A DNA stretch of 64,000 nucleotides from Leptolyngbya sp. KIOST-1 (GTDB taxonomy: Bacteria > Cyanobacteriota > Cyanobacteriia > Phormidesmidales > Phormidesmidaceae): NCBI RefSeq assembly GCF_000763385.1, contig NZ_JQFA01000004.1, forward strand, positions 930,001 to 994,000, given 5' to 3'. The notes beneath the pieces were generated by a model. It did no database searches. It worked only from the letters and a program-made list of their open reading frames with translations, and was not told where the DNA came from. The position numbers were made by a program, and so were the translations under genes. Positions 1 through 64,000 of the stretch are shown here, in pieces. Each line of letters starts with the position of its first letter. Position 1 is the stretch's first letter.

Positions 1-654
1 GTAGAACTCGATCTGTTGACTTTCGGGCTCAATCAGCCAGTATTCTGGGACACCTGCCGCCTGGTAAGCCTCGAATTTGGTGCTGCGGTCAGCCGCTTCA
101 TGCCCCGGCATCAAAATTTCAATCACCAATTCTGCTGGGCCGCTCAAAAAATAGGAAAAGAGCTGATTGAGCCCCTGGCTCTTGTAGAAGATTAGATCCG
201 GTGTAAAGCCGTCATCGCCCAGACGCATGACAAAATCTCGCCCCAACGATTCGCAGCCAGCCTGATTCGCCAGCCGAAAGGAATCCACTGACAACTGCTG
301 CTGTATGCGGTGATGAGTCCAGGTTTTCTCTGCTCGACCGGCCTGCAAGTCCTCCGCAATGAACTCAACATCAACGATCTGTTGCTCCAAAAGGTTGAGT
401 ATTTCAAGGGGAGAGTCGAGTTTAGGAAGGGTGAGGCCATAGCCTGCGGCAAGGGCCTGAAGCCAGCTTTCGGTTGGGGCAAGGGCGATCGCCGCCTCTG
501 CCCTCCTGCCCTGGAGAATCTGCCTAAGCAATAGCTGACTCCCGATTAGGGAGTTGCCCACGACCAGCTGACCGTCGATCAATTCCAGCTTGCTTTCGGG
601 TTTGTTATTGATCCAGTTGTCAAACAACTCAGATGTCGGTGGATAGAGCGCCAT
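1..654 (-). CDS. Uma2 family (DUF820) endonuclease-like protein, partial
   Basis: The reading frame runs leftward from an ATG at 654 and leaves the window still open, giving 218 codons. It is a Uma2/DUF820 protein, a PD-(D/E)XK nuclease-fold family expanded in cyanobacteria whose cellular role is mostly unknown. The nuclease core is visible as FTPDLIF, then PAELVIEIL, then the typical tail GVPEYWLIEPE. The N-terminal stretch KLELIDGQLVVG and the following AAIALAPTESW match the divergent neighbour that starts at 746 (RLELVNGQFLVG, AAIAFAPVELW), so the two are related copies sharing a 91-bp intergenic region. The C-terminus lies outside the window. The family call is firm; any specific function is not. 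Confidence 0.85.
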   Translation of the reverse strand, partial: MALYPPTSELFDNWINNKPESKLELIDGQLVVGNSLIGSQLLLRQILQGRRAEAAIALAPTESWLQALAAGYGLTLPKLDSPLEILNLLEQQIVDVEFIAEDLQAGRAEKTWTHHRIQQQLSVDSFRLANQAGCESLGRDFVMRLGDDGFTPDLIFYKSQGLNQLFSYFLSGPAELVIEILMPGHEAADRSTKFEAYQAAGVPEYWLIEPESQQIEFY

Positions 655-745
655 AGCTTTACAAATGCTCCCACAGCTTGAAGTAGCATGGGTCTGTCTG
701 AGGTGGGCTGTCACCAGGGTAGGTCAAGAACCGTCAGAGTAAACC

Positions 746-2251
746 ATGAGCGCTGCCAACGAGCCGTCTGACCAATCGTTTCAGGACGAGTTACAGAAGC
801 GTTGGGCTTCCCAGAGCGTTGAGATGCAGTTCTGGGAATGGCCAGAATTTCGTTTGGAGTTGGTCAACGGGCAGTTTTTGGTGGGAGGCACCCTGGCAGG
901 GAGCCGCTGGTTACTCAGAGAAGCATTGAAGGGTTGGGGGCTGGAAGCTGCCATTGCCTTTGCTCCGGTAGAGCTGTGGTGGGAGGCACTGCGGCTGGCT
1001 TATGGAGTTCCTTGCCAATCGGCAGAGGCGTGGCTGCTGTGGGCGGAGTCTTTACCCTTGACGTCAGCCTATCAGGAAGAGTCTGGGCCATTGCTGGGCT
1101 CCCATTACATGGGGGAGCATCGCTGGGTGCGGGACTACCTGCGTCAGGTGCTGACGACGGCAGTAGGACGAGCCCAGTTGGGTACCTGTGCCGGGCCGAA
1201 CTATGGTTTGCAGCTGGGTCAGGATGTTTTGACGCCAGACGTGCTGATGGTAACTGCTGAGCAACTGGCGACGGGGTGCTTTCACGATTACTACGTCGAG
1301 ATACCGGCCCAATTGGTTATTGAAGTCAGCCTACCGGAGCGGCGGGGGCTGGATGTCCAGGAACGGCGCAGCCTGTATGAGCAGGGGCAGGTGCCCCACT
1401 ACTGGGTGGTTGACCCGGTGGGGCGAGAGTTTACGTTCTGGAGATGGACGCCGGAGGGCTATCAGCCGGAGCCGCTGGATGTGGATGGCTGCTATCGGGG
1501 GGTGGAGCATTTGAGCTTTAGTCCCGAGATTTTCTGGCTCTCTTTTGATGAGCAGGTGTCTCCCTACAATTCAACGCTGTCGGCGTTTACCAGCGAACCC
1601 CGGCCTCGTAAGTGGGAGCTGCGGCGGGAGCCCGGTGTGGAGCTGGGCTATGGGAGCATTCCGTTGCGACCGCAGGTGGATCTGGAGCCTCACCCCATTA
1701 CCGTTGAGGAGTTTATTGCCTGGTGTCCAGAGACAAAGCTGGAGGGGCCGCCGTTTCCGCTGGTGGGGGGAGAGACGGGGACTCGAAATGCGATCGCATT
1801 GCTGTTGATGAGTCTGGGATTGGTGGAAACGGTGCGGCTGATGCCAGGCTATGAGTGGGTGCGGGTGCTGCGGCGGGTCGAGCGGGAACAGCAACAGGAT
1901 GCTCAGCGGAGAGAGCAGTGGTGGCAACACGCTAGAGCCATTGCTCGCCAACTAAGGGAGGACCATAGAGTGCAGGGGGTCGGCGTGATCGGTGCCTTGG
2001 TGAGGGATGAACCGCTCAACGTCTGGTCTCGGATTCAGCTGGTGATGTGGGATGTGCCGGAGGGGGTTCAAATATGGCAATTGGGACAAACCCTGCCGGA
2101 GAAGCCGTCGATTGAGTTGATCTCAGCGGTACGGGCATTGCCAGGCGAGTGGGAGGACATTTCTCAGCGAATGGAGGTGTTAGAAGGGGAGTGGCAGCCC
2201 TGCGGCCCTCGGCCCCAAGAGCGCATGGTGCTTCACTGGCAAGAGGATTGA
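746..2251 (+). CDS. Uma2 family protein with long C-terminal extension
   Basis: A 501-aa protein whose first ~270 residues are a Uma2 (DUF820) nuclease-fold domain: LTPDVLMV, then PAQLVIEVS, then VPHYWVVDPVG. Most Uma2 proteins are near 200 aa, so the second half is an addition. Around residues 410-430, GVGVIGALVRDEPLNVWSRI has the spacing of a minimal nucleotidyltransferase (G-S ... D-x-D), but the serine and aspartates are not in place. That points to a degenerate fold or a chance likeness. The gene is divergent from its paralogue at 1-654. The Uma2 part is secure; the extension is unassigned. Confidence 0.8.
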   Translation: MSAANEPSDQSFQDELQKRWASQSVEMQFWEWPEFRLELVNGQFLVGGTLAGSRWLLREALKGWGLEAAIAFAPVELWWEALRLAYGVPCQSAEAWLLWAESLPLTSAYQEESGPLLGSHYMGEHRWVRDYLRQVLTTAVGRAQLGTCAGPNYGLQLGQDVLTPDVLMVTAEQLATGCFHDYYVEIPAQLVIEVSLPERRGLDVQERRSLYEQGQVPHYWVVDPVGREFTFWRWTPEGYQPEPLDVDGCYRGVEHLSFSPEIFWLSFDEQVSPYNSTLSAFTSEPRPRKWELRREPGVELGYGSIPLRPQVDLEPHPITVEEFIAWCPETKLEGPPFPLVGGETGTRNAIALLLMSLGLVETVRLMPGYEWVRVLRRVEREQQQDAQRREQWWQHARAIARQLREDHRVQGVGVIGALVRDEPLNVWSRIQLVMWDVPEGVQIWQLGQTLPEKPSIELISAVRALPGEWEDISQRMEVLEGEWQPCGPRPQERMVLHWQED

Positions 2252-2344
2252 ATAATCTACGGCCCTCAGCTTAAGCGGGGTATTTGGGCCTTTACCGAAT
2301 AGAGGACAGGACATCAACGTGCTATCACCTCTGCGTCACAGTCG

Positions 2345-2863
2345 TTAATCCCACCAGTAGCAGATGAGGACGGCGTCGAATCTGTCGCCCAGGGTTTTGC
2401 CGCGAAGGCCACCTCTGAGCCGCATGGCAAAGTATTCGCGAAACTCCCAGTCCTCCTGGCCTTCGGCGACGTTTCCACTGTAGACATCGACTGAATCGGC
2501 CTGCCATTTTTGGCCCAAGTCCATCAGTTGAGCCACGGTGACGTCTTGGTTTTCGGTCAGCAGATATAGGGTGTCTGCTGGGTAAGGGACGAAATGCATC
2601 AGGCTGGTTTCGGGCATGGGACGATAGTTGGCCATGGCCAAAAGGGTTTCAAGCACTCCGTTGAGGCTCAGGCCGTCTCGGTCGGGGGCGAAGATGGGCT
2701 TCGTAAACACAAAGCTTTTCCATAAATGGGGCTGCTGGGCCAGGTCGGTGATCACCACTGACCCATCGAATCGGTTGAATCGACGCTGCCAGACCAGGGC
2801 CGCCATCAGCTCATGCGGGGTATAGGCTTGGGCGATCGCCCCGATTTTCTCCACCTCAAGCAT
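2345..2863 (-). CDS. hypothetical protein next to Dnd-associated methyltransferase
   Basis: A 172-aa soluble protein that I do not recognise. I chose the ATG at 2863 (MLEVEKIGAIAQ) over a GTG two codons upstream. It overlaps the stop of the upstream methyltransferase gene by 8 bp, so the two are probably cotranscribed and translationally coupled. The C-terminal LGDRFDAVLICYWWD is rich in aromatic residues. It has no signal peptide or membrane segment. The context suggests an accessory part of the DNA phosphorothioation locus. Any more exact role would be guesswork. Confidence 0.75.
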   Translation of the reverse strand: MLEVEKIGAIAQAYTPHELMAALVWQRRFNRFDGSVVITDLAQQPHLWKSFVFTKPIFAPDRDGLSLNGVLETLLAMANYRPMPETSLMHFVPYPADTLYLLTENQDVTVAQLMDLGQKWQADSVDVYSGNVAEGQEDWEFREYFAMRLRGGLRGKTLGDRFDAVLICYWWD

Positions 2864-4949
2864 CAGCACTCTCCCTGGCTACCTGCGACCGGAGCCTGGA
2901 TTGTACTTTCTGCTTCTGCTCGTCGCTGGCATCCTTGCGCCATACCACCCGGTGCCCTTGCAGCTCAGCCCCGTGGTCGAGTAAACACCGCTCCCAGCCG
3001 CGCCGGTCAAAAATCGCCTTTACATCGTTCAGCAGACCCCATTTTTGCTCTTGCTGGCTGAGCTTGGCGAACTTGGCATGGCTAGGATAGTCAGGCGCGA
3101 GGGTTTGGTCTTTTTGGTGGAGCAAGGGTGGGTTGTCAGAGTCGTAGTCGCGGTAGCGAACATAGAGATCTTGAAGGGCGATCGCCATACTGGTTTTCAA
3201 CGCCGGGTGCGGATCTTTGTCGAACTGGGGAAAGGCCAGGTAGGTGATCTGTGGCTTCTGAACGTGGAACTTGACCACGGTGGCTTCTTCGGGGCGTCCG
3301 ATAGTGCGAGAAGCACAGCCCTCGTAGAGGCGCAGCAATGGGTCAAGTTGGTCTATCGCCGACACATGCACCCAGAGGGAGTTGGGGCGCTGCTGACCGA
3401 TCGCACTCTGCCGACAGCGCTGCTCGATCATCTCTGTGCGGCCTAGGGTCATGAGCATGAGGTCGGCAGCGGTGCAGGCTTGCTGGTAGCTGCCAAAGAG
3501 GGCTTTGATATCTGCTTGAACTGAGGGCGAGAGGTCTTTAAACTTGGGGCGGTTGCCGAAGTGGCTGAGGGCCAGGTAGACCAGCAGATCGTTGCGACGC
3601 TTGTCTGCGATCGCATCCCATTCCCCCGCATCGGTCGCTTGCAAGACAACGGTGAACGCCCGCCTAATACTGCCAAAGGTTTCCTGTAGGGGTGCGAGGG
3701 TGTCGGTGCCCAGTTCCTCAACTGTGGGTAGTCGACCGCGATCGGTATAGAAGTCCATCAGCGGTTGCAGGCGATCGCGGTATTCTTCAAACTTGCTGAC
3801 CTTGAGGCGAATGCGGGGGGCCGTAGCACGGGAACGGAACCGGGAGGCCCGAAAGGCCTCGGCCTGGGCTTCATCGCGAAAGACAAAGTAGATGCCCAGG
3901 GCAATGGGGATGGCGTCTACCCCCAGTACCTGGTCGATGTAGGCCTTGAGTTCTTCTTGCTCGTAGTATTTCTGAAAGGTGTTGCGGCTGGTGATGATGC
4001 CGTCGCCGTAGGCAATGACGCCTCGGGTGCGATCGTCGATCAGCACTTGGGCGGCAACGATGAGGACTTTTTGGGCCAAGCCCCAGGCGTTGATCAGGGC
4101 TTCTCTGCGCTCGGCGGTGTCTTCGATGACGTTAATGACGTAGCCCAGGTTGACCACGGCGGCTGGGGTGCGGGGAATATCAGGGCGAAAGTGGGGATCC
4201 CAACCGGCGCTAGTGAGGCCCAGGCGGTGGATGTAGTCGATGTCGGCCCCGTGGCCACAGCCGTAGTCGAAGTAGGTGGTGTCGGCGGGGAAGAGCCCAG
4301 CTTCCACAGCGAGGCGGACGGGTTTAGAGGCAGTAACGCGGGCGATCGCAGCTCTATGTCGCTGAATCTTAGGCTTAGCCTGTTGAGCCGACTTGATTGG
4401 GCAAGCCAGGGCGTGGTTGTGAATTTCGATGCCCTGCTGGGTGAGGCGACGTTCCCAGTTGAGTTGGGTGCCAATCTCGCGGGAGTTATCCAGTAAACCC
4501 ATGGCGACCTGCTGCTGGGTCAAATGGGCGAAGCGGGTGTAGTTGGGATAGTTGGGGGCGACAAAGGTTTCTTTGCGGTGGAGCAGCGGCGGGTTGGGGG
4601 CATCGCTGTAATCGCGGGTTTCGACGGTGTCTGTGGCCCAATCGACGATGGTGCTGTTGCGGAGTAGGGGGTGAGGTTCGGTGTCGAACTCGGGATAGTA
4701 GAGGTAGGAGAGTTTGGGCTGATCGAAGTGAAACTTGACCAGAGTAAAGGGCAGTTCCTTTTTCAGCAGGCGACGGGCGCACTGTTCGTGGTGCCGCAGG
4801 GCTTCGTCTAGGGAGGGCAGAGCGGATTGATGGATGTAGAACGCATTGGGCAGGCACTTGCCGATAGAGCTGCCCTGACAGTGCTTAACCAGCTCTGCTT
4901 GGGGCAGGCTGGTGGCAGGTTGCCCCACGACTTCAACACTCTGAGTCAT
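2856..4949 (-). CDS. DNA phosphorothioation-associated putative methyltransferase
   Basis: This 697-aa protein matches the Dnd-linked putative methyltransferase family (as I recall it, TIGR04096). A SAM-binding-type core follows the N-terminal domain: TYFDYGCGHGADIDYIHRLG (motif I-like), then AAVVNLGYVINVIED. The ~150-residue N-terminal domain reappears at the C-terminus: FTLVKFHFDQPKLSYL and PPLLHRKETFVAPNYPNY against ATVVKFHVQKPQITYL and PPLLHQKDQTLAPDYPSH. The protein is therefore a core flanked by two copies of one domain. I placed the start at the ATG at 4949 (MTQSVEVVG) because the upstream codons are Arg/Gly-rich and unlike the family. It is divergent from the DndC-like gene at 5100 and is followed by an overlapping hypothetical gene. 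Confidence 0.82.
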   Translation of the reverse strand: MTQSVEVVGQPATSLPQAELVKHCQGSSIGKCLPNAFYIHQSALPSLDEALRHHEQCARRLLKKELPFTLVKFHFDQPKLSYLYYPEFDTEPHPLLRNSTIVDWATDTVETRDYSDAPNPPLLHRKETFVAPNYPNYTRFAHLTQQQVAMGLLDNSREIGTQLNWERRLTQQGIEIHNHALACPIKSAQQAKPKIQRHRAAIARVTASKPVRLAVEAGLFPADTTYFDYGCGHGADIDYIHRLGLTSAGWDPHFRPDIPRTPAAVVNLGYVINVIEDTAERREALINAWGLAQKVLIVAAQVLIDDRTRGVIAYGDGIITSRNTFQKYYEQEELKAYIDQVLGVDAIPIALGIYFVFRDEAQAEAFRASRFRSRATAPRIRLKVSKFEEYRDRLQPLMDFYTDRGRLPTVEELGTDTLAPLQETFGSIRRAFTVVLQATDAGEWDAIADKRRNDLLVYLALSHFGNRPKFKDLSPSVQADIKALFGSYQQACTAADLMLMTLGRTEMIEQRCRQSAIGQQRPNSLWVHVSAIDQLDPLLRLYEGCASRTIGRPEEATVVKFHVQKPQITYLAFPQFDKDPHPALKTSMAIALQDLYVRYRDYDSDNPPLLHQKDQTLAPDYPSHAKFAKLSQQEQKWGLLNDVKAIFDRRGWERCLLDHGAELQGHRVVWRKDASDEQKQKVQSRLRSQVARESADA

Positions 4950-5099
4950 TTTCAGTACACTTGTATGACACCCTCGCCGAGGTCTTCCTCGACCCAACTC
5001 ACCCAATTGAAAAAGAAACCTGTATCTAGTGTTTGGCTACTCGTTTGCCGTTAGAATGACGCTACCCAGACCTCATCACCACTGTGACGACTTGCCTAC

Positions 5100-6317
5100 A
5101 TGAGAACGCTCAGCTTATTTGAAAGCGATCGCCTCTCTCTTGACCGCAGCATTGAGCTATCGGCAGAGTCGTTGCGCCACTATGGTTCTTTGTATAAGCA
5201 TTGGGCGATCGCGTTCTCGGGCGGCAAAGATTCTTCAGCCACTGTTACATTAGTTGCTGACTTGCTCGATAAGGGGCTGGTGCCTCGACCTGCGAGTATC
5301 ACGGTGCTCTATGCCGATACCCGCCAGGAGCTGCCGCCGCTGCACAATGCCGCGATGGGAGTCTTGAAGACGCTGCGAGAGCGAGGGTTTGACACTCGGG
5401 TGGTGTTGCCTGAGCTAGATCACCGCTTTTTTGTCTACATGCTGGGCCGGGGGGTGCCGCCACCGAGCAATACCTTTCGCTGGTGTACGCCCAAGCTCAA
5501 GGTGATGAGCATTGAAAAGGAACTAGAAACGCTGCGGGAAGAGTATGGCGAAAAGTTTCTGATGCTGACAGGGGTGCGCGTTGGGGAAAGCGCGGCCCGT
5601 GACCAGCGCATTGCCGTGAGCTGTACGAAGGATGGGGGCGAGTGCGGCCAGGGTTGGTTTCAGCAGACCACCTCGGGGGCGATTTCCGATACTCTTGCGC
5701 CGCTGCTGCACTGGCGGGTTTGCCATGTGTGGGACTGGCTGGTGAAGGCCGATATTGAGCTGGGCTTCCCGACGTTCGAGATCGCCGAGGTCTATGGCCA
5801 CGACCCGCAAGATGATCTGGGGGAAACGGAGCCGATGAATGCGCGAACGGGCTGTATTGGGTGCCCGCTGGTGCAGAAGGATGCGGCTCTGGAACGGGTG
5901 GTGGCTCAGCCCAAGTGGGTCTATCTGGCACCGCTGGAGAAGCTGCGGCCTTTGTATTGGGAGATGAAGAAGCCCCAGCACCGGCTGCGCAAGCATGGGG
6001 AGGTGAGAAAGGCGGCGACCAAATATATTGGTCGAAATCGGTTGGGGCCGCTGCACATGGAGGCCCGCCGCATGATGCTGGAGCAGGTTTTGGCGATTCA
6101 AGAGGAGGTGAACCAGGCGGCTAGAGCCCAGGGGATGCCGGAGGTGATCTTGATTAATGAGGAGGAGTTGGCCAGAATTGAGGAGCTGATGGCGGAGAAT
6201 ACTTGGCCTAACCAGTGGGATGGAACAGAGGTTAGGGGAGATGCTATGCTGCCTGAGATTTTGCCTGATGGTAATGTTCAGCAGCTTTTGTTTGAAGAAG
6301 ATGGGCTTTGGGGCTAA
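5100..6317 (+). CDS. second DndC-like ATP pyrophosphatase / PAPS reductase-family protein
   Basis: A 405-aa member of the adenine-nucleotide alpha-hydrolase (PAPS reductase) family, to which DndC belongs. The PP-loop SGGKDSS is at residues 40-46. Further conserved features are NTFRWCTPKLKV and a Cys pair in TGCIGCPLVQKDA that could help bind an iron-sulfur cluster, as in DndC. It is shorter than, and clearly distinct from, the canonical dndC at 12118-13740, so the locus has two DndC-type enzymes. It probably forms an operon with the HARE-HTH gene 26 bp downstream. Its substrate is not evident; a role in sulfur transfer to DNA or in a related ATP-dependent reaction is inferred. Confidence 0.82.
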   Translation: MRTLSLFESDRLSLDRSIELSAESLRHYGSLYKHWAIAFSGGKDSSATVTLVADLLDKGLVPRPASITVLYADTRQELPPLHNAAMGVLKTLRERGFDTRVVLPELDHRFFVYMLGRGVPPPSNTFRWCTPKLKVMSIEKELETLREEYGEKFLMLTGVRVGESAARDQRIAVSCTKDGGECGQGWFQQTTSGAISDTLAPLLHWRVCHVWDWLVKADIELGFPTFEIAEVYGHDPQDDLGETEPMNARTGCIGCPLVQKDAALERVVAQPKWVYLAPLEKLRPLYWEMKKPQHRLRKHGEVRKAATKYIGRNRLGPLHMEARRMMLEQVLAIQEEVNQAARAQGMPEVILINEEELARIEELMAENTWPNQWDGTEVRGDAMLPEILPDGNVQQLLFEEDGLWG

Positions 6318-6343
6318 ACCGTACTGCTTTGGGTTGAAACGCT

Positions 6344-6589
6344 ATGAAAGAACGGACGATTGCTGAAGCTGCTGTTGAAGTCCTTAAAGCGGCTAAAGAG
6401 CCGATGACAGCGGCTGAAATTACGCAGGTCATTCTTGATAAGGGGCTATATGAGTTCAATACCCAGGATCAAGTTGGGATGGTGAGGCGGGCGATCGCTC
6501 GTCGATGTGAAGGGTATGAGCGTAAAGATTCGATGCCAGATAAAATTTTTGAAAAAAGGCCGAGCAGCAAATACACTGTAAAAAATTAG
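6344..6589 (+). CDS. HARE-HTH domain small protein
   Basis: An 81-aa protein made almost wholly of a HARE-HTH winged helix: TIAEAAVEVLKAAKEPMTAA, then EITQVILDKGLYEFNT, ending GKYTV-like in SSKYTVKN. HARE-HTH domains occur in chromatin proteins and in bacterial restriction enzymes, and have been proposed to recognise modified or particular DNA states. It lies 26 bp after the second dndC-like gene and is probably cotranscribed with it. It converges on the unknown gene ending at 6603. A role as DNA reader or local regulator is inferred. Confidence 0.78.
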   Translation: MKERTIAEAAVEVLKAAKEPMTAAEITQVILDKGLYEFNTQDQVGMVRRAIARRCEGYERKDSMPDKIFEKRPSSKYTVKN

Positions 6590-6602
6590 TGAAGGCACAG
6601 AT

Positions 6603-7742
6603 TTAAGCACTTGTCATTGCTTCCATATAAGATTCAATATCTATTTCAATATCAAAAATTATGCCCATAGCAATTTCGGGATTGAACTTGAACTTCTCTC
6701 TGTACGAATAGGCCTTGACATCTGGCTGAAGACCTTGCAAGAAAGAATGGCTATTCAAAACAAAGGTCTCTACCTCATTTTTCTTAACCACTCGAAACCC
6801 GTGAGTTTCACGAAGATAGTTTCTGCAATCGTTCAAATCAAGAATAAATCTTCGTTCAGAATCGCTAAAAACTCTACTACTCCTGTCATGAAGTGACCAG
6901 AATACTGATGTGAATTTTACATGCTTTTGATTGTCGTCAATCAGGCCATTGGCTGTCGGAAAAACTTGTCTTTCTCGATGACCTATCAATAGTAAAGCGC
7001 AATCGATAGAACGATGCACGCAAAGTAAAGCCATTTGAAAATTATTAAAAGTTAGCCAAAACTCCCCTAAAGCTAAAAAATAGCCAGAAGCAGCTTCAAG
7101 CTTTTCCAAACCTCTTAATGCTGCCCACTGACCTAGCCCTTTATCTACTCTTTTGTAAGTATCTACAAGAGGTTTTAATGCATTGATGTCGTTTAGGCCT
7201 TCTAAATCACACCTCTCTTCCATCTGATTAAAGACTTGGCGAATAGTTAAAGATTGATTCCACCATTGCTTGTAACTGTCTTGAGTAAGAAAATCTATTG
7301 GAGACGTTTCCAAAAACGCTTCCCGAAGAATGCCTGCATAATTCAATAGCTCATCAAGCAACCACTTTATTCGATACATATAAAAGTTTTGAAAATTAAC
7401 CTTTGAAAGATCGCTGACGATTTTATTGCAACGACTAATATCAAGAAGGTGAAAAGCTTGAAAAAACTGGCTAAGTAAACTGATCAAGTAACCTGAAGAG
7501 CAATCGTGACATCTAGGATCGATCTCAAGATCGGGATGAGAACTAGACAATTTCAAGGCAATATACCAAGCAAAAATTTCTGGATTTTTGCTCACGCTAG
7601 GTTTTAATTTAAACTTCTGACACTCACTTACAGAATTATCCTCCAAAAAAACTTCGAAATACTCATATTCTTCATGAGCAACAAGCGTGTAGTCAAAAAC
7701 TTGAGTAACCGACTCATTCCAAATTCCTATACTCTTTCCCAT
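6603..7742 (-). CDS. hypothetical protein at end of dnd operon
   Basis: A 379-aa protein with no motif that I recognise. It is soluble, probably largely helical, and carries scattered Cys/His (for example PRCHDCSSGYL near residue 100). Its start overlaps the end of the upstream DGQHR gene by 16 bp, so the pair is coupled. Both genes are strikingly AT-rich compared with the dnd core and lack HIP1 sites, which suggests they arrived together. A partner function for the DGQHR protein is the most economical guess. Confidence 0.75.
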   Translation of the reverse strand: MGKSIGIWNESVTQVFDYTLVAHEEYEYFEVFLEDNSVSECQKFKLKPSVSKNPEIFAWYIALKLSSSHPDLEIDPRCHDCSSGYLISLLSQFFQAFHLLDISRCNKIVSDLSKVNFQNFYMYRIKWLLDELLNYAGILREAFLETSPIDFLTQDSYKQWWNQSLTIRQVFNQMEERCDLEGLNDINALKPLVDTYKRVDKGLGQWAALRGLEKLEAASGYFLALGEFWLTFNNFQMALLCVHRSIDCALLLIGHRERQVFPTANGLIDDNQKHVKFTSVFWSLHDRSSRVFSDSERRFILDLNDCRNYLRETHGFRVVKKNEVETFVLNSHSFLQGLQPDVKAYSYREKFKFNPEIAMGIIFDIEIDIESYMEAMTSA

Positions 7743-9679
7743 CGTATCTCTGCTGGATTTAAATCTAACCGATTGCTCAATTTTTCCACGGCTTCTTTAT
7801 ATTCCGCGTTAGCTAGAGCCTCAATTTCGGCAATAAACTTTTCTGGGTCTTCTTTACTATACAATTCAAGTTTGTCCTTCAATCCACGTTGATAAGGTCG
7901 ATTAGCCCAGTCTTTTTCAACCACATCACATATTTTTTTGTGCAGCTCAGATAGGTATCGCTCAAGGGCCTCATCCGCCAGCTTATAAAGAAAGCTGTAT
8001 ACTTCATCTGAGTTGCTTTCGTAGTTTTCCTTGAGCCAGCTCTTGATTCTATTGTTGCTATCAGGCTGCAATAAAGATGCGGTTAACAAATCTCTCCAAG
8101 CTTTTTTTGCATATTGCGCGAGCAATACTCTGTTTCCAGAGTAGATCAAGAAGTTGGTATAGGGAAGGTTTTTGTCAAATAATCTCTTCTCTGGCTTGAA
8201 TGCAAACTTATTCAGTGCTTCAACAACTAACTCTGCCGATTTTTCTGGTGGGATACCAAAGTCTTTAGCCAGATTTGCTGCAATACTTGCCCATACCCCA
8301 ACAAGTGCTTGTTGAAATACATTCAAAAAATAGACCCTATCTTCCTCATTTTGTGTAACAAGAGGATCAAATTCTTTCTCTTGAAAGTTTCTTATTGATG
8401 CTTGATCTTTGCCAGTACAACGCCTAAACCGAGATAAAACATCTTCTTTAAAGGTCGCTGCATCATTTTTCCCTTCCTGAATCTGTTCGTCGATCCTTGA
8501 TACAGCTTTCAAAAAGCTTTCTCTAATTTCTTTGTATGGACGAGGTTTTGTAAACAAAACGTCCAATGCCGGAGTGATCAAGTGATCGATTTGTCTCCTA
8601 AGAACGGGTTCCTGGGATGCGTGAAATTCACTTTCTTCTATTGAAATTGCAGATATTGCGTTTTCATCTGTAGCTAATTCAGTTTCGATCTCAGCAAGAT
8701 TTAAGAGCTGATACTGAAAGCCCTTTTCAGCATCAGAAAAAGCATAAGCTCGCAAGGCTTCAGCAATTATAGATACAGTTGTGATAGAGTACTTTCTTTG
8801 AACCGTGTTAGCCCTATTATCCCTTCTTTCATTCCACTCAAGCTGCTGAAGCTTGGAATGACAGGGGTCTGGATTTGATTGCTTCCATAGATTAGCTAAA
8901 CTCCTGACCGCCATTGAGGCTAAGCTTTTATCCTTAAGCAGGTCAATGAAATGTCCTGACACCTCCTTTGCCGTAGTATTTATAGTGACAAACATCTCCC
9001 TGAGATCTTTAACAATAGATTCAGAGTTCCCTGCAGCAGACTCTGCTGCAGGAGTAAATACAATACAAACTGGCAGCTCTACGAATTGAAGCAATTCTTT
9101 ATTCTTTTCATTTAACCTCATCAATGCTTCAAAGCGATGTTGACCATCAATGACAATTAATTTTATCTTCCTGCCATTATACTTGAACGTAGCCCATGCA
9201 GGATTATAGTGATAGGTATCTCCATCAATATTGAGTGAGTAGCCTAAATCCGCTTCAGTCGTTGGAAGTTCGACACAAAACTTGTCTTTATCAAAAACTA
9301 TAGTCAGATTGTCATTTTCGCTGTCAAATCTTCTCTCAATGACATCATAAGCATCCTTAACCTGATCATTTTCCAGGGAAACTACAGACACTATAATCGG
9401 AGGAAAAAATAAAACTCTGTCTGTGCCTTTCTCTAGATATTCCTTGATAATTTTTTCGTCAACTCTCTCATAGTCTACGTCACGCTGCATAAGATCCTCA
9501 AAACGGATCTTTGAGAATTCAAATGCTGATGAAGCGGTGGATAGCCTGCCAATTTCTTTGATATTTAAGCAGCAAAGAAGATAATTGACTTCGTAGCTTT
9601 CAGTCGTTTTAAATCGCCCAAACACTCCATCAATTATTTCGGGGAAAATTGATATTTCTTTTTTAGGGGGTTTGGCCAT
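7727..9679 (-). CDS. DGQHR-domain (DndB-like) protein
   Basis: A 650-aa protein with the DGQHR signature at residues 178-182 (VIDGQHRFEAL). It is followed by FVTINTTAKEVSGHFIDLLK, resembling the 'FTDLNRYA' segment of DndB. DGQHR proteins include DndB, which is not needed for phosphorothioation itself but modulates it or its regulation. This one is nearly twice the length of the canonical dndB at 14174-15253, with a long Lys/Glu-rich helical C-terminal half. It sits 74 bp downstream of dndE in the same direction and overlaps the following hypothetical gene. Its AT-rich composition differs from dndB-E. A specialised second DndB is inferred. Confidence 0.8.
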   Translation of the reverse strand: MAKPPKKEISIFPEIIDGVFGRFKTTESYEVNYLLCCLNIKEIGRLSTASSAFEFSKIRFEDLMQRDVDYERVDEKIIKEYLEKGTDRVLFFPPIIVSVVSLENDQVKDAYDVIERRFDSENDNLTIVFDKDKFCVELPTTEADLGYSLNIDGDTYHYNPAWATFKYNGRKIKLIVIDGQHRFEALMRLNEKNKELLQFVELPVCIVFTPAAESAAGNSESIVKDLREMFVTINTTAKEVSGHFIDLLKDKSLASMAVRSLANLWKQSNPDPCHSKLQQLEWNERRDNRANTVQRKYSITTVSIIAEALRAYAFSDAEKGFQYQLLNLAEIETELATDENAISAISIEESEFHASQEPVLRRQIDHLITPALDVLFTKPRPYKEIRESFLKAVSRIDEQIQEGKNDAATFKEDVLSRFRRCTGKDQASIRNFQEKEFDPLVTQNEEDRVYFLNVFQQALVGVWASIAANLAKDFGIPPEKSAELVVEALNKFAFKPEKRLFDKNLPYTNFLIYSGNRVLLAQYAKKAWRDLLTASLLQPDSNNRIKSWLKENYESNSDEVYSFLYKLADEALERYLSELHKKICDVVEKDWANRPYQRGLKDKLELYSKEDPEKFIAEIEALANAEYKEAVEKLSNRLDLNPAEIRWERV

Positions 9680-9753
9680 TTTTGGTGGTTCTTATTTAAC
9701 GACTATTCTTTATCGAATCTTCAACGATCTTCAGGCTGCCAAAGACAAGCTGC

Positions 9754-10137
9754 TCATCCAGCTAAAGAAACTAATTCTTGTATTGATCTCAGGCTTATGT
9801 TGGCCGATAGGTAGCCAATTCCTCGATGCAGGTGTAACCTAAATTGGCCTGAGAGAGTATCCTTGTTGATTTCTATGCCGTCTCTCTCACATCTCTGTCT
9901 AAGTGCAATTATAAGCAAATCCGAGGTTTCTCCGCCAAACACTTGCCAGGTCATTTCTAAATTGCTGTCGGTAGGGATTGGCACTGGTGAGGGGGGAGTC
10001 GTCTCTGCCAATGAGAGGCAAAAGGCCCAACGGCAAAGAATGTTCCACTGGTCTATTTTGGTCGTTCGCTTTAGTTTGATGAGCTGATCCTTGCCAGCTT
10101 GGGAGATGCGAACACGGTCTACCGGGGGTTCTAGCAT
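9754..10137 (-). CDS. dndE: DNA sulfur modification protein DndE
   Basis: A 127-aa protein with the DndE pattern: RISQAGKDQLIKLKRTT, then WNILCRWAFCLSLAE, NLEMTWQVFGG, LRQRCERDG and FRLHLHRGIGYL. DndE forms an oligomer that binds nicked double-stranded DNA and is one of the core proteins for inserting sulfur in place of a non-bridging phosphate oxygen. I placed the start at the ATG at 10137 (MLEPPVDRVRIS), 5 bp after the dndD stop. The reading frame extends four codons further to a TTG, which is less likely. Length and motif order are normal for the family. Confidence 0.93.
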   Translation of the reverse strand: MLEPPVDRVRISQAGKDQLIKLKRTTKIDQWNILCRWAFCLSLAETTPPSPVPIPTDSNLEMTWQVFGGETSDLLIIALRQRCERDGIEINKDTLSGQFRLHLHRGIGYLSANISLRSIQELVSLAG

Positions 10138-10142
10138 AGTAC

Positions 10143-12113
10143 TTACCAAAAATAGCCGGGCTCAACATCGGTCTGGTGTTGCTTGGCATCGTAGCGCAGC
10201 AGGTACTCACGGCTGATCGCCTTACTGCTTCTAAGCTGTTCTACCTCAGCTTCGCGAATCTCGGTATCCGTAGACAACAGCAAAACCTGGTGGCTGGCTT
10301 GGGGGAAGTATTTTTCAACCAGGTTGTTGCGGTGGTAAGAGTCGAGCCGCCCCAGGGGCGTGTCGATCGCCACCGGCAACTGACGACCCGAGGCGCGGGC
10401 CAACCCCCACAGCAGGGCGATCGCCAGCAGCTGCTTTTCCCCCGCCGAGAGCCGATGCTTGGGTACCGGCTGGCCTGCCCGGTCAAACAATGCCAGGGTA
10501 AAGGCTTCGGTGTTAATTTCGACTCGATGCACCAGGTTGGACTTGTGCAACAAGTAGAGAAAGCATTGCGTCACCAGGGTTTCGAGCTGGTTCAGCTTGC
10601 GCAGTTTGAGCCGCTGTTTGAAGACCTTGAGCTTTTTCTGCACCGTCGCGATCGCCCTTAGAATGTGCTCGTCGTTCAAGTACTCCAGGGTGGCTTGGCT
10701 GTACTCCACCAGTTCTTTGCGGGCTTTGTCGATGGCGTGGATGATTTGGTTGTAGTCCTGCTGGGCCTTCTCGTGTTCCACAGCGAGGCGGGTCACCTCT
10801 GCCTGGGCTTGGTCTACCTGCTGGGATAGCTTTTCGTAAATTTCGGGAGAAGCGGCGGTGGCCAGATAGCGCTCGGTGGTTTCGATGGTTTCTTCCAGGG
10901 CTTGCAGGGCGGTGAGTCGTTCCTGGGCCAGCTGCTGCTGGGCTGGCAAGCCATGGTCTAGGAGCTGGGTCAGCTGGTGGAGGTGATCTACACTGGCGTG
11001 GAGCCAGGGCTCGGCATGGGGATGGGCCAGGTCGTCGTCTTCGCGGGCCAGGAAGTCTCGGATTTGCTCAACCGCAGTTTTTTTCAGCTTTAGGGTTTCC
11101 ACAAAGTCGATGAGGTGCTGGTTGCGCTTCTGGAGCAGGTCTTTGGCGGCCTGAAACTGCTGGTAACGGACTTCGACCTGAATCTGCGCCTGGGCTTCGC
11201 GCAGCAAGGGCTGAATCAGAGCCAGGGGTAGGCTGCCAGCGGCCAGGTCTCGGAGGGCTTGCCGCTGCACTTCAGCTTCGGCTTTGGCCTGCTGCAATTG
11301 CCGGTCGAGCTGGCTTTTTTCGGCGGCAATTTTGCCCCCTTCCGCAAAGAAGCGTTCCTGGGTTTCGCTCAGGGTTTTCTTAGCAATTTGGAGCTGGGTG
11401 TAGGTCGCAGCGATCGCCTTTTTGGCCGAGCGACGCTGGCCTTCCAGGTCATCAAGCTGCTGCTCAATGGCCTCTAACTGTTTGAGTTCCTGACTGCTGG
11501 AGAGCTTTTTGCGCTTGCGGGAGGCCAAGACATCGAGATCAGCAGAGAGGCGATCGGGCAGTTCTAGTCCCAGAAGCGATCGCATCGCTCCAATCACCGC
11601 TGGGGGCAGCTCGTCCTGTTCAGCTAGCTCCTTGACTTGTTCACCATCGAAAAGGAACAGGTTAGCAATCCCCAGGGGCAGCAAGTCCTCAATCCGCTGA
11701 TCCCAGCCTTTCTCCAGGGCTGGGTCTGGCTCCCCATTCACCAAAATTTCCAGCTGGTCGCGGCTGCTTTTGGCGTCTTTCATCCAGCTGCGGCAGATGC
11801 GAAATTCCGTTGGTTGGGCGGCGTTATTGAGGGTGAGCTGGAGTGATAGCTCTACAGCGGTGGATTCATCCTGGGCTTGGCGGTTGACAGCCTGGTTGAG
11901 AAATTCTTTGTAGGGTAAATTGCCACGGGTAGAGCAGGGGGCGCGGTGGCCATAGAGGGCCAGGCGAATAGCATCCATCAGCGTCGTCTTGCCGCCGCCA
12001 TTCATGCCGCCAAACAGAATGATCGGCTGCGCGGCATCCACCGGGGCCATATCGATGACCTGCCGTCCCCGATAGGGGCCAAAGTTTTGAAGCACCAGTT
12101 CGCGAAAAATCAC
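10143..12113 (-). CDS. dndD: DNA sulfur modification protein DndD (SMC-like ATPase)
   Basis: A 656-aa DndD. The N-terminus reads IFRELVLQNFGPYRG, with Walker A GGMNGGGKTT soon after. A long coiled coil fills the middle. The C-terminus has the ABC-type signature LSAGEKQLLAIALLWGLARA and Walker B region PVAIDTPLGRLDSYHR. DndD is the SMC/Rad50-like ATPase of the phosphorothioation complex and is thought to alter DNA structure or nick DNA during sulfur insertion. I chose a GTG start at 12113 because it gives the family-typical N-terminus and lies 4 bp after the dndC stop with GAGG upstream. A TTG seven codons earlier is the alternative. Confidence 0.93.
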   Translation of the reverse strand: MIFRELVLQNFGPYRGRQVIDMAPVDAAQPIILFGGMNGGGKTTLMDAIRLALYGHRAPCSTRGNLPYKEFLNQAVNRQAQDESTAVELSLQLTLNNAAQPTEFRICRSWMKDAKSSRDQLEILVNGEPDPALEKGWDQRIEDLLPLGIANLFLFDGEQVKELAEQDELPPAVIGAMRSLLGLELPDRLSADLDVLASRKRKKLSSSQELKQLEAIEQQLDDLEGQRRSAKKAIAATYTQLQIAKKTLSETQERFFAEGGKIAAEKSQLDRQLQQAKAEAEVQRQALRDLAAGSLPLALIQPLLREAQAQIQVEVRYQQFQAAKDLLQKRNQHLIDFVETLKLKKTAVEQIRDFLAREDDDLAHPHAEPWLHASVDHLHQLTQLLDHGLPAQQQLAQERLTALQALEETIETTERYLATAASPEIYEKLSQQVDQAQAEVTRLAVEHEKAQQDYNQIIHAIDKARKELVEYSQATLEYLNDEHILRAIATVQKKLKVFKQRLKLRKLNQLETLVTQCFLYLLHKSNLVHRVEINTEAFTLALFDRAGQPVPKHRLSAGEKQLLAIALLWGLARASGRQLPVAIDTPLGRLDSYHRNNLVEKYFPQASHQVLLLSTDTEIREAEVEQLRSSKAISREYLLRYDAKQHQTDVEPGYFW

Positions 12114-12117
12114 GGGT

Positions 12118-13740
12118 TTACGTCCTCGCCCCAAACTTCATTGCGCCCCAGGTGGGTGCCTCCTGAGTCTGGTCTTGGTCTTGTTGTTCAGGTTGGTCAG
12201 CCTCCGGTTGCTCTGGGGCAAAGAGTTGCTTGATAGTGTCTACCTCTCCACTGGTGGCCGCCTGCTGAACCAGCCGTCGGCTGCGGGCATAGTCCATGGC
12301 CTCATCCCTTGGCCGAGAACTGGTGTCAAAGGGTTTTTCGAGCGCCTCAATGACGCCCTTGCGGCGAGACATGGTTTGGTATTGGCGCTCGGTGTCTAGC
12401 AGCCTGGCGATCAGCTCAAACTGCATAGAGTCGTCGCAGATGTCTTCCAAAATGCTCCACTCGTCTTCCCCGAGCAGAGAGTTGCCCGCGTTAGGGCGAG
12501 GGTCACGAAATGGGATACCCGTGACGGTTTCGTAGATGCGGGGCAGGGAGTCATCAAACTCATGAAATTCTTCCAACCAGATGCGGCGAATTTCGCTGAG
12601 TTCTTCCAGGGCTATTAGCTCAATGTCCTTCATCTCGTTAGGGGCGTTGTGGCGGGCTTCGGCCTGGGCCTGCAAGACTCGCCGCAGCCATTCTTCGCGC
12701 CACTGTTTAGTGTAGGGGCCGGGAATATTTACCACTTCGGTGGTGTCGGCCCCTGGCACAGAGCGTTCATAGAGCTGCACATGGCCCTGTCGTCGTCGGA
12801 AGTCGCGCCGATCGAGGTCGTTTTCCACATCTAGTTCGTTGCGAAGATCGAGCAGCGGCTGCATCCACTCTTTCTCTTCGTCGTTTTGGATCATGGCTTC
12901 CATAGACTTGTCTTTGGCGACCAGGGTGCAGACCCAGCAGCCAAACCGCGAACTGCCGCAGCTGGGGGTGGAGGTGTCGATCACCAGAGGGCATTCGTTG
13001 TCAGCGGTGGCCCCTCGATACATGGTGAATAGGTCTTTGTTGTCGTTGCCCCAGGGGTTGGGCCACTGCATTAGGTACAGCCATACTTCGTCGGTGCGCC
13101 AGTCTTCGATGGGGGTGTAGATCAGCGAGTTGGGGCGGCTGGGGTTGTAGTTCATGTGAGAAAAGACCCGCCACTTGCGGTGCTCGGTCATGAGAGCGGC
13201 CCGGCTGGCGCTCTCGGCTTTGCGGGTGCCCAGCACGAGAATGACCTCGCCACTTTCTCGAATTTTTTCGCGAATGTAGTCGTCGGAGGGGCGAATTTTG
13301 AGGCGCTCGGTACACCAGCGGAATCCCTGACGCGGCGCGGGGTAGCCCTTGCCGATCAGGTTGACCCAAAAGGTATCTTTGACGGCGGGCTTGAGCAGCA
13401 GGGGTTCGATAGGCATTCCCTGGGCCTGGGCGGCACCTTTCATCTGCTCTAGGGATTGGCTCACCCAGGCGGCAACTACGGGGTTTTCGACCAGGGTGTC
13501 GGTGGTGATGACGTGGATGGTTTTGGTGCGCTGTTCGGGGGGCAGGGCGGCGATCGCACCCCAGACCAGTTGCAAAATAACGGTGGAATCTTTGCCGCCG
13601 GAGTAGCCAATAATCCACGGCAGCGAATCTTGGCAGTAGAGCTGCTGAATTTCGGCGGTCAGTGCCTGAATGTCTTCTACCAGTTCAGGGACAGTTCGTT
13701 GAGCCGGGTCAGTGGCCTCGGTGGGGGTAGGGTGGGTCAT
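12118..13740 (-). CDS. dndC: DNA phosphorothioation sulfurtransferase DndC
   Basis: A 540-aa protein matching DndC. The PP-loop SGGKDST is at residues 47-53 and RWCTERLKI follows in the middle. A Cys cluster, NECPLVIDTSTPSCG then FGCWVC, would carry the [4Fe-4S] cluster known for DndC. The enzyme has ATP pyrophosphatase activity and relays sulfur from a cysteine desulfurase to DNA. It is followed at once by dndD. The desulfurase gene dndA is absent from the window, so a chromosomal IscS/SufS is presumably used, as in other dndA-less systems. It is preceded by a 50-bp gap holding a TACGTAT repeat. Confidence 0.95.
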   Translation of the reverse strand: MTHPTPTEATDPAQRTVPELVEDIQALTAEIQQLYCQDSLPWIIGYSGGKDSTVILQLVWGAIAALPPEQRTKTIHVITTDTLVENPVVAAWVSQSLEQMKGAAQAQGMPIEPLLLKPAVKDTFWVNLIGKGYPAPRQGFRWCTERLKIRPSDDYIREKIRESGEVILVLGTRKAESASRAALMTEHRKWRVFSHMNYNPSRPNSLIYTPIEDWRTDEVWLYLMQWPNPWGNDNKDLFTMYRGATADNECPLVIDTSTPSCGSSRFGCWVCTLVAKDKSMEAMIQNDEEKEWMQPLLDLRNELDVENDLDRRDFRRRQGHVQLYERSVPGADTTEVVNIPGPYTKQWREEWLRRVLQAQAEARHNAPNEMKDIELIALEELSEIRRIWLEEFHEFDDSLPRIYETVTGIPFRDPRPNAGNSLLGEDEWSILEDICDDSMQFELIARLLDTERQYQTMSRRKGVIEALEKPFDTSSRPRDEAMDYARSRRLVQQAATSGEVDTIKQLFAPEQPEADQPEQQDQDQTQEAPTWGAMKFGART

Positions 13741-13762
13741 TCTGGCCTAAGTCCGTAATAAG

Positions 13763-13785
13763 TACGTATAAAATGACGTACGTAT
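13763..13785. promoter_or_regulatory. TACGTAT direct repeat upstream of dndC
   Basis: Two copies of TACGTAT (13763-13769 and 13779-13785), 16 bp apart, lie in the short gap between the 125-aa ORF and dndC. The TACGTA core is palindromic in each copy. This could be an operator or part of an internal promoter. The evidence is only the repeat and its place. Confidence 0.3.
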
Positions 13786-13790
13786 GAAAT

Positions 13791-14168
13791 CTACATTTCC
13801 ATCTCGTCGGAGATTTGCCTATAGGTTTCAACCATTTCGCTGAGGCGGGTCTTGCCAGTGGTCGGTTCTCGGTTATACACAATCTCTGAGGCTTGCAGAA
13901 CCTGCTGTATCAAAGCATCTGCTTTCTGGTCAGCCTCTTCTACGTTTTCAACGTAAACCAGCTGAACTCCTAATTCGCTTGCCCGACGCTCCAGTTCTTC
14001 TGGTGAAAGGGTGGTTACCGCAAAGGCGATACACTCCTCACGATGCGTAGGCGTATCTCTGTCTTCAATCCAGACTTCGATGTCAACGTCTTCGGCTCCA
14101 ACGGCTGTCATAAACTGCTCAGACTCAGCTTCTGTACGAGTTATGATTTGAAACTCATACTGGACCAT
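13791..14168 (-). CDS. small acidic hypothetical protein between dndB and dndC
   Basis: A 125-aa acidic protein (about a fifth Asp/Glu) with no recognised domain. It starts 5 bp after the dndB stop and is clearly in the same operon. The stretch ERRASELGVQLVYVENVEEA suggests an alpha/beta fold. Canonical dnd operons run dndB-C-D-E without this gene, so it is an accessory of this locus. Function unknown. Confidence 0.72.
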   Translation of the reverse strand: MVQYEFQIITRTEAESEQFMTAVGAEDVDIEVWIEDRDTPTHREECIAFAVTTLSPEELERRASELGVQLVYVENVEEADQKADALIQQVLQASEIVYNREPTTGKTRLSEMVETYRQISDEMEM

Positions 14169-14173
14169 GGCGG

Positions 14174-15253
14174 TTATCTCCCTGCTAGTACGTAAACCCG
14201 CTCTAGCTGCTCCTCTTCTTGGGTCAGCGATAAGCCTAATGCCTTTTTGATGTAGGTCGTCATGAAAATAACGCTGGTTTTAGATTTTGACAGCCGCCCA
14301 GCCACCATAATGCGCCCCTCCCAGTCACGGTTGGAGCGCAGCCAGTCGATCTTGCGCAGCCCCCGCAGCAGTTCCGCCCAGTCGCCGTCGGGGTAAGTCG
14401 CAATTAGCGCGGCCCCGGCTTTGCCAATGCCTGACAAGGTAACGGCGTGGCTGTGGACGTACTCGCGCCGAATCTCGCCAGCGCTCACTTCCTTCGCGAG
14501 CACCTGGTGCCAGTCAAGAATGTTTTGACTGACCGCCTCCCAAAAGCGGACGGCAAGGGCAATTTTTTCCTCTATGGCAGCATCGCGGTGGTTGGTTAAC
14601 AGGTGCTGAGTGGCGCTGTAGATGGCGCTGAGGGTGAACAGTTTGCTAGAGCGCACCGGCAGGTTGCTGCGCTCTGGGTCTGTCAGCTTGGCGAAAATGG
14701 GTACCCGCTTGACGACCTCCTTGGAGAGGATCGCTTTCTTGTCGCGGGAGTCGTAGAGGATGTTGAGGGAGGCGTCGGGGCGGGCGGCGTAGCGGTTGAG
14801 GTCGGTGAACATCTGCTGCGATCGCTTTAGCCCCAGGTCGAGGAAGAACACTACAGCAATGGTTTCATCCCCCAATTCGGGGTTTTCCTTCAGCGCCTGC
14901 TCGAAGGCCGCTCGGCGGTGCTGCCCATCGTTGATGACAAACCGGGCATCCATAGGGATCTTGAGTTGGCCGATGTCTTCCCCAGCTACGGCTTCAAAGG
15001 CGACGGTGGCATTCACCGAGACTGTGATCGCTGAGAACACATAGTCTTTGGGGTTGTCGATGATATAGCGGGCAATCTCGGGCACCCGCTGCTTGTTGAG
15101 TACCCGCTGAGACCTGAGTTCAGCAGGGATCTCCTCATCGTCGAACGAGAACAGCTTGGGGATGAGACGCACCGGGCACATGGAGACGTAATACTCGTGC
15201 CCCGCCTGAATGCCCCTGATAGCCGGAAACAGATACTCGAATGGGAGAGCCAT
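14174..15253 (-). CDS. dndB: DNA sulfur modification protein DndB
   Basis: A 359-aa DndB. The DGQHR signature is at residues 109-113 (INDGQHRRAAFEQAL) and is followed by QQMFTDLNRYAARPDASL, both family hallmarks. DndB is dispensable for phosphorothioation in studied systems but affects its level or specificity and can act as a regulator. I chose the ATG at 15253 (MALPFEYLFPAIRG) instead of a start 12 codons upstream because it gives the usual N-terminus. It is the first gene of the dnd operon and has a plausible promoter immediately upstream (15285-15313). Confidence 0.92.
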   Translation of the reverse strand: MALPFEYLFPAIRGIQAGHEYYVSMCPVRLIPKLFSFDDEEIPAELRSQRVLNKQRVPEIARYIIDNPKDYVFSAITVSVNATVAFEAVAGEDIGQLKIPMDARFVINDGQHRRAAFEQALKENPELGDETIAVVFFLDLGLKRSQQMFTDLNRYAARPDASLNILYDSRDKKAILSKEVVKRVPIFAKLTDPERSNLPVRSSKLFTLSAIYSATQHLLTNHRDAAIEEKIALAVRFWEAVSQNILDWHQVLAKEVSAGEIRREYVHSHAVTLSGIGKAGAALIATYPDGDWAELLRGLRKIDWLRSNRDWEGRIMVAGRLSKSKTSVIFMTTYIKKALGLSLTQEEEQLERVYVLAGR

Positions 15254-15284
15254 AGAACTAGCCCAAGACCTTCCCAAGCAAGAT

Positions 15285-15313
15285 ATCATAAAAAATAACG
15301 CACAGCACGTTAA
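15285..15313 (-). promoter_or_regulatory. candidate sigma70-type promoter of the dnd operon
   Basis: On the minus strand, TTAACG (15308-15313) is followed after exactly 17 bases by TATGAT (15285-15290). The predicted transcript would begin about 25 nt before the dndB ATG at 15253. The -10 matches five of six consensus bases and the -35 only four, so this is a fair but not certain promoter. Confidence 0.45.
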
Positions 15314-15552
15314 AAATTACATACAACACAACCTGTCGCTTCTATAGCCGTTCCTGATTGCATGAACATTGTGGAGACTTCTCTGATAACCATACAGTCA
15401 TGCTTTTTACCGTTGAAGCCCAAAAGCATTGTCAGTAAGCACTCTTGAGAAGCAAGTTCTCAAGGCACACTAATAACAAATAAGCCACTTGTGGAATGTT
15501 GGCTAGAAAAGCAGCTGATTTTCCAGTAGATCACGAAAAATTACTAGGCAGT

Positions 15553-15620
15553 GTTTTAAAACCCTTTGAAAGCATTGATTTCTGGCACGGCAGAATCAGG
15601 CTTTTACCAAGTTTTAAAAC
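15553..15620. repeat. two copies of palindrome GTTTTAAAAC
   Basis: Identical 10-bp palindromes at 15553-15562 and 15611-15620, 58 bp apart, in the intergenic DNA upstream of dndB and downstream of the ATPase module. Paired palindromes of this kind are typical of repressor sites. No regulator can be linked to them from the sequence alone. Confidence 0.3.
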
Positions 15621-15658
15621 ATGCCCTAGTGATTATGCTAATAATGACCAAGACTTTC

Positions 15659-16153
15659 TTACCCCTTCCAGCTTTCATTTTGATTAACTGAATCTCTCAA
15701 TAGCTTAGTATAGGTTCGAAGAAACTCCTCAACGTGGTAAGGCTTTGAATCAAGTTTCTCGGAAAGATAGTCATATCCACCACTGGCATACTCGTTCAAT
15801 CTGTCTATTCCTATATCAGTTAAGTTTGTTGGATGCTGTGGATCAACTAAATCAATAAATAGTTTGCGAATCTCATCCTTTTCAGTGACACTAACCCCTA
15901 AACGGGAAAGTTCTGATCTTATGAGCAAACCTATAATTAGCCTTTGATAAGGCTTATAGTCGCTCACAAAATTATCCATAAAGTCTGTTACTTCAGAACA
16001 CTGTTTCACTGGATCAGTTTTGCGGCCCACAGCCAACCCAAGCATTAAGCAAAAATAGTAAAGATCAAATTTAGTGCGGATTGGCTTCTGGTCTCGAATA
16101 TTAGAGAACCAATTTTCAGTATCCTGGCGGATTCTAAAGTTCTTAAATGCCAT
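15659..16153 (-). CDS. small protein with DndE-like N-terminus, last gene of AT-rich module
   Basis: A 164-aa protein. I took the ATG at 16153 (MAFKNFRIRQ), which has GAGGG upstream; an earlier ATG would overlap the preceding gene by 17 bp. The first ~40 residues, FRIRQDTENWFSNIRDQ then KFDLYYFCLMLGLAVG, follow the same pattern as DndE in this window (RISQAGKDQLIKLKRTT then WNILCRWAFCLSLAE). The rest is helical and unrecognised. It directly follows a DndD-like ATPase gene, mirroring the dndD-dndE order. A DndE-like partner of that ATPase is inferred by eye only. Confidence 0.7.
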   Translation of the reverse strand: MAFKNFRIRQDTENWFSNIRDQKPIRTKFDLYYFCLMLGLAVGRKTDPVKQCSEVTDFMDNFVSDYKPYQRLIIGLLIRSELSRLGVSVTEKDEIRKLFIDLVDPQHPTNLTDIGIDRLNEYASGGYDYLSEKLDSKPYHVEEFLRTYTKLLRDSVNQNESWKG

Positions 16154-16157
16154 ATTC

Positions 16158-18131
16158 TTATCCCTCTGCCTCATTTAAATCAAATTTATCAAAATATTCC
16201 TTACCCTCTATGAGAGCTGAATTTGAGGTTTTTTTGACTCCCTCAGCAGGAAGTGAAAGCATCAAACTTTCTGTGCCAGGTGTAAGTCTAAATAAAGTAA
16301 AGAACTTGGTTGAGCTTCCCGAACTTTCATGCAAAATATCTGTGAATCCTGCTCTCTCCGATGAAATTGTAAATGCAACAAATTGCTTGCAAAGACTAGG
16401 TATCAGCTTTGCAATTTCTCGCCGTACTTCCATTGAAAGAGGGTTTGCTGGGCTGTCTACAATTAGTGGAAACTGATGCTGTCCTCTACTTAATAAAGTT
16501 GTTAAGAAAGTGTAACCAACAGAAAGAGTCTGGCCAACACTTGCTCCTTCCTGATTTCGAAGTTTAAGGGAACGATCAATTTTTTCGATTCGAATTGGAT
16601 CACGCGACAGCACCCTTTCAAGACGGTTGTTACATTCCTCAGCAATCGCCATTTGCAGGTTTAACTGTGCTTTCTTAAAGGCCTGTTCAACTATCATCGT
16701 TAAGATATCTGTTTTAGCACGCAGTTCTAAAGTCCCTGTAATTTCTGCTAGATCACTCTCTGCACTCTTGAGCAACTTCTTTAACGATGCTAGACAGAGA
16801 GTACTCTCGTTATCACTAGAGCTTGCACTACGATCTATGTCTTCAAGCAAGTCTTTTAGTTTCTTTCTGCGCTCATCCTTACTTTTTCGCTCATCAACCC
16901 AGATTCTTAGTTCTTCATCACCCTTATCAATTAGTTCTTGCTCTAAAACTCTAACAGCAGTTTCAGCTAGCTTATTGTCCGATACTGCTCTCTCTAAAAT
17001 TTCTATTTTTTGAGTTAAGTCTACCGATGTTTCATTTCCTACTTGACGCACTTGAAGATCGATATCTTGTTTCAGTGCATTTAATATTCCAGACGTATCT
17101 TCAGCTAAGTAAAGTTCGCTCCGCTTACTGATTACCTCCCGTGAGTGGCTATCTAAAGGACGTCCGCAGATGCACTCATCTTCCTCCAATAACTCATTAA
17201 AAAATTGACTCGATGTACTAGCTGGTAAGCGCAAACGATCTAATTGGAGTTTAAGCTCTCCTAACGAATCGGAAAAAGCCTCATGCAATAAGTGAGGTTG
17301 TCGAATTCGGTTCATTACCTCTAATGCCGAAGCTTCAACTCTATTGCGAGCATTAATCTCATCACGTTTTTTTGCTTCGAAGTTGTCTCGTAAAGTTTGT
17401 TCACTACCAATCTGATCGTTGATTTTTTGCTCTAATAACTCTATTTGTGTTTCTAGGGTTTCTAACTCTATAACTGCTTCTTCTCGGGCTTCAGATACCC
17501 GGCTTATTCTTTCTCTTAACTTATCAACCTTATTTCTACGCTGGCTTAATCCCTTTTCAGCTTTTGCACTCTTGTTCTTGGTTGCTGTCTCCCAAGACTT
17601 TTCTGCTAATTGTTTTATATCTTGCAGTAAATATAGTTGAAAAAGTGCATCAATTGCTTTAGAAGCTTCCGACTCATTTGAATCCAAAAGTTTATCTGCA
17701 AATTCGCCATCAAACACAAACAACTGAACAAACCTACTGTCAAGGAATCGTTTTACTTCCGGCGGAGGATCCCAACCAGGTTTTATTCCTCCACTCCCAA
17801 CAGAAGTAGTGCGATATTCAGCTTTTCCTCTATCAAAATCTAATTTAAGCTCAAATGTTAGAGGTTTTTCATCTACTCTTAGTTTTAGTATGAAAATTCC
17901 TGCTGAATGAGATTCAGCAGGTCTACGGAGACTTCTAATTTTTTCTGGAGTCCATCCTGATGCTTCTCCATTCATTGAAGCTCGTATCATTGTTAAAGTT
18001 GTGGTCTTGCCTGTTCCATTAGGCATCTGTATTAGTGATACAGGTGTAATCTCTTCATGATTAGTTAAATCAATTTCAACATCAGGACATCGTAAGCCTT
18101 CGCTTTTCCAACCAGCCAACTCAATTTTCAT
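16158..18131 (-). CDS. DndD/Rad50-like SMC-family ATPase
   Basis: A 657-aa AAA/SMC-type ATPase starting MKIELAGWKSEGLRCPD. Walker A is MPNGTGKTTT (residues 36-45), and FVQLFVFDGEFADKLLD recalls the DndD 'LFLFDGEQVKEL' segment. A long coiled coil follows, with a zinc-hook-like CICGRPL at about residues 320-326. The C-terminal ATPase half has the D-loop-type PLIVDSPANPLSMEVR. It is a second DndD/Rad50-like protein, distinct from dndD. The ATG at 18131 overlaps the preceding 68-aa gene by 11 bp. A role in sensing DNA structure or assembling the neighbouring helicase-nuclease is inferred. Confidence 0.82.
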   Translation of the reverse strand: MKIELAGWKSEGLRCPDVEIDLTNHEEITPVSLIQMPNGTGKTTTLTMIRASMNGEASGWTPEKIRSLRRPAESHSAGIFILKLRVDEKPLTFELKLDFDRGKAEYRTTSVGSGGIKPGWDPPPEVKRFLDSRFVQLFVFDGEFADKLLDSNESEASKAIDALFQLYLLQDIKQLAEKSWETATKNKSAKAEKGLSQRRNKVDKLRERISRVSEAREEAVIELETLETQIELLEQKINDQIGSEQTLRDNFEAKKRDEINARNRVEASALEVMNRIRQPHLLHEAFSDSLGELKLQLDRLRLPASTSSQFFNELLEEDECICGRPLDSHSREVISKRSELYLAEDTSGILNALKQDIDLQVRQVGNETSVDLTQKIEILERAVSDNKLAETAVRVLEQELIDKGDEELRIWVDERKSKDERRKKLKDLLEDIDRSASSSDNESTLCLASLKKLLKSAESDLAEITGTLELRAKTDILTMIVEQAFKKAQLNLQMAIAEECNNRLERVLSRDPIRIEKIDRSLKLRNQEGASVGQTLSVGYTFLTTLLSRGQHQFPLIVDSPANPLSMEVRREIAKLIPSLCKQFVAFTISSERAGFTDILHESSGSSTKFFTLFRLTPGTESLMLSLPAEGVKKTSNSALIEGKEYFDKFDLNEAEG

Positions 18132-18327
18132 GAAGATCACCAGTTACGTTAACAGTAATAGCAGATCGGACATTTTCTAAATAATCTTGCTCATCACTTG
18201 CACTAAGTTCTGAAGTACTCATGGCGTTAAGCCATGCTTCAATTCGTTTGGCAACCTTGTCTAACTGACCTGACTCGCTTACGGCCTCATAAAGAGCACT
18301 AATAACTTCATAATCTAAGCTTGACAT
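18121..18327 (-). CDS. small acidic protein in PLD-helicase/ATPase module
   Basis: A 68-aa acidic protein (MSSLDYEVISALYEAVSESG...). I chose the ATG at 18327, which has AGGAG about 12 nt upstream inside the end of the helicase gene and leaves only a 2-bp gap. A longer frame starting at 18375 would overlap the helicase. It overlaps the ATPase start by 11 bp. Such tight packing suggests a stoichiometric complex. No domain is recognised. Confidence 0.65.
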   Translation of the reverse strand: MSSLDYEVISALYEAVSESGQLDKVAKRIEAWLNAMSTSELSASDEQDYLENVRSAITVNVTGDLHEN

Positions 18328-18329
18328 CT

Positions 18330-20363
18330 TTACTCTATTCTCCTGGTTTGCGAAAGTGCAGATAGCCAAATGCACCGAGCCTCATCTGCATTTAGTTCAT
18401 TGTCTTCATCCTCTTTAGAACGCACAAAATCAACGATCATTGCTCTTTTTTCAGGAAAACTTGGATCAGTACGCAGACATCTTCCAATGCGTTGAATGGT
18501 CTCTAGCCGCGCTCTCGAAGATGAAAATAGGATAACGTTTTGAAGATTTCGGATATCAATTCCTTGTGATATACGATGACAAGTAATCAAGCAATCAATA
18601 CTGCCTCGAGAAAAATCAACCAAATTTCGGCGGTCATCTTCTGCATAATACGTTCTATAGCGGTGAGTGTAGGAATCCAATGCTTCTAAAATCGGTTCAC
18701 CATAGGCTTTATCCTCTACGAATATAATGGTAGATTTAATCACCTGAGGATTTAAACTCAGATATTCGGCGAAAATTTCCGGTTTCTTTTCTGCCGTTTT
18801 ATAGACTCGCGCAAGTTCTGTCCACAACTCCTGTTTGGTCATCGGTCTACCTTCCCGTTGTCGAGCCGAACGTTTAGCATAAACTTGTTGCAAACGCTGC
18901 CGATCACCTTCTGTAACAGGGTAGGTTAATGGAACATAATCAAACTCACACAAGATACCTCTTTCAATCGCTTCTTTTAGCCCAAATTGGAAGAACACAT
19001 CACCAATTTCTTCGAAAATAAACTTTGTTCCTTCTTGATCGTATTCTCTTTCTGGAGTTGCACTTAGTCCCAACCTGTATCCAAAAGCCTGATGTTCTCC
19101 TGCAAGTTTAGTTCGCAGTGATGGGCTTCCTAATCCGTGCACTTCATCATGAATAATGATCAAACGCTCTTTGAAACTACTGTCGAGGCGGTTAAACAAA
19201 GAGGCAAGCTGTTCACGGGAAATAACTAATATGGCTCGATTATGGTTTAAAGCAAACTCTCCTAACTCATGATGCTTATCATAATGTCTTAAAACCCTAT
19301 ATGGGCGAAGTCGTTTGATAGCCCAAGGTTCGATCTCCTTCCGCCATTGGTCTAATAAATCTGTTCCTTCTGTACTAATAACAATTCCATCGATTTCATT
19401 GTTTTGATCGAGCACTGAAAGAATATTAATTGCTGTACGGGTTTTTCCTGTGCCCGTAGCCATTTCTAAAACTCCATGTCTTATTTTCAGAAAAGCAGCA
19501 ATTGCCTCATCTTGATGTCTCCATTGAACTTTATCTCTCTTATCTTGTTGAGAGTTTGTTAAGCCATTTAAATAAGTGTTGGGTTTGTCTTTTGCTATCG
19601 ATTTTTTGAGGTCACACTCAAGATCAACGCTGGGCTTCTTGTCTGGAGCTTTGCTACGAATTAGTGCGGCGGACTCTAGCGATAGTGGTAAAACTTTTAA
19701 ACCCACAGCCTTTGCTGCCCAGGCTTCTTCAAATTGTTCCTGTTTAATACGAACCCTTTCCTCATCTCCAGAAATCCAACTTCGGTAAACATCAATCGAC
19801 TCATAATTACGTTCATATCCATTTTCTGACTCATTAGCTGAACCGGTAAAGGCAACTTTGTCACCCCATGGAAAACGAAAAATACCTATCTTCTCATGAA
19901 ATATTCCTGGCTTTTCAACATGCTCTGGAAATGCAAACTGGAGAACAAGATGGTCATTTGCCACCATCCAAGCAAATAACTGTATGCTTCTTTCAATATA
20001 GTCACTTACAATTGGTTCATTCAAAAGCTCCTCAATAAGGCTTTCGGCAGAAAGCTTTCTGAGCTTTTGTCTCTCTTGTTCGTTTAAAGCATTCTGTAAT
20101 GCAATACGATCTCCACTAGATAGTTCAGGGGATATTAGCAAATATATTTTTACTGATTCCTCGCTAAATCTTGGCAAGACATCCAGCCATGCAAGCAGTG
20201 CCTTGCTTGAGAAGTAGCCGACAGCCCTCTGATATTCTAAGCAATGCCTTAAACAAGGAGAAAAAAACTCTTTCCCGAGGTTTGATTCTCCGCTTCGATA
20301 ATGACTTGCCAAACTTCTGATGAAATCCTTGCTAATTAATATTTCATCTGAGTTGTTATGCAT
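18330..20363 (-). CDS. PLD-nuclease domain fused to DEAD-like superfamily 2 helicase
   Basis: A 677-aa two-domain protein. Residues ~25-230 resemble a phospholipase D-type phosphodiesterase domain: RAVGYFSSKALLAW (44-57), then a single HxK ... GSANES signature (FHEKIGIF at 155-162, FTGSANESENGY at 172-183). Residues ~280-677 are an SF2 helicase: Walker A ATGTGKT (302-308), box II DEVH (406-409), motif III SATPE (434-438), then a C-terminal domain with HRISQGIDIRNLQ and QRIGRCLRTD. The architecture fits a DNA-translocating nuclease of restriction or defence type. It lies 2 bp from both neighbours. A decayed relative lies at 20861-21343. Confidence 0.88.
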   Translation of the reverse strand: MHNNSDEILISKDFIRSLASHYRSGESNLGKEFFSPCLRHCLEYQRAVGYFSSKALLAWLDVLPRFSEESVKIYLLISPELSSGDRIALQNALNEQERQKLRKLSAESLIEELLNEPIVSDYIERSIQLFAWMVANDHLVLQFAFPEHVEKPGIFHEKIGIFRFPWGDKVAFTGSANESENGYERNYESIDVYRSWISGDEERVRIKQEQFEEAWAAKAVGLKVLPLSLESAALIRSKAPDKKPSVDLECDLKKSIAKDKPNTYLNGLTNSQQDKRDKVQWRHQDEAIAAFLKIRHGVLEMATGTGKTRTAINILSVLDQNNEIDGIVISTEGTDLLDQWRKEIEPWAIKRLRPYRVLRHYDKHHELGEFALNHNRAILVISREQLASLFNRLDSSFKERLIIIHDEVHGLGSPSLRTKLAGEHQAFGYRLGLSATPEREYDQEGTKFIFEEIGDVFFQFGLKEAIERGILCEFDYVPLTYPVTEGDRQRLQQVYAKRSARQREGRPMTKQELWTELARVYKTAEKKPEIFAEYLSLNPQVIKSTIIFVEDKAYGEPILEALDSYTHRYRTYYAEDDRRNLVDFSRGSIDCLITCHRISQGIDIRNLQNVILFSSSRARLETIQRIGRCLRTDPSFPEKRAMIVDFVRSKEDEDNELNADEARCIWLSALSQTRRIE

Positions 20364-20365
20364 AA

Positions 20366-20692
20366 TTAATTATCCTTAGATCGAATTAATGACTCTAAGG
20401 CTCTTTCAAGTTCTTCTGATCGTCTTTTATACTGGTGTTCCTGAATTAGTTCCTCTAGACAGTGATTCTCTTCTTCAGAGATTTCGCTCAGTGAATTATG
20501 GTTTTCAATAGTAAACTTATTTTTTAGACTCCACCTATAATAAATATCCCTCGAAACTAATTCTCGCAACGAAGTGTATAAGTATTGATTTACTTCCTTC
20601 CGCGTTGAACCTATGGCCGTTGCAATTCTCCTAGCTCGAACAGGAATTCCTTTCTTTAAGACTTTAATTATTGCGACCTCAATATCATCCAT
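20366..20692 (-). CDS. winged-helix DNA-binding protein, first gene of AT-rich module
   Basis: A 108-aa protein whose first ~60 residues form a winged helix: IIKVLKKGIPVRARRIATAI, then GSTRKEVNQYLYTSL, ending near YYRWSL. The RKEVNxYLY and Y...W pattern recalls Z-alpha-type winged helices, but this is only a visual likeness. The second half is a charged helix. It ends 2 bp before the helicase start and heads the five-gene leftward operon. It could be the operon's regulator or a nucleic-acid-sensing subunit. Confidence 0.72.
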   Translation of the reverse strand: MDDIEVAIIKVLKKGIPVRARRIATAIGSTRKEVNQYLYTSLRELVSRDIYYRWSLKNKFTIENHNSLSEISEEENHCLEELIQEHQYKRRSEELERALESLIRSKDN

Positions 20693-20721
20693 CTTTCTGC
20701 GCTAATTTAAAGTAAATCTCC

Positions 20722-20727
20722 ACTATA
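20722..20727 (-). promoter_or_regulatory. candidate -10 element of the PLD-helicase/ATPase operon
   Basis: On the minus strand, TATAGT lies about 30 nt before the ATG at 20692, with GCAACA 17 bases further upstream as a weak -35. The position fits the first gene of the operon. The match is modest. Confidence 0.35.
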
Positions 20728-20860
20728 GTTTGCTTAGTATTCCCTGTTGCTCTTCTTTGAGTAACACAATTCCTTGCAATTTCTAGGCCAGCAAACGTGT
20801 AGAATTCATGAACCTATGATTCAAAAATTGATGCAGAACACTCAACCTAATTGACTTAAG

Positions 20861-21343
20861 TCAATGGACAGCCTGAAATTCCCCTTCAAGGTAGCTTGCA
20901 TCAAGCATGTACTGAGTTAGTGGCCAAGCAAACAAGCCAAACGATTTTGAAGGCCTGTTCCAACTCGCGCAGCAGCGCCCACTCGATCCCTGGTCTCGCC
21001 CTCGCAGCCCTCGGGCGCTTCCGGAACGGATCGCTCTGCAAATCGCCTCAATGTCATCGTTCGACAGCTTTGGCGACGTTACCAACTGCATCCGCCCTTG
21101 TGAACGGACAAACGCCGTCAACCCCTGGGCCACCGCCGCCATCGATGAGCTAGAGAAAAACCCCACCGCCCGACTGTAGCCCGACGACTGCTCTAGACAA
21201 GGGATGTAGAAATCCTGGATGAGGTGATCGCGATGGCCCCTAGGGGCCGGTCTTTGACCATCGCTACGATACTCATCTCGAATCTGTAGCTCTTTCAGGC
21301 TCAAGGCGCAAAGCTCAAGGAGGTTGCCTTCGAGTATAGGCAA
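20861..21343 (-). pseudogene. decayed N-terminal fragment of a second PLD-helicase gene
   Basis: The frame DFYIPCLEQSSGYSRAVGFF, then LVTSPKLSNDDIEAICRAIR matches the PLD N-terminus of the intact gene at 18330-20363 (FFSPCLRHCLEYQRAVGYF, LLISPELSSGDRIALQNAL). After about residue 105 the translation becomes Arg/Ser-rich. A neighbouring frame there gives the plausible IEWALLRELEQAFKIV, and the first frame then resumes with FGLFAWPLTQYMLD (intact gene: IQLFAWMVANDHL). This means compensating frameshifts. The HxK motif and the whole helicase are missing. It is more GC-rich than the intact gene, so it is a diverged relative and not a recent duplicate. Confidence 0.75.
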
Positions 21344-21391
21344 GGCAACTGGGGAAGGTCGCTAATTTATAACGTTATGTTCACAAACAAA

Positions 21392-21419
21392 CGGGGAGCA
21401 GTCTATCAACCGCTCCCCG
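21392..21419 (-). terminator. intrinsic terminator of the MazG-like gene
   Basis: Perfect 8-bp inverted repeat CGGGGAGC (21392-21399) / GCTCCCCG (21412-21419) with a 12-nt loop. On the minus strand the stem is followed by the T-rich GTTTGTTTG. It lies 70 bp downstream of the stop of the leftward gene at 21489. Confidence 0.7.
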
Positions 21420-21488
21420 CTTCAATGCTTCTATTCTCTGCTTTCCGCAAAAATGCTAGCCCTGTCTCATGTTCCCTGCCCCATCCCG

Positions 21489-21998
21489 CTAGGTTTCCGT
21501 CCAGAGCAGTCGCAGCCTTTGACTAAACGCACCTCGGTCAATGCGCCGCTGCATCTGGCAAGCCAGCACTTGGTTCCGCTGAATGCCATACGCGCCCATC
21601 GTTGCATCAATCACCTCGCAGAGGTCAGCGAGTTCGGTCACCAGGTTGGTCTCCACAGCCTCAGCGGCTTCCTGCGCTTCCTCGATCAGCTTTTGCCGCA
21701 ATGCCTGGCAGTAGTCGGCCTGGGTCATCTCCTCAATGCCAAACTTGATCTGTTGGCTTTCTAGAATTTCGGGGATGCGATCGCGCACCAGCTTGTTATA
21801 TTCCTTGCGCACCATAAACGTAGATTCCTCTCCGGGGGGATAGTAGAGCAGCGTGTAGTCACGACCAGTCGCAGCGCGACGCAGCACCCGTAGACATTCT
21901 TCCGCATCAGAGCGGCGACGAAAGCGATTGACCACTATCCGCTGCATGTCGGGCAGAAAGCGCACAATCGCCCAAACATGGAATGGGCTGATATTCAT
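21489..21998 (-). CDS. MazG-like / phosphoribosyl-ATP pyrophosphohydrolase-family protein
   Basis: A 169-aa protein. Residues ~60-150 carry the all-alpha NTP pyrophosphatase pattern: EYNKLVRDRIPEILES, then LRQKLIEEAQEAAEAV and ELADLCEVIDA, with the acidic residues that bind magnesium. Proteins of this type hydrolyse nucleoside triphosphates and are common in phages and defence islands. The N-terminal ~55 residues (RIVVNRFRRRSDAEECLRVL) form a separate small domain often seen in cyanobacterial proteins. I took the ATG at 21998 over one 16 codons upstream. It is divergent from the XRE regulator at 22149. Confidence 0.78.
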   Translation of the reverse strand: MNISPFHVWAIVRFLPDMQRIVVNRFRRRSDAEECLRVLRRAATGRDYTLLYYPPGEESTFMVRKEYNKLVRDRIPEILESQQIKFGIEEMTQADYCQALRQKLIEEAQEAAEAVETNLVTELADLCEVIDATMGAYGIQRNQVLACQMQRRIDRGAFSQRLRLLWTET

Positions 21999-22071
21999 GC
22001 TGTAATAACTTGAGCCAGGGCAAATGAGGGTGAGACACTGATCCACAGTGCCCTCCCGGTGTTTTTAGCCT

Positions 22072-22100
22072 GTTCTAGAACGAAACTAGAAACTAGTTTC
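22072..22100. promoter_or_regulatory. palindromic candidate operators between MazG-like and XRE genes
   Basis: Two perfect palindromes occur close together: GTTCTAGAAC (22072-22081) and GAAACTAGTTTC (22089-22100), the latter overlapping a direct repeat of GAAACTA (22082-22088 and 22089-22095). They sit in the 150-bp region from which the MazG-like and XRE genes diverge. They are good candidates for autoregulation by the XRE protein. Confidence 0.5.
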
Positions 22101-22148
22101 CAAAAAAGAGGCCAAATTGTCAACTGATTCCTAGAACTTGATTTCTAA

Positions 22149-22379
22149 ATGCCGCGATCTCAGTCCGATCAGCCTAACCAGCCAACCCTTAAAGACTTGA
22201 GAAAGCGAGCGGGGCTTTCCCAGGAGGCGCTAGCGCGGATTTTGGATGTCAGCGGCAAGACCGTGAGCAACTGGGAGCGAGGCATGAGTATAGCTAGCCT
22301 CACGGTGCCGCAAATGAAAGCCCTATGCGATGCCCTAGGTGTAACGCTCAGTGAACTGCCCGATGACTTTAGCTCTTAG
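22149..22379 (+). CDS. XRE-family helix-turn-helix regulator
   Basis: A 76-aa protein that is essentially one Cro/CI-type helix-turn-helix: LRKRAGLSQEALARILDVSG, KTVSNWERG, then MKALCDALGVTLSELPDDF. It likely regulates itself and the divergent MazG-like gene, and perhaps the HNH gene 41 bp downstream with which it is probably cotranscribed. Palindromes in the upstream region are candidate sites. Confidence 0.88.
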   Translation: MPRSQSDQPNQPTLKDLRKRAGLSQEALARILDVSGKTVSNWERGMSIASLTVPQMKALCDALGVTLSELPDDFSS

Positions 22380-22420
22380 CTGCCTACCCTATAGGCAACC
22401 CTTGTAGTGAGTCCCTAGGT

Positions 22421-23584
22421 ATGGATGACGATCGACTGCCTTCTGGGGCTTTTAGTCAATTACCTGACTCAAGCAAGGTCAATGTTGCTGCACTAACCCG
22501 TCTATTTGCCAGCACCACCAACTCCTACAAATACCTCTTCTTTCTGTCACTGCTCGATATTATGAGGCGTCGCTGCTTTGAGGTGACAGAGCCGATCAGC
22601 TTTCAAGACCTGATTGTGGAGATGCTGTCTAACGCCTGGTTCCCCCACACGTTTTTCAAATTGTCCTTTGGCACCCAAGACCAAGTGGCTCAAAAGCTGG
22701 ATGCCCTGGATCTAACTATCACTGAGCCCATTATCCGCTTTCGCGATACCGATAAAACCCTTTTCAGAAGAGCGATCGCTCTTCAGGATTTAGATGATGT
22801 GGTGTCTCACCTCAGCCGTTACGTTCCCTTCCGGCTGATTGCGCCCTTTCTAGAACACCAACTGGCGGGAGTCAGTCGGGGCAAGGGGAACCAGCTAGAG
22901 GTCGCTATACCTGCGATCGCAAACCGTTGCTTCAACAGCGACAAACCACTCTACCGATTTGACTCAGAACAGCACAACCGCTGTCAGGCGGTGATCATCC
23001 ATCCAGCCTGGGCCAGCTACCTAGAGCAGCACCACGGAATTGTGCGCGGTTGGGCCGCGTGGGAATGGCTGACTTACATGCAAAAACGGAACCCGAGTAC
23101 TCCGGCGATCGCTAACAAGCTGTTCATGCCCACCCGGCGCGATTCGCTGACCAAGCAGACCGACTACTGGAAGTTGGTGCTGTGCTCCCAACCGCTCCGC
23201 TGCATCTATTCTCAGCAGGTGATTGACCCCAACCGCTTTTCCCTAGATCATTACCTGCCCTGGTCATTTGTGGCTCACGACCAGCTATGGAATTTGGTGC
23301 CGACACTGCCAGAGGTCAATTCAGCTAAATCGAACAATCTTCCATCCAATGAGTACTTTGCCCAGTTTGTGACAGTTCAACATTCTGGGCTCTTGGCCAC
23401 TCGCGAAGCCTTAACAGCAGGCAAATGGGAAAGACAGATAGAGCCTTTTATCAATGATTTAGGCATAAGCACTCAGGATGAACTGCTAGATGTGCAGCGA
23501 CTCGGGAATGCTTATGAACGTGTGGTAAAACCACTGGTATCCCTGGCCGCGAACCAGGGTTTTAGCATTGAGTGGCGATATTAA
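22421..23584 (+). CDS. HNH endonuclease domain protein
   Basis: A 387-aa protein with a C-terminal HNH nuclease motif at residues ~265-305: CIYSQQVIDPNRFSLDHYLP, then WSFVAHDQLWNLVPT and AKSNNLPS. That gives D-H, a distal His and the N ... K of a beta-beta-alpha metal finger. The N-terminal ~250 residues (NSYKYLFFLSLLDIMRRR and onwards) are conserved-looking but unassigned and may bind DNA or a partner. The type resembles HNH enzymes of modification-dependent restriction, so recognition of modified DNA is possible but not shown. It is preceded by the XRE regulator and converges on the VWA gene. Confidence 0.8.
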   Translation: MDDDRLPSGAFSQLPDSSKVNVAALTRLFASTTNSYKYLFFLSLLDIMRRRCFEVTEPISFQDLIVEMLSNAWFPHTFFKLSFGTQDQVAQKLDALDLTITEPIIRFRDTDKTLFRRAIALQDLDDVVSHLSRYVPFRLIAPFLEHQLAGVSRGKGNQLEVAIPAIANRCFNSDKPLYRFDSEQHNRCQAVIIHPAWASYLEQHHGIVRGWAAWEWLTYMQKRNPSTPAIANKLFMPTRRDSLTKQTDYWKLVLCSQPLRCIYSQQVIDPNRFSLDHYLPWSFVAHDQLWNLVPTLPEVNSAKSNNLPSNEYFAQFVTVQHSGLLATREALTAGKWERQIEPFINDLGISTQDELLDVQRLGNAYERVVKPLVSLAANQGFSIEWRY

Positions 23585-23624
23585 TCTGTCTAGAGTAGTG
23601 ACCGATGTATAGGCTCATTGCACA

Positions 23625-23706
23625 ACAACCGGCTCGTCCCAGTGGGTAGTGTACCGCTGGGTGCGGTTGTAGGCCTGCAGTAGTTATACCCAGGCCGATA
23701 CAACCG
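23625..23706. terminator. overlapping inverted repeats between convergent genes (bidirectional terminator candidate)
   Basis: ACAACCG (23625-23631) can pair with CGGTTGT (23664-23670), with an inner CCCAG/CTGGG stem. The same CGGTTGT, extended by GGCCTG (23672-23677), can instead pair with CAGGCC (23691-23696) and ACAACCG (23700-23706). The two hairpins exclude each other. The site lies between the convergent HNH and VWA genes. Confidence 0.5.
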
Positions 23707-23720
23707 TTTAGTACCGTCGC

Positions 23721-24995
23721 TTACTTAGAATCCATCGATCGCCGGGGCTTAGACTTGCCCGATCGCGAGAGGTTAAAGGACTGCGAAAACGCCTTCTTCC
23801 GAGCGCTGGTGACATTGCCACTCTGGTAGTCAGCTTCTAAATCTTCCAGCACCGCCTGTTCCTCCATCAGCATGGCGCTGGGGGGCATAGCGGCCATGGC
23901 GATGCGAGCACGGCTGAGGGAGTCGGTGGCAGCGGCGTAGTCGCCCCGATCAGAATACATCACGGCCTCACGGCGAGCGCGGGCCGCCATCAGCAAGGCT
24001 ACCTGCTCTTGCACCGCTGGGTTGGCGGGGAAGTCGCTGAATTGTTCGGCCCTCACCAGGGGCAGCTCCAGCCCGGCCCGTATCACCTGCCGACCGGGCT
24101 GCTCAGCATCATCCCAAGCCAAGCGCACCTGCATCAATTCGCCGCTGCGCTCTAGGGCAGGCACCTGCAATCGCACCACCACCTGAATGAGCGACCCCAC
24201 CATCAGGTTGGGCAGCTTATAGCGCCGGGTGTCGGTCTGCTCAAAGTCATTCAGCACGTCCATAACCGTGACGCCATTGCCCGGCTTAATCCCCAGGCTG
24301 ACGCGCTGTCCCAGGGTAGCCGCTAGACCGGAAAGCTCGGTTTCAAAAATGGTCGGTAACTGGTCAGCCGACTCGATGTGGAAGAAGTTGCCGTCGCCGC
24401 TGCGGGCCATCGCCGCCAGCAGGTCTTCGCTGTAGTCGTCGCCGATACCCAGGGTGGTGGTGCTGACGCCACGTTCGGCCAGACCGTGAACGTCACTGGC
24501 GATCGCATCCACCCTCGTCTCCCCCACATTGGCCAACCCATCGGAGAGCACAATCACCCGGTTAAGCTGGGCAGGGTTGAGGTACTGGCTCACCTGCACG
24601 CCGCCCTCAACCCAACCGGCGTGCAGCGCGGTAGACCCCCGTGAATGGATATGGCGTAGCTTCTCTAGCAGGGTGTTTTTGTCGGTGGCCAGGGTGCTGG
24701 ACACCAGGGTTTCAATACGGTCGTCGAAGAGGACGATGCTGATTCGGTCACAAGGCAGCAAATTCTCCACGGCAAAGCAGGCGGCTTCGCGGGCGTAGTG
24801 CATCTTTTGTCCCTGCATCGAGCCGGAGCGATCGATCGCCAGGCTGAGGTTAAGCGGTACGCGATCGGTCTTGAGGGTGACGGCTGGGGGTGTGATGCGC
24901 ACCAGCACGTCGAGGGTCATGGGTTGCTGAGTAACGATCCCCCCATGGAGCGGAATCAGTTCGACGGTGGGCAGGGCGGGTTTGGCTTGGGTCAT
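23721..24995 (-). CDS. von Willebrand factor A (VWA) domain protein
   Basis: A 424-aa protein with a VWA domain at residues ~48-230. The metal-ion-dependent adhesion site is DRSGSM (residues 55-60, DxSxS), followed by the conserved threonine region and LNRVIVLSDGLANVGET. The C-terminal part has beta-rich and helical segments (AARARREAVMYSDRGDYAAA looks like a helical hairpin). There is no signal peptide, so it is probably cytoplasmic. It overlaps the MerR gene stop by 4 bp (ATGA) and is cotranscribed with it. The substrate or partner is unknown; VWA proteins often scaffold complexes. Confidence 0.87.
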   Translation of the reverse strand: MTQAKPALPTVELIPLHGGIVTQQPMTLDVLVRITPPAVTLKTDRVPLNLSLAIDRSGSMQGQKMHYAREAACFAVENLLPCDRISIVLFDDRIETLVSSTLATDKNTLLEKLRHIHSRGSTALHAGWVEGGVQVSQYLNPAQLNRVIVLSDGLANVGETRVDAIASDVHGLAERGVSTTTLGIGDDYSEDLLAAMARSGDGNFFHIESADQLPTIFETELSGLAATLGQRVSLGIKPGNGVTVMDVLNDFEQTDTRRYKLPNLMVGSLIQVVVRLQVPALERSGELMQVRLAWDDAEQPGRQVIRAGLELPLVRAEQFSDFPANPAVQEQVALLMAARARREAVMYSDRGDYAAATDSLSRARIAMAAMPPSAMLMEEQAVLEDLEADYQSGNVTSARKKAFSQSFNLSRSGKSKPRRSMDSK

Positions 24996-25657
24996 GGTGG
25001 CCTCTGAGTGGATTTAAGGTGGGCGAGATGGTCAGCGATGAGCTGGAGCAGGCTGTCCCGCTCGTGGGCAGTGGCGGGTGCTACAAAGTCTTGGCGGACG
25101 TGGAGTTCTAAACCGTCGAGAATCTCTAGACGAGTCCAGGTTTGGGGGGTAGATGTCGATGGGGTGGCGGGTGGCGGGGCAGGTGCCGCCAGGGGAGCCT
25201 GCATCGCTGGACTGGCAGAACGCTTGACCGAACGATCTGATGGAGAGAATTCCCTGCGGTCCCGAATTTGAGACAAAAACGCCAGCGCCGGGTTCGCCGC
25301 CTCCACCGTCAGCTGCACACCGCCTTGCAGAATGTCTTCTAGCGCCGTGTCAGCCTGACCGCCAATTAGGCTGCCGATGGAACTAGCGCTGTAGCCTTCC
25401 GCCAGTAGACGGCGCAGCACCAGCAATTGGAGTAGATGTCGGTAGGTGTACCGAGCTTCGCGCCCCTGCTTGAGGGGCTTGTCTAACCATCCCTGAGTGG
25501 TGTAGTAACGCACCAGCCGAGGGTTCACCGGTTCTTGCCCACGATTTCCAGAACTCTGGTCGGGCAAAAACTGGGGTAGCAGGTCGTTGGTCACCTCAAC
25601 GAAGCGATCTAAGACCATCTCGGGCTGTTGCTGGGCAATCTGTTGCAACATGCTCAT
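24992..25657 (-). CDS. MerR-type winged-helix regulator
   Basis: A 221-aa protein with a MerR-like DNA-binding domain at residues ~45-95: VNPRLVRYYTTQGWLDKP, then RYTYRHLLQLLVLRRLLAEG and YSASSIGSLIGG. The C-terminal half is Pro/Ala-rich and then helical and does not show metal-binding Cys typical of metal sensors. It is translationally coupled to the VWA gene and divergent from the SDR gene, 62 bp away. Its near-consensus promoter suggests a leaderless transcript. Confidence 0.8.
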   Translation of the reverse strand: MSMLQQIAQQQPEMVLDRFVEVTNDLLPQFLPDQSSGNRGQEPVNPRLVRYYTTQGWLDKPLKQGREARYTYRHLLQLLVLRRLLAEGYSASSIGSLIGGQADTALEDILQGGVQLTVEAANPALAFLSQIRDRREFSPSDRSVKRSASPAMQAPLAAPAPPPATPSTSTPQTWTRLEILDGLELHVRQDFVAPATAHERDSLLQLIADHLAHLKSTQRPP

Positions 25658-25663
25658 AGGCCC

Positions 25664-25693
25664 ATAATAGACACTTGCAAATTAAACTGTCAA
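25664..25693 (-). promoter_or_regulatory. strong promoter of the MerR-VWA operon, probably leaderless
   Basis: On the minus strand, TTGACA (25688-25693, full consensus) is followed after 18 bases by TATTAT (25664-25669). A normal start distance puts the first transcribed base at or next to the A of the ATG at 25657, so the mRNA would have almost no leader. Confidence 0.6.
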
Positions 25694-25719
25694 TATCATC
25701 TTGAACTGCAATTATCCCT

Positions 25720-26556
25720 ATGGCATCTCCTGTTGTCCTGATTACCGGCTGTTCGTCAGGTATTGGTCAAGCGCTTTGCCAAGCCTTCCATCGACGAGGC
25801 TGTCGGGTGGTCGCGACAGCCAGACGGTTAGAGACCCTGGATAGCCTGAAGGCCCACAGCATTATGACCTTGCCTTTGGATGTGACGGACTCGGCAGGCA
25901 TTCAACAAGTGATTGCGACCGTAGTAGCTCAGGAGGGGCGCATTGACCTGCTGGTCAACAATGCGGGCTTCGGGCAGTTTGGCCCGTTGCTGGATCTCAG
26001 CCCAGCTCAGATCCAGGCCCAGTTTCAGACCAATGTATTGGCTCCCCTGGAACTGGTGCAGCAGGTGGCTCCGGTGATGAAACGGCAGCGATCGGGCGTC
26101 ATCGTCAACATCGGCAGCATTTCGGGCGTGGTGACAACGCCCTTTGCGGGGGCTTACTGTGCCTCGAAGGCGGCATTGCACAGTCTGTCCGAGGCACTAC
26201 GGATGGAGTTGGCCCCCTTTGGCATTCATGTAGTCACGGTACAGCCGGGCGCGATTCAGTCGAACTTTGGCCACATTGCTGAAGAGGGATTGGCAGAAGT
26301 GCTCTCGCCGGAGTCGTGGTATGCACCGCTGGAGTCCAGGATTCGGGCCAGGGCGGTGCTGTCTCAGACTCAGGCCACGCCAGCAGACGCGTTTGCGGAG
26401 CAGCTCGTCGCGGCGATAATGAGGCCGCAGCCGCCAATGACAATTCGATTAGGGAAAAAGAGTCGATGGTTGCCGTTGCTTAAGCAGGTGTTGCCGCCCA
26501 GGCTGATGGAGTTTTTGCTCAAACGACAGTTTGGGCTCACGCAAGTCTTGCGATGA
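25720..26556 (+). CDS. short-chain dehydrogenase/reductase (SDR)
   Basis: A 278-aa classical SDR. The NAD(P)-binding TGCSSGIG is at residues 9-16 and TARR follows the second strand, which favours NADP. NNAG is at 80-83, and the catalytic Ser (IGSISG) and Y146-x3-K150 (YCASK) are in place. The C-terminal tail is basic and hydrophobic (LLKQVLPPRLMEFLLKRQFG). The substrate cannot be told. It is divergent from the MerR gene and may be controlled by it. Confidence 0.9.
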   Translation: MASPVVLITGCSSGIGQALCQAFHRRGCRVVATARRLETLDSLKAHSIMTLPLDVTDSAGIQQVIATVVAQEGRIDLLVNNAGFGQFGPLLDLSPAQIQAQFQTNVLAPLELVQQVAPVMKRQRSGVIVNIGSISGVVTTPFAGAYCASKAALHSLSEALRMELAPFGIHVVTVQPGAIQSNFGHIAEEGLAEVLSPESWYAPLESRIRARAVLSQTQATPADAFAEQLVAAIMRPQPPMTIRLGKKSRWLPLLKQVLPPRLMEFLLKRQFGLTQVLR

Positions 26557-26610
26557 AGAGAATGCGCCCTGCTATTGCTTTGCTCCTGGCATCTGGCTAC
26601 CACAAGCCGA

Positions 26611-27087
26611 TCAATCATCTGCTTGAAGCCTTTCGATGTGGCACTCATAGCCCTCTCCGAGCGCCCTGCGCCAGCATTGCAGTACTCCCTCCGAATCATC
26701 TGTAAATTGCACGATCAGCAATTCAGTAACAGCTCGGCGATCAGGCACGCTACCCTGAGGATGCGACCAATTCGTTCGCCTCAGCACCGCTTTGACTCGC
26801 GCTAAGGTTCTCCATCCACACTGGGGCGCAGGCGAAAAGCTCTCCCACACCTCGGAAATCAGCGACACTGCATCCGGGGATAGGGTCTCTGGGCACAGCG
26901 ATTCCGGCAACCCAATCGCCGTCGTCAACTGTTCATCCGACCACCAGGCCCACCACTCTTCCCGGTGCAAGAGTTGTACCTCCTCAGCCTGCCGAATCTC
27001 TGCCCAGGGCGTTCCGTCCAACGCAGCTAGACGAAGCGCCTCAGTCCAAGTCACCGCAACGTAGCGGCGCGTCATAAATCGAGCCAT
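26611..27087 (-). CDS. hypothetical protein
   Basis: A 158-aa protein that I do not recognise. It is rich in Trp (REEWWAWWSDEQL, QCGWRTLARV, LQCWRRALG) with no membrane segment or signal. It has normal codon use for the window. Its ATG at 27087 lies 7 bp after the stop of a short open frame upstream (27095-27271), which might be cotranscribed. Function unknown. Confidence 0.65.
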   Translation of the reverse strand: MARFMTRRYVAVTWTEALRLAALDGTPWAEIRQAEEVQLLHREEWWAWWSDEQLTTAIGLPESLCPETLSPDAVSLISEVWESFSPAPQCGWRTLARVKAVLRRTNWSHPQGSVPDRRAVTELLIVQFTDDSEGVLQCWRRALGEGYECHIERLQADD

Positions 27088-27094
27088 GATGCCC

Positions 27095-27394
27095 CTACCC
27101 CGCTACCGCCCTACCCAGAACAACAGCAACGAGATCGGGAACGCCTCCCAATGCCTTGCCCCCAAAGCGTCGATTCAAGAACCTTTTCATGCCAGCCCAG
27201 CAATCCTGAACATAACGATGGTCTGGTGATGTGAATCGCGCCTGCCTGGGGGCGAACAGAGCTTCACGACACTACTCGGTTTTTTGAGTAGCAAATATCA
27301 CCAGTACACCATCTGTACGGAGTTGCCGCGCTAAATCCGGAAGAAAAAGAAAACCTGTGGCGAGGTTTACCCAATCAATTCGGGCGGCCTTCAA
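27095..27394 (-). pseudogene. amber-interrupted reading frame between two hypothetical genes
   Basis: One minus-strand frame runs from TTG at 27394 to a TAG at 27095, broken by a single in-frame TAG at 27272-27274. The first part (40 codons, MKAARIDWVNLATGFLFLPD, then LARQLRTDGVLVIFATQKTE) overlaps the end of the 27375-27794 gene. The second part (58 codons) contains LFAPRQARFTSPDHRYV and MKRFLNRRFGGKALGG and ends 7 bp before the next start. Both halves read like real protein. It may be a gene inactivated by one nonsense mutation or two small ORFs. No family is recognised. Confidence 0.35.
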
Positions 27395-27794
27395 TATCGG
27401 CTTCCATCAGCGCTATCGCTCGCTCATAAATCCTTAAACCCAGCAGTACCAGTCGCACCAGCATTTGGTCAGGATTGCGCTGACTCGCCGCCGCCAACTC
27501 CATAATCCGCTCTGTTGGGATATGTTCATGGAACAGAATCAAGTTAGCCTCCAGTTCATGAACCAGAGGGCGGCGGTGCTTTTGGGCACTTTCCCGCAGA
27601 ACTTGTCCTGCCTCACTGGTGAGCAACAGTTCCAGGATTTCGGCGATGAAGGGAGACCGTTTTCGATTGCCTTCCACCGCACATTGCGCCTCAATCGCCT
27701 CCATCAGTTCCGTCGTCATGTACAACGTAGGACGACATCCTACTTCCGAAGATTCTGACGGTGATTTGTCTTGGGGCGTAGAGGACTTGACCAT
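27375..27794 (-). CDS. hypothetical protein with ribbon-helix-helix-like segment
   Basis: A 139-aa protein. Residues ~20-60 (CRPTLYMTTELMEAIEAQCA, then KRSPFIAEILELLL) have the strand-helix-helix rhythm of a ribbon-helix-helix DNA-binding domain, followed by a helical C-terminal half. A small plasmid-type regulator or antitoxin-like protein is possible. No toxin partner is evident unless the interrupted frame just downstream is one. It faces away from the conjugation operon. Confidence 0.6.
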   Translation of the reverse strand: MVKSSTPQDKSPSESSEVGCRPTLYMTTELMEAIEAQCAVEGNRKRSPFIAEILELLLTSEAGQVLRESAQKHRRPLVHELEANLILFHEHIPTERIMELAAASQRNPDQMLVRLVLLGLRIYERAIALMEADIEGRPN

Positions 27795-28333
27795 AGGAGT
27801 GACAGGAGTGAGACCAACTGACGCTATCCTAGCCTCCCCTTCGGGCGAACGAAACGTTGAAATGTCATAGCTTTACAGAAATCTGAGGTAGATCGGTAGA
27901 AGGGTCCTCCGCCTTACAGGATTTTGACCGGTAAATTCATACTCTGCTTGGCAACCAACACTGAGTCTCAACGAGATAGCTATATCTTAGTTGGCACAGT
28001 CATATGCCTTCAAAAGCTGTAAAGCATTGGCTTCAGGAGACTTTAGGCTTTTTTGGACATTGTTAGCTCTCTTGAGCCATGGCCATCATCTCTTTGTAAA
28101 CAAAATCTAAAACCTACTTTACTTTCTAAGATTCATACCTCAGTATGGCTTCTAACACTTTCAATGTGAAAGTTCAGCGAAGATTGAGTCGTCAATCTTG
28201 AGTTCCTGATGAAGTTCCGTGCTTGACCTACAGATGGCGAGACCAACGATCTGCCGCCCATAGTTGAAAATCGTCCTACTCAATCTGTTCAGGGAGCAAT
28301 CTACCTACGTCCTCATTGCTTGGAGTAGGAGAT
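27795..28333. other. 539-bp intergenic region upstream of the conjugation operon
   Basis: No gene seen. Two adjacent short hairpins lie at 28157-28199. The region is AT-richer than the genes to its right and precedes a long rightward operon, so it should hold that operon's promoter and could hold a transfer origin. I could not pick a clear -35/-10 pair. Confidence 0.5.
28157..28199. repeat. two adjacent hairpins upstream of the conjugation operon
   Basis: ACTTTCA/TGAAAGT (28157-28163 and 28167-28173, 3-nt spacer) and AAGATTGA/TCAATCTT (28180-28187 and 28192-28199, 4-nt loop) are both perfect. Such repeats occur at transfer origins and at operators. Without a relaxase or a known nic site either reading is open. 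Confidence 0.4.
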
Positions 28334-28774
28334 ATGAATCTTGTATCTAACCGCCTGGGGTATCTACGACCTCTAGTTCAACGCAGCCGTAAGACTCTTT
28401 CTAGGGCTGGAAACCAACTAACTCACTTCAAATTTCGTGGCCTCAGCGGATGGACGCTGTTGGGCCTAGCCGCCGGAATCCTGCTATTCATCAGCATAAC
28501 CAGCCACGCCAACCCAGCCATGGCCCAGCTCTTTGACACTGTCGAAGGTGAGGCCCAGAACATCTTCGGGCAATACCTGGATGGCGACATCATCAGCTTT
28601 ATGTTTGGCCTGCTGCGCCTGGTGGTGTGGGTCTCAGCAGTGGGTTTTGTGTTCTTTGCGGTTTATCAGGCGCAACGGGGCGAACAGTGGCAACCGCTGC
28701 TGCAAAACGCCTTCATCATCATTGCCGCCGTCGTCATCGTCGAAGGCCTGAGCCGCCTGTTCTTCGGAGCCTGA
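28334..28774 (+). CDS. VirB2-like pilin / small integral membrane T4SS protein
   Basis: A 146-aa protein with a long basic N-terminus, a signal-like hydrophobic stretch ending ANPAMAQ (cleavage likely after AMA), and two further membrane segments (FMFGLLRLVVWVSAVGFVFF and NAFIIIAAVVIVEGL). This is the layout of VirB2/TrbC pilins. I chose the ATG at 28334, which has a good GGAG; the frame also offers a TTG six codons upstream. It is the first gene of the transfer operon and is followed 1 bp later by the VirB3-like gene. Confidence 0.72.
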   Translation: MNLVSNRLGYLRPLVQRSRKTLSRAGNQLTHFKFRGLSGWTLLGLAAGILLFISITSHANPAMAQLFDTVEGEAQNIFGQYLDGDIISFMFGLLRLVVWVSAVGFVFFAVYQAQRGEQWQPLLQNAFIIIAAVVIVEGLSRLFFGA

Positions 28775-28775
28775 G

Positions 28776-29084
28776 ATGAGCGACGACTCGCGCCTGTACT
28801 GCCCGGTCAATCCGAGTCTGGGCCGACAGCCTTCCCTTGGCCCTATCCCCGCCAACCTGCTCGCCCCCTCGGGCGGCATCTTCGTCGGCTTTTATATCTT
28901 GATTGAAGTGCTACTTGGACTGGGATTTGTCCCATTCCTGCTGCTCAGCACCTGGGGCATTTCCACCTGGTGGGTGGTAGTCGGCGAAAAGACCTGGCTC
29001 TTTACCCACAAGTTTGTGCCTGTGCCCGATTGGAAACGGGGCCATGTGCCCTATCAGCGTCATTTATCCAACCATTATGAGTAA
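28776..29084 (+). CDS. VirB3-like T4SS membrane protein
   Basis: A 102-aa protein with two closely spaced membrane helices (GGIFVGFYILIEVLLGLGFV and LLLSTWGISTWWVVVG), followed by a short polar tail. Its place between VirB2-like and VirB4-like genes is the typical place for virB3, whose product associates with VirB4 in the inner membrane. Its stop overlaps the VirB4 start by 8 bp. Assignment is mainly from order and size. Confidence 0.65.
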   Translation: MSDDSRLYCPVNPSLGRQPSLGPIPANLLAPSGGIFVGFYILIEVLLGLGFVPFLLLSTWGISTWWVVVGEKTWLFTHKFVPVPDWKRGHVPYQRHLSNHYE

Positions 29085-31881
29085 ACCAAGGCTTGGAACG
29101 CAACGCTACCGCTTTCGCCCCTTTGAAGATGAAGCGCACCTGGAATGTCTCTGCCGACTGAACCTGCGGGGCCGCAATGTCGGAGCCTATCTGCTCAAGC
29201 ACCAGCGACAGTACAGCCTGGTGTTTGGCTTTCGCAGCCGTGGGATTCACACCCAGCTGCAGTCGGGGCAGGCAGAACCGACATTGAAGCGACTCGAAGA
29301 TGGGTTGAAGGGGTTTCGACCGGGCGATCGGCTGCGGATTCACTGGCGCTCGTTTGCCGATGATCGCGATCGCCAACAGTCCCTCGAAACCCTGATTCAG
29401 TTCACCGCTACCCTGGAAAGTCAGTTCTTGCTGCTGGCGCAACAACGCGCTACCCGCGATTTAACCACCGAGAAACAGCGTCAGCCCAAACAGCTTTATC
29501 TCTTCGCTACTTACCCCCTTGGGTCAGGGCAAGAGCAAAGCGCTGATCATGTTGAGAAGCTGCTGGCCTGGGTGGTGGCCCAGTACGATACCTTCAAGGG
29601 GTTGAAGGAGCAGAACCAGCAGCAGTCCTACGTGCAGCTTTTAACCCAGGGCTTCACCGACGGCTACCTGCATTGGGAGCAGCAGCTCAATGCCCGCATG
29701 GGTCTTCAAGTCACGCCCATGGGAACCGAGGACTTGTGGCAGTACCTCTGGACTCAGTTCAACTCAACGACAGCCCCCCCTGTCCCACAATGTTTAGAGC
29801 TGAGCGACGACGACGGCGATGTAAAGCTCAGTGAACTGATCTACGATCCGCTGCACGCCACGTCCCGCTTGATTCGCGGAGAAAATGGCCAACCCAGCCA
29901 TCCCAAGGCTGACCGCCAGTGGGTGCAGGTGAAGGGGAAATTCGTGGGAGCCGTAGTGCTGGAATCTAAACCCGCCGGATTCACAACCCCCGAGCACCAG
30001 CTCTACTACCTCTGGCAAGCCCTGGCTCAGTTCCCCGATTGCGAATGCGTCTGCGAACTCGCTGCCGCAGACCGGATGATGACCCGCGTCACCCTGCAAC
30101 GACTGACCAAGCAAAGCGTCACCGCCACCTTCCGCGCCAACCTGCTGCGAGATGTGGATGTGGCCTCCCAGATGCGGATGAAGCAGGGAGTGGAAGCTCA
30201 GGAGCGGATCTATGAGGGTGCCCTGCCCATCTGGGTCAGCGGTCTGGTGCTTCTCCACCGCGATAGTCCCGAATCGCTAGCGGAAGCCTGCCAGAAACTG
30301 ACCAACGCCTTCCATCAGGGCGACTTTATCCGCGAGACCGAAATTGCCTGGCAGTTGTGGCTCAGGGCATTGCCAATTGTGGGCGATCGCTTGATCGACG
30401 ATGGTCGCAGGCAAATGTACCTGACTAACGAAGCCCCCGGACTGATGCCAGTGGCTTGCCCTCGCACTATCGACAACCGGGGCATCGAGCTGATCACCCG
30501 CGACGGTCAGATGCCGGTTTACCTGGACTTTGTCAATCAGCACCGGGGGATGCTGATTTTCGGGGAGACCCGCAGTGGCAAGTCGGTACTGGCGGCGGAA
30601 ATCTTTGTGTGGGCGATCGCCAACGGCATGAACGTCATCTCCCTGGACTATCCCAAACCCGACGGCACCACCACCTATACCGACCTGGTGAAGTTCTTCG
30701 GCGACCAGGGAGCCTATTTTGACATTGGCTCCGAGAGCAACAACTTGTTTCAGATTCCTGACCTGCGCAACTTACCGGATAATCAGCGGCAAGAGCGCCT
30801 GGACGACTATAAGGAGTTCCTGGTCAAAGCCCTCGACACTATGGTGATGGGCACCGAGACCGATAACCAATTGGGCAAACGGGTCCACACGGTGCTCTGG
30901 CAAGCGCTGTCCACCTTTTTTGAAACTCCCCAAATTCTGGCTCGCTATGATGCCGCCTTTGAGGATGGCTTTGGAAGTTCTGCCTGGCAGCGAATGCCGA
31001 CGCTGGCTGATTTTGTGGAGACGGTGGTTCATTTAGATCTAGAAGTAGAATCCGCTTTGCTCAATGAAGCTGTCGCCACCATCCTGCTGGAGCTGCGGGG
31101 CTGGCTCTCCAGCCGAGTCGGCAAAGCCATCTCCCAACCTTCCACCATTCGCACCGATGCCCGGCTCACCGTCTTTGCCCTCCGCAACGTCGGCGACAAC
31201 ATCGAAGCGGCGGTGCTGGCCCTCTCGGCACAATCGATGGCCTTCCGCCGAGCCCTGGAAGTCTCCGACTCCCTGCTGGCGATCGATGAAAGCCCAATTC
31301 TGTTCAAGTACAACGGCATCGCCCAGATCATTGGCCAGGTCTGCGCCAACGGGGCCAAGTCCGGCATCCGCCCCCTGATCATCGGCCAGGACCCTGACAC
31401 CATTGCCCAATCCGTCGCCGGGTCGCAGATCCTGCAAAACCTCAACACCCGGCTGGTCGGGGCCATCCAGCCCAACGCCCTGCCCTCCTACCAGCGCCTC
31501 TTCGGCTACGACCCCAGCCTCTTGCGACCCAATACCGAAGAGTCCTTCCGCATCAGCCCTGGTCGGCTCTGTTCCCACTGGCTGCTCGATGCCGATGCCA
31601 GGCTTACCCCCTGCGCCCACTACCCGTCTCCCGAACTGCTGGGGGCAGTAGCCAATAATCCCAAAGAACAGCGGGCACGCCAGCGGGTGCTGAGTCAGCA
31701 TCCCAACAAGTTTGCTGGGTATGCCGCCTTTGCTAAAGCCTACGTTCAGGCGCTACGCAGTGGTCAGTCCCTCGACACCATTGCGCCCGCCACCCCTCAG
31801 TTTGAACTGATCCACTCAACGGCTGAGTTATCTCCTAACGGTCATCAGCCCCAATCATCAACCCCTCGGAGGTCATCATGA
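29077..31881 (+). CDS. VirB4-family conjugation ATPase
   Basis: A 934-aa protein from the ATG at 29077 (MSKPRLGTQRYRFRPF). Walker A GETRSGKS is at residues 496-503 and the Walker B region LLAIDES is near 733-739, followed by GIRPLIIGQDPDTIAQ and NLNTRLVGAIQPN. Size and motif placement fit VirB4/TraC ATPases, which power pilus assembly and substrate transfer at the inner membrane. The ~490-residue N-terminal domain is typical of the family. Its stop overlaps the next start by 4 bp. Confidence 0.9.
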   Translation: MSKPRLGTQRYRFRPFEDEAHLECLCRLNLRGRNVGAYLLKHQRQYSLVFGFRSRGIHTQLQSGQAEPTLKRLEDGLKGFRPGDRLRIHWRSFADDRDRQQSLETLIQFTATLESQFLLLAQQRATRDLTTEKQRQPKQLYLFATYPLGSGQEQSADHVEKLLAWVVAQYDTFKGLKEQNQQQSYVQLLTQGFTDGYLHWEQQLNARMGLQVTPMGTEDLWQYLWTQFNSTTAPPVPQCLELSDDDGDVKLSELIYDPLHATSRLIRGENGQPSHPKADRQWVQVKGKFVGAVVLESKPAGFTTPEHQLYYLWQALAQFPDCECVCELAAADRMMTRVTLQRLTKQSVTATFRANLLRDVDVASQMRMKQGVEAQERIYEGALPIWVSGLVLLHRDSPESLAEACQKLTNAFHQGDFIRETEIAWQLWLRALPIVGDRLIDDGRRQMYLTNEAPGLMPVACPRTIDNRGIELITRDGQMPVYLDFVNQHRGMLIFGETRSGKSVLAAEIFVWAIANGMNVISLDYPKPDGTTTYTDLVKFFGDQGAYFDIGSESNNLFQIPDLRNLPDNQRQERLDDYKEFLVKALDTMVMGTETDNQLGKRVHTVLWQALSTFFETPQILARYDAAFEDGFGSSAWQRMPTLADFVETVVHLDLEVESALLNEAVATILLELRGWLSSRVGKAISQPSTIRTDARLTVFALRNVGDNIEAAVLALSAQSMAFRRALEVSDSLLAIDESPILFKYNGIAQIIGQVCANGAKSGIRPLIIGQDPDTIAQSVAGSQILQNLNTRLVGAIQPNALPSYQRLFGYDPSLLRPNTEESFRISPGRLCSHWLLDADARLTPCAHYPSPELLGAVANNPKEQRARQRVLSQHPNKFAGYAAFAKAYVQALRSGQSLDTIAPATPQFELIHSTAELSPNGHQPQSSTPRRSS

Positions 31882-32687
31882 CGACTCAATCAAAACGTCA
31901 ACGAATTCGGTATCGCCTTATCCTCGGCACCAGCCTTGGTCTGGGTCTACTCGGCATCGGCACCGCTCGTGCCTCTCTCCAGCCCGGCGGCTGGGGCCAG
32001 CAGTGGCAGGACTGGGCGACAGAAAATCTATCCAATCCTTTAGAAGATATCCTGGCTCAAATCGAGGAAACCACAGCCTTAGCCGAAGAGACACTTCAGA
32101 ATGTCTTGGGCGACCAGTGGGAAGCCCTGAAATCCGCCTTAGGCAGCAACCTGCCCGACCCTAGCCGGGTACGGATGGACGAGGTAGTGCCGATTCAAAG
32201 CATCCTCGGCACTGACCCCACCACCCAACAGCGAGAGCTGGCCAACCGCTATGACCAGGAAGTGGCTCGCTCGATGGCCTCGCCCTGGCTGGGCGACCAG
32301 GGTCAAACCCGGCTCTCCAATCAAGCCGAACAAACCACGACTCTTTTGGAAGGGAGTCAGGCGCGCACCCAGGAGGTGCAATCTATGGCTGAAGCGGCTC
32401 AAGGCATGAACGTCACCCAGGACGTGATGAAGCAAAACGCCCAGATCCAGGCGTCCGTTGCAGCCCTGCTCCACGAACAAACCCAGCTCACCGCCGAAAA
32501 TAATACGACGCTGACGCAACTCCACCAGCTTCAGGGGATGCTGACTCAGCTCGCCGCTAACACCAGCGAAGGCATCGACGAAACCAACCGGCGTGAGCGG
32601 GTGGAGCGGCAGATTTCGATCTCCGGCTCCGCCCAGGCTCCGATCTACATCCCCGGTGCTCTTGGAACCGACACCTCTGGAAACTAA
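31878..32687 (+). CDS. VirB5/TrbJ-like periplasmic coiled-coil T4SS protein
   Basis: A 269-aa secreted protein. It has a basic start, a hydrophobic core (YRLILGTSLGLGLLGIGTA) and a likely cleavage near ARA. The mature part is helical with long Gln/Glu/Thr-rich coiled-coil stretches (residues ~130-235) and a short C-terminal extension. VirB5/TrbJ proteins have this build and this place between virB4 and virB6. No sequence motif is decisive, so the call rests on architecture and order. Confidence 0.6.
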   Translation: MTTQSKRQRIRYRLILGTSLGLGLLGIGTARASLQPGGWGQQWQDWATENLSNPLEDILAQIEETTALAEETLQNVLGDQWEALKSALGSNLPDPSRVRMDEVVPIQSILGTDPTTQQRELANRYDQEVARSMASPWLGDQGQTRLSNQAEQTTTLLEGSQARTQEVQSMAEAAQGMNVTQDVMKQNAQIQASVAALLHEQTQLTAENNTTLTQLHQLQGMLTQLAANTSEGIDETNRRERVERQISISGSAQAPIYIPGALGTDTSGN

Positions 32688-32692
32688 GACCG

Positions 32693-33811
32693 ATGCTCAA
32701 CGCTCTCCTACCATCAAGCGTCATCTTCCCCGCTCAGGTCACAGGCGGGGTCGGCATCATCGACGACAGCGTGCAGCAACTGGAGGCCGTGCAGCAGGCC
32801 TGGGATGCCCGCTGGGAGGATATCTTCGCCTCCAGCAGCGGGCTATACCTTGGCATCAATCAGTTTGCCTCCATCATTCTGGTCGGTGCATTCCTCTTCT
32901 TTGCCGTGGGCTGGGTGAAAGAAGCCATCGAACGGGGCATCTTCCCGGCTCTGCCCAACGTGCTCTGGGTTCTGACCATCGCGGTACTGCTCTTTAACAA
33001 TGGAGCCTTGCTGGGGTCCGCTACCCTCGGCATCCGCAACCTGATCAATGCCCAAACCCAGACGGTGCTTCAGGTGCAGGTGGGTGAAGTGTCGATGCTC
33101 GAAGCTCTCAACGATGTGATTCTGTCCCAGCAGGCCAAAGCCGTGATTCAGCAGGAGTACGCCACCTGCGATGCCCAAACCGGGCAGGCTCAGGTGGATT
33201 GTTTTGTTCGTGCCGGAGAACGCGCCCAGCAGCGGCTGGAGCAGGAATACCGTTCCCGAGGCTTCTGGAGTGCCGGACTGCAACGGCTCTGGAGTCGAGT
33301 GCAGCAGATCAGCCAGCAGGTCGAGCAGGTCTACCAGTCTGGCGAGGCTCCTATTGGGGGCAATCCCCTGGCTGACATTCTGGTGGGAACTGTGCTGCAA
33401 ACCAGTAGCCAAGCGCTGGCGGAGCAGTTCCTCAAGGGCTGGCAGTGGGCCTTTGCCAATCTGATCGAAATGGCGATGCTGTTGACCGGGTTGATTGGCC
33501 CGATTGCGGTCGCGGGTTCCGTCGTGCCCCTCCAGGGTCGTCCGCTGTGGTCCTGGCTGGTGGGCTTTTTCAGCCTGGGGATGGCTAAGTTTTCCTACAA
33601 CGTCATCGTCGGTTTGGCGGCAACGGTGGTCGTGGCTGCCGATGCCCAGACCTCTAGCGACTTTGGCTTTCTGCTACTGATCTCTATCCTGGCTCCGGTG
33701 TTGGCCCTGGCTATTGCTGGGGGTGCCGGGATGGCGGTCTTTCGTGGTGTTTCCGGTGGGGTGACCCGACTGATTGCGGTCGGCACCTCTGCTATTCCCA
33801 TTCCGAGGTAA
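32693..33811 (+). CDS. VirB6/TrbL-like polytopic T4SS channel protein
   Basis: A 372-aa protein with membrane segments near its N-terminus (FASIILVGAFLFFAVGWV, NVLWVLTIAVLLFNNGALL) and several more after residue ~250 (MLLTGLIGPIAVAGSVV, FSYNVIVGLAATVVVAA, LLLISILAPVLALAIAGG). A soluble, coiled region with Cys (ATCDAQTGQAQVDCFV) lies in between. This fits VirB6/TrbL inner-membrane channel proteins. It starts 5 bp after the previous gene. Confidence 0.7.
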   Translation: MLNALLPSSVIFPAQVTGGVGIIDDSVQQLEAVQQAWDARWEDIFASSSGLYLGINQFASIILVGAFLFFAVGWVKEAIERGIFPALPNVLWVLTIAVLLFNNGALLGSATLGIRNLINAQTQTVLQVQVGEVSMLEALNDVILSQQAKAVIQQEYATCDAQTGQAQVDCFVRAGERAQQRLEQEYRSRGFWSAGLQRLWSRVQQISQQVEQVYQSGEAPIGGNPLADILVGTVLQTSSQALAEQFLKGWQWAFANLIEMAMLLTGLIGPIAVAGSVVPLQGRPLWSWLVGFFSLGMAKFSYNVIVGLAATVVVAADAQTSSDFGFLLLISILAPVLALAIAGGAGMAVFRGVSGGVTRLIAVGTSAIPIPR

Positions 33812-33814
33812 GTG

Positions 33815-34561
33815 ATGGAACTGCTTGAACTCAGCCGTAAGGTGAAACGGCCTCGTATCCATTCGAGCGACATTCTGCCCCTGGCCTTTGCGGGGCTGTC
33901 GGTAGGGGTGATGATCTTCGCGCTATCCCTGCTCTGGCTCGCAGTCTCAGTGTCGCGGCTGGCCAACCAGAAGCCGCCGACTCTGGTGCAGCAGGTGGAT
34001 GGTCGCGCCTTCTCGGTGCGACCTGCTGACTACCGCCACCGGGAACCCGAGGTAATCCGCCAGGTGGTTTCGACCTGGGCGGTGATGACGTTCACCTGGG
34101 GTAAGCTGCCGGGTGAAGGGGAGAGAGCTGCTGATGAGGGGGTTCAGGTCACGGGGCGAAATCGAGTTTCAAAAGCGGCCTGGGAAGCCTCATTCCTGCT
34201 GGCCCCTGACTTCCGCGATGCCTTCCTCCAAACGCTGGCCACCGAAGTGATACCCGAGGGTGTCTTTGACGGGCAGGTGTCAGCGGTCTTGATTCCCCAG
34301 CACATTTCTCCGCCCCAAGCGATTGGTGAAGGGCACTGGCAGGTGGATCTGGTGGCGACCCGAGTGGTGTTTGAAGCCAGCAACCCGGCGGGGACAACCC
34401 TAACCTTCAACCGTCGGTTGACTGTGCGGGCCGTTGAGCCCACCGACAAGCCCCTGATTCCCGATGCCTCGGAATATCAAACCATTGCCTACCGGCTGCT
34501 GGAAAGCGGGGTGCAGATTGAAGCGATTCGACCCATTCAACCGGAGGATGTCAGCCGATGA
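33815..34561 (+). CDS. VirB8-like T4SS protein
   Basis: A 248-aa bitopic protein with one N-terminal membrane helix (LPLAFAGLSVGVMIFALSLL) and a periplasmic domain of ~190 residues, the layout of VirB8/TraE. The periplasmic part reads as alternating helices and strands (VTGRNRVSKAAWEASFLLAP, then WQVDLVATRVVFEA). A GTG directly before the ATG is an alternative start. The stop overlaps the next start by 4 bp. Confidence 0.65.
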   Translation: MELLELSRKVKRPRIHSSDILPLAFAGLSVGVMIFALSLLWLAVSVSRLANQKPPTLVQQVDGRAFSVRPADYRHREPEVIRQVVSTWAVMTFTWGKLPGEGERAADEGVQVTGRNRVSKAAWEASFLLAPDFRDAFLQTLATEVIPEGVFDGQVSAVLIPQHISPPQAIGEGHWQVDLVATRVVFEASNPAGTTLTFNRRLTVRAVEPTDKPLIPDASEYQTIAYRLLESGVQIEAIRPIQPEDVSR

Positions 34562-36153
34562 GTTCCCTCCCAGAACCTAACCTAGAGATGCTGCGCACCA
34601 TGATGGGCGCACCGGATCTCGCAGAACCGCTGGTGGCCGAAGAGGCTTTCACAGAACCTGTGCAGTCTGAGCGGCCCCTGTGGAAGCTGCCGGTGCCGAA
34701 GCTGGTGCTGATTGGTTCAGCCCTGGTGCCCGTCTTTGCCCTGGCGGGTGTTTTCATCGCAGGCAGCCGCCAGGGCGATACGCCCGGTAAAACGACAACT
34801 ACAGCCGAACCAAATTCAACGGAAGCTCAGCCTCAGACGGTGGAAGCTGAACTGGAAGAAGCCAGAGCAGAGATTGCTGCCCTTAAAGCGCAGATGGCGC
34901 TGGAAGATCAGTCGGTAGTGCAGACGACTACTTCAGGTGAACCACCTCGTCCGGTTACGACGCCTGCACCGCCGTCTCCTTCGTCTGTTTCAGCACCAGC
35001 CAGGTCAACCTCTCAACCCGTCGCATCAGCCCCACCGCCCACCATTTCAGCAAGACCTGCCTCCCCGGCTGTCAGCTACCCAGCACCGACACGTCACCTG
35101 CAACCCGCCACGACAACTACTCCTGTCACCTCTCGCCCATCAGCGAATCCTGCTGCGTCAGCGCCATCGGCTGAACCTGATATTGATCCGGCTGAACGCT
35201 GGCAGCAGCTGGCTCAGGTCGGTAGCTACGGGAGTTTGCCTCTGCCCGAGGAATCCGCTGAACCTGCCTCAGTGCCGGAGCCTATCACTCAAGCGCAATT
35301 TGCCTATGCCACTACTCTCCCTCCGGCACCCGCTCCCGTCAGTCCGCCAGAATCCACAACGACAGGGGAAATGCCAGAGTTTTCAACGGCTGAACCTCCT
35401 GACCTCCAGCCTATAGAAGCATTGGATGAAGGCTCAGTGGCAGCCATTGATGATGAAGCACCCACTTATCCAGACATCCTGGCAGCTGAAGAAGCTCGGA
35501 TTCTCCAGCCAGCCCCGCCAGCATCTTTAGTAGCAGGAACTCAATCCAGTGGCTCTCTGGTAACACCCGTCATCCTCGATAGCACCGCTGAGGGCAACAA
35601 TCTATTGGTCGTACTTTCAGAACCGTTAGTCGATAGCCAGGGCCAGGTAGCCATTCCAGCTGGGGGCGAACTGGTCGTACAGGTGGAAGCGGTTTCAGAT
35701 AACGGGCTGGTGCAGCTCTCTGCCACCCAGGTGATCTGGAGCGACCAGGGCCAGGCTCGCGAACTAATGCTGCCCCAGGGCGTGATCCAGATCCGTGGTC
35801 AGGGCGGCGCACCGCTCCAAGCTGAAGCTTATAACGACATTGGCCCCGGCATTGCGGTTATGGACGCTGGACAGTTTGCCCTGGGCTCCATCCGTCGCGC
35901 CAGTGAACTCTACACCCGCCCCAATACTCGGGTTGAAACCGGCAGTAGCACGACCGTTGTAACCACAGAAAATCCGGCTCCGAATGTGTTGGCCGGGGTA
36001 CTGGAAGGGGGCACCGACGCCATCCTCGACACCATTACTGAGCGCAACCAGCGGGCAATTGAGGAGCTGGAGCAGCGACCCCGCATTGCTTACATTGAGG
36101 CCGGTCGGCCTGTGCAGGTGTTTGTGAATCAATCAATGCAGATGCCGATTTGA
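34558..36153 (+). CDS. VirB10/TrbI-family T4SS protein
   Basis: A 531-aa protein: cytoplasmic tail, one membrane helix near residues 45-70 (PKLVLIGSALVPVFALAGVF), a coiled segment, a long Pro/Ser/Thr/Ala-rich linker (~residues 120-310), and a C-terminal VirB10/TrbI beta-barrel domain (LVTPVILDSTAEGNNLLVVL, then VAIPAGGELVVQV and YIEAGRPVQVFVNQ). VirB10 spans both membranes and links the ATPases to the outer-membrane pore. Position after the VirB8-like gene fits. Confidence 0.85.
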   Translation: MSSLPEPNLEMLRTMMGAPDLAEPLVAEEAFTEPVQSERPLWKLPVPKLVLIGSALVPVFALAGVFIAGSRQGDTPGKTTTTAEPNSTEAQPQTVEAELEEARAEIAALKAQMALEDQSVVQTTTSGEPPRPVTTPAPPSPSSVSAPARSTSQPVASAPPPTISARPASPAVSYPAPTRHLQPATTTTPVTSRPSANPAASAPSAEPDIDPAERWQQLAQVGSYGSLPLPEESAEPASVPEPITQAQFAYATTLPPAPAPVSPPESTTTGEMPEFSTAEPPDLQPIEALDEGSVAAIDDEAPTYPDILAAEEARILQPAPPASLVAGTQSSGSLVTPVILDSTAEGNNLLVVLSEPLVDSQGQVAIPAGGELVVQVEAVSDNGLVQLSATQVIWSDQGQARELMLPQGVIQIRGQGGAPLQAEAYNDIGPGIAVMDAGQFALGSIRRASELYTRPNTRVETGSSTTVVTTENPAPNVLAGVLEGGTDAILDTITERNQRAIEELEQRPRIAYIEAGRPVQVFVNQSMQMPI

Positions 36154-36163
36154 GGGTAGCTCA

Positions 36164-36880
36164 ATGATTCGATCTTGGAAAACGTTAGCCCTGTCGTTGG
36201 CTTTGGTGGTGGCCTCTGGCCCAGCCTGGGCACAGGCCACCCGCACCATTTCTAATCGGGCCGCTCGGGGAGATCACGCCCCGGTCGCGGTTGAGATTCA
36301 TCCGGGTCACGGGGTCACGCTCAACTTTCGCCCGGTGGGAGCGGTTGTCCGCCGGGCTTGGTTGGATGATCCCTCTGAGGTGACGCTGGATTTTGACGAC
36401 ACTCGCTGCGCAGCAGTAGCGGCACCGGGAGAGTGCGCCGCCACGGTGATTCACCTGCGGCGGATTCAACCCCTGGCGTTTCCAGGGTTACCTGCCACAG
36501 CGACAACGACATTAACGGTCGTGACCGAGCGCGACCTCTATACCTTTCAACTGGCCTTTCCGAATACCGGCGCACCAGCCTACAGCATTCTAGCCATTCA
36601 ACCGGATGCTCCATCGCCCTATGCCAGCGCCATTTTGACGACACAGATCGCTAGCCCTACTGGGGTGCAATGGGTCGAGCGAGGACTACTCGAAGCTCAA
36701 CACCGCAATCTGGTGGTCACTGGTGATCCGCTCTGGGAACGCATTCAAGCTCTGCTAGAGCGACTTAGGCAGGGCCGACCTTTGAGGGAAGCCGCGCAAA
36801 ATGCTGGGGTATCCGAAGCTCTAGTGGTGCGACTGGCGGAGTTAGGCCGACCGGATTCTGGAATCACCCAAGGGAGATAA
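36164..36880 (+). CDS. VirB9/TraK-like periplasmic T4SS protein
   Basis: A 238-aa secreted protein with a clear signal peptide (TLALSLALVVASGPAWAQA). The mature domain is beta-rich and typical of VirB9/TrbG/TraK N-terminal domains: VEIHPGHGVTLNFRPVG, AWLDDPSEVTLDFDD, VIHLRRIQPLAFPGL, TLTVVTERDLYTFQL. These proteins build the outer-membrane core complex with VirB10. The last ~70 residues are helical and lack the usual second VirB9 beta domain, so TraK-like is an equal possibility. Confidence 0.68.
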   Translation: MIRSWKTLALSLALVVASGPAWAQATRTISNRAARGDHAPVAVEIHPGHGVTLNFRPVGAVVRRAWLDDPSEVTLDFDDTRCAAVAAPGECAATVIHLRRIQPLAFPGLPATATTTLTVVTERDLYTFQLAFPNTGAPAYSILAIQPDAPSPYASAILTTQIASPTGVQWVERGLLEAQHRNLVVTGDPLWERIQALLERLRQGRPLREAAQNAGVSEALVVRLAELGRPDSGITQGR

Positions 36881-36883
36881 CCC

Positions 36884-38728
36884 ATGAATAAACGATTTCG
36901 ACGACGTCTTCAACGTTTGGGCCTGGTAGTCCTCGGCCTGATCACAGCCAGTTTGGTTTGGTTTAAGCCAGCGCCTCAAGCGGCGACAGAACCCTGGATT
37001 CCTACGGTGCCGGTGCAGTGGGATAAACAGTATGCGCGAGTCCCTGACTGGTCACAACTGACCTTTGCCAACCTGCCGCCGCTGCTGTCTGGCGGAGCCG
37101 TTGATATACCCGACGATCTGGTCAGCAGTCTGGGCTACGACCCGTCTCGCATTTGGCAGGCCGGGCAGTCGGTGGCTGAGGTGCTCAAGCTGGGCGATTT
37201 TCAAACCAGCCTATATCCTCAGTTGTTCAACCTCCAGACCCTGGCCCAGTTCGCCCAGCTCGATCTGAACCAGGTGGCATTAGTTGCCTTTGAACTGGTC
37301 GGCTGGCAGCGGGTTGAGGATTTGGTCGCGACTATTCCGGGGTTAGGCAACCTGCGGCTAGACCAGGTGCCGCCCCTGGAAGCGCTGATCTCCCAAGCGC
37401 TGCCGGTGTCGAGTCTTCGAGGACTCAGTGGGAATGATCTGTCCCTTGCTAACCTGCTGGCGGAGTTTCCAGATCTGGGCCAACTGAGCCTGGGGCAACT
37501 GGGTAGTCAGCTCAACTCGTTTGCCCTGAGCGATATTCCGGGCATCACCGGCATTTCCTTACAAAACTTTCGCAACTGGGGCAATAGCACCATCAGCGGG
37601 GTGCCGGGGCTGGCCTCGGTACCGTTGGATCAGATGCCCAATCCCCTTTCTGGGGCTGGGGCGATTGGTCAGATCGATATGGTCTACGGCCAGGTGGAAA
37701 CCCAGCGGCAGGCGACAATTTCAGGCAGCAAACAGGCCGGGTTTCAGGTGCCTTGTGAGGAGTCCTGCGCCCATGTGGAATTTGCCGGAACCCCAGACCT
37801 GCATGGCAAGCAGTGGATCTCAGGCCAGGTGCAGCAGGTGCCAGGGGGTGAAGGGTTTCTATCGTTTGTGAATGGGGGCCAGGAGCCCACCGGACGACAT
37901 CCCTTTGGCGATGCGTTTAAAGTAGCGCTTTGGGATGTGGATGAATCCTCGGGCACGGTCAGCACGGCCCTGTTTTTCCGCATGTGTCAGCGGGGAGGAT
38001 TCTTGACCCCAGATCTGGGTTGTACACCCTACTTCATTGGGCCAGTGCCCTTTATGACCTACCAAGAAACCGACTTCATGCTGGTGGGGGCGTTAGAAGG
38101 TGGAAGTGGGGGGCAAGCGGCTTCGAGCCTGCCCGTGGTATCAGCGTCTCCTGAAACCTTGGGGCAGTCAGTTGCGCAACAAGCACAACCGCAAGCAGGG
38201 GATTTAACAAGACTACAACCCTGTGGATCAAGCAAGGACGGGCTTGATTTAGGAGCACTTTCAACCGCAATTTCCGCCCTCAGCCGCTATCCCACCGCTA
38301 TTGGCCCCTATGGCTGCGATACCCAGGGCCACTGCGGTCGTCGCTTAGGCCAGTACCCCCTGATGAGCTATCAGCCACAGGTGCAGGCGATGATTGCGGC
38401 GCAGCCAGGAGGGCAGGAGTTTCTCAAGCGGGTCGAGTCGGGGGCTGAGATCAACGCCAATGAAGTTGAGCGATTCTTACCGACAGCGACTCAAACTCAT
38501 CTGGTAAAGGAATCCTTGCAGGCTATTGCTGAACAGTTCCAGAGCGAGGGGGTATCAAATGCTGCCTTGATTGAGCGAGTTGGCCAGCACTACTTTGGTG
38601 GCCCAGGGGTGCCGACCGAAGGCACGGTGGCTGATATTCAGGGCCAGGTCTTTCTCAACCCACAAACCGCTTCGTTGAGCCAGGCCTATGGCCAGGTCCA
38701 GGGCTGTTTGGCACAGAGAGGTAGCTGA
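36884..38728 (+). CDS. secreted repeat-containing protein of the transfer operon
   Basis: A 614-aa protein, exported or anchored by an N-terminal hydrophobic helix (LGLVVLGLITASLVWF). Residues ~151-262 contain about five degenerate 22-residue repeats beginning [I/V/F]P-G/D-L (IPGLGNLRL at 151, FPDLGQLSL at 195, IPGITGISL at 218, VPGLASVPL at 240). A central part has paired Cys (VPCEESCAHVEF), and the C-terminal ~150 residues have further Cys (YGCDTQGHCGRR). I do not recognise the family. Its place between VirB9-like and VirD4 genes suggests an extracytoplasmic transfer component such as an adhesin or pore accessory. Confidence 0.72.
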   Translation: MNKRFRRRLQRLGLVVLGLITASLVWFKPAPQAATEPWIPTVPVQWDKQYARVPDWSQLTFANLPPLLSGGAVDIPDDLVSSLGYDPSRIWQAGQSVAEVLKLGDFQTSLYPQLFNLQTLAQFAQLDLNQVALVAFELVGWQRVEDLVATIPGLGNLRLDQVPPLEALISQALPVSSLRGLSGNDLSLANLLAEFPDLGQLSLGQLGSQLNSFALSDIPGITGISLQNFRNWGNSTISGVPGLASVPLDQMPNPLSGAGAIGQIDMVYGQVETQRQATISGSKQAGFQVPCEESCAHVEFAGTPDLHGKQWISGQVQQVPGGEGFLSFVNGGQEPTGRHPFGDAFKVALWDVDESSGTVSTALFFRMCQRGGFLTPDLGCTPYFIGPVPFMTYQETDFMLVGALEGGSGGQAASSLPVVSASPETLGQSVAQQAQPQAGDLTRLQPCGSSKDGLDLGALSTAISALSRYPTAIGPYGCDTQGHCGRRLGQYPLMSYQPQVQAMIAAQPGGQEFLKRVESGAEINANEVERFLPTATQTHLVKESLQAIAEQFQSEGVSNAALIERVGQHYFGGPGVPTEGTVADIQGQVFLNPQTASLSQAYGQVQGCLAQRGS

Positions 38729-38730
38729 AG

Positions 38731-39252
38731 ATGAAACAACATATCTTCCCGCTTTTTGCTCTGGTCTTGCTCCTGGTTTTAGCAGTCTGGCTCTGGCCTC
38801 GGCCATCTCAGACCGACTGGCGCTTAGCCAAAGAGGTGGCTCCTTTGCCGCTACTGAGCCAAATGCTGCAAGACAACTTGAGCACTACTTCCCCGGCAGA
38901 TCCAGGTCGGATGCAGATGTGGAAGGTGCAGGTCGCAGGCCAACGGCACCCCCTTTATCTGGTGGATTCTCGGATTGAGGGCATGGAAATGCAGCCCCTC
39001 TGTGGGGCGATTGGCTGTGCGTTTTTTGGCTATATCCCTTACTACGGTGGCTTTCGGCGGGTGCTAGCCACCTATCTCAATCCCCATGTACCGCCAGGGC
39101 AGAGCCTGATTGAGCCGACGACAACTATGGAGCGTGGCCTACCCCGACTGATGGTGAATCAGTTAGGCACTGAAGGCCTCCAGCAATACACCCTGGGCTT
39201 CAACGGTGAAGTCTACGAAATTCAGCAAATTGACACCCTGGCAGGATCATGA
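38731..39252 (+). CDS. hypothetical membrane-anchored protein in transfer operon
   Basis: A 173-aa protein with an N-terminal hydrophobic helix (IFPLFALVLLLVLAVWLWP) and an extracytoplasmic domain with one Cys pair (PLCGAIGCAFFGYIPYYGGF). No cleavage site is obvious. It starts 2 bp after the previous gene, and its stop overlaps the coupling-protein start by 4 bp. Not recognised; a periplasmic accessory is likely. Confidence 0.68.
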   Translation: MKQHIFPLFALVLLLVLAVWLWPRPSQTDWRLAKEVAPLPLLSQMLQDNLSTTSPADPGRMQMWKVQVAGQRHPLYLVDSRIEGMEMQPLCGAIGCAFFGYIPYYGGFRRVLATYLNPHVPPGQSLIEPTTTMERGLPRLMVNQLGTEGLQQYTLGFNGEVYEIQQIDTLAGS

Positions 39253-40970
39253 CAGCCTCCTCTCAACCCCAACGCCCCCTGGATCTAAGCATTCTGCGGG
39301 ACACGGCCCAACCTTTCCTGGACTCCGGCATGGGTACCCTGCTGCTTGGCCTGGTAGTGCTGTGGGTGGGGATGAGTCTGTTTGGCAATAGCACCAACAA
39401 GAACAAACTGGCGACGGGGCGCTTTGCGGGGAAGGCTGAACGGCGACGGGCGAAGGCTCTGGGGCGTAAGCAGCAGAAGCAGAAGCATCCGGCCAAAGTA
39501 CCGCTCAAAGCTGGAGATCTCGATATCCCTCAGGCTCAGCAAAGCATTGTGGTGGCGGGAGCCCCGGACTCCGGGAAAACCTACAGCATCATTGATCCGG
39601 CGATTCGTTCGGCGATCGCCCAGGGGTTTTCTATAGTGGTCTACGATTTTAAGGGCAGTCAGCTCGCCGCCCATGCCGCTTGGGCTGCCAGTCAAGGCTA
39701 TCAGGTCGATGTGTTCGCCCCCGGCCAACCCTACACCGGCATCTGCAACCCGCTCGATTTCCTCGAAGATGAAACCGATGCCCTGATGGCATCACAGCTC
39801 GCGGCAGTACTGCAAAAGAATACCCAGCGGGACGGTGGCTACCGGGATAACGACTTTTTCAACAGTGCTGGTACCAATCTAGTCGAGGCGGTGATGCTGC
39901 TCGCCAAGCGCACGCCCTACCCTGACCTGCTGATGGCGAGCAAAATCTTGAACCTCTCCCACCTGCCGGGACGTATTCGACAGGCCGGGGAGTCGGGATG
40001 GATTCCGCCCTGGACGATGGAGAGTTTTAGCCAGCTGATTGCCTCTGAGGAGGCTGATAAGCAAATTGCCGGGATTGTCGCCACCGCCCAGCGCACGTTC
40101 AAAACCTTCACGGGCAAGCAGTTGGTCTCCAGCTTCTGTGGCAAGACCACCATTCCGCTCGATATGACGGGAAAGCGGATTCTGTTCTTGCAGGTGGATA
40201 TCCAGAAACGCGATGCCGTGAGTCCTCTCCTTGCAGCTATCCTCCACCTGATCGTCACCCGCAACTTTGCTCGACCTCGATCTGAACCGTTGGTGATCGC
40301 CCTTGATGAGTTGCCGACGCTCTACCTGCCAGATCTGCCCAAGTGGATTAACGAGTTTCGCTCTTACGGGTTTGTGGGGCTGCTGGGCTACCAGAACTTT
40401 GCCCAACTCCAGCACATCTACGGGCGCGATCTCTCTAGAGCCCTATTTGCCGCCTGTGGTACCAAGGTGTTCTTCAACCCCAAAGACCGGGAGACGGCCC
40501 AGGAGTTCTCGGGCTACCTGGGCGAAAAGGACGTGCGGATTTACACCCGCTCCCGCAGTCAGGGGCGCTATGGCAGCAACAGCCGTTCTGAGCAGTGTCA
40601 GCGGGTGCCGCTGATGACGGCGGATCAGATTTTGAAGCTGGATCAGGGGGAATGCGTGTTTATCAATCCCGCCTATCGGGGCGGTGGGGAGGCGTCGGTG
40701 CCGCTACGGGTGCGGGTGAAGGTGACTAAGCAGGAGCAGAAAATCCAGGAGCGCAGTGAAGCACTGTGGCACAGCACCGTGCAGCCAAAACTTATTGCCC
40801 GTTGTCAACAGCAGCAGACGCTGAGCGATCTGGACGTGGAGAACCGATCGCGTAAGGAAATGGCTGAACGATTGTTTCCAGTATCAGTCAATCAGGAGAA
40901 AGCCTTTTCAGGATCATTTGCCGATTCCGATATTACTGACGAAGAGTTTGATGAGGCGTATCGACAATGA
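39249..40970 (+). CDS. VirD4/TraG-type coupling protein
   Basis: A 573-aa ATPase with one N-terminal membrane segment (GMGTLLLGLVVLWVGMSLFG). Walker A GAPDSGKT is at residues 104-111 and Walker B (VIALDELPTLYLPDLP) is near 350-353, followed by GFVGLLGYQNFAQLQHIYG and the C-terminal ATPase motifs. It has the features of type IV coupling proteins, which bring the relaxase-DNA complex to the secretion channel. A single membrane segment, not two, is a small departure from VirD4. Confidence 0.88.
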   Translation: MTASSQPQRPLDLSILRDTAQPFLDSGMGTLLLGLVVLWVGMSLFGNSTNKNKLATGRFAGKAERRRAKALGRKQQKQKHPAKVPLKAGDLDIPQAQQSIVVAGAPDSGKTYSIIDPAIRSAIAQGFSIVVYDFKGSQLAAHAAWAASQGYQVDVFAPGQPYTGICNPLDFLEDETDALMASQLAAVLQKNTQRDGGYRDNDFFNSAGTNLVEAVMLLAKRTPYPDLLMASKILNLSHLPGRIRQAGESGWIPPWTMESFSQLIASEEADKQIAGIVATAQRTFKTFTGKQLVSSFCGKTTIPLDMTGKRILFLQVDIQKRDAVSPLLAAILHLIVTRNFARPRSEPLVIALDELPTLYLPDLPKWINEFRSYGFVGLLGYQNFAQLQHIYGRDLSRALFAACGTKVFFNPKDRETAQEFSGYLGEKDVRIYTRSRSQGRYGSNSRSEQCQRVPLMTADQILKLDQGECVFINPAYRGGGEASVPLRVRVKVTKQEQKIQERSEALWHSTVQPKLIARCQQQQTLSDLDVENRSRKEMAERLFPVSVNQEKAFSGSFADSDITDEEFDEAYRQ

Positions 40971-41302
40971 AGCACGACTTAACAACCTGGGATTTATCTT
41001 CAGACACAGCGACTTATCTGGGCCAGCATCCCGAACAACTCTCAGCCTTGGCTGAAGCCAAAGCGCTGCCGCCTTTGCCACCAGGGTATGTGCCTGAGGT
41101 GATAGAAGTCCTGTTTGACGATGTGCCCTACCTCCGCTCAGTTGGCGGGGCATTGATCTTTGCCAGAGACTGCTTACCTGACTACCAGCCGGGCTGTGTG
41201 GAATACCGCCTGGATGATCAGCTGGCCTTTTTCCAAATCGGCAGCGAGGTGGTGATTGATCGGTTAGGTGGTCTGGCGCTGGTGCAAGGGAGGGTGGCAT
41301 GA
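40967..41302 (+). CDS. hypothetical protein following coupling protein
   Basis: A 111-aa soluble protein with no recognised domain. It overlaps both neighbours by 4 bp, so it belongs to the transfer operon. The part LDDQLAFFQIGSEVVIDRLG has the strand pattern of a small beta-rich domain and may be related to the repeated unit of the next protein. Function unknown. Confidence 0.65.
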   Translation: MKHDLTTWDLSSDTATYLGQHPEQLSALAEAKALPPLPPGYVPEVIEVLFDDVPYLRSVGGALIFARDCLPDYQPGCVEYRLDDQLAFFQIGSEVVIDRLGGLALVQGRVA

Positions 41303-42852
41303 ATCCCTTTGTGATTAGTCCCCAGGAAGCCCAGGCCATTCAAGAAGATGAGGTGCAGCTGGTCATGGCCCTGACCCAGGTGAGTCAGCGGCTAGCGTTG
41401 ACCTTCCAGCAGTCGCCACCACTGCCCCGAGCGGGTCAGGATGACCTGCGAATTCAGCTGGGTCAGCGGGTGATTTATGGGCAACTGGCCGATGGCACTG
41501 TTCGGCGAGAGCTGAACCCCAACAGCCTGAAGGTGATTCTCGATGCCATTCAGCAGCCGGTCACCCCAGGGGTTGATCCGGATGCGTATCGGGGCAAGGT
41601 TCCGGCGATTGAGATCCGCGATCGCGGGACAGTGCTTTTCCGTGAAGAGCGGGACGGTGCCATTACCGTCAACCAGATCCAGATGCAGATCGGGGAGACT
41701 ACAGAGAAAGTCAAGCCTGCCGTTCTCAGCCCAAATCTGAATGACCGCAACGGGAAAACCCCTGAGGCTCCATCGCTAGATTTGACGGTTACCCCAGAGG
41801 TTGTGGCTCAGGTTGACCCAGAAGTTGTGGCTCAGATCGCAGCCCGGCTGATCAATCCTCTCAACGAGGCCCAGCCCATTTATGATGCCGTAGCCGTTGG
41901 TGACTACCACATCAAACAGAGTGGTCACCATCTGAGCATCAGTCGGGATAATCAGGTGCTTTTGGTGGTTCGTGACGGGGCCGTCGTGTCCAACCAGTTG
42001 CAGGACACTGATCGGGCCGCATTCCTGGAGTTGGAGACTCGGCTCTCTCCAGCCGTTGCAACAGAGGCAGCTCAGCCAGAACTATCCCGCAATGGTTCAA
42101 CCCCACCCGCGATCGCTGTACTGAATCGGGAAGTGGAGCGATCGGACAATAGTCCGACCAAGACTCTGCTGAAGGCGACGACGGAGAACTGGCAACGACC
42201 AACGCTGGATATTCGCATCACTCAGTGGCTCAGTCAACACCTGGAAAACCGGCGCAATCAGGAAATGGCGCGGGCGGTGGTGGAGCTATTTCAGCGGGGC
42301 CACGAACGCACCGGAGAAAGCCTCTATCAAATCGGGGACTATAACCTCAGCCACAAAGCCGGTGGTAACTACAGTCTGCGAGACCAGCGGGGAGAGCTGA
42401 TGCAGGTGCGGGTGACAAGACCTGCGGGGCTAAGCCGGAGCATTGAGGTGGTATCGGTAGCCGAGCGAGCCAGCGATTTTCAACGGCAAGAGTTGCAAAA
42501 CTTGCGCCACAACCGGGCGGCTATGCCCCAGGGCAAGCTGGACGTGGAAGCGGTCTATGCGGCCCGCACCCGCCGGGTTGAGCATACCGTGCGGAACTTC
42601 CTCCAGAGCCACGTCTACGCCAATACCTGGAATAAGGAAGGGGGCCAGTTCAAGCTCGAAGTAGGCACCGACGACCTGCTGCGCATTACCGATAAGTGGG
42701 GGCGCGGGGTGGTGTTTGAACGCCACCACAGCAACGTCGTCTCACGGCTGAACCAGCAAGATTTGCTTCACTTTGAGCGGCTAGAGCAGCGGATGCAGCT
42801 GGTTCAACAGCAGACCCATCGTCAGCCCAAGGCCCAGATGGAGCTGGGCTAA
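41299..42852 (+). CDS. hypothetical protein with repeated ~45-residue beta-rich unit
   Basis: A 517-aa soluble protein of the transfer operon. At least three related units are visible, each running strands then a helix: YHIKQSGHHLSISRDNQVLL (~residue 197), YNLSHKAGGNYSLRDQRGEL (~350) and FKLEVGTDDLLRITDKWGRG (~451), each followed by a helix such as LQDTDRAAFLELETRL or LNQQDLLHFERLEQRM. Helical linkers join them. I do not recognise the family. It is not an evident relaxase: I see no HUH or three-His motif. A DNA- or relaxosome-binding accessory is conceivable. Confidence 0.65.
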   Translation: MNPFVISPQEAQAIQEDEVQLVMALTQVSQRLALTFQQSPPLPRAGQDDLRIQLGQRVIYGQLADGTVRRELNPNSLKVILDAIQQPVTPGVDPDAYRGKVPAIEIRDRGTVLFREERDGAITVNQIQMQIGETTEKVKPAVLSPNLNDRNGKTPEAPSLDLTVTPEVVAQVDPEVVAQIAARLINPLNEAQPIYDAVAVGDYHIKQSGHHLSISRDNQVLLVVRDGAVVSNQLQDTDRAAFLELETRLSPAVATEAAQPELSRNGSTPPAIAVLNREVERSDNSPTKTLLKATTENWQRPTLDIRITQWLSQHLENRRNQEMARAVVELFQRGHERTGESLYQIGDYNLSHKAGGNYSLRDQRGELMQVRVTRPAGLSRSIEVVSVAERASDFQRQELQNLRHNRAAMPQGKLDVEAVYAARTRRVEHTVRNFLQSHVYANTWNKEGGQFKLEVGTDDLLRITDKWGRGVVFERHHSNVVSRLNQQDLLHFERLEQRMQLVQQQTHRQPKAQMELG

Positions 42853-42917
42853 ATCATCACCGCAATCAGGGATTCTCCGGCATCTACCTCGACTGCTCAT
42901 TCCCGGAGACCAACACC

Positions 42918-45900
42918 ATGGGCCATCCTCAGCTGGCTGAGGCCTATGCGTCCCACTTCCTATCGGGTCAGGGCTTTGGCTCTATTGTCGAAGCTCGACG
43001 GTTTGCGGCGGCGGTGCTTGGGGAATCCGTACCGCCGGGGACAGCGCTAGCCAAGACGGTGGATGAATCCATTGAGGCTGCTGTAGTGCGGGCCGGAAAA
43101 CAGGTGGTGGCGGGTTCTCAGTTCACCCATGAGGCCTATGACTACCTGGTGGAACTGCTCCAGCGACAGCCTAATTTGAGCGTGCGGTCATCCACCTCAG
43201 TGCTGCAACAGGCCTACAGTACGCCAATTCCCATCGCTTATCTGGCGTCGGTTTTAGGTGGCATCAACGCTGACACGACAGTCTATGAGCCTACGGCAGG
43301 GAATGGAGCGCTACTGATTGGGGCCAACCCAGAGAACGTAATCGCCAATGAACTGAATCCAGATCGCTGGGCTGAACTCCAAACCCGTGGCTTTAGCCAG
43401 CTCACCCAGGCCGATGCCTTGACTTACAAGCCTGAAACCCAGGTGGATGTGGTCATCTGCAACCCTCCCTTTGGGGTGGTGAAAGACGAGCAGCGCCATA
43501 CCCGCCGATTTCCCATTGCTGACACCTGGACAACCCAGATCGACCAGGTGATCGCCCTGAAGGCATTGACGGTGATGAGGGAGGGTGGTCGAGCAGTACT
43601 GATTTTAGGAGGTAAGCAAGGTCGTGAAGACGAACACCGCTCTGAGCGCTACAACAGCCGTGAGAGTCGTGCCTTTTACTATCTGCTTTATGCGAATTAC
43701 CGGGTCACCCAGCACCTATCTATCTGGGGTGACCTGTACCGCAAGCAGGGCGCTGGGTTTCCTATCGACGTGATTGTGATTGAGGGGCGGGGTAAATCAA
43801 GTCGCCCCCTGCCTGCCGCTGAGGTGCCGACCATCTACACATCGTTTACCGAATTAAAGGAGCTACTCCCAAATGAACCTACCCACTATGCCCGTTTCTC
43901 CCTGGACGTATCCGTTCATGACCAGCCAGTATCCCAGCTTTCCCAACCTCTGGACGTTGGAGGGGCTGGGAACGCTATTCATCGTCAAGGTGCCTCCCGA
44001 ACTGGAGCAGCTGAGCGAAGCCACTTACCTGCAGCTGATGCAAACTCGGCTGGACAGAATGATTCAGGCCTCCGTCTCGGAAACCTCTCAGATCGAGACG
44101 CAGCAACAGTTGGCGAGCACCCTCAGCGAATTGGATCCGGTTCAACACACGCCGATATTGGAGCCGGACGACGACCCGGAGTTCGCCCTGGAGTATTGGC
44201 GGCAGCAGTGGGCGGAGACCTTGATTCGGAGCAACTGGCGGTTTCAGGAACGATTACGCCACTACGGGGGGAGCTTCCCGGTAACGCCCGTAACCCCCAG
44301 CTATCCGGACTATCTGGACTGGATCAGCCTGCACGACGAGACCACGTTAGAGGCGTGGCTGGCGGAACTAAGCCTGTAGCCCTTCACCCGGAAATTACCA
44401 TGAATACTCCTCTTTCAACCGGCGAGGCTGTGGCTGCGTCGGCAGACACTTACGATGTCCAGCCCCGGCAGGTAGCCTACGTGCCCAAGAGCAAAGGCTT
44501 TTCGACCCAAACTCTGATTCCCTTCAACATGGCCAGTGCCGCTCAACAGGCGCTGGAGCGATTTGAGCAGCAGCACGGCAACATTGATGAGTACCTGGCT
44601 ACCCGCCTGGGCTATGGTTCTGTTTCTGAACTCCACGGCTACTTCAGCGCGGAGCAGGTGGATGCTTCGGCCCTAGCGATTAGCAATATCGAGCGGGGGG
44701 CGGGCTTTATTACCGGCGACCAGACCGGCATTGGCAAGGGCCGCATCTGTGCCAGCATTATGCGCTACGCCCAGCAGCAGGGGAAGATTGCCCTGTTTAT
44801 CACCAAGGATAAGCCGCTCTACGCGGACATGATGCGGGATGTGGGTGATATCGGGATGCAGCGGTTTTCGCCCTTCATCACCGATAGCGGTACTGAGATT
44901 CCGCTGGCCAATGGCGCGGCACTGAAGACCGCTGGGGCGGCCAAGCAACAGGCGGAAATGCAGGCAATGATTCAGCGGGGGAATCTGGGCCGCTACAGTG
45001 CCGTGTTTACCACCTACAGCCAGCTTCAGACCGTGGGGAAGAAGGAACCGCTGCGGCGCACATTCCTGAGGCGGATGGCTCCTAATGCCATTTTGATCCT
45101 CGATGAGGCTCACCAGGCGGGAGGCAGTAAAGGGGGATGGAAAGAAGCGGGGCTACCGGATCGGGCGGATTTTGTCCGCGAGTTGATCGACCTGTCCTCG
45201 GGGGTGTTTTATTCCTCGGCCACCTATGCCAAACGGGCCGATGTGATGGACTTGTATGCTCGGCGCACCGACCTGCGGTTGGGCGTCAGCAGCATGACGG
45301 CGCTGGAGAATATCTTGACCCGTGGTGGGGTGCCGCTTCAGCAGATTGTCGCTAGCAAGTTTGTGGCCTCGGGTCAGATGCTACGGCGGGAGCGCTCCTA
45401 TGAGGGCATCTCGTTTCAGGCCAAGACCGTGCCGGTGGATCGGGTGGTGGCCGATGACTTCTCGGCGGCGATGCGGGCGATTAAGGATTTTGACCGAGCT
45501 AAGCAGAAGGCGGTGAAGGCGATTGGTAATGAGGCGAAGGCGGAGGCAAAAGCCCTGGGTGAAGATGGGGCGATTGGCGAGGTGGGAGCCAGGAGCACCA
45601 ACTTCACCTCGTTAATGCACAACTGCATTGAGCAGGGTCTGCTGGCCCAAAAGGCGGATGCTACGGTGCAGGAGGCGATCTCGGCCCTTCAGCGGGACGA
45701 AAAGCCAGTGATTACGGTGGCCAACACCATGGGCAGCTTCATCGAGGACTACGCGGAGTCCCAAGATTTGAGCCCAGGAGATGGGATGAACTTGTCATTT
45801 GGGGATCTGCTGGAGCGGTATCTGGAGCGATCTAGAGACGTGGTGGTGACCGACTACCGGGGTCACTCCACTCGGCTGCGACTCAGCGATGACCAACTGG

Positions 45901-48900
45901 GCGGCGATGCCGTTCTGGCCTATGAGGAAGCCCTGGACTGTATTCGCGAGTCCGACTTCAGCAGCATTCCTATCAGCCCGATTGACTACATTGAGCAGCA
46001 GTTAGAACGATCGGGCTACCGGGTTACTGAAGTTACCGGGCGGAAGTCGGGCATTGAATATGGATCCGATGGCACCATGGCCTACAAAGTGCGGTTGGGG
46101 GAGGAAACCACGGCCAAGGGCAAGATTGATGCGGTGGCCCGGTTCAATGCGGGGGATGCGGATGTCATTCTGCTGAACTGCTCGGGCTCGACCGGGATTT
46201 CGCTCCATGCCTCGGAGAAATTTGCTGACCAGCGGCCTCGACACATGATTGTGGCTCAGGCGGAGCGGGACATCAATGTGTTCATGCAGATGCTAGGCCG
46301 GGTGCATCGCACCGGACAGGTGGCCTTGCCGAACTACACCTTATTGATGGGGGATCTCCCGGCTGAAAAGCGACCGGGGGCAATCCTCTGTCGCAAGATG
46401 GCGAGTCTGAATGCCAACACGACGGCGGCACGGGAGACCGATATTTCCCTCAACACTGTGGTGGATTTTATGAACCCCTACGGCGAGCAGGTGGTGACGG
46501 AGTTGTTGGCGGATGACCCGGAGCTAAATGCCAAGCTAGATTTCCCCGCTGCCCAGGGGGATAGCGGGGCTTCAGATATTGCCTTGATTAAGAAGGTGAC
46601 CGGGCGAATTCCCTTGCTACCCATTGCAGAACAAGAAGCGGTTTACAGCCTCATTGAGTCGGAGTACTGCGACCTGGTGGATCAGGCCAGAGCGATGGGG
46701 GAAAACATTCTGGAAGCGGATCAGCTGGATTTGGAGGCCAGGCCCCTGGCGCGGATGGAGGTGATGGCCGATGACAGCGAGACGACCAGCGAGTTCACCG
46801 GGCCGGTGTATCTGGAGCTGGTGGAGGCCAAAAGTGAGAGTAAGCCCTTGACTCAGCTTCAGGCGATCAATGCGGTGCGGGAGTCGGTGGGGTTGGCGGA
46901 GGTGACGTTGGTGGAGGCCCACGACGTTGATGCTTTGGCCATGCAAGCACGACAGCAGGTGACAGCGACAATTACCCAGTTAGGGGCAGAAACAGCTCGG
47001 TATCGACAGGCGGCGATCGCCCAAAAGCAAGACAGCAAGGCGATTGAAAAACTCAGCGATCGCATCGAACAGCAGTTGATGCATGTCTCCAGCATCCTGG
47101 AAACTTTCGTACCGGGGACACCGCTGCGGTTGGTGACACCGGCCAGCAAAACCATTCTCTATGGCGTGGTGGCGGGGGCGGATGCCAAAAAGCGATCCGG
47201 AAGTCCAGCGGCACCCAATTGCTGGAAGCTTAGAATTCTTGTCGCAGATTCGGCGCGGCAGATTACGGTGCCCTTGTCAAAGTTCAACACGGGGCGGGCG
47301 GGGGCGATCGATGCCACGGTTCAAGCCGAAGACTGGTTTGGCAATAGCGTCTACTCGCTGTTCGATAGGCAGCAGGAGGCGGGTCGGGTCAATCGGCAAA
47401 TCTTTACCGGCAATCTGATCAAGGCCTTTGAGAAATACTCCAACGGCAAGTTGGTGAACTACACCGACTACCGGGGTGAGGTATGCCAGGGGCTGATCAT
47501 GCCCAAGGGCTTTGATATTGAATCGGAGCTGACGAAGGAGCCGGTGGCCTTTAAGGAGCCCCAGCAGGTGTTCCGGTTCATCACAGAATTGACTAACCGA
47601 CAGGGGACGGTGAAGACTCTGGATGAGCTGTTGCTGCTGAAGCCCCAGCAGGCAGGGGAGGGGTTCGTCCTGCAAGCGCCCAAATCTAAGGAGTCGGGTG
47701 GGCGGTACTACCTGGATGAAGCGTTGATTGCGGCGGCGGGGTCGGATTTTTATTCGGTGGCCGATCGCATGGAAGTCGTCATTCCCCCAGAACGACTGGA
47801 GCGGGTGCTGGGAGTGGTAATGCAGCAACGGAACTACACGCTAGCGGCGTTTGAGTTTAAGGAGGTGGCGCGGCAGTTGATGGGGGTGTCACTGCCCACG
47901 CTGGAAAAGGTGGAGATCCAGGAGGTAAAGCCCCCTGTTGTTTCTCAGCCGGTTGCGCCTGCGATCGCAAATCAACTCAGGTCAGAACCATCGGTAGAAA
48001 TACCCGTGGCTGAAGCTCCAGTGACCCCAGTTGTTCCCAATCTGCCCCCAGTGGGCCAGCTGGAGAAGCGAATTCTTCGCTTTTTGAGGAATGCGGGGAT
48101 TGAGCAGGAGGTCATGACGTCCCAGGAGTTTCACTTACGGATCGAGAATGAGCCCTTCATTCCGCTGGTGGTGGAGCGGCAGGGGGATGAGCTGTATCTG
48201 ACCCACTACCTGACCCAGAACGGGGATATGTTCATCGACTCGGAGATGGTGTTTCGGGTGCGGGGTGCGGGGCAGATCGAGTTTAAGGAGACGGCGGTAC
48301 AGAGTTTGCGGGGTGGGGAGTCGCGGATTCCAGACCGTGCCTTCGCCCAGATTTTCTCCAAGAACATCGTGCAGCAGGGGTTTGCGGAAGCCGCCCAGCT
48401 TCAGGTACAGGCGAAGCCTGAAGTGGAGGGAGTGACCCCGCAGGAGCCAGAGGATGAGCGATCGCAGATGCCCAGCGACTTGCGGCAGTATCTGGCGGTA
48501 AAAGAGCAGTATCCCGATGCGATCGTGCTGGTGCAGTCGCCAGATCAGCGGTTCTATGAGGCGTTCTTTCAAGGGGCTCGGCCTTTGATCGAGCATCTGG
48601 AGATGATTGGCACCAGCATGGAGTCTGGGGTGAAGGAACTCGGACGAGTACGAGTGGCAGGGTTCCCGGTGCAGAGTTTGCACAAGTACTTGGATAGGCT
48701 GCCCCAACACGGGGAGGTGGTGATTGCGGAGGGGGAGGGTGCGATTGCTGTACATCCCCATCAACCGCCAGCCCTTACTGTGGAAAAACCAACGCAGCCT
48801 GAACTCGAAGCTGTGGTTACTGCTCCAGCCACTGAAGAGCCGGAGTTTCAGGTGCAGAGCTTGTTTGATGTGGAGCCGTTTCGGACAGGGCACCCCACTG

Positions 48901-50192
48901 GCCAAGGGCCGCGATCTGGCTCCGATCCGCTGTGGCAGCAGGAGCCAGCGACGGCGGTGCCCGCGCATGAATCATTACCTCAAAATCCACCCCAGCCCAA
49001 ACCCCTGAAGCCTGCCCAAGGGCCAACGCTGCAAGAAGTTGCCGATGAGGTGCGGGGGGCGGATTTAGAGGATGTGGCGGCGCATTTGGGGCTGGAATGC
49101 GATCGCCACGACAAGCACAAATGGCGCAATGGCGACCACATCATCAGCATCAGCGGGCCACTGTTTATGGACTGGCTGGCCGATGCCGGGGGGCGGGGTG
49201 CCATTGACTTGGTGATGCAGGTGCAGGGGGTAGAGTTTAAGGAAGCGGTGGAGTGGTTGTCAGGACGAGATTTGTCCCAGCGTCCTGCGCAAGTAGCGAC
49301 CTATGCCCAAACTCAAGACCGAGGACCCCGGATGTTGGAGGTGCCCACCGCGAACGAACATCGCTGGGCGGGGGTGCGTGAGTATCTGGTGGAAGCCCGC
49401 AAGCTACCAGCGGTGCTGGTGGATCGTCTCAATGAACGGGGTTTGATTTTTGCCGATGACCATCAAAATGCCGTATTTTTGCGCCACCAGTTGCAGGCTC
49501 AAACGTGGAGTCGGGGTGAGGTAATTGGGGCCAGTTTGAGAGGCACGTGGGGCGAGGAGAACCATTTCCATGGGTTAGCGCCAGGCTCGGCTAGAGACCA
49601 GGGATGGTTTTGGATTGGCACAGGGCAGGGGCCGGTGAACCGGGTGCTGCTGGTGGAGTCGCCGATTGATGCGATGTCGCTGGCGGTGCTGGATCGGGCA
49701 CAGCGGGGGCCGGAGGGGGTGTCAATTTACCTCTCGACGGACGGTTCTGGAGGGGTACCAACTGAAGCGTTGAAGACGGTGCTGCGGAGTGGAGGGCTGG
49801 TGGCGGCGGCTTTTGATGCGGATGTGGCAGGGGAGACCATGGCCTGGCGGGTGGCGCAGCAGGTGCCGGGGATAGAGCGGTTGACGCCGAACCAGGGGAA
49901 GGACTGGAATGAGGTGTTGGTCAATCCGGAGGGGTGCGGCAATGGGTGGCAGCAAAGTCACCCGGAATTGGGGCAACTCTGGCGATGGCATGGGGCAGCA
50001 ACTGTTCTGGGGAGACCCGAGGGATATTCGAGCCGAATTACAGAGGTCGCCAGGGAAGTAGTTAAGGGACAGACTTTGTCCGAGAAGGCTCAAGCGGCTA
50101 TGGCAAGAGATGTAAGTGAGGCATCAAACAGCCTTGTTTCTGCCCGTTCTCAGGGTTCAAAAAAGTCAACTCGGTGTGAACTAGACAGATGA
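42918..50192 (+). CDS. very large composite frame: N6-methyltransferase, strawberry-notch helicase, TOPRIM domain
   Basis: A 2424-codon frame. Residues ~90-330 are an N6-adenine-type methyltransferase: VYEPTAGNGALLIG (122-135) and NPPFG (182-186). From an internal ATG at 44400 the frame encodes a strawberry-notch/SF2 helicase: FITGDQTGIGKGRICAS, box II DEAH, SSATYAKRADVMDLY and MLGRVHRTGQ. The end has a CHC2/primase-like segment (FMDWLADAGGRGAIDLVM) and a TOPRIM domain (LLVESPIDAM, FDADVAGE). This is the make-up of 'polyvalent' antirestriction proteins such as phage P1 DarB, injected with DNA. Codons ~345-490 of this frame do not look translated (see the overlapping gene), so two separate proteins, methyltransferase and a 1930-aa helicase-TOPRIM, are plausible. 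Confidence 0.8.
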   Translation: MGHPQLAEAYASHFLSGQGFGSIVEARRFAAAVLGESVPPGTALAKTVDESIEAAVVRAGKQVVAGSQFTHEAYDYLVELLQRQPNLSVRSSTSVLQQAYSTPIPIAYLASVLGGINADTTVYEPTAGNGALLIGANPENVIANELNPDRWAELQTRGFSQLTQADALTYKPETQVDVVICNPPFGVVKDEQRHTRRFPIADTWTTQIDQVIALKALTVMREGGRAVLILGGKQGREDEHRSERYNSRESRAFYYLLYANYRVTQHLSIWGDLYRKQGAGFPIDVIVIEGRGKSSRPLPAAEVPTIYTSFTELKELLPNEPTHYARFSLDVSVHDQPVSQLSQPLDVGGAGNAIHRQGASRTGAAERSHLPAADANSAGQNDSGLRLGNLSDRDAATVGEHPQRIGSGSTHADIGAGRRPGVRPGVLAAAVGGDLDSEQLAVSGTITPLRGELPGNARNPQLSGLSGLDQPARRDHVRGVAGGTKPVALHPEITMNTPLSTGEAVAASADTYDVQPRQVAYVPKSKGFSTQTLIPFNMASAAQQALERFEQQHGNIDEYLATRLGYGSVSELHGYFSAEQVDASALAISNIERGAGFITGDQTGIGKGRICASIMRYAQQQGKIALFITKDKPLYADMMRDVGDIGMQRFSPFITDSGTEIPLANGAALKTAGAAKQQAEMQAMIQRGNLGRYSAVFTTYSQLQTVGKKEPLRRTFLRRMAPNAILILDEAHQAGGSKGGWKEAGLPDRADFVRELIDLSSGVFYSSATYAKRADVMDLYARRTDLRLGVSSMTALENILTRGGVPLQQIVASKFVASGQMLRRERSYEGISFQAKTVPVDRVVADDFSAAMRAIKDFDRAKQKAVKAIGNEAKAEAKALGEDGAIGEVGARSTNFTSLMHNCIEQGLLAQKADATVQEAISALQRDEKPVITVANTMGSFIEDYAESQDLSPGDGMNLSFGDLLERYLERSRDVVVTDYRGHSTRLRLSDDQLGGDAVLAYEEALDCIRESDFSSIPISPIDYIEQQLERSGYRVTEVTGRKSGIEYGSDGTMAYKVRLGEETTAKGKIDAVARFNAGDADVILLNCSGSTGISLHASEKFADQRPRHMIVAQAERDINVFMQMLGRVHRTGQVALPNYTLLMGDLPAEKRPGAILCRKMASLNANTTAARETDISLNTVVDFMNPYGEQVVTELLADDPELNAKLDFPAAQGDSGASDIALIKKVTGRIPLLPIAEQEAVYSLIESEYCDLVDQARAMGENILEADQLDLEARPLARMEVMADDSETTSEFTGPVYLELVEAKSESKPLTQLQAINAVRESVGLAEVTLVEAHDVDALAMQARQQVTATITQLGAETARYRQAAIAQKQDSKAIEKLSDRIEQQLMHVSSILETFVPGTPLRLVTPASKTILYGVVAGADAKKRSGSPAAPNCWKLRILVADSARQITVPLSKFNTGRAGAIDATVQAEDWFGNSVYSLFDRQQEAGRVNRQIFTGNLIKAFEKYSNGKLVNYTDYRGEVCQGLIMPKGFDIESELTKEPVAFKEPQQVFRFITELTNRQGTVKTLDELLLLKPQQAGEGFVLQAPKSKESGGRYYLDEALIAAAGSDFYSVADRMEVVIPPERLERVLGVVMQQRNYTLAAFEFKEVARQLMGVSLPTLEKVEIQEVKPPVVSQPVAPAIANQLRSEPSVEIPVAEAPVTPVVPNLPPVGQLEKRILRFLRNAGIEQEVMTSQEFHLRIENEPFIPLVVERQGDELYLTHYLTQNGDMFIDSEMVFRVRGAGQIEFKETAVQSLRGGESRIPDRAFAQIFSKNIVQQGFAEAAQLQVQAKPEVEGVTPQEPEDERSQMPSDLRQYLAVKEQYPDAIVLVQSPDQRFYEAFFQGARPLIEHLEMIGTSMESGVKELGRVRVAGFPVQSLHKYLDRLPQHGEVVIAEGEGAIAVHPHQPPALTVEKPTQPELEAVVTAPATEEPEFQVQSLFDVEPFRTGHPTGQGPRSGSDPLWQQEPATAVPAHESLPQNPPQPKPLKPAQGPTLQEVADEVRGADLEDVAAHLGLECDRHDKHKWRNGDHIISISGPLFMDWLADAGGRGAIDLVMQVQGVEFKEAVEWLSGRDLSQRPAQVATYAQTQDRGPRMLEVPTANEHRWAGVREYLVEARKLPAVLVDRLNERGLIFADDHQNAVFLRHQLQAQTWSRGEVIGASLRGTWGEENHFHGLAPGSARDQGWFWIGTGQGPVNRVLLVESPIDAMSLAVLDRAQRGPEGVSIYLSTDGSGGVPTEALKTVLRSGGLVAAAFDADVAGETMAWRVAQQVPGIERLTPNQGKDWNEVLVNPEGCGNGWQQSHPELGQLWRWHGAATVLGRPEGYSSRITEVAREVVKGQTLSEKAQAAMARDVSEASNSLVSARSQGSKKSTRCELDR
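43873..44379 (+). CDS. overlapping gene inside the giant frame, hypothetical protein
   Basis: A 168-aa frame, +1 relative to the giant frame, that reads as a normal protein (LEGLGTLFIVKVPPELEQL, DPEFALEYWRQQWAETLI, YPDYLDWISLHDETTLEAWL). In the stretch 43981-44040, 16 of 20 codons in this frame end in G or C against 5 of 19 in the giant frame, matching the codon habit of the operon. The giant frame here gives Gly/Arg/Ala-rich nonsense. The ATG at 43873 or the one at 43918 could be the start. Its stop lies 20 bp before the ATG at 44400. Function unknown. Confidence 0.72.
   Translation: MNLPTMPVSPWTYPFMTSQYPSFPNLWTLEGLGTLFIVKVPPELEQLSEATYLQLMQTRLDRMIQASVSETSQIETQQQLASTLSELDPVQHTPILEPDDDPEFALEYWRQQWAETLIRSNWRFQERLRHYGGSFPVTPVTPSYPDYLDWISLHDETTLEAWLAELSL
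44400..44402 (+). other. probable independent start of the helicase-TOPRIM protein
   Basis: ATG in the giant frame (MNTPLSTGEAVAASAD), 20 bp after the stop of the overlapping 168-aa gene, with GGAA about 7 nt upstream. Protein-like sequence and G/C-ending codons resume in this frame from here. Starting here gives a 1930-aa protein with Walker A near residue 106 and DEAH at 235-238. Confidence 0.55.
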
Positions 50193-50204
50193 ACTTAGGA
50201 AAAA

Positions 50205-50415
50205 CTAGGTATTCACATGGGCTGCTTTGGGCAACTGAATGGTAAAACAGCTCCCTTGGCCGACGTCGCTGTTGACTTGAATAGTGCCGCTGTGGGCATA
50301 GGCGATCGCATGCGCAGTAGCTACCCATAATCCCGTTCCCTCAGTCTTGCGGGAGCGATCGCTGGTTTATGCCCCAGCCCAAACAGGCGGAACTGGAAGC
50401 GACGTTTTCCAGTAA
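50205..50415 (-). pseudogene. remnant of a histidine kinase C-terminus
   Basis: The minus strand encodes SDRSRKTEGTGLWVATAHAI then GTIQVNSDVGQGSCFTIQLP and a stop at 50205. This is the G2 box and last strands of a histidine-kinase ATPase domain (normally GTGLG, here GTGLW). One base upstream of this the frame is closed by TAA, and the preceding piece (FRLFGLGHK) continues only after a frameshift. The rest of the kinase is absent. It marks the junction between the transfer operon and the copper island. Confidence 0.65.
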
Positions 50416-50487
50416 TGGCTCACCGCAATCTACGGCAACTTACCGCTAGTGCTTGCTTTGACCACCGTGCATCCAATCATGGAGTGA

Positions 50488-51945
50488 TTACGAATTTGAC
50501 TGGATGTCTAAAACCCCCATCATGCCCCGGTCTTCGTGATCGAGGACGTGGCAGTGGTAGACGGTTTTACCGGTATAGTCGCGGAAGGGTATGCGAATAC
50601 GCACGCTCTCGCCGGGACTGACCGACACCACATCTTTCCACGCGGCATAGGGCGCAGGCTGACCATTGCGGCTGAGCACCTGAAACTTGTTGATGTGAAC
50701 GTGAAATGGATGGGCCATGGTGCCGGTATTGATAATTTCCCAATCTTCCACGGTATTGAGCCGTACCTGGGTGTCGATACGGTCATGCTCAAAAGCTTTG
50801 CCATTGATCAAAAACACCATGCCCATGCCCATACCGTGGTTAAGAGTGAACTGGCGAGTGGTTTGAGGTTCGGGCAGCGGCTCAACGGCGATGAGTTGAT
50901 TGGGCAACGGCAGCGCATTGGTAGTGCCACTGTAGGTCAGGGTCGCCACGGTTTCGGTCGAGTTGCGACTTTGAGACCCCCCCATCATGCTGCCGCCCAT
51001 CATGCCCTGGGCCGGGTTGAAAGGCTGGTTGAGCAGGCGATATTGTCCGGGTTCGCGGTCAGCTCTAATGAGAACTTCGACCCGTTCACCAGGGGCCAGC
51101 ACCAGGTCATTGAGTTCGACGGGAGCGGCAATCGCGCCCCCATCTGTGGCAATCAGATAAAAGGGATGCTCCTCTAGCGACAGCCAGAAAAACCGAGACG
51201 TTGATGCATTCAGCAGCCGCAGCCGTAGCAGTCCGCCTTGGGCGACTTCAAGTGATGGGTTGAACTGACCGTTGGCCGTCAGGAGATCGCCAATGCGTCC
51301 CGTCATCTGGGCCATGTGGCCAGGGTCGGGAATGTTGCCGCTGCGATCGAGGGCAAAGTCTTTGAGAACGATGAATGCTTCCTGCGCTGCCTGAATTTCG
51401 GAAATCTCATCCAGTTCGCCGCGCACCACAAATAGTCCAGCCAGCCCACCAAAAAGCTGCTCTGCCACCAGTCCGTGATAGTGGGGGTGATACCAGAAGG
51501 TACCTGCCGGATGGTTTTGAGGAATCTGGAATTCGTAGGTATGATGTTCGCCGGGCGGAATTTCGAGAAAGACGTTATCCCCTGTTCCCGTTGGTGGAAT
51601 GTGGAGCCCGTGGTAATGGAGGTTGGTGGGCTGGTTTAGCTGATTGGCGAAGCGGATTTGCACCGTGTCGCCGGGCTTGGTCTCCAGACGCGGTCCGGGA
51701 ACTTGGCCGTTATAGGTCAGCAAATTGGCGTTGCGGTTACCCAGCTTCACCCGTTGGGCCTCAGCCACCAGGTCAAAGCTGAGCAATCCGTCTTCGCTGC
51801 TGTGTACTGGAGCTTGAGCTAACGCTGGACCTGGTGCGGAGGATTGCAAAGTTCCTCTTGAGCATTGAGAGAGCAACACGGCCCCTGTCGTTCCGAGGCT
51901 CAATCCCAGAAAGTCTCTTCGCCTCATGGCTTTCGTTACGGTCAT
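50488..51945 (-). CDS. multicopper oxidase (CopA/CueO-like), Tat-exported
   Basis: A 485-aa three-cupredoxin multicopper oxidase. The N-terminus has a twin-arginine signal (RRRDFLGLSLG) and a lipoprotein-like Cys in LLSQCSRG. Copper ligands are complete: NLHYHGLHIP, WYHPHYHG, HPFHVHINKFQ and HCHVLDHEDRGMMG. A Met-rich loop (GMMGGSMMGGSQ) is typical of copper-tolerance oxidases that convert Cu(I) to Cu(II) outside the cytoplasm. I chose the ATG at 51945, since the 15 codons before it do not look like a signal peptide. The small membrane-protein gene lies upstream in the same direction. Confidence 0.93.
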   Translation of the reverse strand: MTVTKAMRRRDFLGLSLGTTGAVLLSQCSRGTLQSSAPGPALAQAPVHSSEDGLLSFDLVAEAQRVKLGNRNANLLTYNGQVPGPRLETKPGDTVQIRFANQLNQPTNLHYHGLHIPPTGTGDNVFLEIPPGEHHTYEFQIPQNHPAGTFWYHPHYHGLVAEQLFGGLAGLFVVRGELDEISEIQAAQEAFIVLKDFALDRSGNIPDPGHMAQMTGRIGDLLTANGQFNPSLEVAQGGLLRLRLLNASTSRFFWLSLEEHPFYLIATDGGAIAAPVELNDLVLAPGERVEVLIRADREPGQYRLLNQPFNPAQGMMGGSMMGGSQSRNSTETVATLTYSGTTNALPLPNQLIAVEPLPEPQTTRQFTLNHGMGMGMVFLINGKAFEHDRIDTQVRLNTVEDWEIINTGTMAHPFHVHINKFQVLSRNGQPAPYAAWKDVVSVSPGESVRIRIPFRDYTGKTVYHCHVLDHEDRGMMGVLDIQSNS

Positions 51946-51990
51946 AAACAAATGCGAGAACTGAATCAGGTGAGGAGCGCTGTATTGCAA

Positions 51991-52188
51991 TCAAGCCAGT
52001 TGAGTTGTGGTGGCTAAGCTAGCTTCACTAAAGGGAACGGCGACTGGATTCGCGCTGCTGCATCCCCAACCGCGCATCATGCCGCTGCGCCCCATCATGC
52101 CGACCATCAACAACACGCTAACGAGCAGGGTTACAACGATACCAGCAGCAAACCCAACCGCACCAGACGCTACGATTTTGGCATCCAT
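51991..52188 (-). CDS. small Met-rich membrane protein upstream of multicopper oxidase
   Basis: A 65-aa protein with one membrane helix (AVGFAAGIVVTLLVSVLLMV) followed by MMGRSGMMRGWGC, whose Met and Cys could bind copper. It is 45 bp upstream of the multicopper oxidase gene in the same direction, so it is probably cotranscribed. The start at 52188 has AGGAGGTT about 7 nt upstream, close to an ideal ribosome site. A copper-delivery or sensing role is inferred only. Confidence 0.6.
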   Translation of the reverse strand: MDAKIVASGAVGFAAGIVVTLLVSVLLMVGMMGRSGMMRGWGCSSANPVAVPFSEASLATTTQLA

Positions 52189-52544
52189 GGTTGAACCTCC
52201 TACATCATGTTTCCAAAAGACCTTTGGGGTCTGAAGGTTGATACTGCGATCGTAGATCCTCTAGCCGACTAGAGAGTCAAGGCAGCGATAAGAAACGCAA
52301 TAGTGCGATCGCCTCTTGGGTCGGCCTTTGACCATTACTAGCCTAGAGAGACTCTGTGAAATGGCGATGAAATGAGGGCTGTAGAAGCTAATTCTTCAGT
52401 CCTTATGTTGATTAACATTTATGGATGAAATCAAGATGAAATTGAGCTACCTCTTTGGAGTGAAGTCGAAGTTCCTGCCATTGATGGGTGATGTAAAAGG
52501 GTATTTCTTGCTATCTCTGAGCCATCGCTATTCGAGAAAACGTT
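52189..52544. other. 356-bp divergent promoter region of the copper island
   Basis: No gene. It separates the leftward oxidase genes from the rightward copper-protein genes and contains three copies of GATGAAAT (52366, 52424, 52435), two of them 11 bp apart. HIP1-like GCGATCGC occurs near 52307. Confidence 0.6.
52424..52442 (+). promoter_or_regulatory. 11-bp-period GATGAAAT repeat, candidate response-regulator site
   Basis: GATGAAAT at 52424-52431 and again at 52435-52442, with a third copy at 52366-52373. The same GATGAAA pair with the same 11-bp period recurs at 62614-62631. OmpR-family regulators commonly bind tandem repeats about one helical turn apart, and one is encoded at 62681. Confidence 0.55.
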
Positions 52545-52889
52545 ATGCTTCTTAACCACGAACAGTATCAATCTAGCTTTGATAAAGCAATGGCCTGTGT
52601 GGTGGAATGTGAGCACTGTGCCGAAGCCTGTATGGGCAAACCGGAAATGGTGAAGTGTGCCCGCATGTGCCTAGATACGGGAGAAAGCTGTCGCACGCTG
52701 GCAACCTTCATGGTGCGAGGGTCTTACTTTATTGCGCCGCTGGCTAAGGCCTGTGCCGAAATTTGCGAAACCTGTGCTCAAGAGTGCGAAAAGCACGATA
52801 TGGATCACTGTAAAAAATGTGCCCGCTCCTGTCGTGAGGCTGCAGAAGCCTATCGCAAGATTGCGAAGGCAGCGATGGCAACGGCCTAA
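52545..52889 (+). CDS. four-helix bundle copper-storage protein (Csp/DUF326-like)
   Basis: A 114-aa protein with 14 Cys, most in CxxxC spacing along helices (ACVVECEHCAEACMG, KCARMCLDTGESC, ACAEICETCAQECEKH, HCKKCARSC). This is the pattern of four-helix bundle copper-storage proteins, which bind many Cu(I) ions inside the bundle. There is no signal peptide, so it is probably cytosolic. It is the first rightward gene of the copper island and lies about 100 bp after the GATGAAAT repeats. Confidence 0.9.
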   Translation: MLLNHEQYQSSFDKAMACVVECEHCAEACMGKPEMVKCARMCLDTGESCRTLATFMVRGSYFIAPLAKACAEICETCAQECEKHDMDHCKKCARSCREAAEAYRKIAKAAMATA

Positions 52890-53049
52890 CTTCTTTGATT
52901 TGAATACCTAGGTGAATGCCTATCGGTGGGCCATCCCGGTGCGGGCACTGGCCTACTTAATTGAATAGCTTTTATTAAACCGAGTCCTGTTTCTGACGGT
53001 TATTCATTCTGACTAATTTTTTTCAACGTGTTGATTTTGAGGAAAACCC

Positions 53050-53634
53050 ATGACAACTGAAGGCCGCGCAATGAACTCCCATGCTGATAAAGCGCATGAT
53101 AACAGTATGGGCAGCAGCTATGTTCGATACTTCGCCATGATTGGCACGTCAATTGTGGTGATGTTCTTTCTGATGTATCTGCATTCGTATCAAATTCTCG
53201 ACCATGCTTGGTTTAGTGAAACGCGGGTTTATATGGCCCTGATTATGGGTGCCGCGATGATGGTGATTATGCTGTCGTACATGCTGCACATGTATAAGAA
53301 CCGCAGCATGAATATCGCTATTTATGCTGCGGCCATTGTCTTATTTGGGGCTTCGCTGTGGCTGGTACGTAGTCAGATCACGGTGAGCGATGTGGACTAT
53401 ATGGAAGGGATGATTCCGCACCACTCGATCGCGATTTTGACCAGTGAGCGCGCCCAGATTCAGGATGTTAGAGTCCGTGAACTGGCGGATGAAATTATCG
53501 AAGCCCAGCGCCGCGAAATCAACGAAATGGAATGGCTGATTTCTGATATCCGAGAAAACGGCCTGGTCAGCTCAGAAGCTGAGCTAGAAGGGAGAGAGGT
53601 GCCAGACTTTGTCAGCACTCCCACCCCTGAATAG
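53050..53634 (+). CDS. DUF305 membrane-anchored protein
   Basis: A 194-aa protein with three hydrophobic segments (YFAMIGTSIVVMFFLMYL, YMALIMGAAMMVIMLSYML, IAIYAAAIVLFGASLWLV) followed by a DUF305 domain: VDYMEGMIPHHSIAILTSER, then ADEIIEAQRREINEMEWLI. The paired His and nearby Met/Glu are the conserved residues of this four-helix, ferritin-like family, which often travels with copper-resistance genes. An extracytoplasmic metal-binding role is inferred. A second ATG, ten codons in with better spacing, is possible. Confidence 0.88.
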   Translation: MTTEGRAMNSHADKAHDNSMGSSYVRYFAMIGTSIVVMFFLMYLHSYQILDHAWFSETRVYMALIMGAAMMVIMLSYMLHMYKNRSMNIAIYAAAIVLFGASLWLVRSQITVSDVDYMEGMIPHHSIAILTSERAQIQDVRVRELADEIIEAQRREINEMEWLISDIRENGLVSSEAELEGREVPDFVSTPTPE

Positions 53635-53780
53635 GGCTGAGACGCAAAAATTGGCTACATCCAGGCATTACCGTTGCCCCTCTAGCACGAATTTTTGTTG
53701 CAAACACTAGAGCTTGCAGTTGGCCTAAGGCTTTAGCGTAACCCTATTCACTACTGCGAGCCGTTGCTCACCCCAGTCCT

Positions 53781-55892
53781 ATGAACCATCCCCACCATCA
53801 CACCACTCAGGCCGAAAATTCCAGAGGCAGTCATCATTCGGGCAACCATACTGGCCATCCCGTAGAGGCGGCTGGTGCATACCACGGCGACCATACCCAC
53901 AGCGCTCAGGGCGGCCACAAAGGTCACGGCGGACATAGCGGCCACGGACACCACAGCCCGGCGATGTTCAAACAGCGGTTTTTTGTCTCGCTGGTGCTGA
54001 CCCTGCCGATTCTCTACTTTTCGCCGCAGTTGCAGGGCTGGTTGGGGTATGAGGCGATCGCCTTCCCCGGCTCCGGTTGGATTAACCCGATTCTCGGCAT
54101 TGCTCTCTATTTCTACGGCGGCTGGCCATTTCTAAAGGGGGCGTGGCACGAGGTCCAGAGCAAAATTGGCATGATGACGCTGATTGCTCTGGCGATTACG
54201 GTGGCGTTTATCTACAGCCTTGCCGTATCCCTGGGGCTGGAGGGGATGCCCTTCTACTGGGAACTGGCGACGCTGATTGACATCATGCTGCTGGGCCACT
54301 GGATTGAGATGGCCTCGGTGCAGGGAGCTAGCAAAGCCCTGGAGGAACTGTCCACTCTTGTCCCGAATGAAGCGCATCGGATGCGAAACGGCGACATTGA
54401 AGATGTCTCTGTGGATCAGATTCAGACCGGGGACGTGATTTTGATTCGTCCGGGGGAACAGATTCCCAACGACGGCGAGGTGATTGAGGGCAGCACCAGC
54501 GTCAACGAGTCGTTTTTGACGGGGGAATCTAAGCCCGTTCATAAGGAAGTCGGCGATGAAGTCGTTGCGGGTTCCGTCAATACGGAAGGTTCGGTGCAGG
54601 TGAGAGTCACCCGCATCGGCGATGACACGGCCATCAGCCAGATCATGCGGCTAGTGGAAGAGGCGCAGTCGTCCCGCAGTCGCTATCAGGTGCTGGCGGA
54701 TAAGGTGGCCTACTGGCTGACGATTATCGCGATCGCCGCTGGCACCCTCACCTTTGTCGTCTGGCTGACGCTGGCGGATCTGATCTTTTCTATCAACCGG
54801 GCGGTGACGGTGCTGGTGATCACCTGCCCCCACGCCCTGGGACTGGCAATTCCCCTGGTGATTGCTAACTCGACCGGACTGGCGGCGAGGAATGGGATTT
54901 TGGTACGCAATCGCGATTCGCTGGAACGGGCCAAGGACATCAAAATCGTCGCCTTTGATAAGACCGGCACCCTGACCCAGGGCAAATTTGGAGTTCAAAA
55001 TGTTGCAGCTGATGGCATGGGTGAGGAGCAGGCGTTGGCGATCGCCGCTGCCCTCGAAAATCCTTCCGAACATCCCCTGGCGAAGGCGATTGTCGATTCT
55101 GCCAAAGAACGTAAGCTCGACCTACCCCACATGCGCGACTTCCAGACCGTGACTGGACGGGGGGTAGAAGGCATGATCGACGGGCAAAACTACCGAGTGG
55201 GTCGCCCCGAATGGGTGAAAGAGGAAAACCTGTCCTTCTCGGATTCCTTGCAGCAAGCGCTAGATCGAGCCGACGATCGCGGCGAAAGTGCCGTAGTGCT
55301 GATGACTGGCGATCGCGCCATTGCTGTCATCGCTATGGCCGACCAGGTGCGAGAACGCGCCCGCACCACCATCGATCGCCTCCACGAAATGGACATTCAG
55401 GCGGTGATGATCACGGGCGATGCCGAAGCCGTGGCCCGTGCTGTGGCAGAGGATTTGGGCATCGATCGCTACTATGCCCGCGTGCTGCCGGAAGACAAGG
55501 TGAACCGTATTAAGGAACTTAAAAAAGAAGCCCCTACCGCTTTTGTGGGGGATGGCATCAACGATGCGGCGGCGCTGCTGGAAGCCAACATGGGACTGGC
55601 GATCGGGGCGGGGACGAACGTGGCGATCGAATCTGCCGACCTGGTGCTGATAGAAGATGACCCCCTGGATGCGGTAAAAGCCCTGGTGCTGGCGAAAAAG
55701 ACCTACGGCAAGATGATTCAAAACCTGTTCTGGGCCACGGGGTACAACGTGATTGCCATTCCGCTGGCGGCGGGGGTGCTGTCGGCCTGGGGCATTGTGC
55801 TCTCGCCTGCGGTGGGCGCATTGCTGATGAGCCTTTCCACAGTCATCGTGGCGATCAACGCGGTAATGCTGCGGAGGGCAAAGCTAACTTAA
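53781..55892 (+). CDS. copB: copper-translocating P1B-type ATPase, CopB-like
   Basis: A 703-aa P-type ATPase. The N-terminus has no CxxC domain but is very His-rich ([32 protein letters not shown]). The transmembrane metal site is CPH (residues 349-351), the phosphorylated DKTGT is near 393, HP is in [10 protein letters not shown], and [10 protein letters not shown] is near 590. CPH together with a His-rich tail is the mark of CopB-type copper (or silver) exporters, as opposed to CPC-type CopA. It stands alone with a hairpin terminator after it. The specific metal is inferred from family and neighbours. Confidence 0.93.
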
Positions 55893-55896
55893 ATAG

Positions 55897-55951
55897 GAGT
55901 TTTGAGTTTTGAATTCATCAGCCAAAATTCGAATTCAAAACAGAGAAACTC
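55897..55951 (+). terminator. hairpin after the copper ATPase gene
   Basis: GTTTTGAATTC (55906-55916) pairs perfectly with GAATTCAAAAC (55931-55941) around a 14-nt loop, with an outer GAGTTT/AAACTC stem (55897-55902, 55946-55951). It begins 5 bp after the ATPase stop. It is AT-rich and lacks a strong T run. Confidence 0.5.
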
Positions 55952-56043
55952 AAGGAAAGACGAGGAAATGACTACCCAGAACATCCAAGACACTGCTTAA
56001 TCCGATGGCGGGACGTTAACGAACTGTTTACCTAACTAAAACC

Positions 56044-56505
56044 ATGGAAAATATTAAATACCTCAGCGACGACATTGCGATCGCCACCAACCAACCCGAA
56101 TCCACTAGCTTTGAGCAAGCGGCCCAGGCTGGATTTAAGTCGGTGTTGAATTTGCGATCGCCCCAGGAAGAGGGGGCTTTAGCCGACGAAAAAACCAATG
56201 TCGAGCAGGCGGGGCTGACCTATGCCCAAATTCCCGTCAAGCCCAGCGACATCAGCGACGAACTGACCGATCGGGTAATGCAAACCCTAGACGAGTTACC
56301 CAAGCCCGTGCTGGCTCACTGCAAAAGCGGCATGCGATCGGGCGCGATGGCGCTGATGTATGAGGCCACCCGCAATGGCATGAGCGCGGATGCCGCCCTT
56401 AAAAAGGGCAAAGAAAACGGTTTCGACTGTGATGCCCATCCCCAGATGAAGCAGTTCTTTATTCACTACATTGACAGCCATACCGATCCACATGCGTCTG
56501 CATAA
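56044..56505 (+). CDS. DUF442 / TIGR01244-type phosphatase-like protein
   Basis: A 153-aa protein with the cysteine-phosphatase P-loop HCKSGMRSGAMAL (C-x5-R) and the upstream FKSVLNLRSPQEEGALADEK typical of DUF442/TIGR01244 proteins, which often accompany persulfide dioxygenases and rhodaneses. The extension after the P-loop (MSADAALKKGKENGFDCDAH) is normal for the group. The last five codons lie in the first copy of a 37-bp repeat. Activity, phosphatase or sulfur transfer, is not certain. Confidence 0.83.
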   Translation: MENIKYLSDDIAIATNQPESTSFEQAAQAGFKSVLNLRSPQEEGALADEKTNVEQAGLTYAQIPVKPSDISDELTDRVMQTLDELPKPVLAHCKSGMRSGAMALMYEATRNGMSADAALKKGKENGFDCDAHPQMKQFFIHYIDSHTDPHASA

Positions 56506-56600
56506 CTCGTAGCAATTGGGATTTTGGCGTCTGTGAAGCGGCACCAGAATCCGCGTATGTACTATGCGTCTGCATAACTCGTAGCAATTGGGATTTTGGC
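56492..56600. repeat. 37-bp direct repeat at the end of the DUF442 gene
   Basis: An identical 37-bp sequence occurs at 56492-56528 and 56564-56600, 72 bp apart. The first copy covers the last codons and stop of the DUF442 gene; the second is intergenic and repeats the same codons and stop. It looks like a local slippage or recombination duplication. Confidence 0.85.
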
Positions 56601-56679
56601 TGTCTGATCTTTAAGCGAACGCCAATCCCAACTGCACGTTTCCTTGAGAAGCTTCCCCTGTGTTATTCCTAGTAAAACC

Positions 56680-58068
56680 ATGTTTTTCAAACAGTTTTAT
56701 CTCGAAAGTTTAGGTCACGCCTCCTACTTTGTTGGCTCCGAAGAAACCGGCGAAGCCCTGGTGCTTGATGTGCGTCGCGATGTTGACACCTACTTCGACA
56801 CGGCCCGCCAGCAGGGGATGCAGATCCACTATGCCGCCGATACCCATCAGCACAACGACTACCTTACCGGCATTTGCGAACTGCCTGAGCGCGGCGACGT
56901 GCAGCTGATCGGCAGTGCTCGGGCCGAACTAGGCTACAGCGTGCGGGGAATGGGCGATGGCGATCGCCTGGAGATGGGCGAAATCGTCTTTGAGGCGATG
57001 CAAACCCCAGGTCACACCCCAGAGCATATGAGCTTTCTCGTCACCGATCGGGGTCGGGGCGATGAACCCGTGATGCTGCTCTCTGGTGGCGCACTGCTGG
57101 TGGATGATGTCGGTCGCCCCGATTTACTCGGCTCAGACGAAGACATTCGCCGCCATGCGGGACAACTCTGCCAGACGCTACAAGAAAAAATTCTCAAGCT
57201 GCCAGATTATGTGGAAGTCTATCCCACCCATGTGGCCGGTTCCCTTTGCGGCGGCAGCATCGGTAGCCGCCTCTCCACCACCATTGGCTACGAGCGTCGT
57301 ATGAATAAAATGCTGGCGAACCTGGCCTCTCAGGATGATTTTACGAAGCAATGCTTAGATTTGTCGGAGCTGCCCACCGTCCCGCCCTACTGGCCCCGCA
57401 TGCGAAAAGCCAATCAGCAGGGACCGGCGCTCTTGGGCGTGCTGGCCGATCCACCACCGCTTACCGTCAAGCAGTTTGAGCAGCTGCAAAAAGACGGTGC
57501 AATGGTAGTAGACTGCCGCTCGCCCGAAGCCTTTGCCAGCCATATTCCCGGTGCGGTCAATGTCGCCCTGAGCGCATCCTTTGCTACCTGGGCCGGGTCG
57601 GTGCTGCCGCCAGATGTGCCCCTGATTCTGGTGCTAGAGCGCTCCAGCGATCTGTGGGAAGTCTGCTGGCAACTGCTGCGGATTGGCTACGACCTGCCCC
57701 AGGGGTGGCTGGCGGGCGGCATGAAAACCTGGCGCACAGCGGCGCGGGAGATTGAGTTTTTGCCGTTGTGGAGTGTACATACCCTGCGGGAGCAACTACA
57801 ACGGCAGGATGATCTGTTTGTGCTGGACGTGCGCCAAAAAGGGGAATGGAACAGCGGCCATATCAAAGGCGCGACGTTTATTACTGGCGCTGAACTACCC
57901 GATCGCCTGGATGAAGTGCCCCGCGATCGCCCCATTGCGGTTGTGTGTGGCAGTGGCTATCGAGCGTCGGTGGCGGCCAGTCTACTCCAGCACCACGGCT
58001 GGCGCGATGTTGCCAATGTGTTGGGGGGGATGAGCGCCTGGAAACGGGCCAACTACGAAATGGTTTGA
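56680..58068 (+). CDS. metallo-beta-lactamase fold persulfide dioxygenase-like protein with two rhodanese domains
   Basis: A 462-aa protein. The N-terminal ~240 residues are an MBL-fold domain with ADTHQHNDYLTG (THxHxD) and MQTPGHTPEHMSFLV, as in ETHE1-type persulfide dioxygenases. Two rhodanese domains follow. In the first (MVVDCRSPEAFASHIPGAVN) the active-site loop reads LVLERSSDLWE with no Cys, so it is probably inactive. The second (VLDVRQKGEWNSGHIKGA) has VVCGSGYRAS with the catalytic Cys. I chose the ATG at 56680 (MFFKQFYLESLGH), which is the family start. Role in sulfane-sulfur handling, here beside copper genes. Confidence 0.88.
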   Translation: MFFKQFYLESLGHASYFVGSEETGEALVLDVRRDVDTYFDTARQQGMQIHYAADTHQHNDYLTGICELPERGDVQLIGSARAELGYSVRGMGDGDRLEMGEIVFEAMQTPGHTPEHMSFLVTDRGRGDEPVMLLSGGALLVDDVGRPDLLGSDEDIRRHAGQLCQTLQEKILKLPDYVEVYPTHVAGSLCGGSIGSRLSTTIGYERRMNKMLANLASQDDFTKQCLDLSELPTVPPYWPRMRKANQQGPALLGVLADPPPLTVKQFEQLQKDGAMVVDCRSPEAFASHIPGAVNVALSASFATWAGSVLPPDVPLILVLERSSDLWEVCWQLLRIGYDLPQGWLAGGMKTWRTAAREIEFLPLWSVHTLREQLQRQDDLFVLDVRQKGEWNSGHIKGATFITGAELPDRLDEVPRDRPIAVVCGSGYRASVAASLLQHHGWRDVANVLGGMSAWKRANYEMV

Positions 58069-58130
58069 CGCTAGGTCAATCCAGGCCTCACGTTCTCATT
58101 AATACCGATTGAATTCAACAGATTAAGGGT

Positions 58131-58147
58131 GCTGAAATTAGCTGAAA
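58131..58147 (+). promoter_or_regulatory. GCTGAAA repeat upstream of membrane-protein gene
   Basis: GCTGAAA at 58131-58137 and 58141-58147, a 10-bp period, just before the ATG at 58154. It is one base off the GATGAAA element seen in two copper promoters and may be a weak variant or chance. Confidence 0.2.
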
Positions 58148-58153
58148 CTTACA

Positions 58154-58627
58154 ATGGTTTTTGGGACAAAGCTGCCTAGGAGACACCAATTGAATCGTTT
58201 CATCCATTCCCCCGAATGGAATATCGCGATTTTCGCCTTCTTGCTGAACTTCTTTTGGGAAGTTCAGCAAATGCGTTTCTTCTTGCTACCGTCAGACCTG
58301 TCGTGCCAGGAAAGAGTCACAAATTGTACATTAGCGACTGTAGGTGATGTCGGTATTGCACTGCTGGCCTTTTGGACTGTTGCGGCGATCGCTCAATCTC
58401 GCCAGTGGCTACGACGGCCCAATGTCCAACGGATGGGTATTTTTGTGCTGGTGGGTGTCGTTGTCACTGTAGTTTTTGAACTCTTTGCGACAGGGATTTT
58501 GAACCTTTGGCAATACGCCGACACCATGCCGATCGTGCCGTTATTGGGAACGGGTGCGTTGCCGTTTTTACAGTGGGTTTTAGTGCCCCCCCTCGTCGTT
58601 TGGTTTGCCAGACGGCATCTGGTTTAA
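58154..58627 (+). CDS. hypothetical integral membrane protein
   Basis: A 157-aa protein with four hydrophobic segments (WNIAIFAFLLNFFWEVQQM, VGDVGIALLAFWTVAAIA, MGIFVLVGVVVTVVFELFA, LPFLQWVLVPPLVVWFA). A Cys pair (LSCQERVTNC) lies between the first two. Not recognised. It ends at the HIP1-containing terminator shared with the convergent RND gene. Confidence 0.72.
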   Translation: MVFGTKLPRRHQLNRFIHSPEWNIAIFAFLLNFFWEVQQMRFFLLPSDLSCQERVTNCTLATVGDVGIALLAFWTVAAIAQSRQWLRRPNVQRMGIFVLVGVVVTVVFELFATGILNLWQYADTMPIVPLLGTGALPFLQWVLVPPLVVWFARRHLV

Positions 58628-58656
58628 CTGGGGTTGATTCATCTTCAAGAAAGTGA

Positions 58657-58700
58657 AAGGCGCGATCGCCCTCCTCTTCAGCAGCTAGCGATCGCGCCTT
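58657..58700. terminator. bidirectional terminator containing HIP1 octamers
   Basis: Perfect 13-bp inverted repeat AAGGCGCGATCGC (58657-58669) / GCGATCGCGCCTT (58688-58700) with an 18-nt loop. It lies between the convergent membrane-protein (stop 58627) and RND (stop 58721) genes. Each arm contains the cyanobacterial HIP1 core. Confidence 0.65.
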
Positions 58701-58720
58701 CAGTTCAGCCTTGTGACAGG

Positions 58721-61700
58721 CTACGGTTTGTACATCACCGTCGATGGTGGTGCGCCATCGCTGGAAAACGCCGCCTCATCTGCCTGTTTTGGCTTGGGCA
58801 TGAACCAGCGACCAAACCGGGCATAGAGCGCCGGAATCACCAGCAGCGTCAGGGCAGTGGAGGTAAACAAGCCCCCCAGCACTACGATCGCGAGGGGTTG
58901 GAGGATTTCGTTGCCCGCCCCGCTGGCGATCGCCAAAGGCAGCATCCCCAAGGCCGAGGTCAGCGCCGTCATTAGAATGGCGTTCACCCGCTCCAGAGAA
59001 CCGTGAAATACCGCTTTCTGCAGAGGTAGACCCTCGGCGAATTTGGTGTTGTAGTTGTCCACTAGCAGCAGGCCGTTGCGGACGGCGACCCCAAACAGCG
59101 TAATAAAGCCGATCAGCGAGGCTACCGACATCACCCCACCCGTCAGCAAAATCGAGACAATGCCCCCCACCAGCGCCAGGGGCAGGTTGATCATGATCGC
59201 CACCGTCGCGGGCAGCGACTTGACGGAGAAGAACATCAGCACGGCAATGGCGATCGCCGCCAAGATGCTGTACACCAGCAGGCTGTTGGTGGCGTTTTGC
59301 TCCGCCTCAAACTGGCCGCCGTACTGAATGAAGTAGCCGCTGGGCAGTTGCACATTCTCCCAAATCTGGGCCTGGATGTCGCCGACGACGCTGCCCAGAT
59401 CGCGATCGGCGACGTTGGCCGACACCACAATCAGGCGCGACACATCTTCCCGGTTGACCACGTTTGCCCCCATGCCGTAGCCAACATCGGCCACATCGCC
59501 CAGGGCAATGATTTCCCCGGTTGGCGTGGAGATGGGAAGGTTGCTGATGGCATCCAGGCTGTTGCGATCGCTCTCCGCCAGCGCCACGGTTACGTCGATG
59601 AGCTGCTGATCTTCCGGCACCTGGGAGACGACACGCCCGTTCAGGGCCGTTTCTACCACCTCGGAGATCTGGGCCATGGTCAGGCCGTAGCCAGCAGCGG
59701 CTGCCCGGTCGTACTGAATCTGCACCTGGCGGATGGGTAATTGCGGCTCCAGTTGCAAGTCCACTACCCCAGCGATCGGTTCAATGGTGTCACGCACCTG
59801 TTCCCCGATGCTGCGCAGTTCGGCCAGGTCAGGGCCGAAGATTTTGATGGCGATCGCGCTCCGCACCCCCGACAGCACCTCATCCATGCGGTGGGAGATA
59901 AATCCACCGATATTGGGTGCCACCCCCGGCAGTTCCAGAAACGCCTCCCGCAGTTGCTGGACGCTGGCTTCGCGGTCTTTCAGGGCTTCGTCGCTGAGTT
60001 CGACATCAACGTGGGCCATATTTACACCCGCCCCATCGGCATCGCCGGGGGATCGTCCGGCCCGCACCTGCACCCATTCATAGAGAGGATTGTCCTTCAG
60101 GGAGTTGGCCAGGGCTTTACCCGCCCCTACGGTGATGTCCAGAGAAATGCCGGGAAACAGCACCATGGAGTTGACCAGGGATTTTTCCTGAAACTCAGGC
60201 AGGAAAACGCGACCGAGGGAGGGAACCACTGCCGCTGTCGCCACCAACGCCGCCAACGCCAGCGCCAGAATGATCTGTGGTGCCCGCATGGAAAATCCCA
60301 ACAGTGGACGATAGATGCGTTCCGCTAACCGCGACACAAAGGTGCCTTCCTGAGGCAGATTCTGATTAGCCAGCAAAATTGCGCACAGGGCTGGGGATAG
60401 CGTCATCGCTACCAGGGTCGAGGCCATGATGGAGAACAGGTAGGCCAGTCCCATCGGGGCAAAGATGCGGCCTTCCACACCCGTCAGGCTAAAGATGGGG
60501 GCAAACACCACAACAATAATTACCGTGGAAAAAATCACCGCCAGCCGCACCTGTACCGACGTGTCAAACACCACCTGAAAAGGATGCTTGGGTCTGCCCT
60601 GGGCCTGGTTGGTCCGCAGACCGCGATAGCAGTTCTCCATATCTACAATGGAGTCATCTACCACCGAGCCGATCGCCACCACCAAGCCGCCCAGGGTCAT
60701 GGTGTTGATGCCCAGGCCAAAGGCTTTCATGAACAACAGGCCAATCAGCAGCGATAGGGGAATGGCACTGAGGGTGATGATAGCTGTGCGCCAGTTCATC
60801 AAAAACAGCAGCAGAATAATCGAGACGATGATGATGCCTTGAATTAAGGATCCGCTGACGTTGCGAATGGCGGAGTCGATGAAGTTCGCCTGTCGGAAGG
60901 TGCGCGTCACCTGCACGTCGGAGGGAAAGGTGGACTGGAGTTCGGCGATCGCCGCCTCTACCGCATTCGTCACCGTGGGCGTGTCCACCTGCGGCTGCTT
61001 GTTGATCATCAGCACTACCGCTGGCTCACCGTTGAGGCTGGCATCCCCCCGCTTTAGCGCCGCCCCAGTCTGCACCGTCGCCACATCCCGCAGCAGAATC
61101 GGCTCACTATCCTGCACTTTCACGACGGACTGCTGCAAATCCTCGATAGACTGCATCTGGCCCATACCGCGCACCAGCAGTTCTTGGCCGCCGCCAATCA
61201 AAAAGCCGCCTGGAGCACTGGAGTTTGCCCCCGTCGCCGCAGCGGTAACTTCGTTGAGGGACACGTTCAGGGCTTGCAGGCGCTCAGGATCCACTAGCAC
61301 CTGCTCCTGCCGCTCGTCGCCGCCGTAAACCGTCACCTGCGACACCCCCGGCACCGAGAGAATCTGGTTCTTCAGGGTCACGTCCACCAGGCGGCGCAGC
61401 GCCATCAGGTCGGTTGGCCCCTGCCCATCCACGGTAAAGGCGTATTGCAGAATCGTACCCAGCGGCGACACCAGCGGCGAGATTTCCGGCGGGTGGGCAT
61501 TCTCCGGCAGTTGACTGGTGACCTGTTGCAGTCGCTCGGTCACCGCCTGCCGCGCCTGGTAAATGTCGGCATTCTGGTCAAACACCACGCTGACCATCGA
61601 CAGCCCCACTTTGGAGGACGATCGCACCGTCGTCACCCCCGGCAGCCCGTTCACCGCACTTTCGATCGGCACGGTGATCTGGGTTTCCACTTCCTCTGGG

Positions 61701-61882
61701 GCTAACCCAACGGCTTCCACCTGCACATCCACCTGGGGCGGGGCGAAGGGCGGAAACACATCCAACGGCATCTGGGTGACGCTAAAGACGCCCCAGATCG
61801 TGACGGCGATCGCCCCCGCCACAATAAACCACCGCTGGGCAATGGAATTTTTGAGAATTTGATTTAGCAGCGCGTTCAGCAT
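58721..61882 (-). CDS. heavy-metal efflux RND transporter permease (CusA/CzcA-like)
   Basis: A 1053-aa RND pump, normal length, with twelve expected membrane helices in two halves. The TM4 proton-relay region reads VDDSIVDMENCYRG, the D ... E-N pattern of heavy-metal (HME) RND pumps. The N-terminal FVTQMPLDVFPPF-like start and GGLVVAIGSVVDDSIVD fit the CusA/CzcA group. It exports metal ions from the periplasm with an adaptor and an outer-membrane channel. The adaptor gene lies 4 bp upstream; no TolC-like gene is in the window. Copper or silver is likely from context, but the metal-binding Met residues were not confirmed. Confidence 0.9.
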   Translation of the reverse strand: MLNALLNQILKNSIAQRWFIVAGAIAVTIWGVFSVTQMPLDVFPPFAPPQVDVQVEAVGLAPEEVETQITVPIESAVNGLPGVTTVRSSSKVGLSMVSVVFDQNADIYQARQAVTERLQQVTSQLPENAHPPEISPLVSPLGTILQYAFTVDGQGPTDLMALRRLVDVTLKNQILSVPGVSQVTVYGGDERQEQVLVDPERLQALNVSLNEVTAAATGANSSAPGGFLIGGGQELLVRGMGQMQSIEDLQQSVVKVQDSEPILLRDVATVQTGAALKRGDASLNGEPAVVLMINKQPQVDTPTVTNAVEAAIAELQSTFPSDVQVTRTFRQANFIDSAIRNVSGSLIQGIIIVSIILLLFLMNWRTAIITLSAIPLSLLIGLLFMKAFGLGINTMTLGGLVVAIGSVVDDSIVDMENCYRGLRTNQAQGRPKHPFQVVFDTSVQVRLAVIFSTVIIVVVFAPIFSLTGVEGRIFAPMGLAYLFSIMASTLVAMTLSPALCAILLANQNLPQEGTFVSRLAERIYRPLLGFSMRAPQIILALALAALVATAAVVPSLGRVFLPEFQEKSLVNSMVLFPGISLDITVGAGKALANSLKDNPLYEWVQVRAGRSPGDADGAGVNMAHVDVELSDEALKDREASVQQLREAFLELPGVAPNIGGFISHRMDEVLSGVRSAIAIKIFGPDLAELRSIGEQVRDTIEPIAGVVDLQLEPQLPIRQVQIQYDRAAAAGYGLTMAQISEVVETALNGRVVSQVPEDQQLIDVTVALAESDRNSLDAISNLPISTPTGEIIALGDVADVGYGMGANVVNREDVSRLIVVSANVADRDLGSVVGDIQAQIWENVQLPSGYFIQYGGQFEAEQNATNSLLVYSILAAIAIAVLMFFSVKSLPATVAIMINLPLALVGGIVSILLTGGVMSVASLIGFITLFGVAVRNGLLLVDNYNTKFAEGLPLQKAVFHGSLERVNAILMTALTSALGMLPLAIASGAGNEILQPLAIVVLGGLFTSTALTLLVIPALYARFGRWFMPKPKQADEAAFSSDGAPPSTVMYKP

Positions 61883-61886
61883 TTAC

Positions 61887-62552
61887 CTAAACGCCCCCCT
61901 TCTTGCCACCACCTAAAACAACCACTGCACCCACTAACAGAACTGCACCCGCTCCGAGGGCCGCAATCACACCCATTGGAAAACCTCCGGAAGCTTCTGT
62001 CGTTTCAGCGGAGGCCTCTGCCACTTCGCTCGCTTCCATCTCGGTAGATTCCATCTCGGTGGATTCCATCTCAGTAGCCTCTGCCACAGGCGCTTCAGCG
62101 GGAACTTCACTCGTCGTTTCAGCCGCTGCCGGTTCGGCTTCTGCGGTTTGCGTTTTGCGAGACTCGGCATAGAGCGACAGGCTGCCCTGGGTGACGAGCT
62201 GTTCACCTACCGACAACCCTTCTAAAATGGCAACCATTTCGCCCTGGCTTTCGCCTGTTGTGACGGGCACCGGCTCATAGAAATTTTCATACTGTACAAA
62301 CACCAGTTGCCGACCGTTGTCTTCGACCAGAGCCGTAACGGGAATCAAAACGGCACCGCTACCATCGGCGGCAGACTCAATGGGATCCACCTGAATCCCC
62401 AACAGCGAATCGGTTTCGGCATTCACCTCAACCCGGTTCACGCCGCCTTCGGCCTGAAACTCATCGCCATGACCGACGTGCGCCAGGGCAGCAGGCGTAC
62501 TCAAAGCAAGGCTCAACGCCAGAACAGAACTCAATAACGGTAAGCGCTTCAT
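61887..62552 (-). CDS. minimal RND periplasmic adaptor-like protein with C-terminal membrane anchor
   Basis: A 221-aa protein with a signal peptide (LLSSVLALSLALSTPAALA). Only the C-terminal beta-barrel and membrane-proximal domains of an HlyD/CusB-type adaptor are visible: VLIPVTALVEDNGRQLVFVQ, then VLIL-like AILEGLSVGEQLVTQGSL. The biotinyl-lipoyl and alpha-hairpin parts that reach the outer-membrane channel are missing. A Glu/Thr/Ala-rich linker with MEST-type repeats leads to a C-terminal membrane helix (MGVIAALGAGAVLLVGAVVV). Usual adaptors are 350-500 aa. It starts the leftward operon with the RND pump. Confidence 0.78.
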   Translation of the reverse strand: MKRLPLLSSVLALSLALSTPAALAHVGHGDEFQAEGGVNRVEVNAETDSLLGIQVDPIESAADGSGAVLIPVTALVEDNGRQLVFVQYENFYEPVPVTTGESQGEMVAILEGLSVGEQLVTQGSLSLYAESRKTQTAEAEPAAAETTSEVPAEAPVAEATEMESTEMESTEMEASEVAEASAETTEASGGFPMGVIAALGAGAVLLVGAVVVLGGGKKGGV

Positions 62553-62613
62553 GGGATCCTCCTCACAGTTGCGACAGCGCGAAGCAAAATCCTCAACAGG
62601 GTGCCACAGGGAA

Positions 62614-62631
62614 GATGAAAACCAGATGAAA
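62614..62631 (+). promoter_or_regulatory. 11-bp-period GATGAAA repeat between adaptor and response-regulator genes
   Basis: GATGAAA at 62614-62620 and 62625-62631, period 11 bp, in the region from which the adaptor-RND operon and the response-regulator gene diverge. It matches the repeat at 52424-52442 in sequence and spacing, so both promoters may be bound by the same regulator. Confidence 0.55.
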
Positions 62632-62680
62632 CGGAAGCGACTCCGGTAGAATCGGCTTCGTGGTGGATAGCTCCAGTGCC

Positions 62681-63376
62681 ATGCGCGTCCTGTTAGTAGA
62701 AGACGAAGAAGATTTGGGACAGGCGATTAAGCAGGTGCTGGTCGGCGAAAAGTACGTGGTGGACTGGGTCACCGATGGGGCGCAAGCCTGGTACTGCCTG
62801 GAAAATCAGTGGGCCGACTACACCGTGGCGATTTTTGACTGGCTGCTGCCAGAACTCTCTGGCCTGGAGCTATGTCAGCGGCTCAGGTCGCATCACAATC
62901 CCCTCCCCGTCCTCATGCTGACCGCGTTAGGACAACCGGAAAATCGCATCGCCGGACTGGATGCCGGAGCCGATGATTACCTCGTCAAACCCTTTGTGAT
63001 GGACGAGCTGCTGGCCCGACTGCGCGCCTTGCAGCGGCGATCGCCCCAGCTCAAACCCGAGCAGTTGACCGTAGGTGCGTTCACCCTGGACGATGCCAAC
63101 ACCCAACTGCTCGTCAACCTGCCGAATCAGCCGACCCAGGAAATTCCTTTAACCTTGAAAGAGTTTCAGGTGCTGGCTTATCTCATGGAAAACGGCGATC
63201 GCATCATCCCCGGCAGCAAGCTGCGCTCCCAGCTTTGGGACATTGACGAAGAACCCGTCAGCAACGTCGTTGCCGCCCAAATTCGCCTGCTGCGCCGCAA
63301 GTTTGCCCGCTACGCCTGCGACTGCCCCATCGAAACGGTGCCGGGGCAGGGGTATCGCTTTCGGGTGACACCATGA
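62681..63376 (+). CDS. OmpR-family response regulator
   Basis: A 231-aa two-domain regulator. The receiver domain starts MRVLLVEDEEDLG, has the phosphorylation Asp in VAIFDWLLPELSG, and ends with the conserved Lys in YLVKPF. The C-terminal winged helix runs LTLKEFQVLAYLMENGDRII then SNVVAAQIRLLRRKF and GQGYRF. I chose the ATG at 62681; a GTG seven codons earlier is the alternative. It is coupled to the sensor-kinase gene by a 4-bp overlap and divergent from the RND operon, the usual layout for a metal-responsive CopRS/NrsRS-like pair. Confidence 0.92.
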   Translation: MRVLLVEDEEDLGQAIKQVLVGEKYVVDWVTDGAQAWYCLENQWADYTVAIFDWLLPELSGLELCQRLRSHHNPLPVLMLTALGQPENRIAGLDAGADDYLVKPFVMDELLARLRALQRRSPQLKPEQLTVGAFTLDDANTQLLVNLPNQPTQEIPLTLKEFQVLAYLMENGDRIIPGSKLRSQLWDIDEEPVSNVVAAQIRLLRRKFARYACDCPIETVPGQGYRFRVTP

Positions 63377-64000
63377 ACAGCCAGCAGCTCTTTCGCCGCA
63401 GTCGCCTGCGCCTCGCCGCCTGGTATGCCCTGGTAATGGGCGGTATTTTGAGCCTGTCGGGGTTCGGTATGGCACGGGCGCTGGTGCAGGCCAACTGGGT
63501 GGCCCTGGAGCGCGAAATTGAATCTATCGCAGGTACGCTCCACGACAGTCTGGAGCCGATGTTGCCGCCCTCCGAAGATCCGACTGAGGTATTGCAGCAG
63601 ATCTTGCCGGACCTGTGCATTGTAGAGCAGCCCTGTGAGCCAAATCCGTCGCTGATACAACGCCATACGCTGGGAATTAGCGATCGCACCACCTACTACA
63701 TTCGCCTGTTCGACGATCAGGGCAACCTGCTGGCCTTTTCGACCAATCAGCCGCAACCGCTGCCGGACACGCTCAATACCGCCCCCTGGCAAACCCTCCA
63801 GACCGCAGACGGCCCCCGCTACCGCCAGTTCACCACCATTCTGCACAGCGCGGCCCATGCTCATGCCCCTGGTGAGGCGACCCATGAACATCCCTCCTGG
63901 GGGTATTTGCAGGTAGGGCGTACCCTGGCTCCCTTCGATGCCGAACTCCAGCGACTGCGGTGGATTCTAATCGGCGGCTTTCCACTGGCGTTGGGGCTGA
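63373..64000 (+). CDS. sensor histidine kinase, N-terminal part (runs off window)
   Basis: The frame opens at the ATG at 63373, overlapping the regulator stop by 4 bp, and continues past the window end (209 codons seen). A first membrane helix (LAAWYALVMGGILSLSGFGM) is followed by an extracytoplasmic sensor domain of ~160 residues containing His-rich HSAAHAHAPGEATHEHPSWG, which could bind a metal ion. A second membrane helix begins at the edge (WILIGGFPLALGL). The kinase core is outside the window. Metal sensing is inferred from the His cluster and the neighbouring genes. Confidence 0.85.
   Translation, partial: MNSQQLFRRSRLRLAAWYALVMGGILSLSGFGMARALVQANWVALEREIESIAGTLHDSLEPMLPPSEDPTEVLQQILPDLCIVEQPCEPNPSLIQRHTLGISDRTTYYIRLFDDQGNLLAFSTNQPQPLPDTLNTAPWQTLQTADGPRYRQFTTILHSAAHAHAPGEATHEHPSWGYLQVGRTLAPFDAELQRLRWILIGGFPLALGL

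What the first reader, a model, noticed from the sequence alone, without database searches (positions are those of the whole stretch)
15659..20692. Five-gene winged-helix / PLD-helicase / SMC-ATPase module beside dndBCDE: candidate undescribed defence system
Five leftward genes are packed with gaps of 2 bp or overlaps of about 11 bp: winged-helix protein, PLD-type nuclease fused to an SF2 helicase, 68-aa acidic protein, DndD/Rad50-like ATPase with a CxCG hook, and a small protein with a DndE-like start. This is not the known DndFGH or Ssp/Pbe layout as I know them. Directly upstream of a dnd operon, it could restrict DNA lacking phosphorothioate, or be an independent SMC-nuclease defence system (Lamassu-like logic, different parts).
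Basis: partly seen in the sequence, partly recalled or inferred. Interest (0 to 1): 0.85.

Follow-up and report, generated by a model that had tools for sequence, protein, structure and literature searches.

The report
PbeABCD phage-defence operon with extra gene
The five genes are a known type of bacterial antiviral operon (PbeABCD, a partner of sulfur-tagged DNA) carrying one extra small DNA-binding gene that close cyanobacterial relatives also carry and that seems to be exchanged between them.

Summary
Genes 2-5 are PbeABCD, also called the CxC ABC-ATPase system: PbeA (PLD-SF2 helicase, PADLOC E=6e-261), PbeB (Pfam Sp-CxC, E=7e-17), PbeC (ABC ATPase with a CICG hook) and PbeD. It was published in 2019 as a phosphorothioate-dependent antiviral cassette and re-annotated in 2024.

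What looks new is gene 1, a 108-aa protein, probably winged-helix. It lies 2-5 bp before pbeA in 5 of 5 cyanobacterial loci with PbeA at least 72% identical, and beside none of 34 distant full-length PbeA places. In the window, genes 1-5 form one low-GC block, 39% against 56% for dnd. Between two relatives, gene 1 and pbeABC have different histories, switching at pbeA codons ~8-11. Related domains occur in other defence loci. Most likely gene 1 is an operon-specific regulator; a sensor or targeting subunit is the bolder reading. It resembles eukaryotic Z-DNA-binding (Zalpha) domains, but so does a generic winged-helix control. Verdict: new variant of a known kind.

The parts
20366..20692 (-). 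Gene 1 (wHTH): 108-aa protein, first gene of the operon; HTH at about residues 3-40, conserved N35-L38-Y39 and W54, long C-terminal helix. The wing is inferred from homology, not modelled
   Evidence: model mean pLDDT 70 with residues 49-71 under 50 and no strands; PADLOC ZorC C-terminus match E=1.7e-5
18330..20363 (-). pbeA: PLD/HKD nuclease-like domain fused to SF2 helicase
   Evidence: PADLOC PbeA E=5.8e-261; ResIII, Helicase_C, and PLDc_2 just under its cut-off; H156, K158, S175, N177 and helicase motifs invariant in 14 of 14 aligned PbeA
18121..18327 (-). pbeB: 68-aa acidic small protein (Sp-CxC)
   Evidence: Pfam PF20304 E=7.1e-17, 61.6 bits against cut-off 27.5 (on the 84-aa long start); start refined
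16158..18131 (-). pbeC: ABC ATPase with CICG zinc hook
   Evidence: PADLOC PbeC E=1.2e-21 (on the 660-aa long start); CxC hook in 11 of 11 PbeC-type rows and 0 of 4 DndD rows of alignment A7
15659..16153 (-). pbeD: 164-aa last gene
   Evidence: homologous to the last Pbe gene of Rhizobium, Priestia, Methylobacterium and Halorubrum loci, 25-50% identity; DndE relation not shown here
14174..15289 (-). dndB
   Evidence: TIGR03233 and PF14072 above cut-off
13791..14168 (-). 125-aa ORF between dndB and dndC, also present there in G400 and G425
   Evidence: no convincing family match
12118..13740 (-). dndC
   Evidence: TIGR03183 E=4.8e-205
10143..12134 (-). dndD
   Evidence: TIGR03185 E=3.7e-190
9754..10149 (-). 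dndE
   Evidence: PF08870 E=1.3e-41, TIGR03184

Best explanation
A probably horizontally acquired PbeABCD (CxC ABC-ATPase) antiviral operon sits beside a dndBCDE phosphorothioation operon. Inferred action: DndCDE puts phosphorothioate marks on host DNA; the PbeC-PbeD ATPase/DNA-binding pair scans DNA; PbeB restrains or couples the complex; PbeA (SF2 helicase with an HKD-type nuclease domain) blocks replication of, or cleaves, incoming phage DNA. The extra first gene, a probable winged-helix protein, is most likely an operon-specific DNA-binding regulator (autorepressor or activator) travelling with its own promoter. Shown here: gene identities, motifs, order, low-GC block, conservation of gene 1 and its separate history from pbeA. 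From the literature (a haloarchaeal relative): PT-dependent block of viral DNA replication, all four genes contributing. Inferred: all biochemistry in this organism, and the regulatory role of gene 1.
For: Family matches. CxC hook in 11/11 PbeC-type and 0/4 DndD rows that I aligned. PLD and helicase residues kept in 14/14 PbeA. Four-gene cassette next to dnd in Rhizobium, Priestia and Halorubrum plasmids. No DptF (DndFGH marker) in the own genome while a positive-control plasmid rings, so Pbe is a natural partner for dndBCDE. Literature: first part and passages of PMC6459918; abstract, passages and section 16 of PMC10853773. Gene 1: adjacent in 5 of 5 close loci and 0 of 34 distant full-length PbeA places; GC 35.5% matches the module and not the flanks; dN/dS 0.17-0.20 in the 2 of 10 pairs that can be measured. 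Its first-gene position, and a history shared with the upstream intergenic DNA rather than with pbeA, fit a regulator-plus-operator cassette.
Against: No inverted repeat is shared by the five upstream regions, and the promoter scan found 8 sites against a shuffled mean of 13.3, so no operator or promoter was identified. A related domain is fused to a helicase-nuclease in a BREX-linked protein, and gene 1 matches the ZorC C-terminus, which points to a subunit instead. The five loci are one PbeA clade, so 5/5 against 0/34 is not 39 independent events. The own genome holds a second, divergent Pbe-like locus, so the pairing with this dnd operon is not proven. One PbeC-type ATPase beside another PbeA (L078) shows no CxC[GA] pattern, so the hook is not universal.
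Confidence: 0.6

Rival explanations
1. Gene 1 is a structural subunit: a small nucleic-acid-sensing or targeting adaptor that works with PbeA and is exchanged like a specificity subunit.
For: A related domain forms the N-terminus of a 1579-aa helicase-REase protein directly after brxL of a BREX-1 operon (weak hit, 37% over 59 residues, E=7e-3, found with the ParAB-operon relative of gene 1; same N-L-Y-W residues). PADLOC ZorC C-terminal hits in all five Pbe copies, E 2e-8 to 2e-5. Gene 1 lies 2-5 bp before pbeA in 5 of 5 and evolves faster than pbeA (41-44% against 72-75% identity to the window).
Against: Not found in the six plasmid Pbe loci read here (L033-L038) nor in 72,556 plasmid records with gene 1 itself as query; in Vibrio plasmids a related domain sits in an HATPase-like protein paired with an HTH protein beside other operons, which looks regulatory.
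Confidence: 0.28
2. The module is inactive or decaying here, or works with another modification.
For: Xiong et al. report 320 of 553 PbeAC pairs without dndCD nearby; G460 carries the cassette with a broken pbeC and no dndB or dndD match, and only a distant dndC-like one (E=6e-22), on its 17.7-kb contig; a remnant of another pbeA lies beside the module.
Against: All five window genes are open and PbeA and PbeC keep their motifs; dndBCDE is open and adjacent.
Confidence: 0.1
3. An independent, undescribed SMC-nuclease defence system.
For: Five tightly packed genes, one of them (gene 1) in no named defence family beyond the ZorC C-terminus match.
Against: Genes 2-4 match named families strongly, gene 5 is their known companion, and the four form a published cassette.
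Confidence: 0.02

Closest known systems
PbeABCD / CxC ABC-ATPase system (Xiong et al. 2019; Rakesh et al. 2024)
   Same: Gene content and order of genes 2-5, CxC hook, PLD-SF2 fusion, small acidic protein, location beside dnd
   Different: Extra gene at the 5' end, found so far only in a cyanobacterial subclade; PbeA 36-51% identical to the Rhizobium, Priestia, Methylobacterium and Halorubrum examples
DndFGH (DptFGH) restriction module
   Same: Also a partner of DndBCDE
   Different: DptF not found in this genome; DptG and DptH not searched
Zalpha domains (ADAR1, ZBP1, PKZ, ORF112) and bacterial Zalpha-like domains
   Same: HTH fold; N-L-Y-W tetrad in 8 of 8 cyanobacterial members; Zalpha chains among the nearest PDB matches of the family profile
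   Different: Strict published motif not matched, no wing prolines, matches not specific, best profile hit is not a Zalpha (PscE), Tyr lost in 3 of 3 Vibrio/Citrobacter relatives
WYL-type defence-operon regulators such as BrxR and CapW (recalled, from no call)
   Same: A DNA-binding regulator gene at the 5' end of a defence operon
   Different: No WYL domain found; only marginal PADLOC WYL hits for two relatives, E about 0.01

Membership tests
PbeABCD / CxC system | PbeA: PLD(HKD)-SF2 helicase | tested here: met
   the Asp of the classical HxKxxxxD motif (recalled) is Arg in the window
PbeABCD / CxC system | PbeB: small rapidly evolving protein (Sp-CxC) | tested here: met
   PF20304 above cut-off
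PbeABCD / CxC system | PbeC: ABC ATPase with CxC hook | tested here: met
PbeABCD / CxC system | PbeD: cognate of the CxC ATPase in the same cassette | tested here: met
   homology to PbeD in other cassettes
PbeABCD / CxC system | PbeD is a clade-2 DndE (two RHH domains) | tested here: inconclusive
   hhalign 0.2%; model pLDDT 44; no PDB relatives
PbeABCD / CxC system | Adjacent to dnd modification genes (frequent, not universal) | tested here: met
   window; dndB lies on the fetched stretch in 4 of the 5 loci of the subclade, window included
PbeABCD / CxC system | PT-dependent antiviral activity | not testable with these tools
   shown for the Haloterrigena jeotgali A29 genes in PMC6459918
DndFGH | DptF present | tested here: not met
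   (positive control rings)
Zalpha domain | N-L-Y-W tetrad | tested here: met
   8 of 8 Pbe and ParAB members; Tyr lost in 3 of 3 Vibrio/Citrobacter relatives
Zalpha domain | Published search motif Nx(2)LYx[LM]x(8,20)W | tested here: not met
   0 of 8 (motif from PMC11293857)
Zalpha domain | Pfam z-alpha model PF02295 | tested here: not met
   no match for the window protein in the lists, nor for this genome; 4 of 6 members of alignment A1 match at E<=10, best 0.0013
Zalpha domain | Nearest structural or profile relatives are specifically Zalpha | tested here: inconclusive
   for; PscE is the top hit in 76 and 86, ties with Lrp-type regulators, and (generic wHTH also hits Zalpha) is against
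Zalpha domain | Binds left-handed DNA or RNA | not testable with these tools
   bench test proposed
Lamassu / Wadjet | PADLOC Lamassu or Jet proteins | tested here: not met
   for PbeC only a partial JetC match, E=3.1e-4; no match named Lamassu in the lists of the five proteins

The most novel reading that the evidence does not exclude
Gene 1 is a fifth, swappable subunit of a cyanobacterial Pbe subtype: a winged-helix nucleic-acid sensor, of a domain family recurring in unrelated phage-defence loci (BREX-linked helicase-nuclease, ZorC C-terminus, HATPase-HTH pairs), that licenses or targets the PbeA helicase-nuclease. In its boldest form (about 0.05) its conserved Asn-Leu-Tyr...Trp surface reads a left-handed or otherwise distorted helix made during phage replication, a prokaryotic counterpart of Zalpha immune sensors.
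Probability: 0.2. Interest if true: 0.75.

Novelty: new variant of a known kind. Interest (0 to 1): 0.42.

Why it matters
The four-gene core is known but its mechanism is disputed: replication block without cleavage (Xiong) against nuclease action or suicide (Rakesh). A subtype with a dedicated, exchangeable DNA-binding gene gives a handle on how Pbe is switched on or aimed. It also flags a small HTH domain that recurs in several defence loci. If gene 1 is only a regulator, the finding is a modest extension of a known system.

Tried and rejected
Undescribed-system reading: rejected. PbeD-DndE link by profile, structure (model too poor) and PDB sequence search: nothing.

Zalpha identity of gene 1: pursued, then downgraded. 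With the family profile 12 of 15 PDB sequence hits at E<=10 are Zalpha chains (one of them, 2l4m, recognised by its alignment and recall), but the best hit is PscE, which is not. A cyanobacterial wHTH segment without the Asn and Trp (L090:1465-1659) also finds Zalpha chains, E=8e-4, better than gene 1 does. The window protein alone gives only E 0.73 or worse to Zalpha. Foldseek E-values are 0.33 or worse. VIA-align Z 5.8 ties with Lrp/AsnC-type regulators at about 5.5. The Pfam z-alpha model matches 2 of 388 genomes, in wHTH segments of large proteins, and not the window's genome. PMC11298590 reports bacterial Zalpha-like domains that do not bind Z-DNA (passages).

Operator search and promoter scan: nothing convincing; G425 has a perfect 6+6 inverted repeat upstream of gene 1, one base off in G460 and not seen in the other three (read by eye). 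Viral contigs with the gene-1 profile, PbeA or the ParAB relative: no relatives. Plasmids with gene 1: none. Phages with the Acinetobacter domain: none. A search of 153 genomes for ZorC found 4 matches, all at gene-1 relatives, so the ZorC tail could not be read. PHROGs: only PbeA matches, mostly helicases.
Full report
Observation. The five leftward ORFs exist as described at 15659-20692. With starts refined by homologues, the gaps are +2, +2, -11 and +4 bp and the small acidic protein is 68 aa. They are followed after 369 bp by dndB, a 125-aa ORF, dndC, dndD and dndE.

Identity of genes 2-5. Gene 2 matches PADLOC PbeA at E=5.8e-261 over residues 18-657. NCBIfam's dnd_restrict_1 matches it well below the cut-off (182.7 against 600 bits). 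Gene 3 matches Pfam PF20304 'Small protein from certain CxC ATPase-based DNA modification systems' at E=7.1e-17. Gene 4 matches PADLOC PbeC at E=1.2e-21, with DndD models further down. Its CxC hook is present in 11 of 11 PbeC-type rows and absent from 4 of 4 DndD rows that I chose to align. Outside that set, the ATPase beside PbeA in L078 shows no CxC[GA] pattern. Gene 5 is homologous to the last gene of Pbe cassettes in Rhizobium, Priestia, Methylobacterium and Halorubrum (25-50% identity); the counterpart in Natribaculum was not recognised by it. Rakesh et al. 2024 (PMC10853773: abstract, passages, section 16) state that PbeA is the HKD-SF2 protein, PbeB the small protein, PbeC the CxC ATPase and PbeD a DndE, and count DndD and CxC systems in tandem in 936 bacterial and 41 archaeal taxa. 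Xiong et al. 2019 (PMC6459918: first of seven parts and passages) showed that the DndCDEA-PbeABCD genes of Haloterrigena jeotgali A29, placed in strain CJ7-F, stop virus SNJ1 by inhibiting DNA replication in a PT-dependent way. There pbeB, pbeC and pbeD were essential and pbeA partly so.

Is PbeD a DndE? I could not confirm it: profile-profile probability 0.2%, structure model pLDDT 44, no PDB relatives. The statement rests on the paper.

Setting. The module has 39.2% GC, against 56.4% for dnd and 54.6% for the window. Of 236 overlapping 5-kb stretches sampled across the window only one is as low (39.1%; presumably one that overlaps the module). The low-GC block starts at gene 1 (35.5%) and ends with pbeD, so all five genes look acquired together. 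One of 63 genomes of the order holds this PbeA type at E<=1e-100, namely the window's own; seven of 26 genomes of the genus hold a PbeA-like match at E<=1e-50, apart from the window's own copy all at 30-33% identity. DptF is absent from the own genome while a control plasmid rings. Cysteine-desulfurase-like genes occur elsewhere in the genome, but none reaches the DndA cut-off. A second, divergent locus (PbeA at 30% identity) with dnd_assoc_4 and a protein matching PT-DNA_restrict below its cut-off lies on another contig.

Gene 1. In draws of 388 genomes of the class, five genomes hold PbeA at least 74% identical to the window's by the search's local alignment (72% for G425 over the full alignment); all five, the window's own included, have a gene-1 match directly before pbeA. 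I count 34 further full-length PbeA places (query start at or before 20, end at or after 630; 29-33% identity); none has a gene-1 match on its contig. Left out of that count were partial matches, among them G397 (62% identity over residues 13-306) and G322. Only a few candidates per genome were scored in those searches, so counts are lower bounds. Gene 1 was also not found, by single-sequence search, in 21 separately read loci: L017-L023 and L033-L038, L073-L080. In L019 and L077 only about 320 and 190 bases upstream are available, and L073 is the broken G397 gene. The five form one clade, so this is co-inheritance, not independent repetition. Gene 1 is under purifying selection where that can be measured (dN/dS 0.20 and 0.17 in 2 of 10 pairs; the other 8 are saturated) and diverges faster than pbeA (41-44% against 72-75% identity to the window).

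Exchange. G448 and G460 share 94% of pbeA nucleotides but only 63% of gene 1, and G460's gene 1 is closest to G425's (75%). The best single breakpoint lies at alignment columns 1961-1972, pbeA codons ~8-11. Left of it 54 of 181 informative sites join G460 to G448; right of it 464 of 507. None of 300 shuffles reached the observed likelihood ratio. Fisher p for a split near that point, chosen after seeing the sliding window, is 6e-55. Sites are linked and the place was chosen, so the p-value overstates, but the switch is plain in the window table. Which genome is the recombinant, and whether gene 1 or pbeABC moved, is not settled; either way gene 1 and its upstream DNA have a history separate from pbeA.

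What gene 1 is. The model (three sequences) shows an HTH and a long C-terminal helix; the would-be wing is modelled as low-confidence helix, so 'winged helix' is inferred from homology. Zalpha domains make up 12 of 15 PDB sequence hits of the family profile at E<=10, but the best hit is PscE, not a Zalpha (same top hit). Asn35, Leu38, Tyr39 and Trp54 correspond to the published Zalpha tetrad (PMC11293857, passages and sections 4 and 8) in 8 of 8 members. The control undoes the specificity: a wHTH segment without Asn and Trp finds Zalpha at least as well. The strict motif fails in 8 of 8, the wing prolines are missing, the Pfam z-alpha model does not match the window protein, and the fold score ties with Lrp-type regulators. 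Bacterial Zalpha-like domains tested in PMC11298590 did not bind Z-DNA; some of the bacterial candidates described there lacked the Asn and Tyr (passages). I keep the Z-form reading only as a low-probability option.

Where else the domain occurs. (a) N-terminus of the third gene of an operon in three cyanobacterial genomes; in the one scanned (L024) the first two genes match ParA and, weakly, ParB. (b) With that relative as query, the N-terminus of a 1579-aa helicase-REase protein (matches to PADLOC PDC-S37, Mokosh and Hhe models) right after brxL on an Acinetobacter plasmid, a weak hit by itself (E=7e-3). (c) With that domain as query, the N-terminus of 'ATP-binding' proteins paired with an HTH or DNA-binding protein, beside type I restriction, SAVED/nucleotidyltransferase or multiubiquitin-ThiF genes on Vibrio and Citrobacter plasmids; the two Vibrio copies match HATPase_c below its cut-off, the Citrobacter copy does not. 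(d) A match to the ZorC C-terminus in all five Pbe copies, E 2e-8 to 2e-5. Asn, Leu and Trp persist across the 11 aligned sequences; Tyr does not. This leaves two live roles: regulator of the operon (preferred) or DNA-sensing subunit of the complex.

Literature. I found no report of a winged-helix gene in Pbe operons in the listings, nor in the wHTH passages of PMC10853773 (one search shows 12 of 13 places); supplements were not readable. For Zalpha in cyanobacteria the search listed ten papers, none about this by title. Other papers were seen as passages only: PMC8775963, PMC11890865, PMC12707154, PMC11298590; the rest as search listings.

Verdict. A known antiviral system with one new-looking, lineage-specific, exchangeable accessory gene.

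Noticed in passing
window 20861-21343 (-); L070:6573-6722: Remnant of the N-terminus of another, divergent PbeA (PADLOC PbeA E=2.8e-25 over residues 16-107) between the MazG-like gene and gene 1; a shorter remnant sits at the same place in G460.
   Followed up: partly
window 21489-22046 (-): MazG/PRA-PH-like gene (matches below cut-off) upstream of the module; it or a homologue lies upstream of gene 1 in 5 of 5 loci.
   Followed up: partly
window 13791-14168 (-): 125-aa ORF of unknown family between dndB and dndC, conserved in G400 and G425; a 75-aa N-terminal match lies beside another PbeA in L022.
   Followed up: partly
window 12118-13740 (-), residues 441-469: DndC C-terminus weakly matches Pfam Sp-DndD, the small protein of Dnd systems (E=0.0034, below cut-off), possibly a fused small protein.
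   Followed up: no
window 7727-9679 (-): 650-aa protein with a DGQHR motif and weak DndB similarity after dndE, 39% GC like the Pbe module rather than dnd.
   Followed up: no
window 22149-23584 (+): HTH gene plus a 387-aa HNH protein (weak Cas9-HNH matches); a relative of the HNH protein also lies downstream of the Pbe cassette in G460 (L070:13613-14359).
   Followed up: no
G000:C2:3761000-3780000 (L018): Second PLD-helicase/CxC-ATPase locus of the same genome, TIGR04095 type above cut-off, with dnd_assoc_4 and a PT-DNA_restrict-like protein, and partial dndC/dndD-like ORFs at its edge.
   Followed up: partly
L024, L025, L026 around 6900-12100: Three-gene operon in three cyanobacterial genomes with a wHTH protein that has a hydrophobic C-terminal stretch as its last gene; in L024 the first gene is ParA with an HSDR_N-like N-terminus and the second weakly ParB.
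   Followed up: partly
L098:6001-7669, L099:5989-7648, L100:6001-7684: Two-gene unit (wHTH 'ATP-binding' protein, HATPase_c-like in the two Vibrio copies, plus HTH/DNA-binding protein) beside restriction, SAVED/nucleotidyltransferase and multiubiquitin-ThiF genes on plasmids: a possible shared defence-operon regulator.
   Followed up: partly
L070:9681-11529: pbeC of G460 matches only over its first 94 residues and is followed by other ORFs; no pbeD recognised on the contig.
   Followed up: no
L015:14742-17464: Between pbeD and dndB the Lyngbya locus carries a 585-aa protein (N-terminus matches PADLOC DpdB, E=5.9e-13) and an HNH protein.
   Followed up: no
phage records H20, H21 (MT835506.1, MT835493.1): PbeA-like proteins at 26% identity covering 93-95% of PbeA on two unannotated gut phage contigs.
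   Followed up: no
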